Shown here piece after piece: positions 1-33,950 of a stretch of DNA of 33,950 nucleotides. The position numbers and the translations under genes were made by a program. The DNA is from an uncultured Metabacillus sp. (lineage in GTDB: Bacteria; Bacillota; Bacilli; Bacillales; Bacillaceae), in assembly GCF_947503125.1 (NCBI RefSeq), contig NZ_CANNCR010000044.1, forward strand, positions 1-33,950. Direction: 5' to 3'. The notes beneath the pieces are model-generated. The model saw only the letters and a list, made by a program, of their open reading frames with translations, did no database searches and was not told where the DNA came from. The first letter of the stretch is position 1. Every line of letters begins with the position of its first letter.

Positions 1-80
1 TACATTAAATGAATGATCAAAAATAGTTTACTTTCTACACTACTTTCGTGTCCAAATAATTAAGGGGGCTAAAAAGAAAT

Positions 81-154
81 CGCTGATAAAATTGGAAACC
101 CGCCGATAAAATCAGAAATTCGCTGATAAAGATAGGAAAGCGCCGATATATTCC
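81..154. repeat. 20-bp tandem repeat, four units
   Basis: Four head-to-tail units start at 81, 101, 121 and 141, exactly 20 bp apart; the last is partial. Each opens with CGCTGATAAA or CGCCGATAAA (CGCCGATATA in the last), with the T and C forms alternating, followed by a variable 10-bp A-rich tail. The array lies just past the stop codon of the small membrane peptide on the minus strand. There is no spacer/repeat structure as in CRISPR. The function is unknown. Confidence 0.8.
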
Positions 155-158
155 TTTT

Positions 159-326
159 TTAGAATCCCCTAAATGTTTTTCGGTGATTGATGAGATAAAG
201 TGTTATGAAGATCGTGATAAATAATAGTGGTGAGGTAATATAAAGAGGGATGATCTCCATAAACGCTAAAGTATTGACGATAAATAATAGTAAGATTGCA
301 AGGCTTCCTATAATGATCCACTTCAT
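159..326 (-). CDS. small hydrophobic membrane peptide, 55 aa
   Basis: This short open frame runs from an ATG at 326 to a TAA at 159-161. The product begins MKWIIIGSLAILLLFIV, has two hydrophobic stretches (about residues 3-22 and 27-46) and ends in a basic tail NHRKTFRGF, so a two-helix membrane peptide with a cytoplasmic basic end is likely. A GAGG Shine-Dalgarno lies about 11 nt upstream of the ATG, which is somewhat far. By position, next to roxS and spxH, it corresponds to where B. subtilis has the small gene yizD, but I cannot confirm sequence homology. No function is proposed. Confidence 0.6.
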   Translation of the reverse strand: MKWIIIGSLAILLLFIVNTLAFMEIIPLYITSPLLFITIFITLYLINHRKTFRGF

Positions 327-460
327 TTCCTTCACATCCTCTAGTTTCTTCTTATTTACTGTATATGATAGAGGATGTCCTTTTATCCCACATTTACTTT
401 GATCAGATTAATCATCTACAATATTTATTGTGACATTTCTGTGAAAAACAGTTATCAGAC

Positions 461-511
461 TTGTCATTTGTCGACAAGATTTGATATAGTAGAGATGTGA
501 AATTAATCACA
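461..511 (+). promoter_or_regulatory. roxS promoter with Rex-type box
   Basis: A -35 TTGTCA (461-466) and a -10 TATAGT (485-490) are separated by 18 bp. The palindrome TGTGAAATTAATCACA (496-511) overlaps the predicted transcription start and fits the Rex operator (also CRP/FNR-like, TGTGA-N6-TCACA). In B. subtilis roxS is repressed by Rex when NAD+/NADH is high. A second perfect palindrome, TTGTCGACAA, lies at 468-477 between the promoter boxes; I do not know its role. Confidence 0.8.
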
Positions 512-619
512 TACAAACATTTACCCCTTTGTTTGACCGTGAAAAATTTCTCCCATCCCCTTTGTTGTCGTTAAGACATAGAAAAAGACTCTGTACCCTA
601 GGTATGGGGTCTTTTTATT
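498..619 (+). ncRNA. roxS: small regulatory RNA RoxS (RsaE family)
   Basis: The sequence contains the conserved RsaE/RoxS core: GAAATTAATCACAT at the 5' end, then two C-rich unpaired motifs, ACCCCTTTGTTTG (about 524-536) and CTCCCATCCCCTTTG (550-564). It ends in a hairpin with arms AAAAAGAC (582-589) and GTCTTTTT (609-616). RoxS base-pairs through its C-rich loops with Shine-Dalgarno regions of mRNAs for central metabolism and redox enzymes, adjusting NADH balance. Its position next to spxH matches B. subtilis. The length of about 120 nt agrees with the family. The exact 5' end (497-500) is inferred from promoter spacing. Confidence 0.9.
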
Positions 620-706
620 TTGATTAAAAAATTGTATTTGTCGAAAAATTTATTAGGTAAACATGTAAAATAGAATAGACAAAATAAAGAAGAAGGGAAA
701 AGCCGT

Positions 707-1144
707 ATGGAAATAACAAGTGTCTATCCTGCCGTAACAGTGATTATCTTTGATAAAGAAGGCAGGATATTGCTGCAAAAACGTAAAGACGTGGGATTAT
801 GGGGGCTCCCTTCTGGGCATGTTGAGCCTGGAGAAACGGTAGAACAAGCCGCAAAAAGGGAAGTTTTCGAGGAAACAGGGTTACATATTGAGATTGAAAA
901 ATTAATTGGAGTATATTCGGATCCGAGCTCACAGGTATTTTACTATCCAGATGGCCGGGTGGTTCATTTTATTACAACCTATTTTTCGGCAAGGATTGCT
1001 GGTGGAAAGCTTCACATAGACTTAAATGAATCGTTGGAGGTAGGCTTTTTTTCTCCGCAAGCTTTACCATCTAATTTACTTAACATGCATCCTTGCTGGC
1101 TATCTGATGCTCTTTCAGATACCGAAAGAGGGTATATTCGCTAG
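707..1144 (+). CDS. Nudix hydrolase
   Basis: This is a 145-residue single-domain protein. The Nudix signature Gx5Ex7REUxEExGU is complete at residues 37-59, from GHVEPGE through REVFEETGL, so the metal-binding glutamates are present. Such enzymes cleave nucleoside diphosphates linked to another moiety; the substrate cannot be read from the motif. WGLPSGH just before the box is typical of MutT/ADP-ribose-pyrophosphatase-like members. The start ATG at 707 follows an AGAAGGG-type Shine-Dalgarno. It is monocistronic, placed after roxS and converging on spxH across a shared terminator. Confidence 0.85.
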   Translation: MEITSVYPAVTVIIFDKEGRILLQKRKDVGLWGLPSGHVEPGETVEQAAKREVFEETGLHIEIEKLIGVYSDPSSQVFYYPDGRVVHFITTYFSARIAGGKLHIDLNESLEVGFFSPQALPSNLLNMHPCWLSDALSDTERGYIR

Positions 1145-1161
1145 GGCTAAAAAAGCATAAG

Positions 1162-1196
1162 AAAAGGGAATGAACGGTTCGTATTCATTCCCTTTT
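1162..1196. terminator. bidirectional intrinsic terminator
   Basis: A perfect 13-bp stem, AAAAGGGAATGAA (1162-1174) with its complement at 1184-1196, encloses a 9-nt loop. The A and T runs at the ends let it act in both directions between the convergent Nudix and spxH genes. Confidence 0.85.
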
Positions 1197-1217
1197 AAAT
1201 ATATAAGCTAGACATTT

Positions 1218-2096
1218 TTACTTAAGGTATCGCCAAAATGTTCCGTGCTTTGCTTGTACCTTTTCAACTGCTTGTGATAAAACAAGTTTTTTTAGCTCTT
1301 TTTCTACCTCAGATAATGTCATATTATAAACGGTAGCGATTTCTGTTGACGCGACAAATTGATAATGCTTCAAAAAGATTTCTAGTGGAGGTGTATGTGA
1401 CGGTTTAATCGCATCACCAATGAATTCCTCTAAAACGTGTACATATAAATCATAAGAATAAATGCCCGTAATTTTTAATCCTTCTTCTTCAACATTTTTA
1501 CTAAAAAAGGCAAGGGTTGGTATTTCGTGTACATCCATCTCTGAAGTGATTTTTAAGTCGCATTGCAAGGCTTTTGCCGCACTCTCTGAGTGAAGATCCC
1601 TTTGAAATTCTGTCACATCCAAGCCCACATCTTGAGCAATTTTTATTAACATTTTTTCTTCAGAAATATTTTTACTTTCAATGAATAGCTGCTCTTGAAG
1701 CTTTCGCAAATATCGTATTCCTGCTTTTCTTCCTTGGAGCTCTGCAGATTTGATTGCTAAAGATGCTGTATAAGGCTGTGATAAAGGATTTTTCATCCAA
1801 ATATCCCCATCGCAGGACATTCCTGTACGGCTTGCTGTTTTCTCCCATGCTTGGGCTAAACTTTCAGGTCTTTTTCTTTTTGTGATATTCAAAGTTGCAA
1901 GACGTCCGCTGATAATATGCTTTAATGTGAAAAGACGGCCATACTCAATTTGCAGTTTCTTAATAATTGGCTCAAGTGCCCAGCATTCTGGACTTAATGG
2001 GTCAACAAACATATAGATCTCTAAAGGTTTTTCCGGATGCCCGCTGCAATGAGAGAAAAAGAGAGAAGCGTTCTTTTCCTCATGATTGTTCATCAT
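1218..2096 (-). CDS. spxH: SpxH, ClpXP adaptor protein (YjbH)
   Basis: DsbA/thioredoxin-like protein of the YjbH family, which binds the redox regulator Spx and delivers it to ClpXP. Family landmarks are SHCSGHP near the N-terminus, IYMFVDPLSPECW, TGMSCDG and LQGRKAG. I place the start at the second ATG of an ATGATG at 2096: AAAGAGG lies 9 nt upstream, and this gives 292 residues, close to B. subtilis YjbH. An ATG at 2132 in frame would overlap yjbI more and has no visible Shine-Dalgarno. The gene overlaps the end of yjbI by 17 nt, so translation is probably coupled. The thioredoxin-like motif reads SPEC (residues 35-38), not the CPEC of B. subtilis, so the first cysteine is lost. Confidence 0.9.
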   Translation of the reverse strand: MMNNHEEKNASLFFSHCSGHPEKPLEIYMFVDPLSPECWALEPIIKKLQIEYGRLFTLKHIISGRLATLNITKRKRPESLAQAWEKTASRTGMSCDGDIWMKNPLSQPYTASLAIKSAELQGRKAGIRYLRKLQEQLFIESKNISEEKMLIKIAQDVGLDVTEFQRDLHSESAAKALQCDLKITSEMDVHEIPTLAFFSKNVEEEGLKITGIYSYDLYVHVLEEFIGDAIKPSHTPPLEIFLKHYQFVASTEIATVYNMTLSEVEKELKKLVLSQAVEKVQAKHGTFWRYLK

Positions 2097-2514
2097 TGTC
2101 ATTAACCTCTTTCTGAACAATACTATTTTCATCCGAATCAGACGTATTTACCATATGATGAGCGGTAAGCTGAAGACGATGCAGAAGAAAATCCTTAAGT
2201 TCACCCTCAAGTCCAACTTCCTTCATAGCTTCCTTCATACAGCTAATCCACGCATTAGCCCGCGCTGGTGTGATCGGAAAGGGCAAGTGTCTGGCTCTTA
2301 GCATTGGATGTCCGTGCTCTTCGGAATAAGCTTGTGGTCCCCCAAGATACTGAGTGAGAAATTGTTTTTGTTTCCGAGCTGTTTCCGTTAGATCATCAGG
2401 AAATATTGGAGCCAATAAAGGGTGTTTTTGTACTTTTCCATAAAAGCAATCAACAAGTTGCGAAAGAGTCTTTTCTCCTATCGCTTCATATGGTGTTAAG
2501 TATCGATCAGTCAT
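2080..2514 (-). CDS. yjbI: group II truncated haemoglobin (YjbI)
   Basis: This 144-residue truncated haemoglobin (trHbO type) has the expected haem contacts: Tyr25 in FYGKV at position B10, the proximal His76 in RARHLPFPIT, and Trp89 in the G helix. The family binds O2 and handles peroxide or NO; in B. subtilis yjbI is co-transcribed with the ClpXP adaptor gene, as here. The C-terminal tail of about 20 residues is acidic and probably disordered. The ATG at 2514 follows AAGGAGTT. A sigma-A-like promoter lies upstream (2546-2573). Confidence 0.92.
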   Translation of the reverse strand: MTDRYLTPYEAIGEKTLSQLVDCFYGKVQKHPLLAPIFPDDLTETARKQKQFLTQYLGGPQAYSEEHGHPMLRARHLPFPITPARANAWISCMKEAMKEVGLEGELKDFLLHRLQLTAHHMVNTSDSDENSIVQKEVNDNDEQS

Positions 2515-2545
2515 GTTGATAACTCCTTTAATATTTTGCTTGTTT

Positions 2546-2573
2546 ATTGTACTTGTGTTGGACTTTTATGCAA
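2546..2573 (-). promoter_or_regulatory. predicted promoter of yjbI-spxH
   Basis: On the minus strand, TTGCAT (complement of 2568-2573) and TACAAT (complement of 2546-2551) are 16 bp apart, about 30 nt before the yjbI start. The fit to sigma-A is good. I see nothing else definite in the 338-nt gap except the hairpin at its left end. Confidence 0.55.
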
Positions 2574-2743
2574 AATCGAATTTTGTGTATGTTTATTTTA
2601 ACAAGCGGTATTATTTATCTCAAACAAATCGCTCGGACAGCTTTGTCATTTAGTCCTATTATATGTGAAAGACAGGTTTGTATGAAGGAAATGGGCATAC
2701 GGTTTTACTAATAATTACCTATTTAACAATAGAGTTTCTTAAG

Positions 2744-2854
2744 AAGGCAGCCTAAAACAAAAGGATCACTTCACTCGGGAACAACATATCGGACCTTAGA
2801 AGGCGGGGAATATGTCGTTCGTTAGCGAAATCTGATCCTTTTTAAGACAGCCTT
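2744..2854 (-). terminator. long 3' hairpin after cwlQ
   Basis: Nested inverted repeats start right at the cwlQ stop codon. The outer arms are AAGGC (2744-2748) and GCCTT (2850-2854). The middle arms are AAAAGGATCA (2759-2768) and TGATCCTTTT (2833-2842). The inner arms are GAACAACATAT (2779-2789) and ATATGTCGTTC (2810-2820), with one mismatch. The minus-strand product would be a hairpin of about 110 nt with a T-rich 3' side, more than a simple terminator needs. Confidence 0.6.
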
Positions 2855-3476
2855 ATGTAAAATAGCTTGAGGTAATTTTTCGTACATAGTTTTGCGTTTC
2901 TTTAAATGGAGGGATGCCTTCATATTTATCAACATTTCCAGGACCGGCATTATAAGCGGCTAAAGCCAAAGAAACATCTCCATTATATCGGGTCAGCATT
3001 TTCTTTAAATATTTTGTACCGCCCTCAATATTCTGCACCGGATCAAAGGGATCTTCAACACCAAGAGAACGGGCAGTTGCTGGCATCAGCTGCATTAATC
3101 CAAGAGCCCCTGCATGACTTTTTGCATCTGCTTTAAATCCGGATTCCTGTTGGATAACCGCTCGAATCAGCTTTGCATCAATCCCATATTTTTCAGCGGC
3201 ATTTGCAATGATTTCATCCATGTTTCCAGCTTGATTGGAAGCGGAATTGTTCGTTGGCTGATCGTGTTTTGGTGTTGAATATTCGATCAAAGGAGAAATC
3301 GTGTTTAAAGAAGAAGCTGTTTGCTTAGTTGCCGTTGGCTCTTCAGGAGCAGGATCCACTAAGGATTGTAAAAGCTCTTGAAAACTAGCAGCAAAAGAAG
3401 AAGGTTGACTGTTTGCTGTTTGATGATTAAAGCTTTGCAGGGCTTGAAGCTCGATCAAGGTTTTAAAGTACTTCAT
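2853..3476 (-). CDS. cwlQ: lytic transglycosylase / muramidase CwlQ (YjbJ)
   Basis: The C-terminal half is a soluble lytic transglycosylase (SLT, lysozyme-fold) domain. It has the catalytic glutamate in QQESGF, then [22 protein letters not shown] and NYVRKI. These enzymes cleave the MurNAc-GlcNAc bond of peptidoglycan. The first 80 or so residues are Ser/Thr/Pro/Gln-rich and probably a flexible linker; I see no clear signal peptide, as in B. subtilis CwlQ. I chose the ATG at 3476 (MKYFKTL). A TTG at 3488 in frame is an alternative, just after the yjbK stop codon. It is co-oriented with yjbK and 18 nt downstream of it. Confidence 0.85.
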
Positions 3477-3494
3477 TTTTATATCCAAAACCGC

Positions 3495-4079
3495 CTACCC
3501 CATTTCTTTGTATTTTTGCTCATAAAAACGGCGAATTTTATTCTTTGTTTCTCGAATTGGAATGTTTAGGTCATTTAATAATTGTTGAAATTCGGTTTTT
3601 CCTAGCTCTTCATCCTGAACCTCATATTCAAGCTCATAATCCTCTACTGTTAAATATCGGCTATGATCGAGCACAATTAAACCGTTTTGATATTTTTTTT
3701 CAGCCCGTGAAGTTGAAAGTGTACCAAAGTATGTGATTGTATTTACATCAACCCTCAGATTTTCAAGGCGCTCGCTAATTTGCCCTTTTACGAGTTTTCC
3801 TGCTTGAATCATCTTGTTTGCGTCTTGTTTTGTAATGACTTGATGTGTTTCTAATAATCCGATGGTTGCCGGTTCTTTTAAGGTAATCACGTAGTTATCC
3901 TGCTTTTTTCGAATTCTGAGAGCTGCTCCAAATTGTTTTAATGAAAATTGCGGGGTATCAAAATAATGGTTTTCTTGGAAGAAAAACTCATCATCCTTTA
4001 TTAGAAACTTGGTTTTTATTTTGTTAAATTCCGTTTCAGTAAGTAGGTTTTTAAATTCGATCTCTATTTCCTGTGACAT
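3495..4079 (-). CDS. yjbK: CYTH-domain (triphosphate tunnel metalloenzyme) protein YjbK
   Basis: This 194-residue protein has the CYTH signature ExExK at the N-terminus (E6, E8, K10 in SQEIEIEFK). Further basic/acidic tunnel strands follow: RIRKK, ITLKEP, LDHSRY and ELEYEVQ. The family binds triphosphates or polyphosphate with divalent metals. In Bacillus the gene sits beside the alarmone synthetase gene yjbM, as here, which hints at a role with nucleotide or polyphosphate second messengers, but the substrate is not known. The ATG at 4079 follows AAGGATTT. It is transcribed divergently from yjbL. Confidence 0.9.
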   Translation of the reverse strand: MSQEIEIEFKNLLTETEFNKIKTKFLIKDDEFFFQENHYFDTPQFSLKQFGAALRIRKKQDNYVITLKEPATIGLLETHQVITKQDANKMIQAGKLVKGQISERLENLRVDVNTITYFGTLSTSRAEKKYQNGLIVLDHSRYLTVEDYELEYEVQDEELGKTEFQQLLNDLNIPIRETKNKIRRFYEQKYKEMG

Positions 4080-4217
4080 TTTTGAAATCCTTTCTATGAA
4101 TAAACTTGTAATTTTTTAGCGTGTGAACTCTCTTATTCGTATTCTACTCGCAATATTATCATGTGTCATTTTAATATGATAAAATAATCTTGTAATGTGT
4201 AACGGAAGGAGATTTTT

Positions 4218-4595
4218 ATGAATAAAAGAATAGAACTAACGAAAGCAACGATTGATGATAATCAATTAATTTTAGAGCCTGAATCCTTTCCTAATGAACT
4301 AGAAGATCTGCAGGCAAAAGGACAAATGCTTGTTGATTCAGACCAACTCGCTTTTATCTATATTTTAGAAACAGCTGATGAATTTGTCTACGCAGGATTG
4401 CCTCACACAATCTGGAAAGAACTTAAGGAAGCAAAGGATAGAAGCCAAAGGGTTATGTTAAAAATTAATGAAAATGAAATAGAATTAGTTGATATACATG
4501 ATGAACTTGATTACCTTTTAGAGAATATCAAGGGAAATGCTAATTATGGGGAAGAAATGGAGAATAAGGTTGTGGAGTTATTTTCGTTAACATAA
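4218..4595 (+). CDS. yjbL: UPF0738 family protein YjbL
   Basis: This 125-residue, strongly acidic soluble protein of unknown function corresponds to B. subtilis YjbL (UPF0738) by size, sequence character and position between yjbK and yjbM. It is rich in Glu, Asp and Leu, with no signal peptide, membrane segment or catalytic motif that I can see. The start is secure: GAAGGAGA lies 6-7 nt before the ATG at 4218. It heads a plus-strand row that continues with yjbM, 59 nt downstream. Confidence 0.85.
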   Translation: MNKRIELTKATIDDNQLILEPESFPNELEDLQAKGQMLVDSDQLAFIYILETADEFVYAGLPHTIWKELKEAKDRSQRVMLKINENEIELVDIHDELDYLLENIKGNANYGEEMENKVVELFSLT

Positions 4596-4654
4596 TTTCT
4601 TTTACATAAATAAAAGAGTAGTACAACTGTTGCGGTGGCTTAAGGGGGATATTT

Positions 4655-5281
4655 ATGCAAAGTGAAGATTGGAAGTTATTTTTAGCTCCTTATCATCAAG
4701 CTGTAGAGGAGTTAAAGGTAAAGCTTAGAGGAATTAGATCACAATATGAGCTTCAACATTCAAATTCTCCAATTGAATTTGTGACAGGCAGGGTAAAGCC
4801 GATTGCGAGTATACTTGATAAGGCGAAGCGCAAAGGGATTCCAATGGATAAATTGGAGGAAGGCCTCCAGGATATAGCGGGAATTCGGATGATGTGTCAG
4901 TTTGTTGATGATATTAAAGTTGTCGTAGACATGTTAAAAAATAGACATGATTTAAAAATTATTGAGGAACGGGACTATATTACGAGCAAAAAGGAAAGCG
5001 GCTATCGATCCTATCATGTTGTGGCTGAGTACCCAGTACAAACTGTACAGGGAGAAAAGAAGCTGCTTGTTGAAATCCAGATCCGAACATTGTCAATGAA
5101 TTTCTGGGCAACGATTGAGCATTCATTAAATTATAAATATAGCGGGAAAATTCCTGATGATATAAAAGCACGTCTAAAACGAGCTGCTGAAGCAGCTTAT
5201 TCATTAGATGAAGAAATGTCCCAAATAAAAGGAGAAGTACAGGAAGCACAAGCTATCTTCTCTAGAAAAACTGAAAAATAA
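4655..5281 (+). CDS. yjbM: small alarmone synthetase YjbM (SasB/RelQ)
   Basis: This is a 208-residue stand-alone RelA/SpoT synthetase domain that transfers pyrophosphate from ATP to GDP or GTP to make (p)ppGpp; no hydrolase domain is present. Visible motifs are [10 protein letters not shown] (ATP side, R46 and K48), QDIAGIRMM with metal-binding D73, GYRSYH (nucleotide binding, 116-121), VEIQIRT with E140, and [11 protein letters not shown]. The length matches B. subtilis SasB/YjbM. AAGGGGGAT precedes the ATG at 4655. It lies directly upstream of NAD kinase and probably shares its transcript. Confidence 0.95.
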
Positions 5282-5321
5282 GTTGATGGAAAAGAACCGA
5301 ATAATAAAGGGGTCGAATCGT

Positions 5322-6125
5322 ATGAAGTTTGCCATTACATCAAAGGGTGATTCTGTATCAAACTCGATTATGCAAAAAATGAAAACATATTTAGTCGATT
5401 TTCAGTTGGAGTATGATGAAGACCAACCAGACATTGTTATTTCTGTAGGCGGAGATGGCACCCTTTTATATGCATTTCATCGTTACCGCTCAAGATTAGA
5501 TAAGACCGCATTTATCGGTGTTCATACAGGCCATCTTGGATTTTATGCAGATTGGGTGCCTGATGAGGTTGAAAAGCTTGTGATTGCGATAGCCAAAACA
5601 CCATACCAGGTTGTGGAATATCCAATTTTAGAGGTGATCGTCCGTCATAATGATGGCGGGCGTGAAGCGAAGTATTTGGCTTTAAACGAATGCACCGTGA
5701 AAAGCATTGAAGGCACCCTTGTGATGGATGTTGAAATTAAAGGACAAACCTTTGAAACATTCCGGGGAGACGGACTTTGTATTTCATCACCTTCAGGCAG
5801 TACAGCCTATAATAAAGCATTAGGCGGTGCCATTCTTCATCCTTCCTTAAGGGCGATTCAGCTTGCTGAAATGGCATCGATTAATAACCGGGTTTTCAGG
5901 ACAATCGGTTCGCCGCTTATCTTGCCTGAGCATCATACATGCATGTTGAAGCCGGTAAATGATGTGGACTTCCAAGTTACCATTGACCATTTAACCCTTT
6001 TGCATAAGGATGTGAAGTCAATACAGTGCCGAGTGGCAAATGAAAATGTAAGATTTGCCCGATTTAAACCTTTCCCATTCTGGAAAAGGGTACGTGATTC
6101 CTTTGTAGGGGATTTAGAACGCTAA
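5322..6125 (+). CDS. ppnK: NAD kinase (PpnK/NadK)
   Basis: It phosphorylates NAD+ to NADP+ using ATP or polyphosphate. The family motifs are present: GGDGT (residues 43-47), NE at 122-123 in ALNECTVKS, and SPSGSTAY (156-163). The 267-residue length equals that of B. subtilis PpnKA. The frame is open from 5283, but the ATG at 5322 is chosen because AAAGGGG sits 9 nt upstream and [10 protein letters not shown] is the conserved family start. It follows yjbM and precedes an rluD-type gene by 19 nt. Confidence 0.95.
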
Positions 6126-6144
6126 ACATAGGAAGGTTTTTATC

Positions 6145-7032
6145 ATGACATCATTTCGGCTGCAATGGACGATCACAGAGGCGGATGCTGGCAAATCGGT
6201 TTTAGAATATGTAAAAGAAAAGAAACTTTCAAAGCGTGCGTTAACAGATATAAAATTTAACGGCGGCGATATTTTAGTAAATAATATGCATGTAACGGTC
6301 CGGTATCTTCTTCAAGATGGGGATGTTCTTACGGTTATTTTCCCGCCGGAAGATAGAGGCTCAGGTCTTGAGGCTGATGATGTTCCGTTTCACATTGTTT
6401 ATGAGGATGACCATTGCTTAGTGATTGATAAGCCGCCATTTGTCCCTTCGATTCCATCACGTGACCATAATAGGGGGACATTAGCAAATGGATTGATCCG
6501 CTATTATGAACAAAAGCAGATCCTATCTACAATTCATATTGTCAATCGTTTAGATAAGGACACATCAGGGCTTATGCTTGTCGCAAAGCATCGATTCGCC
6601 CACTCCTTATTTTCCGATCAGCAAAAGAAAAAGGAAATTCATCGTACATATGAAGCGATTGTTCATGGCGTACTTACTAACGAAACAGGAACGATTTCAA
6701 AGCCGATTGGCAGGAAACCAGACAGCATTATCGAGCGTGAAGTAAGAGAAGATGGTCAGCAAGCAGTTACCCATTTTCAAGTGCTTCAGAGGCTTCATGG
6801 TAAAACACATATTAAGCTTGTGCTTGAAACTGGCCGTACCCATCAAATTCGTGTGCATCTTTCTTCGATCGGACATCCGCTCTGTGGTGATACATTATAC
6901 GGAGGAAGGGAAGATGAAATAAAGCGTCAAGCCCTTCACAGCTCACAGCTGTCGTTTTGGCACCCGTTGCTGGAAAAGGAGTTTCAGTTTAGTTCAGAGC
7001 TGCCTGAAGATATGAAGCGATTAACACAGTGA
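6145..7032 (+). CDS. yjbO: RluD-type RNA pseudouridine synthase (YjbO)
   Basis: This 295-residue RluA-family pseudouridine synthase isomerises uridines in structured RNA, probably rRNA. An S4-like N-terminal region (about 15-65) precedes the catalytic domain. The motif HIVNRLDKDTSGLMLVAK carries the catalytic aspartate D137, and LETGRTHQIRVHL is the second family signature. AGGAAGG precedes the ATG at 6145. It is the last gene of the yjbL-yjbM-ppnK row. Its stop codon is part of the following hairpin. The exact target uridine cannot be predicted. Confidence 0.93.
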   Translation: MTSFRLQWTITEADAGKSVLEYVKEKKLSKRALTDIKFNGGDILVNNMHVTVRYLLQDGDVLTVIFPPEDRGSGLEADDVPFHIVYEDDHCLVIDKPPFVPSIPSRDHNRGTLANGLIRYYEQKQILSTIHIVNRLDKDTSGLMLVAKHRFAHSLFSDQQKKKEIHRTYEAIVHGVLTNETGTISKPIGRKPDSIIEREVREDGQQAVTHFQVLQRLHGKTHIKLVLETGRTHQIRVHLSSIGHPLCGDTLYGGREDEIKRQALHSSQLSFWHPLLEKEFQFSSELPEDMKRLTQ

Positions 7033-7055
7033 GGCTGTCTTTAAGTGACAGCCTC
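7031..7055. terminator. bidirectional terminator between rluD-type gene and prpE
   Basis: GAGGCTGTC (7031-7039) pairs with GACAGCCTC (7047-7055), followed by TTCTTTATT. The stem overlaps the stop codon of the pseudouridine synthase gene. It separates two convergent genes. Confidence 0.75.
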
Positions 7056-7062
7056 TTCTTTA

Positions 7063-7794
7063 TTAATCTCTAAACCGTGATTCATCAAAAGGAAGAGAAG
7101 AAGGAACAGAAACGAGTTGATCTTCTGGATAGCGATAGGCGGTAAGTTTATTGCCAAAAACTGCACCTGTATCAATATTAATTGTCCGATTGATCCTTCT
7201 TGGTTCTTTAATTGGTGTATGTCCATAAACAATAAGTGCTTTTCCCTGATAGTGTTGTGCCCAATCACGGCGTTCCGGTGTTCCATCAGGGTTCTTTTTG
7301 CCAGTTATATCGCCATATAAGACAAACGTTTTAACGGCATTACTTGTTTTTCCGATGTAATCCTCGCGAATTCCCGCATGTGCGACAATCAAGTTACCAT
7401 CATCAAGCACCTGGTACAAGGGGGCTGTTTCATATAACCATTTAAACTGAAATTTCACTTCATTTTGCTGTTTGGGAGAAAGGGCTTCATATTCCGCTAC
7501 AGTTGTTTCAAGTCCATGACTGATTTGAACTTTATTTCCGAGGAAAAACCGGTATAGCTTATTGCAGTGGTTCCCAGGTGAATAAAACGCTTTTTTTTCT
7601 TTAATCAATCGATACACAACTTCAATAACACGCAAAGAATCCGGACCGCGATCTGTTAAATCACCAACAAACGAAAGCATTCGATTATCTGGATGAACAG
7701 GAATACCCGAACTCCAATTATACCCAAGCCGCTCTGTTAACAACTCGAGCTCTTTAAAACAACCATGAATATCACCGATTACATCGATTTTCAA
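7063..7794 (-). CDS. prpE: PrpE, bis(5'-nucleosyl)-tetraphosphatase / PPP-family phosphatase
   Basis: A metallophosphatase of the PPP family that hydrolyses Ap4A-type dinucleotides and, in B. subtilis, acts as a tyrosine phosphatase affecting spore germination. Motifs are GDIHG (7-11), GDLTDRG (44-50), GNHC (74-77, with the cysteine that replaces the usual Glu in this subgroup), AHAGI and YGHTP. I set the start at the TTG at 7794. GAGGTG lies 6-7 nt upstream, and the product, 243 residues starting [10 protein letters not shown], matches the family length. The frame is open to 7833, but that extension runs through a GC hairpin and has no Shine-Dalgarno. Confidence 0.88.
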
Positions 7795-7816
7795 CGTATT
7801 CACCTCATTTAATACT

Positions 7817-7831
7817 GGGGGAAAGTCCCCC
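7817..7831. other. GGGGG-AAAGT-CCCCC hairpin in the prpE leader
   Basis: A 5-bp pure G/C stem with a 5-nt loop lies between the ftsW/rodA-type gene and prpE, about 15 nt before the prpE Shine-Dalgarno. It is flanked by an A/T run. It could be a second weak terminator or a leader structure; the sequence does not decide. Confidence 0.5.
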
Positions 7832-7840
7832 AAAAAAGCT

Positions 7841-7885
7841 TTTAAAAAAAGAAAGTACCCAATAATAGGGTACCATCTTTCTTAA
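7841..7885 (-). terminator. terminator after the SEDS gene
   Basis: On the minus strand, GTACCC-TATTATT-GGGTAC forms the stem core, extended by AGAAAG/CTTTCT, with a T-run (TTTTTTT) after it. It begins at the stop codon of the SEDS gene. Confidence 0.75.
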
Positions 7886-9057
7886 TCAAACATGTATTTC
7901 CTTGTACGTGACCGAACGTTAAGGACAATTCCGATTGCGACCATATACGTTGCGAGGGAGCTTCCGCCGTAGCTTACGAAAGGCAGTGGAAGACCTGTGA
8001 TTGGAAGAAGGCCGATGGTCATGCCCACGTTTTGAAATACCTGGAAGGTGATCATGCCAATAATTCCTGTACATAGATAGCTTCCAAACGGATCATTGCT
8101 TTCTAACGATATATGGATCATTCTATAAATTAATAGGAAGAAAAGCGATACGACGATACTTCCTCCGATAAAGCCAAATTGTTCAGAAATGATCGAAAAG
8201 ATAAAGTCGGTATGTGCTTCAGGTAAGTAGACTTCAAGGTTTTTATAGCCTTTTCCCTTCAATTCTCCCGAGCCGATTGCCAGTAATGATTTTACTAGCT
8301 GAAAACCTTGCTCTCCAGAGTATTCATAGGGATTTAACCAGCCATAAAATCGGTCAAGCTGATATTCTTCGCCCCGTAAAATATATTTAAGGAAAAAGTC
8401 AGGAAATTTAATAAAGATAAACACAATCGATCCGATGACAAAAAGAGCTGAAAAAGCCGCAGTTAAAATAATTCTCCATTTAATACCAGATACTAAAATC
8501 AATGAAGCAATAACGGCACAAAACACCATTGTCATTCCCATATCGGGCTGTCTGATTAACAAAAGAATCGGCGGTGCAGCAGTAGCTACAAGCTTTCCTA
8601 TTAAGAGAAAGTCATCTGTTAACGTATTATTAGGGTATTTTTCACGGTGATCGGCAATAATTTTGCTTAGTACAATAATCATAAAGATTTTCATCAATTC
8701 AGATGGCTGGAAATTTCCTAACGGTCCCAGCTTATACCAGCTTGTTGCTCCTTTTATCGTTTGAACAATTGGAGCAGGTAATATTTCCAAACCGAGTAAT
8801 AGCACCATACCAAACCCGTACAAATACCAAGAAAGCTGTCTGAAACGGTCATAATCAATAAGCATAGTCATGGCAACAGCAAATGCACCGATTATGTACC
8901 ATTGAATCTGCTTCATGGAAAAATTAATGGCTTGGAGATTTGCAGGCAGAGTTACTTCTGCACTATTAATCGCGATCGTACTAACAATTGCTAATAAAAA
9001 CATAATAAAAAGTAACGTAAAATCTATCTGTTGTTGAGGGGATTTTTCATTTGTCAT
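7882..9057 (-). CDS. SEDS peptidoglycan glycosyltransferase, RodA/FtsW family
   Basis: This polytopic membrane protein of 391 residues has about ten hydrophobic segments. SEDS proteins polymerise lipid II into glycan strands together with a class B PBP. Signatures are GNFQPSELMKI, RQPDMGM, EAHTDFIFSIISEQFGFIG (containing the catalytic Asp of the family) and NVGMTIGLLPITGLPLPFVSYGGSS. The wording of this last block is closer to RodA than to FtsW or SpoVE. AAAGGG precedes the ATG at 9057. It is monocistronic. B. subtilis has no SEDS gene at this spot, so this may be an extra paralogue; which SEDS branch it belongs to is not certain. Confidence 0.9.
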   Translation of the reverse strand: MTNEKSPQQQIDFTLLFIMFLLAIVSTIAINSAEVTLPANLQAINFSMKQIQWYIIGAFAVAMTMLIDYDRFRQLSWYLYGFGMVLLLGLEILPAPIVQTIKGATSWYKLGPLGNFQPSELMKIFMIIVLSKIIADHREKYPNNTLTDDFLLIGKLVATAAPPILLLIRQPDMGMTMVFCAVIASLILVSGIKWRIILTAAFSALFVIGSIVFIFIKFPDFFLKYILRGEEYQLDRFYGWLNPYEYSGEQGFQLVKSLLAIGSGELKGKGYKNLEVYLPEAHTDFIFSIISEQFGFIGGSIVVSLFFLLIYRMIHISLESNDPFGSYLCTGIIGMITFQVFQNVGMTIGLLPITGLPLPFVSYGGSSLATYMVAIGIVLNVRSRTRKYMFD

Positions 9058-9103
9058 AGTGGACCCTTTCTACTTATTTAACTTTAAAAAATAATTCTAT
9101 CTT

Positions 9104-9158
9104 AACGGGCAGAAAACCCCCACTTAAGAATTCAAAAGAAAAAGTGGGGGAACTGCCC
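9104..9158. repeat. dispersed hairpin element, copy 1
   Basis: AACGGGCAG (9104-9112) and CCCCCACTT (9117-9125) form nested stems with AAGTGGGGG (9142-9150) and CTGCCC (9153-9158). The left half, including the preceding ATCTT, is nearly the same as at 28249-28274, so this is a family and not a simple terminator. It lies between the divergent SEDS and mgtE genes, where no terminator is needed. Confidence 0.75.
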
Positions 9159-9266
9159 ATAGTCATTGTATCATTAACCATCTTAATTGATTGTGAACGA
9201 TTTGCAAAGAATCCTTTTTCACAGATTACAAAAATGTAAAATTTTTTTGAATGTAATGGCTGTTGA

Positions 9267-9295
9267 TTGTTTGCTCTATTGATTTCATATAGAAT
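9267..9295 (+). promoter_or_regulatory. predicted mgtE promoter
   Basis: TTGTTT (9267-9272), a 17-bp spacer and TAGAAT (9290-9295) resemble a sigma-A promoter. The transcript would have a leader of about 125 nt. I could not find the conserved core of a magnesium M-box riboswitch in it. The rest of the 371-nt gap holds only the hairpin element. Confidence 0.5.
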
Positions 9296-9428
9296 ATTAT
9301 AGTATTTATAAAAATCAGCGCAATATGTAGAAAAGATGAAAAAAAATCCAGCAAGTAAAATGTTTATTAAAGGAACTTCCATTATAAAGGTACAATTCGC
9401 ATTTACAACAGAGAGGGGGGCCTTGAAA

Positions 9429-10796
9429 ATGTCAGATGAGAGAGAATTAGTGGAACTAGAGGAAGAAACATTACTATCTGCAATAGCTAGTCAGAATTTG
9501 GACGAATTCCGCGGGGCTTTTTTAGATAAGCATCCTTATGATCAAGCTAAATTTTTTGTGAAGCTTGAAGAGGAACAGCGATTAACCGTATATAAATTTC
9601 TATCTCCGGAGGAAATGGCCGCTGTTTTTGAAAATATTGAGCATGATGATGATCAATATGAACTATTTTTATCGGAAATGGAGCCAACATTTGCGGCACA
9701 GATGCTTGGTCATATGTATGCGGACGATGCTGTAGACGTATTAAATGAGCTTGACAAGGACCAAGTAGCCAGCTATTTAACGATCATGGATGATGAAGCT
9801 GCTGAAGAAATTCGCGAGCTGCTCCATTATGAAGAATATACAGCCGGAAGTATTATGACGACGGAGTATATTGCCATTCATGCCAACCAAACCGTTCATT
9901 CAGCGATGCAAATTTTAAAGAATGAGGCTCCTAACGCTGAGACCATTTACTATGTCTATGTCATTGATGAGGATAAAAAGCTTGTGGGCGTTATATCTTT
10001 AAGGGATTTAATTATTAATGAACCAGACATCATGATTTCAGAAGTGATGAATGAACGGGTATATTCCGTTAGTGTCGCTGAAGATCAGGAAGAGGTTGCC
10101 CGAAAAATGAAGGACTATAACTTTTTGGCCCTTCCTGTTATCGACTTTAGGGGCCATTTACTGGGAATTATTACAGTTGATGATATCGTTGATGTCATTG
10201 ATGAAGAAGCAAGTGATGACTACTCAAAGCTTGCTGCGATTTCAGATGTTGACTCACATGATCGCAGTCCGTTTTCCGCGGCCAAAAAAAGACTGCCTTG
10301 GCTGATCATCCTTCTGTTTTTAGGGATGTTTACCGCCAGCCTAATTGGCAGGTTTGAAGAAACCTTGGATAAAGTAGCGATATTAGCTGTTTTTATTCCA
10401 TTAATTGCGGGTATGGCTGGTAATACTGGTACACAGGCTTTAGCCGTGGCGGTCAGAAGAATTGCAGTTGGTGACGCGGGAGAGCAAAGTGTTTTTCGAA
10501 TGATTATGAGAGAAGCTGGAACAGGCCTTATAACAGGAACGATATGTGGCGTGGTTGTGACGCTTGTTGTTTTCGTCTGGCAAGGTGATATCTTTTTAGG
10601 AATGTTAGTCGGAATTTCAATCTTAGCCACATTAACTGTAGCAACGATTGCAGGAGCCTTTATTCCGCTGATCATGCACCGTCTTAAAGTCGACCCTGCG
10701 GTAGCCTCAGGTCCATTTATTACCACGATTAATGATATTATCAGTATTCTCATTTATTTTGGAATGGCTACTTTATTTATGAAATACTTGATTTGA
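9429..10796 (+). CDS. mgtE: magnesium channel/transporter MgtE
   Basis: A Mg2+-gated Mg2+ channel of 455 residues. Order of domains: acidic N-domain (1-130), CBS pair (about 135-255), plug helix, then five transmembrane helices (about 285-455). The pore-lining segment PLIAGMAGNTGTQALAVAVRR and the DPAVASGPF motif in the last helices are typical. The frame is open from 9336, but the ATG at 9429 has AGAGGGGGG 8 nt upstream and gives the family N-terminus; the extra 31 residues of the long form look like leader sequence. Monocistronic, with its own promoter. Confidence 0.92.
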   Translation: MSDERELVELEEETLLSAIASQNLDEFRGAFLDKHPYDQAKFFVKLEEEQRLTVYKFLSPEEMAAVFENIEHDDDQYELFLSEMEPTFAAQMLGHMYADDAVDVLNELDKDQVASYLTIMDDEAAEEIRELLHYEEYTAGSIMTTEYIAIHANQTVHSAMQILKNEAPNAETIYYVYVIDEDKKLVGVISLRDLIINEPDIMISEVMNERVYSVSVAEDQEEVARKMKDYNFLALPVIDFRGHLLGIITVDDIVDVIDEEASDDYSKLAAISDVDSHDRSPFSAAKKRLPWLIILLFLGMFTASLIGRFEETLDKVAILAVFIPLIAGMAGNTGTQALAVAVRRIAVGDAGEQSVFRMIMREAGTGLITGTICGVVVTLVVFVWQGDIFLGMLVGISILATLTVATIAGAFIPLIMHRLKVDPAVASGPFITTINDIISILIYFGMATLFMKYLI

Positions 10797-10830
10797 ATAA
10801 TACGACTAGTTGAATTTGTCTGCAATCATG

Positions 10831-10858
10831 TTGCAGGTAATGCAGGCTATACTATATA
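10831..10858 (+). promoter_or_regulatory. predicted promoter of the CPA2 antiporter gene
   Basis: TTGCAG (10831-10836) and TATATA (10853-10858) are 16 bp apart. A small inverted repeat, CTGCAA-TCATG-TTGCAG (10820-10836), covers the -35 box and could be an operator; this is not tested. Confidence 0.45.
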
Positions 10859-10907
10859 ACAACGGTTTTTTTATATGAGAATACCTTGATTATAAAGGAG
10901 GCAAAAC

Positions 10908-12758
10908 ATGCATGGTGCATCTGTAACATCGCTCGTTATCGTGATTCTTGCTGCTTTTCTTACCCCTATTTTGTTACACCGGTTAAAACTGAATTTTATT
11001 CCAGTTGTTGTTGCGGAAATCATTGTCGGGTTGATTATTGGGAAAACAGGCTTTAATGTTGTTTCCCAAGATATGTGGCTTGAAACCTTATCGATGCTTG
11101 GCTTTATTTTCTTAATGTTTTTAAGTGGCCTCGAAATTGATTTTACCGTTTTTGCGGACGGAAAAAAGAAGGAAAAGCTTCCTTCTGGTAAATATGCCCC
11201 TAATACATTTTTAGTTTCCAGCATCGTATTTGTAGGGATTTTTGTTTTATCCTTATTGCTTTCCTATATCTTTGTCTGGATCGGACTAATTAATAATGCA
11301 TTCTTTATGACACTTATTATTTCAACCATTTCATTAGGAGTTGTTGTACCGACCTTAAAAGACGGTCAACTCATGAAAACAAATATTGGGCAAATTATCC
11401 TTTTGGTAGCTGTTATTGCCGATTTAGTGACGATGATATTGCTTGCAGTGTTTGCCTCTATTTATGGTGATGGAGAAAGCAATACATGGTTATTATTGAT
11501 TCTCTTTGGAGCGGGTGTATTACTGTATTTCTTAGGAAAAGCATTCAAGAATCGTTCCTTTATTGAAACGATGTCAAAGGGAACAATCCAAATCGGCACA
11601 AGAGCTGTTTTTACACTTATTATTGTATTGGTAGCCATTTCTGAAACAATTGGGGCTGAAAACATTCTTGGCGCCTTCTTAGCTGGTGTGCTTGTTTCCC
11701 TTTTATCACCGAATAAAGAAATGGTTCAGAAGCTGGATTCATTTGGATATGGATTTTTAATTCCGATATTCTTTGTTATGGTTGGGGTAGATTTAGACAT
11801 TTGGGCATTATTTAAAGATCCCAAAATACTCTTTTTAATTCCGTTATTGTTTATCGGATTGTTAATCTCAAAAGTAATTCCAATCCTTTATTTAAAGCGC
11901 TGGTATGACACGAAAACAACTTTTGCCGCGGGCTTTCTGTTAACCTCTACCCTTTCATTAGTTATTGCAGCAGCGACGATTGGTGAAAGAATGGAGATTA
12001 TCACGTCAGAAATGTCAGGTGCTCTCATCCTGGTAGCGGTCATAACTAGTATTGTTACACCGATTTTCTTTAAAAAGCTCTTCCCTCGACATAAAAATGA
12101 GAATCCAAAAATTAAGGTTGCTTTTATCGGTGCCAATCAAATGACATTGCCAGTAACAAGAGAGCTAAACCCGGATTTATATGACACAACTATTTACCAT
12201 GTTCAGCAGGATAAGCTTGATCAGCAAATCTCAGAATCCTTGTTTGAAATCGTAGAAATAAAAGATTTTCAGGTTGAGACACTTAAGGAGCATGATGCAT
12301 TTGATGTTGACTTAATCGTTGTCGCAACGGGTGATGAGGAGCGAAATGCCGATATTGCGCTTTTTGCTAAACAAGAAGAAGTAGACCGGGTTATTGCAAG
12401 CGTAGGATCACCTGAAATGGATGCAAAAATGAAGGAGCATGGAATTGATGTTTTCTCAACCATGCTTTCAACAAAAACAATGCTGCGGGCATTGATCGAG
12501 GCACCAAGTGTGATGAGAATTATAACGAATCAAGAAACGATGCTTTACCAAATCAATTTGAATAATGCAAAATATGATGATTTGTTATTACGTAATTTTC
12601 CATTCACAGGGGATATCATTTTCGTGAGAATCTTTAGAGGGAAGGATTCAATCGTTCCCCATGGCGACACAGATTTAAAGCTTGGAGATCGCTTAATTGT
12701 TACCGGATCACGAGAATATGTGAATGAATTAAAACGTGAACTTGAGCTTATTCGATGA
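10908..12758 (+). CDS. CPA2 monovalent cation:proton antiporter with RCK domain (YjbQ-like)
   Basis: A 616-residue membrane protein. Residues 1-390 form about 12 hydrophobic helices of the KefB-type Na+/H+ exchanger fold (LSMLGFIFLMFLSGLEIDF, ISETIGAENILGAFLAGVL). They are followed by an RCK/TrkA-N domain (about 403-515) and a TrkA-C domain (about 535-616). In the RCK domain the nucleotide loop reads FIGANQMTLP, not GxGxxG, so ligand binding may differ from NAD-binding relatives. Size and position before the thi genes match B. subtilis YjbQ. AAAGGAGG precedes the ATG at 10908. It probably exports K+ or Na+ in exchange for protons. Confidence 0.88.
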   Translation: MHGASVTSLVIVILAAFLTPILLHRLKLNFIPVVVAEIIVGLIIGKTGFNVVSQDMWLETLSMLGFIFLMFLSGLEIDFTVFADGKKKEKLPSGKYAPNTFLVSSIVFVGIFVLSLLLSYIFVWIGLINNAFFMTLIISTISLGVVVPTLKDGQLMKTNIGQIILLVAVIADLVTMILLAVFASIYGDGESNTWLLLILFGAGVLLYFLGKAFKNRSFIETMSKGTIQIGTRAVFTLIIVLVAISETIGAENILGAFLAGVLVSLLSPNKEMVQKLDSFGYGFLIPIFFVMVGVDLDIWALFKDPKILFLIPLLFIGLLISKVIPILYLKRWYDTKTTFAAGFLLTSTLSLVIAAATIGERMEIITSEMSGALILVAVITSIVTPIFFKKLFPRHKNENPKIKVAFIGANQMTLPVTRELNPDLYDTTIYHVQQDKLDQQISESLFEIVEIKDFQVETLKEHDAFDVDLIVVATGDEERNADIALFAKQEEVDRVIASVGSPEMDAKMKEHGIDVFSTMLSTKTMLRALIEAPSVMRIITNQETMLYQINLNNAKYDDLLLRNFPFTGDIIFVRIFRGKDSIVPHGDTDLKLGDRLIVTGSREYVNELKRELELIR

Positions 12759-12766
12759 ATTTTTTC

Positions 12767-12794
12767 TTGAAAGTTGAGAAACATTTGGTATGAT
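12767..12794 (+). promoter_or_regulatory. promoter of the thiamine operon
   Basis: TTGAAA (12767-12772) and TATGAT (12789-12794) are 16 bp apart, just after the antiporter stop codon. Transcription would begin near 12801, about 16 nt before the riboswitch. Confidence 0.7.
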
Positions 12795-12816
12795 AGAGAT
12801 AAGTAAATAATGATGA

Positions 12817-12913
12817 AAACCGCTAGGGGATCCCCAATTGAGGGGCTGAGATTAAAGTGTTTCTTTTAAACCCTTATAACCTGATCTGGTTTGTACCAGC
12901 GTAGGGAAGTGGA
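12817..12913 (+). promoter_or_regulatory. TPP riboswitch (THI element)
   Basis: The conserved TPP aptamer core is visible: CTAGGGGATCCCC at the start, GGGGCTGAGATTAAA (12842-12856, with the CUGAGA pyrimidine-sensor loop), ACCCTTATAACCTGATCTGG (12870-12889, the pyrophosphate helix) and GTACCAGCGTAGGGAAGTGG closing P1. It lies between the promoter and a terminator, and controls the tenI-thiOSGF operon. GGAAGTGG at its 3' end can also pair with CCACTTTC of the terminator, so TPP binding should favour termination. Confidence 0.96.
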
Positions 12914-12941
12914 ATTACGGCATATTCTAATTATGTATGTA

Positions 12942-12976
12942 AACCACTTTCTTACCTATAGGAAAGTGGTTTTTTT
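12942..12976 (+). terminator. riboswitch-controlled terminator
   Basis: AACCACTTTC (12942-12951) pairs with GAAAGTGGTT (12962-12971), followed by a run of T to 12976. It is the expression platform of the TPP riboswitch, placed 16 nt before the tenI start codon. Confidence 0.92.
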
Positions 12977-12992
12977 ATTGGAAGTGAAAAAC

Positions 12993-13613
12993 TTGGAAAT
13001 TCATGTTATTACAGATGGGAAGCAAACAGTTGAGGAATTAACGAAACAAATCTTACGCTTTCACGAAGAAGCAGATTATATTCACATTCGTGAAAGAACG
13101 AAAACAGCCTCAGAACTAATGGAAATTGTTTCAATTCTGATAACCGGTGGAGTCCCTAAGAAAAAGATTGTGATCAATGATCGCGTTGATGCAGCAATAT
13201 TAAACGATTTATTTAATATCCATTTGCCTGGTCATAGCTTTTCCATTGAAAAGGTAAGAAAGCTAAGACCATCCTTAAGGATTGGCCGTTCGGTTCATTC
13301 TCTGCAGGAAGCAATAGAGGCTGAAGAAGCTGGTGCAGATTATTTGTTGTTTGGACACGTGTTTACAACCAACTCAAAGGCTGGTCTAGCACCACGGGGC
13401 ATACCTCAATTCGCTGAAATATGTGAAAGGATCGAAATTCCGGTTATCGCCATTGGCGGAATGACCCCTGAAACTGTTCAAAAGCTTTCGGGATTAAAGG
13501 CTGGCGGCGTTGCGGTGATGTCCTATGTTATGTCAAACAGTGAACCTCGTCATGCCTTGCGGGAAATTAAGAAAAGTTTAACGGAGGTGAAATCAAATGA
13601 AAAAGCATTATAA
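12993..13613 (+). CDS. tenI: thiazole tautomerase TenI
   Basis: A 206-residue TIM-barrel protein of the ThiE/TenI family. It converts the thiazole phosphate carboxylate made by ThiG to its aromatic tautomer. EIHVITDGK at the start, YIHIRERTK, GRSVHSLQEA, LLFGHVFTTNSKAG and PVIAIGGMTPE match TenI; the position before thiO also argues for TenI and not thiamine phosphate synthase. The start is a TTG at 12993 with GGAAGTG 6 nt upstream; the longer open frame would begin inside the riboswitch. It overlaps thiO by 17 nt. No tenA lies upstream, unlike B. subtilis. Confidence 0.9.
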   Translation: MEIHVITDGKQTVEELTKQILRFHEEADYIHIRERTKTASELMEIVSILITGGVPKKKIVINDRVDAAILNDLFNIHLPGHSFSIEKVRKLRPSLRIGRSVHSLQEAIEAEEAGADYLLFGHVFTTNSKAGLAPRGIPQFAEICERIEIPVIAIGGMTPETVQKLSGLKAGGVAVMSYVMSNSEPRHALREIKKSLTEVKSNEKAL

Positions 13614-14709
13614 TGTAGGCATCATCGGCGGCGGCATCATTGGTCAATCGATAGCCTATCAGCTGGCGAAAGAAGGCGTATCTGTCCTTGTGTTAGAGGG
13701 AAATAAGATCGGTACCGGGGCAACAAGAGCTGCGGCAGGGATGCTTGGTGCAAACTCTGAGCTTGAAAACAATGATGCCTTCTTTCAGTTCGCAAAGGAG
13801 AGTCAGCGCAACTATCATGTCCTGAGGGATGAGCTTTCAGAATTATCGCAAATTAATATTCAGCTTGTCGATAAAGGCATGTACAAGATCGCCATGACGG
13901 ATGCTGAAGCACGTTCCTTAAAAGAAGCGGTAACACAATATGAAACAGTAGCATGGCATGAAAAAGAAACAGTGCTTGAGCATGAGCCAATGTTATCTGC
14001 AGAGATTAAAGGGGCCCTTTACATCCCAGAGGACGGCCATGTTTCACCAACGCATGTTTGTGCGGCTTTTGCAAAGTCTGCTAGTATGCTAGGTGCAACT
14101 ATTTTAGAGAATACTCCTGTCCATACAATCAAGAAGAGTGCTGCAAACGAATATGCGCTTTCTACCCCGCTTGCCGATTTCACTTGCAGCAAGGTTGTCG
14201 TCGCAAATGGCGTTTGGAGCGGGCACTTTTTTAACCAGTTGGGTATTAACGCTGGGATGAAGCCTGTAAAAGGAGAATGTCTTTCTGTAAAAAGCAATCA
14301 AATCGGCTTAGAGCGAACGATTTTTTATGATCATTGTTATATCGTTCCAAAGGGTGATGGCAGATTTGTTATCGGGGCAACTATGGTTGAGGATGATTGG
14401 AGTACTGAGCCGACAATAGGAGGAATCCAGTCTCTTATTGAAAAAGTGGCACCACTCTTGCCGGAGTTAAAATCAGCTCAACTGGTTGAGACATGGGCTG
14501 GATTAAGGCCGCAATCACATGATGGAAAACCATATATTGGTCAGCATCCTGAAGGAGAACAGATTTATTTTGCAACAGGACATTATCGAAACGGTATCCT
14601 TTTAGCCCCGCAAACAGGGATGATGATAAGGGATCTGATTTTGAACAGGCAGCAAAATGAAGACTATATAAGGGCATTTTCGATCAACCGAATTTATGTA
14701 CAGGCGTGA
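13597..14709 (+). CDS. thiO: glycine oxidase ThiO
   Basis: This 370-residue FAD-dependent D-amino-acid-oxidase-like enzyme oxidises glycine to iminoglycine (dehydroglycine), the substrate for thiazole formation by ThiG. The Rossmann FAD motif GIIGGGIIGQSIA lies at residues 8-20; GATRAAAGMLG follows near residue 42, and the C-terminal block ETWAGLRPQSHDGKPYIG with ATGHYRNGILLAP is typical of ThiO. ACGGAGGTG precedes the ATG at 13597. It overlaps tenI and is followed by thiS after 9 nt, in the thi operon. Confidence 0.95.
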   Translation: MKKHYNVGIIGGGIIGQSIAYQLAKEGVSVLVLEGNKIGTGATRAAAGMLGANSELENNDAFFQFAKESQRNYHVLRDELSELSQINIQLVDKGMYKIAMTDAEARSLKEAVTQYETVAWHEKETVLEHEPMLSAEIKGALYIPEDGHVSPTHVCAAFAKSASMLGATILENTPVHTIKKSAANEYALSTPLADFTCSKVVVANGVWSGHFFNQLGINAGMKPVKGECLSVKSNQIGLERTIFYDHCYIVPKGDGRFVIGATMVEDDWSTEPTIGGIQSLIEKVAPLLPELKSAQLVETWAGLRPQSHDGKPYIGQHPEGEQIYFATGHYRNGILLAPQTGMMIRDLILNRQQNEDYIRAFSINRIYVQA

Positions 14710-14718
14710 GGTGGGAAA

Positions 14719-14922
14719 ATGAGCATTAAGTTAAATGGAGAAATTGTCGAGCTGGGAAATGATGTTACGACGATTCAGCAACTGCTAGCACATTACAAGC
14801 TGGCGGACCGTCTTGTCATTGTCGAGCATAATCGAGAAATTATTTTAAAAGATCAATATGAAACGACATCAATCCAAAACGGTGATGAAGTTGAATTTGT
14901 TCATTTTGTAGGAGGAGGATGA
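14719..14922 (+). CDS. thiS: sulfur carrier protein ThiS
   Basis: A 67-residue ubiquitin-like protein that ends in Gly-Gly (FVHFVGGG). ThiF adenylates this end and it is then converted to a thiocarboxylate that donates sulfur to the thiazole ring. Length and the hydrophobic beta-grasp pattern are normal. GAGGTGGG lies upstream of the ATG at 14719; thiG starts 4 nt after the stop codon. Confidence 0.96.
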
Positions 14923-14926
14923 GCCA

Positions 14927-15694
14927 ATGTTAAACATTGCAGATAAACAATTTAACTCAAGATTATTATTAGGAACTGGGAAATATCCGTCATTTGAAAT
15001 TCAAAAGGAAGCTGTTGCACAATCAGAGGCAGAAATCCTAACGTTTGCGGTTCGCCGTATGAATATCTTTGAAGCATCACAGCCAAACTTTTTAGAGCAG
15101 TTAGATCTTTCTAAGTATACGCTGCTTCCAAATACAGCAGGGGCTAAAACGGCAGAGGAAGCAGTAAGAATTGCCAAGCTTGCAAAAGCATCTGGCTTAT
15201 GTGATATGATAAAAGTTGAAGTCATTGGCTGCGACCGGTCGTTGCTTCCTGATCCAGTAGAAACATTAAAAGCTAGTGAAATGCTGTTAGAAGAAGGATT
15301 TATCGTTTTACCGTATACTTCAGATGATGTGGTATTAGCAAGAAGATTAGAAGAATTAGGAGTTCATGCCATTATGCCTGGTGCTTCTCCTATTGGATCC
15401 GGTCAAGGGATCTTAAATCCTTTAAATCTAAAATTCATCATTGAACAATCCAATGTTCCTGTAATTGTCGATGCAGGAATCGGCTCACCTGCAGATGCAG
15501 CATACGCTATGGAGCTGGGAGCTGATGGTGTTTTATTAAATACCGCCGTCTCTGCTGCAAAGGATCCGGTGAAAATGGCCGTTGCCATGAAGCTTGCAAT
15601 AGAGGCTGGCAGACTGGGCTTTGAAGCCGGCAGAATTCCTAAAAAGGAATATGCAACAGCAAGCAGTCCAACAGAAGGAATGATGACCACTTAA
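14927..15694 (+). CDS. thiG: thiazole synthase ThiG
   Basis: A 255-residue TIM-barrel enzyme that condenses deoxyxylulose phosphate, dehydroglycine and ThiS-thiocarboxylate into the thiazole phosphate. The lysine that forms the imine with the sugar is K96 in [32 protein letters not shown] and [11 protein letters not shown] are family blocks. AGGAGGATG precedes the ATG at 14927. Its stop codon overlaps the thiF start (TAATG), so translation is probably coupled. Confidence 0.96.
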
Positions 15695-16710
15695 TGGAGC
15701 GATATTCAAGACAAATATTATTTTCTCCAATCGGGGAAAGCGGGCAAGAAAAAATCAATCAAAAGCATGTGTTCATTGTAGGTGCAGGTGCGCTAGGCAC
15801 AGCGAATGCAGAAATGATTGCACGTGCCGGTATTGGAAAATTAACGATTATTGACCGCGATTATGTAGAATGGAGCAACTTGCAAAGACAGCAGCTTTAT
15901 TCAGAGGAAGATGCAAAAAATAGAATGCCAAAAGCAATAGCCACAAAAACACGTCTTCAGCAAATTAATTCTGAAGTACAAGTTCATGCCATTGTAGAGG
16001 ATTTAACATCAGCCAATATAGAAGACTTGTTAGATCGTGTTGATGTGATCGTGGATTCAACAGATAACTTTGAAACAAGATTATTAATCAATGATGCTTC
16101 ATTAAAGCATGGGATTCCCTGGGTATATGGCGGGTGTGTCGGCAGTTATGGTCTAACGTTTACGGTCATCCCAAATAAAACACCATGTCTGCATTGTTTA
16201 TTAAAGCATATCCCGTTTGATGGAATGACATGTGATACAGTTGGGGTTATTTCACCAATTGTCAGCATGGTTACCTCCCATCAAACAGCAGAAGTGTTAA
16301 AGCTGCTTGTTGGAGACGAGGAAAACCTGCGCAGCAAGCTTGTATCCTTTGATCTTTGGAAAAATCAATATTCATCGATCAACATGGAAAAGCTGAAAAA
16401 TAAGGCTTGTCCTTCTTGTGGAACAAACCCTGTATATCCCTATTTATCGGCTGAAAAAGAAACAAAAGCAGCTGTTCTTTGCGGAAGGGATACGGTACAG
16501 CTTCGTCCAGGTACAGGGAAACAGATTTCCTTTGAGCAAATTTCCGAAAGAGTTAAACCGATTGCTGACGCGTTTTTAGAAAATCCATTTTTATTATCAA
16601 TGACCTTTGGCAGTCATCGAATCGTTCTATTTAAGGACGGACGAGCTTTAATTCATGGGACGAAGGATATTGCTGAGGCGAAAAAGATTTATCATCGCTA
16701 TGTTGGCTAA
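15694..16710 (+). CDS. thiF: ThiS adenylyltransferase ThiF (ThiF/MoeB/HesA family)
   Basis: An E1-like enzyme that activates the C-terminus of ThiS with ATP. The nucleotide motif VGAGALG is at 29-35, then DRDYVEWSNLQRQ (55-67); the zinc cysteines are C165/C168 (CLHC) and C239/C242 (CPSC), and GMTCDTVGV holds the conserved C180. With 338 residues it carries about 90 residues beyond the core (after 250), as B. subtilis ThiF and MoeB-like members do. It is the last gene of the operon before a terminator; no thiD follows, unlike B. subtilis. Confidence 0.93.
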   Translation: MERYSRQILFSPIGESGQEKINQKHVFIVGAGALGTANAEMIARAGIGKLTIIDRDYVEWSNLQRQQLYSEEDAKNRMPKAIATKTRLQQINSEVQVHAIVEDLTSANIEDLLDRVDVIVDSTDNFETRLLINDASLKHGIPWVYGGCVGSYGLTFTVIPNKTPCLHCLLKHIPFDGMTCDTVGVISPIVSMVTSHQTAEVLKLLVGDEENLRSKLVSFDLWKNQYSSINMEKLKNKACPSCGTNPVYPYLSAEKETKAAVLCGRDTVQLRPGTGKQISFEQISERVKPIADAFLENPFLLSMTFGSHRIVLFKDGRALIHGTKDIAEAKKIYHRYVG

Positions 16711-16730
16711 ATAATATAGTTAAGGATAAA

Positions 16731-16759
16731 AGCCCTCTCAAAGGTAGACAGAGAGGGTT
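16731..16759 (+). terminator. terminator of the thi operon
   Basis: CCCTCTC (16733-16739) pairs with GAGAGGG (16751-16757), extended by flanking A and T. It sits about 20 nt after the thiF stop codon. Confidence 0.8.
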
Positions 16760-16808
16760 TTGGCATTTTGTCTACTCTGTAACCTAGTTTTATCGCCCAA
16801 ACCTCTCT

Positions 16809-17114
16809 TTAAATCCATTTTCTTTTGGGTCTTTGATATTCAATGACATTTGATTGATTATAACCATTTTTCTTTTCGTCTTCTTTCTTCATCACCGTTT
16901 CGAATTTTTCTAGTGCTTTTTGAAATTGGCTTTCATTTAATTTATCTGTCGCATATAATGAGCATAGAATAGCATATGCGATCGCTTTTGTATCAATATC
17001 AATTGAAATATCTACATTGGAATTGCCGCTAGCATCAATACTAGACTTGTTATCATTATGTTTTAAATTTTTAAATTTCTGTTCTACTATATTTTCTACT
17101 TTATTTTCATCCAT
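16809..17114 (-). CDS. hypothetical protein, paralogue of the next upstream gene
   Basis: A 101-residue protein I do not recognise. Its middle, SGNSNVDISIDIDTKAIAYA (about 30-49), matches the pattern SGNxxVDIxIxxDxxAxAxA found also in the 87-residue product upstream. The helical stretch LCSLYATDKLNESQFQKALEKFE follows, then a basic C-terminus ending PKRKWI. No signal peptide. The start is certain: TAGGAGGTAAAACA precedes the ATG at 17114. A strong hairpin lies between it and its paralogue. Both have TACTAATAG just before the Shine-Dalgarno. Confidence 0.75.
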   Translation of the reverse strand: MDENKVENIVEQKFKNLKHNDNKSSIDASGNSNVDISIDIDTKAIAYAILCSLYATDKLNESQFQKALEKFETVMKKEDEKKNGYNQSNVIEYQRPKRKWI

Positions 17115-17139
17115 TGTTTTACCTCCTATCTATTAGTAT

Positions 17140-17191
17140 AAAGAGACTGGCTCGAAAGGGTCTGACCCTTTGGTTTTGAGACAGTCTCTTT
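17140..17191. terminator. hairpin terminator with nested AAGGGTCTGACCCTT
   Basis: AAAGAGACTG (17140-17149) pairs with CAGTCTCTTT (17182-17191); inside it AAGGG (17156-17160) pairs with CCCTT (17166-17170). It lies between the two small paralogues on the minus strand. The inner AAAGGGTC motif is shared with the elements at 18614 and 26177. Confidence 0.75.
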
Positions 17192-17203
17192 GAATATCAT
17201 TTA

Positions 17204-17467
17204 TTAGTCTTGTTCTTGTTCTTGATCCTGTTCCTGGTCGGAATCTGCTTCTGCTTTTACTCTTGCACGGGAGTCACTATCTACCACAATATGAATATCT
17301 ACTTTTGCATTACCACTATTAAAGACTTTTGCATTATTAACGTTTTTATCTTTTAGTTCAATATCATTTTCGTTATCCAATTCATTATCTACTTTTGTTT
17401 TGTTTTCTGCGTCTGCTTTAGCTTTAGCTCTTGCTTCAGCTTCATTATCTTTTCCCCAATTTGACAT
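17204..17467 (-). CDS. hypothetical acidic protein, 87 aa, paralogue of the downstream gene
   Basis: I do not recognise this protein. It is highly charged: an Ala/Lys/Glu-rich N-terminal helix (about 8-25), an Asn/Asp-rich middle, the shared motif NSGNAKVDIHIVVDSDSRA (about 50-68) and a C-terminal repeat of Asp-Gln-Glu-Gln (QDQEQEQD). It has no cysteine and no hydrophobic segment, and was probably formed partly by duplication with the 101-residue neighbour. GGGAGGTGAGG precedes the ATG at 17467. A sigma-A-like promoter lies upstream. Confidence 0.75.
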   Translation of the reverse strand: MSNWGKDNEAEARAKAKADAENKTKVDNELDNENDIELKDKNVNNAKVFNSGNAKVDIHIVVDSDSRARVKAEADSDQEQDQEQEQD

Positions 17468-17516
17468 GATGCCTCACCTCCCTTGCTTTCCTATTAGTAC
17501 TGTATTCAAAAAGTCA

Positions 17517-17546
17517 TTTATAGAGTGGACAATTTTCCATAGTCAA
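17517..17546 (-). promoter_or_regulatory. predicted sigma-A promoter of the small paralogue pair
   Basis: On the minus strand, TTGACT (complement of 17541-17546) and TATAAA (complement of 17517-17522) are 18 bp apart. This suggests vegetative expression, unlike the spore genes further right. Confidence 0.55.
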
Positions 17547-17657
17547 CGACACATTTTAAAAGAAGGTGCTTATAAGTAGAATCTATCTGGGAAAATGTAA
17601 GAGATGAGAGAACATGCTTCAAGAAGGAAATCGATAGCACTATTTGGATTTTAATGA

Positions 17658-17679
17658 TATAATTATAACCAGGTACTAA
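17658..17679 (+). promoter_or_regulatory. fabI -10 box and FapR-type operator
   Basis: TATAAT (17658-17663) is followed at once by TTATAACCAGGTACTAA (17663-17679), which fits the 17-bp FapR operator: one perfect half-site GGTACTAA and one degenerate half. FapR represses fatty acid synthesis genes and is released by malonyl-CoA; fabI is a known target in B. subtilis. The -35 box is weak. Confidence 0.75.
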
Positions 17680-17708
17680 TAACATGTATTAATATTAGGA
17701 GGATGTAC

Positions 17709-18482
17709 ATGAGCTTATCACTTAATGGACGAAATATTGTCGTGATGGGAGTAGCAAACAAACGCAGCATCGCATGGGGTATTGCACGCTCTTTACATAA
17801 TGCTGGTGCTAGACTAATTTTTACATATGCTGGTGAACGTTTGGAGAAGTCTGTTCGTGACCTGGCAGAATCATTAGAGCGCAATGATTCCATTGTTTTG
17901 CCTTGTGATGTAACAAATGATGAAGAAATCAAATCATGCTTTGGTCGAATTAAGGAAGAAGTAGGCGTAATCCATGGTGTTGCCCATTGTATCGCATTTG
18001 CCCACAAAGAAGAGCTGCAAGGAGAATATATGAACACAACACGTGATGGCTTTTTATTAGCTCACAATATTAGTTCATATTCTTTAACTGCTGTTGCAAA
18101 GGAAGCAAGAGGAATTATGACAGAAGGCGGCAGCATCGTCACGTTAACTTACCTTGGCGGAGAGCGGGTACTGCCAAATTACAACGTAATGGGCGTTGCT
18201 AAAGCTTCACTGGAAGCTAGTGTCAGATATTTAGCAAGCGACCTTGGCAAAGATGGCATTCGTGTGAATTCAATCTCAGCTGGTCCTATTCGTACATTAT
18301 CAGCTAAAGGAATCAGTGATTTCAATTCTATTCTAAAAGAAATTGAAGAGCGTGCACCGCTTCGCAGAACCACAACACCTGAAGAAGTAGGCGATACAGC
18401 ACTATTCTTATTTAGCGATCTTTCAAGAGGCATGACTGGTGAAAATCTTCACGTTGATTCAGGATATCATATTATCGCTTAA
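17709..18482 (+). CDS. fabI: enoyl-[acyl-carrier-protein] reductase FabI
   Basis: An NADH-dependent short-chain reductase that catalyses the last step of each fatty acid elongation cycle, and the target of triclosan-type inhibitors. Residue blocks are VVMGVANKRSIAWGIA (cofactor, 11-26), the catalytic pair Y148 and Y158 with K165 in NYNVMGVAK, and AGPIRTLSAKGI. The start is the second ATG at 17709, 6 nt after AGGAGG; the first ATG at 17703 directly touches it. 257 residues, family-normal. Monogenic, under a predicted FapR site. Confidence 0.96.
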   Translation: MSLSLNGRNIVVMGVANKRSIAWGIARSLHNAGARLIFTYAGERLEKSVRDLAESLERNDSIVLPCDVTNDEEIKSCFGRIKEEVGVIHGVAHCIAFAHKEELQGEYMNTTRDGFLLAHNISSYSLTAVAKEARGIMTEGGSIVTLTYLGGERVLPNYNVMGVAKASLEASVRYLASDLGKDGIRVNSISAGPIRTLSAKGISDFNSILKEIEERAPLRRTTTPEEVGDTALFLFSDLSRGMTGENLHVDSGYHIIA

Positions 18483-18497
18483 CAAAACAAAAGTGTA

Positions 18498-18551
18498 AGC
18501 GCCTTGATCAGCCCCGACAAGCATAAGTCGCACCTCGAGGGGCTAGGCGCT
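18498..18551. repeat. dispersed GC-rich hairpin repeat
   Basis: AGCGCCT (18498-18504) pairs with AGGCGCT (18545-18551), and AGCCCCG (18510-18516) with GGGGCT (18539-18544). It is followed by GGAGCTAGA. The wording (AAGCGCC...AGCCCCGACAAGCATAAG...GGGGCTAGGCGCTGGAGCTAGA) resembles a high-copy intergenic repeat I recall from several Bacillus-type genomes. Only this copy occurs in the window. It follows fabI and is more GC-rich than its surroundings. Confidence 0.65.
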
Positions 18552-18613
18552 GGAGCTAGATGTCGTACGCTTATCCAAAGTATGAGAATTTTATAATTTC
18601 TTAAACGAAAACA

Positions 18614-18701
18614 AAAGGGTCTGCCCCCACCAAACAAAAACCAATATACGAAACTTCCTATTAGTTTAAGTTCTATGTATTAAAGTGGGGACTGACCCTT
18701 T
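18614..18701. repeat. AAAGGGTC-ended hairpin element, about 88 bp
   Basis: The ends are AAAGGGTC (18614-18621) and GACCCTTT (18694-18701), with inner arms CCCCAC (18625-18630) and GTGGGG (18685-18690). The A/T-rich centre contains CAATATA and CTATTAG. The reverse complement of the element at 26177-26259 has the same layout. Here it could end the minus-strand EAL gene, whose stop codon is 14 nt away. Confidence 0.7.
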
Positions 18702-18714
18702 CTCTTTAGCAGTC

Positions 18715-19629
18715 CTAAACAATCTCCCCCAGAAGATCTCGTGCAGGCTGGCATTTGAGCACAGTCCCATATTGAACAAGAATGATTTCATCAGCTATAT
18801 CAATGGTCACAGTCCTGCCTAACCTTTGCTCAATATTAGCTAAACATTTCTGAGCCGTTTCCGTAATAGCGGGAATGGGGTTATTCGGCTTTGCGATAAA
18901 AAAACCCTGGCCATATGTAATGCCTAAATCAATCACCCTTTGAAGCTCAGCTTCTGTTTCAATTCCTTCCGCAATGATTTCACAACTCATTTTTTTCGCA
19001 AACATCACAAATGCCTCTAGGATATGGAATTTTACTTCATTATGGTCAACGCCGCTTATTAACGAACGGTCCACCTTAATATAATCCGGCATTAATTCAG
19101 ATATAGATTGCAAGGAGGAATAGCCTGCACCCGCGTCATCAATCGCAATTTGAAAGCCTTGTTCACGATAATGATGTAGAACATTTCTAAATGCGGCAAA
19201 GTCATGGATAGCATTTCTTTCGGTAATTTCAAACACAACATGGTGAGGGGCAATTCCATATTGGTCTAGCAGGGAAATGGTATGGCCGGGATTAAACTGG
19301 TTATCATACATCACTTGAGAATTTAAATTAATAAATAGTTTTTTATCTTTTAAGATTCCTTTACTTTCGGCAAATGCAAGCTCCCTCGCGATTTTTTCAA
19401 ACGTATATAATAATCCTTCTCTCTCGGCAAAAGGAAATAGATGAGAAGGACTATAAAAAGGACTGTCCAGGGGTCCTCTTGATAAAGCCTCAAATCCATA
19501 TGTTTGATGGCTATGAAAATGAACAATTGGTTGAAAATGAATGGTGAGCTGCTTCTTTTCTAGAATTGTCATAAATTGTTCCTTCAAAGAAGCTACCTTA
19601 TCAGAAGGGACAGTACTATCATTGTTCAT
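18715..19629 (-). CDS. EAL-domain protein, probable c-di-GMP phosphodiesterase
   Basis: A 304-residue soluble protein. The EAL domain (about 20-265) keeps the key residues: EAL at 47-49 in GFEALSRG, NLNSQV, EITER, IDDAGAGYSSL, the lysine in DYIKVD, AEGIETEAE and GQGFF. Hydrolysis of c-di-GMP to pGpG is therefore likely. No GGDEF domain, membrane segment or clear sensor domain is present; a short C-terminal extension (about 265-304) is unassigned. AAAGGAGAAAAGGC precedes the ATG at 19629. It sits between fabI and cotO and is transcribed away from cotO. Confidence 0.88.
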   Translation of the reverse strand: MNNDSTVPSDKVASLKEQFMTILEKKQLTIHFQPIVHFHSHQTYGFEALSRGPLDSPFYSPSHLFPFAEREGLLYTFEKIARELAFAESKGILKDKKLFINLNSQVMYDNQFNPGHTISLLDQYGIAPHHVVFEITERNAIHDFAAFRNVLHHYREQGFQIAIDDAGAGYSSLQSISELMPDYIKVDRSLISGVDHNEVKFHILEAFVMFAKKMSCEIIAEGIETEAELQRVIDLGITYGQGFFIAKPNNPIPAITETAQKCLANIEQRLGRTVTIDIADEIILVQYGTVLKCQPARDLLGEIV

Positions 19630-19788
19630 GCCTTTTCTCCTTTAATAAAACAAGCAGGTTCTTGTTTATGCTATATAAAACTAAAATCTACGTAATTCGA
19701 CAATAACAATTAAATATTAAGGCAGAGTAAATTTAGTGTAAAATTTTTTATCTTTGATAACTGTATCAATCAATGATAAGAAATAGGC

Positions 19789-19815
19789 ACATAACCTAGA
19801 AATGATCATAAACTG
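19789..19815 (+). promoter_or_regulatory. possible sigma-K promoter of cotO
   Basis: AC (19789-19790), 16 bp and CATAAACTG (19807-19815, 5 of 6 fixed positions of CATAnnnTA). An overlapping perfect box, CATAACCTA, lies at 19790-19798. Either fits expression of a coat gene in the late mother cell. Confidence 0.45.
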
Positions 19816-19849
19816 CTATAGAGCAGATTTATTAAAGAGGAGGTTTCCG

Positions 19850-20353
19850 ATGAGCAGAAATCAGCAACTTAAGCCGCTGTTGTATATTGTGCAGCCGGAA
19901 TACGATAACATTGCTCCAAAAATGCAAGAGTTAGTCATAATAAAGCCGGAAAAGAAACAGGAAAGCTTACCGGTGGAACCTATAGAACCTGAGATAGCAG
20001 AGACAAAAGCGGAGATTTCATTAAATCCTGCTGTAGAAGCAGAACCAGAACCAGAAGTTGAAGCTGAACAGAGTAAAAAGGAAGAAGTCATACATGATGA
20101 AAAACAGGAACGAAAAAGAAAACCAAGAATACCAATCTCCCAGATGACGATTCCTGAAAAGGTTGAATTTTTTACAAACCTTCCGAAAAATATGCCGAAA
20201 TCTTTGTGTCTTATCGAAACAACTGATAGTACTTATCGGGGGATTATCGTGTCAGAGGAGGATGGAGTCGTGACTATACGATCTTTACATCATCCAAGAC
20301 CAATTGATATTCAGCTTGAAGTCATCCAGGCAATTAATGTTTTAGGTTTTTAA
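19850..20353 (+). CDS. cotO: spore coat protein CotO (YjbX)
   Basis: A 167-residue coat morphogenetic protein; in B. subtilis CotO helps assemble the outer coat. A conserved N-terminal block (KPLLYIVQPEYDNIAP) is followed by an acidic low-complexity middle rich in Glu, Pro and Lys (about 35-90). The conserved C-terminal block is RKPRIPISQMTIPEKVEFF to the end, including CLIETTDSTYRGII. The frame is open from 19802; the ATG at 19850 is chosen because GAGGAGGT lies 7 nt upstream. It faces a minus-strand CotZ-like gene across a terminator, as expected for the yjbX-cotZ neighbourhood. Confidence 0.9.
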   Translation: MSRNQQLKPLLYIVQPEYDNIAPKMQELVIIKPEKKQESLPVEPIEPEIAETKAEISLNPAVEAEPEPEVEAEQSKKEEVIHDEKQERKRKPRIPISQMTIPEKVEFFTNLPKNMPKSLCLIETTDSTYRGIIVSEEDGVVTIRSLHHPRPIDIQLEVIQAINVLGF

Positions 20354-20359
20354 ATGGAT

Positions 20360-20400
20360 AAGGCTATCGCAAAAGATTCTAAATCTTTTGTGACAGCCTT
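20360..20400. terminator. bidirectional terminator between cotO and the CotZ-like gene
   Basis: AAGGCT (20360-20365) pairs with AGCCTT (20395-20400) and CAAAAGATT (20370-20378) with AATCTTTTG (20382-20390), with a 3-nt loop. Confidence 0.85.
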
Positions 20401-20423
20401 ATATCGTTCGTTTAATAGCCTGT

Positions 20424-20846
20424 TCATGTCAACATCTGTGGTGATAAGCATTGAATGGCACAACTATTCGTTACAACTACTTTAATGAAATCTTCCGTTT
20501 TTGATAATTTTTTTACATAGCCAATCTGATCTTCATTTGAAAGATGAATCAGTTCCCCGCTTGCATTTAATGGCTTTAGCAGTCTTAATGTAAGATGGAA
20601 GTTATGAATGGATTCCACTCGAAAAAATACAGTGCCATAACCTTTTACATCTATAAAATGATAGGCTTTAAACAATGCGCCATCTTTTAAAAATAAAAGG
20701 ATTGGAATGGAATCTCCTAAAAGGTTCACGGGATAAAGGAGATAGCGGTAGCGATGCACAGCACGTTGTTCTTCAACCGCGTTTTGTAGAGAGATAATTG
20801 TTTCTAGCACGTGAATCATGTAATGATCATCACTAGTCCTTTTCAT
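20424..20846 (-). CDS. CotZ/CotY-family spore coat protein, cysteine-poor paralogue
   Basis: A 140-residue protein related to CotZ/CotY/ExsY. Shared features with the next gene are the N-terminal helix ending LQNAVEEQ, DSIPILLFLKDGALFKAY, TVFFRVESIHN, LRLLKPL, and the C-terminal SCAIQCLSP. The classical family is cysteine-rich and forms a disulfide-linked crust; this copy has only two cysteines, both in SCAIQC. It may modulate the crust without cross-linking strongly. AAGGGAGGG precedes the ATG at 20846. It lies 149 nt downstream of the full-cysteine paralogue, with a terminator between them. Confidence 0.85.
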   Translation of the reverse strand: MKRTSDDHYMIHVLETIISLQNAVEEQRAVHRYRYLLYPVNLLGDSIPILLFLKDGALFKAYHFIDVKGYGTVFFRVESIHNFHLTLRLLKPLNASGELIHLSNEDQIGYVKKLSKTEDFIKVVVTNSCAIQCLSPQMLT

Positions 20847-20962
20847 TGGTACCCTCCCTTTCTATTATATATGCCTATATTAGAATAGATATAATAGAAG
20901 AAAAGGTAATAATGAAAATGCCTATTTATTAATAAATGGGCATTTATAAAAAGAACAACATG

Positions 20963-20989
20963 TAAAAAAGACTGCTGTGACCAGCAGTC
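20963..20989 (-). terminator. terminator after the cysteine-rich coat gene
   Basis: On the minus strand, GACTGCTG-GTCA-CAGCAGTC is followed by TTTTTTAC. It sits directly after the stop codon of the CotZ-type gene. Confidence 0.85.
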
Positions 20990-20995
20990 CATCTT

Positions 20996-21472
20996 TTATT
21001 TGCAGTGTTTTTTGTCCATCGCACGGTTTACTAAATCTGGTGATAAGCATTGAATAGCACAGAAGCAATCTAGATCTACTTCAATACAGAAGTCAGATTT
21101 TGCAAGTCCGAAGAAGTCACCGTCACAAGGATCACATACGCTCTCAGTGTCGCCATTAACATCAAAAGGACGCAGTAGTGATAATGTTGCACAGCAATCT
21201 TTTACGTGCTCAACGCGGAAGAAGATTGTTTTAAAGCAAGCCATATCACCTAAGAAGCCACCTACGTTACCGAAAGCTTTAAACAGATCACCTTTTTTAT
21301 CGTATAAAATGAATGGAATTGTATCTCTACCCGGATTAGCTGCTGGGCTTAACAAATTGCTGAAACAGCTAGTTGGACAGCTAATTTCTTCAACTGCTTC
21401 TTGCTCAGCTAAAATTTGCTCAACTGCTTCACATACGCAATTGTTATCGCGGTCTTTACCTTTGCAACCCAT
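20996..21472 (-). CDS. cotZ: spore coat / exosporium protein of the CotZ-CotY-ExsY family
   Basis: A 158-residue protein with 15 cysteines by my count. Blocks: CVCEAVEQI near the N-terminus, [53 protein letters not shown] and [19 protein letters not shown]. In B. subtilis CotY and CotZ form the crust; in the B. cereus group ExsY and CotY form the exosporium basal layer. Which one this equals cannot be told here, so the symbol is a family guess. TAAGGAGATG precedes the ATG at 21472. A sigma-K-like promoter lies at 21520-21547. Confidence 0.9.
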
Positions 21473-21519
21473 TTATTTTCATCTCCTTAAAATTAGTTAT
21501 TTGACTCTCTAGTCCTTAA

Positions 21520-21547
21520 CACAATATGTGAGTTATCCCTAGATGGT
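21520..21547 (-). promoter_or_regulatory. possible sigma-K promoter of the CotZ-type gene
   Basis: On the minus strand, AC (complement of 21546-21547), 17 bp and CATATTGTG (complement of 21520-21528). The -10 box has one mismatch to CATAnnnTA at the last base. Confidence 0.45.
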
Positions 21548-21651
21548 GTGGGCAATCGTCCAAAATTGAGGGAGGGGGGCTTTTCTTTTTTTGTGTATTT
21601 GTATTAGGTACAAGTGTCTGTAACGATGAGAAGCTAGCTTTTTAAGGAATG

Positions 21652-22935
21652 TTAATCAAGTAAGTTTTTAAACTCATGCCATTTTGAATGATTGACTTTC
21701 GTAATGCTAGATTGATGGTTTCTCACATTGTATATTGTAAAGTCACGATAACATAGTGGCCCTGTTTTCATTAATTCTTTTAATACTAAAACATCTTCAT
21801 ACAATTTACCCTCCTCAAAAGAAATGACAGGAAATCCGCCAATCGCTTTTAACTTATCTGTCCGATAAATTCTAGGTCCCAGAGGAAAATGGTAAGAAAG
21901 GAGTTCGTTTTCATCCATGACTGGTTTGCCATTCGTTACCTCACTAAATTTCATTTCATTTGAATCGAACTGCCGCCAATTTCTCAAATTTCCATAGAGG
22001 ACAGCTGCAGACAAAGGAAGTGTCATTATTTGCTCCTTAATTGTTGAAATCGCATCCGGGTCAAGCCAGTCGTCTGCATCAAGCTCTAAGATGAAATCTG
22101 AGGAAACATAGGGTAAAAGCTGGTTTAGAGCTCTTGCCTTTCCTTCGTTTTCTTTTTGGAATACCCGTATATTCCGTTCACCGTTCCATTTTGTAAGACG
22201 CTCATATGTCTTATCAGTTGAACCGTCATCAATGACTAATAGTTGATTAATTGGTGTATGTTGCAGCAGACAGGAGGTAATAGCAGTTTCCACATAGCTG
22301 GCCATATTATAGGTTGATATCATAACTGCTAAAGAGGGAGATTGATCATAAGCTCTTTTTAAAGGTGAAGAATATTTTGCGATAAACTCCCATTTATTTA
22401 TTGTTTTAGTATATGCTCTAGGATTAAAGGGCTTGACCATCGGTTTCGTTATTTTTACTATTTTTGCTTTTTCTATTTTTTTTAGCCAGGCTGGAAGGAC
22501 AGCTTCATTAAAAGGGATTTGTTCTTTTGTGAATAAAGGTGTTTGTTTTAAATAAGAGGTTTTTACAAGGAATGGCCGCTCTATTATATAATTTTTTACA
22601 CTTAAAGAATTAGTGAGGATATGGTTTTTATCACTTAATTTTGTAATAGCATCGTCTATGTTGGATATTAGTTGTTCATCCTTATAAAGAAATAAAACAT
22701 AGTCAGTAGTAATTGTAGGAATGCATCCATTTAAAGTTTTACCTAGATCATCTTCTGTCATATTTATCACTTGGTAATGATATAACGATTTATCTATGTG
22801 AAGGGAGGAGGTTTTTTCCCTTTTAATAAGTGTTAGAGATTTTAAGCGATGCGAAATGAAATGTAATGAATATAAAGTTTGAGTGAATACCGTTTGACTG
22901 GAGTAATCAAGTAAAAATACATGCAGGTCTTTCAA
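21652..22935 (-). CDS. GT2 glycosyltransferase with unassigned N-terminal half
   Basis: A 427-residue protein. The GT2 domain starts near residue 195 (SLAVMISTYNMASYVETAI) and shows VIDDGSTDKT, NEGKARALNQ, the DxD metal site in LELDADDW, and a C-terminal acceptor part with GGFPVISFEEGKLYEDV. The N-terminal 185 residues (MKDLHVFLLDYSSQTVF...) have no motif I recognise; they might be a decayed second GT fold. The start is TTG at 22935, with GGAGGAACTCAA before it. A sigma-K promoter with both boxes lies upstream at 22991-23017. It probably glycosylates a spore-surface component; no signal peptide, so it acts in the mother-cell cytoplasm. Confidence 0.85.
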   Translation of the reverse strand: MKDLHVFLLDYSSQTVFTQTLYSLHFISHRLKSLTLIKREKTSSLHIDKSLYHYQVINMTEDDLGKTLNGCIPTITTDYVLFLYKDEQLISNIDDAITKLSDKNHILTNSLSVKNYIIERPFLVKTSYLKQTPLFTKEQIPFNEAVLPAWLKKIEKAKIVKITKPMVKPFNPRAYTKTINKWEFIAKYSSPLKRAYDQSPSLAVMISTYNMASYVETAITSCLLQHTPINQLLVIDDGSTDKTYERLTKWNGERNIRVFQKENEGKARALNQLLPYVSSDFILELDADDWLDPDAISTIKEQIMTLPLSAAVLYGNLRNWRQFDSNEMKFSEVTNGKPVMDENELLSYHFPLGPRIYRTDKLKAIGGFPVISFEEGKLYEDVLVLKELMKTGPLCYRDFTIYNVRNHQSSITKVNHSKWHEFKNLLD

Positions 22936-22990
22936 TTGAGTTCCTCCATGAAATAAATTTTTAAGAGCTTCATATAGTTAAACCACTATT

Positions 22991-23017
22991 TAGCATATGA
23001 TGGCAAAGGATTAATGT
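22991..23017 (-). promoter_or_regulatory. sigma-K-type promoter of the GT2 gene
   Basis: On the minus strand, AC (complement of 23016-23017), exactly 16 bp and CATATGCTA (complement of 22991-22999). This matches the sigma-K consensus AC-N16-CATAnnnTA fully. The leader to the TTG start would be about 50 nt. Confidence 0.65.
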
Positions 23018-23073
23018 GTTGGTAAATATACTAGAAATTAATGAACTTATAAATACCGATAGCTGTGGATGGA

Positions 23074-23099
23074 ACATCTTTAAAGTTCTGCATATTCTA
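23074..23099 (+). promoter_or_regulatory. possible sigma-K promoter of the subtilase gene
   Basis: AC (23074-23075), 15 bp and CATATTCTA (23091-23099). The -10 box is perfect, the spacing one base short of the usual 16. It lies about 60 nt before the subtilase start and is divergent from the GT2 promoter. Confidence 0.5.
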
Positions 23100-23158
23100 T
23101 AGTAAAACGTGGATTAGTTCTTTATGAAGAAAAGGAATTTATACTTACGAGGAGATTA

Positions 23159-24400
23159 ATGATGGACTGGATAAATGAATATAAGGAGCGGATGGATTCG
23201 CCGCTTTTTAAATGTTTATTAGATAGCTATTCACATTTAGATGAGAATGAAACAACAAGAGTTCTAATTAAATTAAAATCGGGAACAAGTATTAACAAGC
23301 TTAAAGATTTGTGTGAACTAAGCCCTTCTGATCTTGAATTGAATCATGCAGTGCTATTGAATTATCTTTCTGGGAAGTTATCTGTTAAAACAATACAACA
23401 ATTGGTTGTCCACCCTAAAGTCGAAAAACTTTACCTTGATCGCAAAGTTCAGGCATTTTTAGACACTGCAGCAAAGTCAATGGGCAAAAATTATGTGAAT
23501 AATATTTATGGATTAACAGGGAAAGGTGTCACAATTGCAGTCTTAGATACCGGTATACATCCACATTCAGACTTTACACTACCCTCCAACCGAATCGTTG
23601 GCTTTGTCGATATGATCAATAGATACCCAGTTCCTTATGATGACCATGGTCATGGAACACATGTGGCGGGATGTGCTGCAGGAAATGGTTTCGCCTCCAA
23701 GGGAAGATATAGTAGTTTGGCTCCTGAAGCACAACTTGTTGGAGTGAAGGTATTAGATAAAAATGGAGTGGGGTATCTCTCGACAGTCATTTCCGGAATT
23801 AATTATTGTATAGAGAAGAAAGCTCTTTATAATATAAAAATTATTAACTTATCCCTAGGTTCTGAATCTATTGTACCATACCAAGAAGATCCCTTATCAC
23901 ATGCAGCAGAGCAAGCAATGAAAGCAGGGATTATTGTTCTTATGGCAGCAGATCATACTGGTTTGGCGGATAATATTACGACATTTGCAACAAATCCTAA
24001 TGTTATTACAGTAGGTGCAGCATCTGATCGGAAAACACCGATAATGGACGACGAATATATTAGTCTTTTTACGAGTAAATTACAGGTAATTGATAGCGTA
24101 ATAAAGCCTGATGTTTTCTTTCCGGGATTATGCATTACTGCTCCTCTTTCACCTAATTCCATATTAGCTAATCAATTAGAACCATTTGTTGTGAATCAGA
24201 ATTACATTACATTGTCGGGTTCATCTATGGCCACCGGTTTATGTTCCGGAGCTATTGCGTTAATTTTAAGTGCCTATCCTCCACTTTCTTCAGAAAAAAT
24301 GATGCAGCTTTTTTTACAGTACAGGCAGGGTGTTCCGAATATAGAGAGCTATGTAAAACTTCCTCATCTCTTTCAGTTACTGCTTAAGACTCCTTTATAG
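23159..24400 (+). CDS. AprX-like S8 serine protease, altered oxyanion-hole position
   Basis: A 413-residue subtilase without a signal peptide. A propeptide-like region (about 30-105, VLIKLKSG ... VEKLYLDRKVQAFLDTA) resembles that of B. subtilis AprX. The catalytic triad is D130 in AVLDTGIHPH, H165 in DHGHGTHVAG and S356 in SGSSMATG. Where subtilisins have AAGN with the oxyanion asparagine, this protein reads AADH (263-266), so His replaces Asn. The FSSRGP block seen in AprX is also missing, replaced by FTSKLQV. GAGGAGATTA precedes ATGATG; either ATG (23159 or 23162) may be used. It may be a spore-located protease with reduced or special activity. Confidence 0.88.
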   Translation: MMDWINEYKERMDSPLFKCLLDSYSHLDENETTRVLIKLKSGTSINKLKDLCELSPSDLELNHAVLLNYLSGKLSVKTIQQLVVHPKVEKLYLDRKVQAFLDTAAKSMGKNYVNNIYGLTGKGVTIAVLDTGIHPHSDFTLPSNRIVGFVDMINRYPVPYDDHGHGTHVAGCAAGNGFASKGRYSSLAPEAQLVGVKVLDKNGVGYLSTVISGINYCIEKKALYNIKIINLSLGSESIVPYQEDPLSHAAEQAMKAGIIVLMAADHTGLADNITTFATNPNVITVGAASDRKTPIMDDEYISLFTSKLQVIDSVIKPDVFFPGLCITAPLSPNSILANQLEPFVVNQNYITLSGSSMATGLCSGAIALILSAYPPLSSEKMMQLFLQYRQGVPNIESYVKLPHLFQLLLKTPL

Positions 24401-24427
24401 AAATAAAATAATATAACACTGTTTGAA

Positions 24428-24458
24428 AACTGGGGTCTTTCATCAAAAGGCCGCAGTT
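24428..24458 (+). terminator. weak hairpin after the subtilase gene
   Basis: AACTG (24428-24432) pairs with CAGTT (24454-24458) and CTTT with AAAG inside, with several mismatches; only a short A/T-rich stretch follows. It may be a weak terminator. Confidence 0.4.
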
Positions 24459-24473
24459 AAATTATTTGTCTAA

Positions 24474-24501
24474 ACAAATAGATTGAATTTTTCATACAAT
24501 A
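24474..24501 (+). promoter_or_regulatory. sigma-K/E-type promoter of the GT2-sulfotransferase pair
   Basis: AC (24474-24475), 17 bp and CATACAATA (24493-24501). The box is a perfect CATAnnnTA and also matches the sigma-E -10 CATACAnT, so either mother-cell sigma factor may read it. Confidence 0.6.
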
Positions 24502-24593
24502 CAAAAGGATTGTTGATAGATTAGAAAACATACATTCATTTTGTGTAAAGAATGAGTGGAGATTTTAAGAAAGCACAAGAAGGAGCATGAAAA

Positions 24594-25328
24594 ATGGAGA
24601 AAGTTTCAATTGTCATTCCTTTTTATAATTGTTCTTACGTTGAACATGCAATAGAAAGTGCGATCGGGCAAACATATGAAAATATCGAAGTGATTGTCGT
24701 AAATGATGGTTCTACTAAACATGTTGAAAAATTAAAACCATATATGAATAAAATCATCTATATTGAAAAGCCAAACGGAGGAACTGGCACCGCATTAAAT
24801 ATGGGGATCCGTCAGGCAACAGGTGATTATTTTTGTTGGCTTAGTTCGGATGATATTTTTTATTTTGACAAAATTAAAATTCAATTAGAGAAAATGAAAA
24901 AAGCTAATGCCATGGCAAGCTATACAAATTATTATGCGATTAACGGGAAAGGAGAAGTGATAAGTGGTCTGCAAGGTGTTTATACTCCTGATCGATTGGA
25001 ATTTTTAAGGACTATGAAACGTGGAAATATCATTAATGGCTGTACAGTAATGCTTAATATGAAACTATTTTCCGAGTTTGGCCTTTTTGATGAACAACTA
25101 CCTTATACACATGATTATGATTTATGGCTGAGAATTTTACAAAAATACGATTTTTTATATATTGATGAACCTTTGCTTCTATATCGTGACCATCCTGATA
25201 TGGGAACAAGAAAACATTGGGACACGATTATGCAAGAAATAGGCCTAGTTCAAAGAAAAAATCGTAGTTATATCAATCAATTAATTAAAGAGGAAAATAT
25301 GAAAAAACACAACAACGGACAGTATTAG
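24594..25328 (+). CDS. GT2 family glycosyltransferase
   Basis: A 244-residue single-domain GT-A enzyme. KVSIVIPFYNCSYVEHAI, IEVIVVNDGSTK, PNGGTGTALNMGI and the metal site WLSSDD (DxD equivalent) are present, followed by FDEQLPYTHDYDLWLRI, which holds the likely catalytic base region. It is cytoplasmic, without membrane helices. AGAAGGAGCATG lies before the ATG at 24594. It is followed after 62 nt by a sulfotransferase gene with its own strong Shine-Dalgarno; both probably share one mother-cell transcript. Donor and acceptor sugars cannot be read from sequence. Confidence 0.9.
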   Translation: MEKVSIVIPFYNCSYVEHAIESAIGQTYENIEVIVVNDGSTKHVEKLKPYMNKIIYIEKPNGGTGTALNMGIRQATGDYFCWLSSDDIFYFDKIKIQLEKMKKANAMASYTNYYAINGKGEVISGLQGVYTPDRLEFLRTMKRGNIINGCTVMLNMKLFSEFGLFDEQLPYTHDYDLWLRILQKYDFLYIDEPLLLYRDHPDMGTRKHWDTIMQEIGLVQRKNRSYINQLIKEENMKKHNNGQY

Positions 25329-25390
25329 GAATTTATTAAGAAGATCGCTTGTTTTGTGAAAAAAATATTATATAACTTAAAGGAGTTAAA

Positions 25391-26167
25391 ATGATGAACG
25401 GAAAGAAAGCGGATATTTTACCACCATTTCTAGTAACTTCTGTTCCCAAAAGCGGAACATATCTAGTGCATCAGATTTTAACAGGGATGCCCGGTGTTTC
25501 TTCTGAACACGATATGAAAAAAAGATTTTTTACCAATTCGTTTAATTTTCATGATTATAGTCAGGATCATCTTGCGCGTTTAAATTTACTAAAGGGGAAT
25601 GAGTTTGGTGTTGGTCATGTCAGGTATACCAAAAACTATTCAGACATGTTAGAAAGCATCAACATGAAGCACATATTTGTTTATCGTGATCCTCGGGATG
25701 TTTTAATTTCAATGTCTTATTATATTGCAGATGTTTGGAAAGAGAATCCCCTTCATGATGATTTTGTGAAAATGACACCAAAGCAGCGTCAATTAGCCTT
25801 ATTAAGAGGCGTTGATAATAAATGGATAGATTTCTATACTTATAATCTTCCTTATTATCAATGGCTCACTGAAAAAAGATCGTTCCATATTTCATTTGAA
25901 GAAATTATAAGCTCTCCAGCATCTAGAAAGGGAGCGCTTACAAGGCTTGTTCAATTTTTATGGAATGGTTTACAACCTCCTATACCGCTAGACCAAATGG
26001 TAAATGTCTTAGAGGCAAGTATCGATCCTAGAACAGCCGTTACTTTCCGCTCGGGTAAAATCGGGGCATGGAGAAATGAATTTGATGAAGAATTAAAAAC
26101 AGCATTTAAAGAAAAAGCAGGAGAATTATTAATTCGTTTTGGATATGAAAAAGATCATAATTGGTAA
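25391..26167 (+). CDS. PAPS-dependent sulfotransferase
   Basis: A 258-residue member of the sulfotransferase superfamily, which moves a sulfuryl group from PAPS to a hydroxyl or amine. The 5'-phosphosulfate loop is SVPKSGTYLV (PKSGT 19-23). The 3'-phosphate motif is FVYRDPRDVLISMSYY (96-111). The C-terminal RSGKIGAWRNEF (220-231) corresponds to the RKGxxGxWK motif. All three cofactor elements are there, so it should be active. AAAGGAG precedes ATGATG. Downstream of a GT2 gene, a sugar of the spore-surface glycan is a plausible acceptor, but this is inference. Convergent with a GT4 gene. Confidence 0.88.
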   Translation: MMNGKKADILPPFLVTSVPKSGTYLVHQILTGMPGVSSEHDMKKRFFTNSFNFHDYSQDHLARLNLLKGNEFGVGHVRYTKNYSDMLESINMKHIFVYRDPRDVLISMSYYIADVWKENPLHDDFVKMTPKQRQLALLRGVDNKWIDFYTYNLPYYQWLTEKRSFHISFEEIISSPASRKGALTRLVQFLWNGLQPPIPLDQMVNVLEASIDPRTAVTFRSGKIGAWRNEFDEELKTAFKEKAGELLIRFGYEKDHNW

Positions 26168-26176
26168 GAAAAACAA

Positions 26177-26259
26177 AAAGGGTCATATCCTTACAACAAT
26201 ATAATTGAACCTATATCTATTAAGGGTACAATATATTGTGTTTGCGGGATTGACCCTTT
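26177..26259. repeat. AAAGGGTC-ended hairpin element, 83 bp
   Basis: AAAGGGTCA (26177-26185) pairs perfectly with TGACCCTTT (26251-26259). ATCC/GGAT and ACAATATA/TATATTGT arms lie inside. The reverse complement resembles the element at 18614-18701 in ends, spacing and A/T-rich centre. Here it separates two convergent genes and could terminate both. Confidence 0.75.
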
Positions 26260-26275
26260 GAATTTTGAGAACACT

Positions 26276-27343
26276 TTATTTCAAGGTGTTAAGCATGTTC
26301 AAGAAATGATTTGCATACACAGACAGTGAAAAGTTAGAATGAACGAGTTTTTCTGCTTCATTAATAATCTGATTTCGAACCGGAGTGTTATTCATTATTT
26401 CATTTGCTTCTTCAACAGCTTTTTGAATGTCGTTGTGAGGATAAATTTTTCCAGTTTTATTATGGATGATGGATCGTTTAACCCCATCTGAGTCTGTTGT
26501 CAAAACAGGGCACCTGCAGCTCATTGCTTCAACTATTGCATATCCAAAACCTTCAACTTTCGAAGTAGAACATAAAAAGCCGCCTGAATGGCCAATCATT
26601 GAATAATATTCGGCCATTTTTTCATGTGGAATATTATCGAATAATCTTAATTTATTTGATAGGTTTAGGCTCTGTATAAGTTTAGTAAATGCTCTTCTTT
26701 CTTCTTGTGAAGAAAGTGATGCATCTTCGAATATCCAAATCTCTATGTCCGGACTATATTGTACGATTGAAGAGCAAATTCTTAAAAAATCTCTCCAATT
26801 TTTATTTTCTTCTAATCTACCGACCCAGCCAATGATGGGCAATGCTGGTTTTTCGTTTGATTTATATTGAAATATAGATGTGTCAATACAATTATCAAAA
26901 CAAAACTTTTTATGATCTGGATAGAGTTTATCAATCAATTGAACCAAATGAGGGGTTATTGGATATAAGATTCCACTTACATTATTAGGTTTAATAAAAC
27001 TAACGGCATCTGTTAACCACTTCTCAGCAGTATGGAAATCTCCAAGTCCTTGAACTTCAAAGATGATATGGCCTGTATAACCAAGATTTCTTAGACGTTC
27101 CACAAATGGGTAATCTGAGCAAATAATGACTAGATCATAATTTCCATTTATCAGAATTTCATTGATTTCCTTATCATCATTTGTAATAAATGTAGGAATA
27201 TCACGAATATTTTGTACACCTGATCCTTCAAAAAAATAAAGAAAGTGAAAATTTATTCCGTATTGACTAAGTGCTTTGCTTCTTTGACGGGCTAAGGTTT
27301 CCATTCCGCCGCTTGGAATATAATAAGTAAACAGTATATTCAT
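26276..27343 (-). CDS. GT4 family glycosyltransferase
   Basis: A 355-residue GT-B enzyme. GGME at 12-15 in the N-terminal domain, GWVGRLEENKNWRDFL (172-187) and the EX7E motif E264-E272 in SKVEGFGYAIVEAMSC are the signature elements of retaining GT4 enzymes. No signal peptide or membrane helix. AAAGGAGAT precedes the ATG at 27343. It is monocistronic, with a sigma-K-like promoter upstream, which fits a role in spore-surface glycan synthesis. Confidence 0.9.
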   Translation of the reverse strand: MNILFTYYIPSGGMETLARQRSKALSQYGINFHFLYFFEGSGVQNIRDIPTFITNDDKEINEILINGNYDLVIICSDYPFVERLRNLGYTGHIIFEVQGLGDFHTAEKWLTDAVSFIKPNNVSGILYPITPHLVQLIDKLYPDHKKFCFDNCIDTSIFQYKSNEKPALPIIGWVGRLEENKNWRDFLRICSSIVQYSPDIEIWIFEDASLSSQEERRAFTKLIQSLNLSNKLRLFDNIPHEKMAEYYSMIGHSGGFLCSTSKVEGFGYAIVEAMSCRCPVLTTDSDGVKRSIIHNKTGKIYPHNDIQKAVEEANEIMNNTPVRNQIINEAEKLVHSNFSLSVYANHFLNMLNTLK

Positions 27344-27413
27344 TTTTATCTCCTTTAAACTTAAGTTAGATCCTTCAGTTGAATAGAGAATGACTCTTTT
27401 TTTCCCGCTACTT

Positions 27414-27439
27414 AATCATATGCATTTATAAGGAAAAGT
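27414..27439 (-). promoter_or_regulatory. possible sigma-K promoter of the GT4 gene
   Basis: On the minus strand, AC (complement of 27438-27439), 15 bp and CATATGATT (complement of 27414-27422), one mismatch in the last base of the box. Confidence 0.4.
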
Positions 27440-27461
27440 TTAATGAAATGTTTAAAACTCT

Positions 27462-27478
27462 ATTACATGTCATGTAAT
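27462..27478. promoter_or_regulatory. perfect 17-bp palindrome, operator-like
   Basis: ATTACATGTCATGTAAT is an 8+1+8 perfect palindrome in the 388-nt gap between the GT4 gene and the frameshifted surface-protein gene, about 20 nt upstream of the GT4 -35 region. Its symmetry suggests a protein-binding site; I know no regulator with this consensus. The rest of the gap shows only a weak imperfect hairpin (27535-27583). Confidence 0.45.
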
Positions 27479-27731
27479 GGGGAGTGGCTGGATTTAGTAA
27501 AGTTCTTTTTGTTTGAATTTTAATTCAGAAAAAAGACTCCAGCTGGTCACCTTTTTTCCTTGTACTCGAAGGAGTTTGGAGCCTATCGCTTCATTCAAAA
27601 TAGTAATAAACAACATGGGCTTTTAAACCAAATATTTCTATTAATAATACTATATTAACGTTGAATACTAGTAAACAAGCACAATCAAATTCTTTCTTTT
27701 GACATAAGTTAATAGAAAGGAGGTGTTTGAT

Positions 27732-28149
27732 ATGCCGGAATTTCTTGGTTCAGGTTCTAGTGTTCCTTCTAACGGCAGTGGAACTCTTTCAATCCCAGTT
27801 CCTGCTTCACCAAATGCACTTAAATTGGCTGAGTTTGGCTTAAATTTATCAAATAATGTAAACAGGGTCATATTATGCAACGGTTGGAATTACTGCCCAG
27901 GTTGGAAATCCTACGGTTCTATTTAAGGTTTTTAGGAATACTGGAGGGATTATTCTGACTGTTCGCGGTGAATTACAGGTATCTGTAGACCAAAATAGAA
28001 CCATTTCATTTCAAGCTATCGATCTTAATGTTCCTACAGGGAATCAAGCATACTTTATTACAGTTGAATTGGAAAACTCATCATTAGTAAACTCTGCCAG
28101 AATTGTAGGACCGATCACTTTTTCAGGAACTGCGTTTAGCCAATTTTAA
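27732..28149 (+). pseudogene. frameshifted small spore-surface-like beta protein
   Basis: AAAGGAGGTG and an ATG at 27732 start a good frame: MPEFLGSGSSVPSNGSG, then TLSIPVPASPNALKLAEFG. It ends early at 27926. A second frame, shifted by +1 and open from 27862 to 28149 with no start codon of its own, continues naturally with YYATVGITAQVGNPTVLF, then ISFQAIDLNVPTGNQAYF and ending GPITFSGTAFSQF. Joining them near 27867-27876 gives about 138 residues of beta-rich, Val/Thr/Asn-rich sequence with no cysteine in the joined form. It resembles small exosporium or appendage jelly-roll proteins, but I cannot name the family. One extra base (or two lost) explains the break; sequencing error or recoding remain possible. 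Confidence 0.7.
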
Positions 28150-28159
28150 TCAATCAATG

Positions 28160-28203
28160 AAAAGGAGTTAGGTTTCACCTTTGTGATGGCCTTTCTCCTT
28201 TTT
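28160..28203 (+). terminator. terminator after the frameshifted gene
   Basis: AAAAGGAG (28160-28167) pairs with CTCCTTTT (28195-28202), with AGG/CCT inside and a T-run at the end. The intact signal argues that the gene upstream was recently functional. Confidence 0.75.
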
Positions 28204-28251
28204 ATATCATTAACAAGTCAAAGGTATTGAATACTTTTTTATTCCAATCTT

Positions 28252-28323
28252 AACGGGCAGTAAAACCCCCACTTCAAGATGTAAGCGGGATAATAAAATA
28301 AGTGGCGGATAACTGTCCGTTAA
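28252..28323. repeat. dispersed hairpin element, copy 2
   Basis: TTAACGGGCAGT at the left and ACTGTCCGTTAA at the right form the outer arms (one G-T wobble). CCCCCACTT (28266-28274) and AAGTGGCGG (28300-28308) form the inner arms, with one mismatch. An extra AAGCGGG lies in the loop. It is about 72 bp and more complete at its right end than copy 1 at 9104-9158. Confidence 0.75.
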
Positions 28324-28397
28324 AATTCGATGAAGGATTATTGTCCAAGTCAAGAGAGACATAAGGACGTGGAGGTTTAAGCATGATTAGTTTCACT

Positions 28398-29324
28398 TTA
28401 TGAAAGCAATGTTGAGATATTTTCAAGTAGGTGCTGAACTCTTGCTTTCGTAGAATGATGTGCTCTAACAAATTCATAACCGTTTTGAGAAATGGCTTTT
28501 CTTTCCTCTTCATGAATAAGATAATACTTGGCTTTTTCCATGAAATTATCCCTGTTTACTGCGATAAAATGAACACCATCAATTAAACCCAAATCTGTTG
28601 TTTCCTTCGTTGCCGGTGCCATTAATAATGTATTACATCCAAGTACCTCAAAGTACTTCATAAGGGTGTAACCATAAACGGAATTGCATGTAAGAAACAT
28701 CTTTGATCGATTTATTTCTTTAGCATAATCATCTCCTATTAGTGATCCACTGTTAACATTTTGAACTTCTGTATAGCCAGGATGTGGGTGATATACGAAA
28801 CCGGGTTGATTCTTCATTGTATTAAGCATAATTTCCCGCAGAGGATAAATATGCCGTACAATGGCGCCCATAATGAGCCAATTAATCGTTTTTGGAAGTT
28901 GAAAATCTTTATAAACCTCAATGTTTACGTGATGAGGCAGCCATACTAAACGATGAGCTAATTCAGGATACCATCTTAAAAAAGCATCCCTGTAATGTGG
29001 AAAGATAAAATCGATTTTATTTTTTTTTACATATTCTTTTCTTTCTTGAATCTTGTAAGAAATATCGTGGAAAATCATACCTTTAGGAATATTCACTTTT
29101 TCAAGTCCCACAATTTGAGGACAAAGTCTGGGATCAAGGAAGTCATTTAGGAAAATAAAATCTGGTTTATCAGGTAACTGGGTAAGTATTTTTAAAATAT
29201 GCCCATCTTCGGTCCACAACATAAGATCACATTGTTTCTTCATTTCTTCAGCTATGTAATAGCTGCTTTTCTCCATTTGTTGTGACCGGTCTCTTGTCAA
29301 AAACAATATTTTTAGTCTTTTCAT
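28398..29324 (-). CDS. CgeB-like glycosyltransferase
   Basis: About 308 residues when started at the ATG at 29324 (MKRLKILFLTRDRS, a typical GT-B first strand). The frame is open to an ATG at 29414, but the extra 30 residues look like leader. The C-terminal part GYTLMKYFEVLGCNTLLMAP followed by DGVHFIAV corresponds to the donor-binding block of the CgeB/DUF3880-type glycosyltransferases; CgeB is a late spore maturation protein of B. subtilis. No clear Shine-Dalgarno is visible for either start. It sits between the surface-protein gene and the deoxysugar operon, on the minus strand. Confidence 0.78.
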   Translation of the reverse strand: MKRLKILFLTRDRSQQMEKSSYYIAEEMKKQCDLMLWTEDGHILKILTQLPDKPDFIFLNDFLDPRLCPQIVGLEKVNIPKGMIFHDISYKIQERKEYVKKNKIDFIFPHYRDAFLRWYPELAHRLVWLPHHVNIEVYKDFQLPKTINWLIMGAIVRHIYPLREIMLNTMKNQPGFVYHPHPGYTEVQNVNSGSLIGDDYAKEINRSKMFLTCNSVYGYTLMKYFEVLGCNTLLMAPATKETTDLGLIDGVHFIAVNRDNFMEKAKYYLIHEEERKAISQNGYEFVRAHHSTKARVQHLLENISTLLS

Positions 29325-29420
29325 GATGTTACATACCCACTTTCCATAACAGATTAAGAATTCAAATTTAAAAAACATGCTTGAGCTTGATACCAGGCAG
29401 TATTTAGTACTCATTTGTAC

Positions 29421-29429
29421 TATCTTATG
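29421..29429 (-). promoter_or_regulatory. possible sigma-K -10 box of the CgeB-like gene
   Basis: CATAAGATA on the minus strand is a perfect CATAnnnTA box about 95 nt before the chosen start. No AC is found at 16-17 bp upstream, so only the -10 part is supported. Confidence 0.35.
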
Positions 29430-29487
29430 AAACCTATTTTATCTTGATTGTGTCTTTTCCTCCTTTTTTGTGGCATAAGCGCAATAT

Positions 29488-29550
29488 AAAAAAAAGGAGC
29501 GTCTTTCCATCATCTATGTTCTAGAAACAAACAAGATTGAAAGCAACTCC
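29488..29550 (-). terminator. terminator of the deoxysugar operon
   Basis: On the minus strand, GGAG-TTGCTTTC and GGAAAGACGCTCC form an imperfect stem (29541-29550 with 29495-29507), followed by a run of eight T. It lies about 30 nt after the last gene of the operon. Confidence 0.7.
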
Positions 29551-29581
29551 ATAAATTTATAGTAAATCGAGATGTTAACAA

Positions 29582-30487
29582 TCAAGGATTATTCTTACTT
29601 CCTCTGTAAAAATAAAGAATATCCCGCAAAGATGTCTCAATGGGAATCAATTGCTTCCAGCCTAATTCTATGAGTTTTTGAGTGGAAATGATAACTGGTT
29701 GTTCTAGCAGGTTATTCACTTGAGTGTTTACCTTGAAATCAACCGAGGTTAAGGCCTTGTATCCAATTATGATTTCATCTAAAGACCGGCTTTTTCCTGA
29801 AGAAATGTCATAAATTTCGCCTGAACTTCCTTTATTTAATAGGATCTCATAGGCAGTTACGGCATCTCTCACATCAATAAAATCACGTTGTACATATGGA
29901 TTATAGACTTCAAGTACCTTTTCTCCAGCATTTTCCTCCATTTCGACTATTCTTTGCGCAAAGATCGAACAAACTCCGCTTGAAAATCCTGGTCCTATTA
30001 AATTAGATGGTTTTGCAATGACAATATGCATCTTATATAAGGCAGCCCACGATTGGGCAATTAAAATTTGCAGGGTTTTGCTTAAGCTATAAGGATGTGT
30101 AAGAGTAGATAGATTGTTAGGATTGAATTGAAGAGCGGAGCCGACAACAACAATTTTGCAAGCAGGATTTACTTGACGCAACGCTTCCAGTAGGTAGGCG
30201 GTTGACATGATATTTGCTTCCATTGAAGAAATAGGATCACTCCATGACTTTCCTACATGGTTTTGTCCGGCCAAATGGAGAACATATTCAGGCTTTATTT
30301 TTTTGATTAGCTTGATAACATCTTCTTTTATCGTAAGATCACAATGTTCAACGGTTATCTTCTTATTAGAAAAAGAGCCATTTCTTGAAACAGCTATAAC
30401 ATGATAACCAGCTTTTAAGAAATGGCTGCATGCATGCTGGCCAGTAAAACCGCTTGCTCCGGTTATTAAAATGGCAGGCTGCTTCAT
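29582..30487 (-). CDS. NAD-dependent epimerase/dehydratase family protein
   Basis: A 301-residue extended short-chain dehydrogenase. The Rossmann motif GASGFTGQH (10-18), the active-site serine region VVGSALQF and Y133-x3-K137 in HPYSLSK are present, and QRDFIDVRDAV is a typical sugar-nucleotide site. It most resembles GDP-6-deoxy-4-keto-mannose reductases or UDP-sugar 4-epimerases. In this operon it may act as a further 4-reductase or epimerase on the 6-deoxy sugar. The start ATG overlaps the stop codon of the RmlD-like gene (ATGA). Last gene of four. Confidence 0.85.
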   Translation of the reverse strand: MKQPAILITGASGFTGQHACSHFLKAGYHVIAVSRNGSFSNKKITVEHCDLTIKEDVIKLIKKIKPEYVLHLAGQNHVGKSWSDPISSMEANIMSTAYLLEALRQVNPACKIVVVGSALQFNPNNLSTLTHPYSLSKTLQILIAQSWAALYKMHIVIAKPSNLIGPGFSSGVCSIFAQRIVEMEENAGEKVLEVYNPYVQRDFIDVRDAVTAYEILLNKGSSGEIYDISSGKSRSLDEIIIGYKALTSVDFKVNTQVNNLLEQPVIISTQKLIELGWKQLIPIETSLRDILYFYRGSKNNP

Positions 30488-31311
30488 TTGCCTCGCATCC
30501 AGCTATGCAATTCTTTAATCATTTCTTCATATGAAGGAAGCTGGTAGTGAAAATCTGTTCGAGTGCTTTTGATTGTTCGGTCGAGGACGATTTTATCATC
30601 TGGAGTAATGATCACGTCATCCTTTTTAAACACTTTTTGGATTAATTTCAGCAATGAATATTTCGAAATTTTTTCTTCTGCACCAAGATTGTAAAGACCA
30701 GTTACGTTATGCTCGATCATCGCATCGATTGCCTTTGCCAGCTCCAGCGTTGTAACTCCATTCCATAACACCTTTTGATAACCTTTTATTTCACCCTTTT
30801 GTTTCATAAACCATAAAAACAGCCCAATACCATCTTCTTTCAATTCCGGCCCGATGATAGAAGTCCGTATGGTTAAATGTTTATCACTGATAATTTCTCC
30901 CCAACGCTTGGACTGGGAATATACGGAAGTTCCATCAGGATGATCAAATTCAGTGTAATCACCTTTTGTTCCCGAAAAAACACAGTCCGTACTAATGTGG
31001 ATTAATTTTCCATTGTGACGTTCAACTAATTTAACTAATTGATGGGGCAATAAGCTATTGACCTGAAACGCAAGAACAGGATGATTGGTTGCCGCTTCAT
31101 TTAAAATGCCGATACCATTAATAATGATATCGGGATTGATCAACTCAATGATGTCCTCCAATTTTTTAATATCCGTAACATCCAGATAGAGTGAATCTTT
31201 ATCATTTTGGTCCCTTGATGTATAGAAGACATCGTGCTGTCCCTTCTGTTTAAAGTAATCCACTATGACATGTCCTGCCATCCCTTTTCCACCAAGGATC
31301 AATAATTTCAT
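30484..31311 (-). CDS. RmlD-like sugar-nucleotide 4-reductase
   Basis: A 275-residue reductase of the dTDP-4-dehydrorhamnose reductase family: GGKGMAGH (7-14), ISTDCVFSG (106-114) and Y131-x3-K135 in VYSQSK. In pathways with a UDP-GlcNAc 5-inverting dehydratase and a C2-epimerase of the FnlC type, an enzyme like this reduces the 4-keto group. CapF/FnlB, the reductase for L-FucNAc, has an extra C-terminal cupin domain (about 369 residues); this protein is too short for it and is closer to the WbvR type of the L-RhaNAc/L-QuiNAc route. It overlaps both neighbours by 4 nt. Confidence 0.87.
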   Translation of the reverse strand: MKLLILGGKGMAGHVIVDYFKQKGQHDVFYTSRDQNDKDSLYLDVTDIKKLEDIIELINPDIIINGIGILNEAATNHPVLAFQVNSLLPHQLVKLVERHNGKLIHISTDCVFSGTKGDYTEFDHPDGTSVYSQSKRWGEIISDKHLTIRTSIIGPELKEDGIGLFLWFMKQKGEIKGYQKVLWNGVTTLELAKAIDAMIEHNVTGLYNLGAEEKISKYSLLKLIQKVFKKDDVIITPDDKIVLDRTIKSTRTDFHYQLPSYEEMIKELHSWMRGK

Positions 31312-32297
31312 TTAATAAACCCACCTTTCAATAACATCTCTTTAATCTCAGCTTGGGTCATAAGTCCAGTACCAGAGTGATAACTTTGTAAATTAGCAGG
31401 TTTATAATCAGCATACTGCTCCTTGATTCCATCGATGTGAATGGAAGGAAGAATCACGAAATATTCCTCATCATAGGCAATCGTGGTTTTACTTTCATAT
31501 TCTGATAGAAGCAACTCATCAATTTTCTCACCTGGGCGTACCCCAAGGATTTCAATCTCAACATTCTCCTTCTTAGATGAATCGATTAATACCTGGGCAA
31601 GGTCCACGATTTTACATGCAGGCATTTTCATAACAAAAATTTCTCCGCCAACACTTTCAAAGGTTGCTTTAAAGACGAGTTTAATCGCATCCTGTACAGT
31701 TAAGAAGAAACGAGTCATATTTAGATCAGTAATGCCGACTTTTTGTTTTTCCTCAATTTGTTTTTTAAAGACATGGATGACACTGCCGTTCGTCCCTAAA
31801 ACATTTCCACCGCGTATACAGACGAATCTTGTTTTAGTGTTTAATGTGTTTGCATGTATAATGAGCCTTTCTCCCATCGCTTTTGATAAGCCATAAAAAT
31901 TTGATGGGTTAGAAGCCTTATCTGTTGAAATATAAACAACTCGATGAACCTCACAGGCAATTGCAGCATCGATTACATTTTGTGTACCAATGACGTTTGT
32001 TTTTAATGCTTCAATCGGCTGGTCCTCACAAACCGGGACATGCTTTAACGCTGCTAAATGGAAAACATAATCCACATTGTGACATGCTTCAATTAAGGAA
32101 TCCTTTTCCTTAATATCACCAATGATAAATTTCAATTTTGGGTTACTATCAAACTCTTGTTTCATCGTAAACTGAGCAGATTCATTTCTTGAAAAAATAC
32201 GGATCTCCTTTGGGTTATGCGTTAATAACTGGGAAATCAATTCATGTCCCCATGATCCTGTGCCTCCAGTAACTAAAACAATTTGATTATTAAACAA
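31308..32297 (-). CDS. UDP-GlcNAc 4,6-dehydratase (CapD/PseB/FnlA family)
   Basis: A 329-residue short-form polysaccharide biosynthesis protein. GGTGSWG (11-17) binds NAD(P); the catalytic T125-D126-K127 and Y135-x3-K139 lie in ISTDKASNPSNFYGLSK. Inverting dehydratases of this group turn UDP-GlcNAc into the UDP-4-keto-6-deoxy-L-arabino-hexose. CapE/FnlA enzymes have Met at the Tyr position; this one keeps Tyr, as PseB does. The start is TTG at 32297, with AGGAGG 8 nt upstream, overlapping the end of the epimerase gene by 8 nt. Confidence 0.88.
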   Translation of the reverse strand: MFNNQIVLVTGGTGSWGHELISQLLTHNPKEIRIFSRNESAQFTMKQEFDSNPKLKFIIGDIKEKDSLIEACHNVDYVFHLAALKHVPVCEDQPIEALKTNVIGTQNVIDAAIACEVHRVVYISTDKASNPSNFYGLSKAMGERLIIHANTLNTKTRFVCIRGGNVLGTNGSVIHVFKKQIEEKQKVGITDLNMTRFFLTVQDAIKLVFKATFESVGGEIFVMKMPACKIVDLAQVLIDSSKKENVEIEILGVRPGEKIDELLLSEYESKTTIAYDEEYFVILPSIHIDGIKEQYADYKPANLQSYHSGTGLMTQAEIKEMLLKGGFIK

Positions 32298-33381
32298 ATT
32301 CCATACCTCCTAGCAAAATTTTCATTACTTTATCTGAAACATTTGGGTGATCATATCCTTCAGGCAAAGACCATGTTTTCGGTTGGCTTACCATAACGTT
32401 TACGCAATTTACAATTTGAGAAGCGTTGATTCCAGATAACATATTGCTGCCACATGCAATGGTTTCCGGCCGTTCGGTCGTTTTGCGAATGGTGACCGTT
32501 GGGACGTGAAACAAACAACATTCCTCTTGTACCGTTCCGCTATCTGTTATCACGCAAAATGCATTTTTTTCTAATTTCACAAAATCAAAAAATCCAAATG
32601 GTTCGTGAAATTCTACTAATGAATGAAGCTTAAAATCTTGAATACGATCGATACGAGATTTGGTTCGGGGATGAATACTGCAAATAATCCTTTTTTTATA
32701 GGCCTCAGCGACAATATTTAAGCCTTTGAAAATTTCAAGTAAGCGATTTTCATGATCAACATTTTCCGCACGATGTGTTGTGACTAAAAAGTAGTCATCT
32801 TTTTTAAGGTTTAAGCTTGAAAGAATCTTGCTGTCCTCAATCTCTGTATCATAATGCTGTAAAACCTCGTTAATTGGATTACCCGAGATAAAAATCCGAT
32901 TTCGTGGAAAACCCTCTTTCACTAAGTTTTCTTTACTTTGAGGTGTATAAGGAAGATTAATACTAGAAATGGCATCAATCACACGACGATTTTTCTCTTC
33001 TGGAACTTCTAAATCAAAGCATCGGTTTCCAGCTTCCATATGCACCACTGGTATTCCCATCCGTTCAGCTAAAATAGCACTTAAACCGCTGTTTGTATCG
33101 CCTAATACGAGAACTCTATCTGGCTTCTCTTTAAGAAAAATGGCTTCTAGCCTTTTATACATGCCTGATAACTGCTCCCCAAGAGATTGCTGCTGATTCG
33201 ACAAGATATAATCAGGTTTTCGAACCCCTAATTGTTCGAAAAAGATATCACTTAATGAAGAAGTGAAATTTTGTCCGGTAAAGACCAAACAATGCTTTTC
33301 TGCATATATGTCGAGTTTTTTTATCGTAAGGCTCAAGCGAATAATTTCTGGCCTGGTACCTAAGATTGTCATTACTTTCAT
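32290..33381 (-). CDS. UDP-sugar C2-epimerase of the FnlC/CapG/WbvD type
   Basis: A 363-residue GT-B-fold non-hydrolysing epimerase related to WecB. The block HMEAGNRCFDLEVPEEKNRR (114-133), with INLPYT after it, is the version found in FnlC/CapG/WbvD, which act on UDP-2-acetamido-2,6-dideoxy-L-sugars; true WecB has EAGLRTGD there. TILGTRPEIIR (5-15), TTHRAENVD and TDSGTVQEEC are common to the fold. The ATG at 33381 is chosen: AGAGGG lies 6 nt upstream; a longer frame begins at 33405. First gene of the four-gene operon; it probably gives UDP-L-QuiNAc or UDP-L-FucNAc. Confidence 0.87.
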   Translation of the reverse strand: MKVMTILGTRPEIIRLSLTIKKLDIYAEKHCLVFTGQNFTSSLSDIFFEQLGVRKPDYILSNQQQSLGEQLSGMYKRLEAIFLKEKPDRVLVLGDTNSGLSAILAERMGIPVVHMEAGNRCFDLEVPEEKNRRVIDAISSINLPYTPQSKENLVKEGFPRNRIFISGNPINEVLQHYDTEIEDSKILSSLNLKKDDYFLVTTHRAENVDHENRLLEIFKGLNIVAEAYKKRIICSIHPRTKSRIDRIQDFKLHSLVEFHEPFGFFDFVKLEKNAFCVITDSGTVQEECCLFHVPTVTIRKTTERPETIACGSNMLSGINASQIVNCVNVMVSQPKTWSLPEGYDHPNVSDKVMKILLGGMEFV

Positions 33382-33441
33382 AGTGTGCCCTCTCATATCC
33401 TTCATTTTTAGTTTTTTGTTCCTATTAGACGCTTTCTCTTA

Positions 33442-33450
33442 TAGATTATG
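33442..33450 (-). promoter_or_regulatory. possible sigma-K -10 box of the deoxysugar operon
   Basis: CATAATCTA on the minus strand is a perfect CATAnnnTA box about 60 nt upstream of the first gene. The base pair at the expected AC position reads AG, so the -35 part is imperfect. Confidence 0.35.
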
Positions 33451-33650
33451 CAGTCATTCATATAATGCTATAGGCAACTCTATTAACTTTTTGTTTGCCC
33501 AGTGGTCATAAGGAAAACTATAACATGGAGAACAATCAAGGAATGTAAGGTCATTCATACAAACTTGTAAACGATAGGCTAACAGTAATTCGGATTGCAT
33601 GAGGGCCGCATATAAAATACCATGATGATCTTAAATAAAAGAGTGATAAC

Positions 33651-33905
33651 ATGACCTTGTACGGGATGATGACAGTTTGTATCGTATGTCTATTGGTTTT
33701 CGTATTAGTAGCGGATAAATTTGAAACTGATCTTGTGATGTTCACTGCGTTAGTCTTATTGATGGTTTCTGGTATTTTAAGTCCTGAGGAAGCGTTAATA
33801 GGCTTTGCAAATGAGGCAACGGTAACAGTAGGGGCTTTATTTATTGTGATTCATTCCATAAAAAACACCTATTATCCTGAATTATTCACAGATTTTCTAA
33901 TATAG
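33651..33905 (+). pseudogene. truncated N-terminus of an SLC13-type permease
   Basis: An 84-residue open frame. Residues 1-66 match the start of SLC13/TrkA-C-type permeases: two hydrophobic helices joined by ADKFETDLVMF, then GILSPEEALIGFANEATVTVGALFIV. After that the family continues for 500 or more residues, but here the frame changes to unrelated sequence (IHSIKNTYYPELFTDFLI) and stops. It is probably a remnant left by deletion or rearrangement. AAAGAGTG precedes the ATG. The window ends 45 nt later, so I cannot see whether the rest of the gene lies beyond. Confidence 0.7.
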
Positions 33906-33950
33906 GCTAATATCGCCTATCTAATCAGCTTTCTTGTTACTATTTAATGC

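Follow-up and report, generated by a model that had tools for sequence, protein, structure and literature searches.

The gene island beside spore-coat genes in the 33,950-nucleotide stretch of Metabacillus sp. DNA analyzed here (the window) probably encodes, judging from sequence, a sulfate-bearing amino-sugar decoration of the spore surface laid down late in spore formation, and the island occurs in pieces across many spore-forming relatives. Taken as a whole, it is best explained, with somewhat better than even confidence, as a mother-cell island of the sigma-K type that decorates the spore surface with an L-amino-deoxysugar glycan sulfated from PAPS. Family matches bear out the gene content given in the initial annotation: CotO, two CotZ-family proteins, two GT2 enzymes, a GT4 enzyme, a CgeB-like transferase, a sulfotransferase, a subtilase and a nucleotide-sugar operon (Table 1). 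Genes for PAPS supply in relatives and the breadth of the module are additions to that account.

Table 1 Features of the island and its surroundings in the window
Feature	Position	Strand	Basis or remark
Box CATAACCTA	19790..19798	+	perfect; 60 bp before cotO ATG 19850
cotO, coat protein	19850..20353	+	PF14153, E 1.1e-29, 104.2 bits (cut-off 35); scanned from ATG 19802, start 19850 picked by ribosome-binding site
Second CotZ-family protein	20424..20846	-	PF10612, 31.2 bits (cut-off 24)
cotZ	20996..21472	-	PF10612, E 1.2e-30, 107.2 bits (cut-off 24)
GT2 glycosyltransferase, 427 aa	21652..22935	-	family matches; N-terminal extension of ~190 aa
AC-N16-CATATGCTA	22991..23017	-	full sigma-K-type layout, before 427-aa GT2 gene
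Box CATATTCTA	23091..23099	+	AC-N15; before subtilase
S8 subtilase	23159..24400	+	PF00082, E 1.2e-40
Box CATACAATA	24493..24501	+	AC-N17; before GT2-sulfotransferase unit
GT2 glycosyltransferase	24594..25328	+	E 5.5e-30
PAPS-type sulfotransferase	25391..26167	+	PF00685 (Sulfotransfer_1), E 5e-14, 52.8 bits (cut-off 22)
GT4 glycosyltransferase	26276..27343	-	family match
ExsF-like jelly-roll gene	27733..28149	+	reading frame broken near middle; intact in relatives
CgeB-like glycosyltransferase	28398..29324	-	308 aa from ATG 29324; PF13524 (Glyco_trans_1_2), E 4.1e-20, scanned from 29414
Box CATAAGATA	29421..29429	-	~100 bp upstream of CgeB-like start
Nucleotide-sugar SDR, fourth sugar gene	29582..30487	-	nearest solved structure 2pk3, GDP-6-deoxy-4-hexulose reductase
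RmlD-like 4-reductase, 275 aa	30484..31311	-	RmlD E 2.8e-29, under RmlD equivalog cut-off
PseB/CapE-type UDP-GlcNAc 4,6-dehydratase/5-epimerase, 329 aa	31308..32297	-	PseB E 1.4e-96; 4tqg E 1.1e-44
WecB-type non-hydrolysing UDP-GlcNAc 2-epimerase	32290..33381	-	TIGR00236, 285.3 bits (cut-off 210.15); start is conserved ATG at 33381, longest ORF from 33405
AGC-N16-CATAATCTA, promoter-like site	33442..33469	-	before sugar operon; -10 box 33442-33450
DASS/SLC13-type anion permease, N-terminal fragment	33651..33905	+	PF03600, E 3.8e-5, under cut-off

The wecB-pseB-rmlD operon would turn UDP-GlcNAc into an L-2-acetamido-2,6-dideoxyhexose activated with UDP; the likeliest products are UDP-L-Rha2NAc and, derived from it, UDP-L-Qui2NAc. 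The dehydratase is assigned at the level of family, its scores lying below the equivalog cut-offs (PseB, 323.3 versus 407.75; FnlA, 262.9 versus 730), and no aminotransferase was found among the family matches of the four operon genes. The fourth gene may yield a further reduced or epimerised derivative. Its nearest solved structure would make it a GDP-rhamnose reductase, a name we did not adopt because in one locus (L109) it adjoins genes for a nucleotide-sugar dehydrogenase, oxidoreductase and aminotransferase. We propose that the soluble GT4, two GT2 and CgeB-like enzymes assemble the glycan in the mother-cell cytoplasm on a coat or exosporium protein, and that the PAPS-dependent sulfotransferase then places sulfate on it, so that the spore surface would gain fixed negative charge. 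Export of the glycan would not be required, since the mother cell lyses later.

The main evidence for the timing is comparative. A CATAnnnTA box stands before the wecB-pseB-rmlD-epim operon in 17 of 23 loci and is absent from the remaining 6. After removal of 8 upstream sequences more than 60% identical to one already retained, the box is present in 10 of 15, versus 0.55 ± 0.71 in shuffled sequences and 0/15 in the opposite orientation. All 17 box-bearing wecB upstreams have a C 17 or 18 bp further upstream, whereas across all boxes of the same loci the proportion is 54%; L014 has two boxes before wecB, the first of which lacks this C. Such conservation before the sugar operon is strong evidence and is less biased than the positional test within the window. 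A sigma-K-type -10 element with a -35 C at sigma-K spacing is likewise found before cotZ and cotO. Because sigma-E and sigma-K -10 elements have CATA in common, the main units of a spore-surface glycan module could instead be transcribed by sigma-E, earlier in the mother cell. The 24493 box CATACAATA, which is compatible with the sigma-E consensus as well, and the wecB box of L104, CATACAGTA, both fit CATACAnT. That sequence fits 1 of the 17 box-bearing wecB upstreams, however, and the C 17 or 18 bp before the box, like the AGC-N16 spacing, matches SigK-dependent bclB, making sigma-E control very unlikely in our estimation. The site AGC-N16-CATAATCTA before the window's sugar operon has the AGC-N16-CATA layout of the bclB promoter, as described in the accessible part of that report (PMC4750369).

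The five perfect CATAnnnTA boxes listed in the initial annotation, at 22991(-), 23091(+), 24493(+), 29421(-) and 33442(-), are all in place, and the site at 22991-23017(-) has the complete AC-N16-CATAnnnTA layout ascribed to it; the cotO box, described there as a near match, is in fact perfect. Enrichment by count, which had been put forward as a check, is absent: the window holds 25 boxes versus 23.94 ± 5.17 in shuffles, and AC-N16-CATAnnnTA occurs 125 times genome-wide versus 230 for the same pattern read backwards. We therefore dropped raw box frequency, which is at background in window and genome, and used position and conservation instead. Of the 11 module units preceded by 50 bp or more of DNA, 6 have a box upstream, versus 28/268 units in twenty 20-kb stretches (400 kb) of the same genome (Fisher p 6e-4, a flattering value because the region was chosen for its boxes). 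Box position, not box number, thus exceeds chance. Gene starts were partly chosen by script, and distances from boxes may shift by some codons.

Gene by gene, the relatives' loci carry boxes before the wecB operon (17/22), ExsF-like genes (7/10) and S8 subtilase genes (3/3). Frequencies before genes for GT4 (5/20), sulfotransferase (5/27), CgeB-like protein (1/7, located with the L090 protein as query) and APS kinase (0/6) are not clearly above the background of unlabelled neighbors (31/172), and module genes other than wecB together give 39/134 versus the same 31/172 (p 0.016). ORFs below 90 aa were dropped from this test, and those below 70 aa from another scan of the loci; L097, the same record as L016, was left out of both and of the wecB-operon count of 23. 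The signal is therefore clear for wecB, suggestive in small numbers for ExsF-like and S8 genes, and near background for the rest, giving weak box support for several module units. We found no box before the 82%-identical relative of the 427-aa GT2 in G016, which has a further GT2 gene immediately upstream of it. Thus, the late sigma-K spore-surface glycan proposed initially is upheld through the boxes at wecB, ExsF-like, S8, cotZ and cotO genes and through the co-occurrence of GT4 with SpoIVA described below, whereas a single regulon covering every unit is not supported at the GT4, sulfotransferase, CgeB-like and APS kinase genes.

cotZ was found in 21/21 genomes of the genus, each with CATAnnnTG and AC-N17 at -52 to -59, and cotO has CATAnnnT(A/G) at -43 to -62 in 20/20 rows, 18 of them with AC-N17; the -10 of both genes often ends in TG instead of TA. 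Only rows reaching 38% identity and matching from within the first 12 residues were kept, and G003 has no cotO row. The window's own cotO box lacks AC at 15-17, and no box was found in the window upstream of the second CotZ-family gene. Among 29 Bacillales loci (defined below), CotZ and CotO adjoin the module only in SA1-12 (L108), as they do in the window. The remaining coat-like neighbors are either ExsF-like proteins or Cys-rich ones that match no family; the small Cys-rich proteins of L090, L091, L098-L101 and L158 bear only that name because comparison with the CotZ profile gave 2.9% probability. By fold comparison, the ExsF-like jelly-roll relative has a TNF/C1q-like fold resembling BxpB, ExsFA and BclA, and a profile of seven relatives matched no PDB chain at E<=1. 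The Foldseek and VIA lists are incomplete for folds, and the lack of a family from them carries no weight. The 427-aa GT2 resembles CgeD of B. subtilis in size and layout, which makes it at most a candidate orthologue; searched against 44 genomes of the genus numbered g2, it gave no match at E<=1e-25.

Linkage associates the sulfotransferase gene with the sugar operon. Searching with the sulfotransferase alone gave 75 loci, 29 from Bacillales and 46 from other groups, each with 10-kb flanks. The sugar operon lies within the flanks of 22/29 Bacillales loci versus 0/46 others (p 3e-13), and GT4 within 23/29 versus 0/46; CgeB-like homologues (44-65% identical; query, the window protein) occur in 9 Bacillales loci and subtilase relatives in 2/29. 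The fourth sugar gene is present in 6/21 genomes of the genus, so the module is dispensable, and 5 of these 6 have the sulfotransferase, compared with 0/15 genomes without that gene (p 3e-4). In the window, the sulfotransferase starts 62 bp downstream of the shorter GT2 gene. Its K20 S21 G22 T23, H76, R99, S107 and R220 G222 G225 W227 are invariant in five relatives, as is the C-terminal motif RxGKIGxW, and SULT4A1 has a His aligned with H76. We take K20-T23 to be the 5'-phosphosulfate loop, H76 the catalytic His, R99-S107 the 3'-phosphate motif and the C-terminal element to be RxGxxGxW.

Alternatively, the spore-surface glycan could be unsulfated, with the sulfotransferase acting on a different substrate, either a small molecule or the side chain of a coat protein. 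Among solved structures it is closest to SULT-type enzymes, which act on small molecules, four loci (L093, L095, L102, L103) carry it without the sugar operon, and the sixth genome with the fourth sugar gene, G014, keeps remnants of the operon (wecB and rmlD match over just 27% and 20% of their length) without a sulfotransferase. We nonetheless consider this reading unlikely, given that linkage of the sulfotransferase with the sugar operon and GT4 is confined to Bacillales, and that GT2 and sulfotransferase share one reading frame in L109 and L112.

A second alternative, in our judgment very improbable, is a vegetative capsule or exopolysaccharide locus that adjoins cotZ by accident and bears chance boxes. 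Enzymes of these kinds do help to make capsules and O-antigens in other systems, the overall number of boxes does not exceed background, and three genomes of the genus have the module apart from cotZ. Against this stand the box conserved before the wecB operon and the distribution of GT4, homologues of which occur in 37 of 398 Bacilli genomes, the window's own included. Each of these 37 also has SpoIVA, a protein present in 267 of the 398; relatedness inflates this result, 32 of the 37 belonging to one family and one being the window's own genome. Moreover, no TM-like segment was found in the window's module enzymes other than the CgeB-like protein, to which the scan applied, and there is therefore no flippase or polymerase among them.

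A sulfated spore-surface glycan would need PAPS, which may come from housekeeping genes in the window strain, where the single APS kinase lies on another contig, and in many relatives from the module's ATP sulfurylase, APS kinase and anion permease. ATP sulfurylase and/or APS kinase genes occur in 15/29 Bacillales loci versus 4/46 others, and an anion permease in 9/29 versus 0/46. L016 has an uninterrupted series on one strand, running from permease through APS kinase and ATP sulfurylase to the sugar operon, and a second APS kinase is present in 2/21 Metabacillus genomes, both carrying the module (p 0.048). The window's permease is cut short near the contig end (33950); its counterpart frame in Bacillus sp. 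SA1-12 is longer (L007:9101-10609).

More broadly, since the conserved module combines an L-amino-deoxysugar pathway with a sulfotransferase and a supply of PAPS, the spores of many Bacillales are predicted to have a sulfated, polyanionic surface. We see an even chance that many of them coat their spores with such a glycan through a sigma-K-type module and that many species bring their own anion uptake and PAPS synthesis. Spore-surface glycans affect adhesion and wetting and, if the proposal is true, sulfur metabolism would be joined to late sporulation at one defined point. Sulfotransferase, GT4 and wecB operon together offer a sequence handle for locating such islands. We found no description of a sulfated bacterial spore glycan in the literature searched, most subscription journals lying outside its reach.

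Among known systems, the operon's pseB-like enzyme belongs with the CapE-type and PseB-type UDP-GlcNAc dehydratases. Unlike the PseB pathway, the operon has no aminotransferase (PseC), and in place of a CapF-type reductase there is a 275-aa RmlD-like one. In Bacillus subtilis, according to the accessible part of one report, nucleotide-sugar and glycosyltransferase genes (sps, yfnHGFED and cge) likewise serve a spore-surface glycan, that of the crust, but sps is a legionaminic-acid pathway, whereas here the operon is of the L-2-acetamido-2,6-dideoxyhexose type and is accompanied by a sulfotransferase (PMC7439481). The exosporium genes bclA, bclB, bxpB and exsY of the Bacillus cereus group are SigK-dependent, and the island resembles that system in its late SigK-type promoters, CotZ-related proteins and jelly-roll surface proteins; it differs from those genes, as far as the accessible text describes them, in its sulfotransferase and in the PAPS genes of relatives' modules (PMC4750369). 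Its jelly-roll family also differs from B. cereus exosporium proteins in lacking a sequence match to a solved structure. The closest enzymatic parallel is viral. As the accessible text has it, Mg534/535/536 form the L-Rha2NAc/L-Qui2NAc set of the Megavirus/Moumouvirus fibre-sugar cluster (PMC10117803). The three enzyme types are the same and their sizes match (329, 275 and 371 aa here versus 323, 270 and 370 aa), Mg534 (4tqg) being among the solved relatives. There the sugars serve viral capsid fibres rather than spores, without spore promoters, yet for Moumouvirus australiensis the three sugar enzymes are listed together with an adenylyl-sulfate kinase and also a sulfotransferase (PMC10117803), which hints at a solution reached repeatedly.

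Five aligned sulfotransferases served as the query against named genomes and gave 117 confirmed relatives. The best 80 of these yielded 75 distinct loci, which record titles assign to Bacillales (29) or to other groups (46). Among these best 80 of 117 relatives, the sulfotransferase is flanked by the wecB, pseB-like and rmlD-like sugar genes in 22/29 Bacillales loci versus 0/46 others, by a fourth sugar gene, encoding a nucleotide-sugar SDR, in 24/29 versus 0/46, and by the GT4 gene in 23/29 versus 0/46, a contrast favored by the shortness of some non-Bacillales loci. Because they are linked in Bacillales, we treat the sulfotransferase, sugar set and GT4 as one module. Within Metabacillus, six genomes have the fourth sugar gene, and five of them also encode the sulfotransferase, which is absent from all 15 genomes that lack this gene. 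In the sixth genome (G014), matches cover only 27% of wecB and 20% of rmlD, and its sugar operon therefore looks decayed.

The window is one entire contig (33,950 bases) of a 5.44-Mb genome in 244 contigs. Bacillus sp. SA1-12, the nearest genome seen, has a CotZ 99% identical to the window's and four sugar-operon proteins with 94–99% identity. The module adjoins CotZ in both, whereas in M. crassostreae, M. malikii and Bacillus sp. J37 it lies on a different contig from cotZ, suggesting that it moves or is re-inserted. Although the location of the sugar operon varies, a sigma-K-type −10 box (CATAnnnTA) still precedes wecB in all five genus genomes with both operon and sulfotransferase. Across Bacillales, the box precedes wecB in 17/23 loci (shuffles, 0.92 ± 0.91); after upstream regions >60% identical were dropped (23 to 15), it remains in 10/15, as compared with 0.55 ± 0.71 in shuffles (maximum 3 in 1000) and 0/15 in reverse orientation. 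By visual inspection, a C stands 17 or 18 bp upstream of the wecB box in 17/17 cases (L014 has two boxes, the first without this C); among all boxes in the same loci, the count is 223/412. The window's own site before the operon reads AGC-N16-CATAATCTA. The SigK-dependent promoters of B. thuringiensis bclA and bclB are given as CAC-N16-CATATGTTA and AGC-N16-CATATAATT, respectively (PMC4750369), and the B. subtilis sigma-K consensus as a 5-nt −35 element, a gap of 14–16 nt and a 10-nt −10 element (PMC517825).

The initial annotation had proposed a single sigma-K regulon for the whole island, a view that promoter sequence upholds for some units, which could thus belong to it, whereas others fail the box test in relatives. 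In Bacillales loci, boxes lie upstream of wecB (17/22), the ExsF-like gene (7/10) and the S8 gene (3/3), and less often of the GT2 family (8/22), cotZ-labelled genes (3/9), GT4 (5/20), sulfotransferase (5/27), CgeB-like (1/7), permease (1/5), ATP sulfurylase (1/5) and APS kinase (0/6), as compared with 31/172 unlabelled neighbors. All module genes together exceed these neighbors (56/156, p = 2e-4); with wecB removed, the excess is marginal (39/134, p = 0.016). All five boxes reported initially were found where they had been placed, and cotO, credited with only a near match, also has a perfect box. Boxes are not enriched in number, with 25 in the window versus 23.9 expected, and AC-N16-CATAnnnTA gives no frequency signal genome-wide (125 versus 230 for the reversed pattern). 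By position, 6/11 module units carry an upstream box versus 28/268 background units (p = 6e-4, in a region that had been selected for its boxes). Before cotZ, CATAnnnTG with AC-N17 stands at −52 to −59 in 21/21 genus genomes, and before cotO, CATAnnnT(A/G) stands at −43 to −62 in 20/20 genus rows, 18 with AC-N17; because these orthologs recently diverged from a common ancestor, their shared sites show conservation for which there is no chance baseline. In most genus members, a second CotZ gene has an AC-N16/17-CTTATA(C/T)TA site close upstream; the window and SA1-12 show no such site.

Features in the window and in related loci
Location	Strand	Feature	Observation
Window 16809-17114, 17204-17467	-	Two small charged proteins	Directly before fabI; SA1-12 relatives at same place
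Window 27733-28149	+	ExsF-like jelly-roll gene	Frame broken near middle; open relatives in seven Bacillales loci
Window 33651-33950	+	Permease	Tracks SA1-12 initially, then diverges just short of contig end
L109:8735-10747, L109:10796-12538, L112:8765-10747 (Bacillus relatives)		GT2 + sulfotransferase stretches	Single frame; laminin-G-like domain fused to GT4
L109:17281-18921		NTTRR-F1 collagen-like protein	~6.5 kb from GT2-sulfotransferase gene; CATAnnnTA box upstream
L173:6494-9035 (G014)		Fourth sugar gene and dehydratase	Intact length; ~28 kb from G014 cotZ

The sulfotransferase belongs to the PAPS-type family and retains the PAPS loops, histidine and C-terminal RxGKIGxW across relatives. 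By neighbor-gene clustering among the best 80 of 117 relatives, ATP sulfurylase occurs in 11/29 Bacillales loci, APS kinase in 12/29 and at least one of the two in 15/29 (other groups, 4/46), and a CitMHS/TrkA_C (DASS-type) permease, which may transport sulfate, in 9/29 versus 0/46. APS kinase is present in 21/21 Metabacillus genomes, with a second copy in two, both module-bearing; the window strain has a single one, on contig C1. Beside the window's sugar operon, at the end of the contig, stands just the N-terminal part of a permease gene, as if the gene were interrupted by an inserted or repeated element; SA1-12 has a long frame in this place.

CotZ and CotO belong to their named families. 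The 427-aa GT2, a possible CgeD ortholog by its size and layout, has no match at E<=1e-25 in 44 genomes of the genus designated g2. The collagen-like protein of L109 is a candidate glycan acceptor. The ExsF-like frame break reflects either a pseudogene or an assembly error, and the two small proteins before fabI, without an NCBIfam match, are possibly further spore genes.

Sequence directly shows which genes the island contains and how they are linked, together with its motifs and the conservation of its promoters; dependence on sigma-K, the sugar, the acceptor and the sulfation step are predicted. On balance, we consider it moderately probable that, late in sporulation, the island makes and sulfates a glycan carried by a coat or exosporium protein. 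A literature search of titles and abstract openings, with partial coverage, found no earlier report of a sulfated bacterial spore glycan. A pseudaminic-acid route is disfavored, as the window's sugar operon contains no aminotransferase. In related loci L109, L111 and L112, the three-gene set was not found and a nucleotide-sugar dehydrogenase, oxidoreductase and aminotransferase lie nearby, suggesting that the sugar can change while the fourth gene, sulfotransferase and GT4 persist. At the family level, the window's pathway would be of the L-Rha2NAc/L-Qui2NAc type: its three enzymes agree in type and size with the giant-virus set (323, 270 and 370 aa in Megavirus), of which only the L-Rha2NAc part is reported as experimentally validated (PMC10117803). 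In Moumouvirus, genes for these three enzymes belong to a fiber cluster, ma457–ma461, that also encodes a sulfotransferase and an adenylyl-sulfate kinase (table in PMC10117803).
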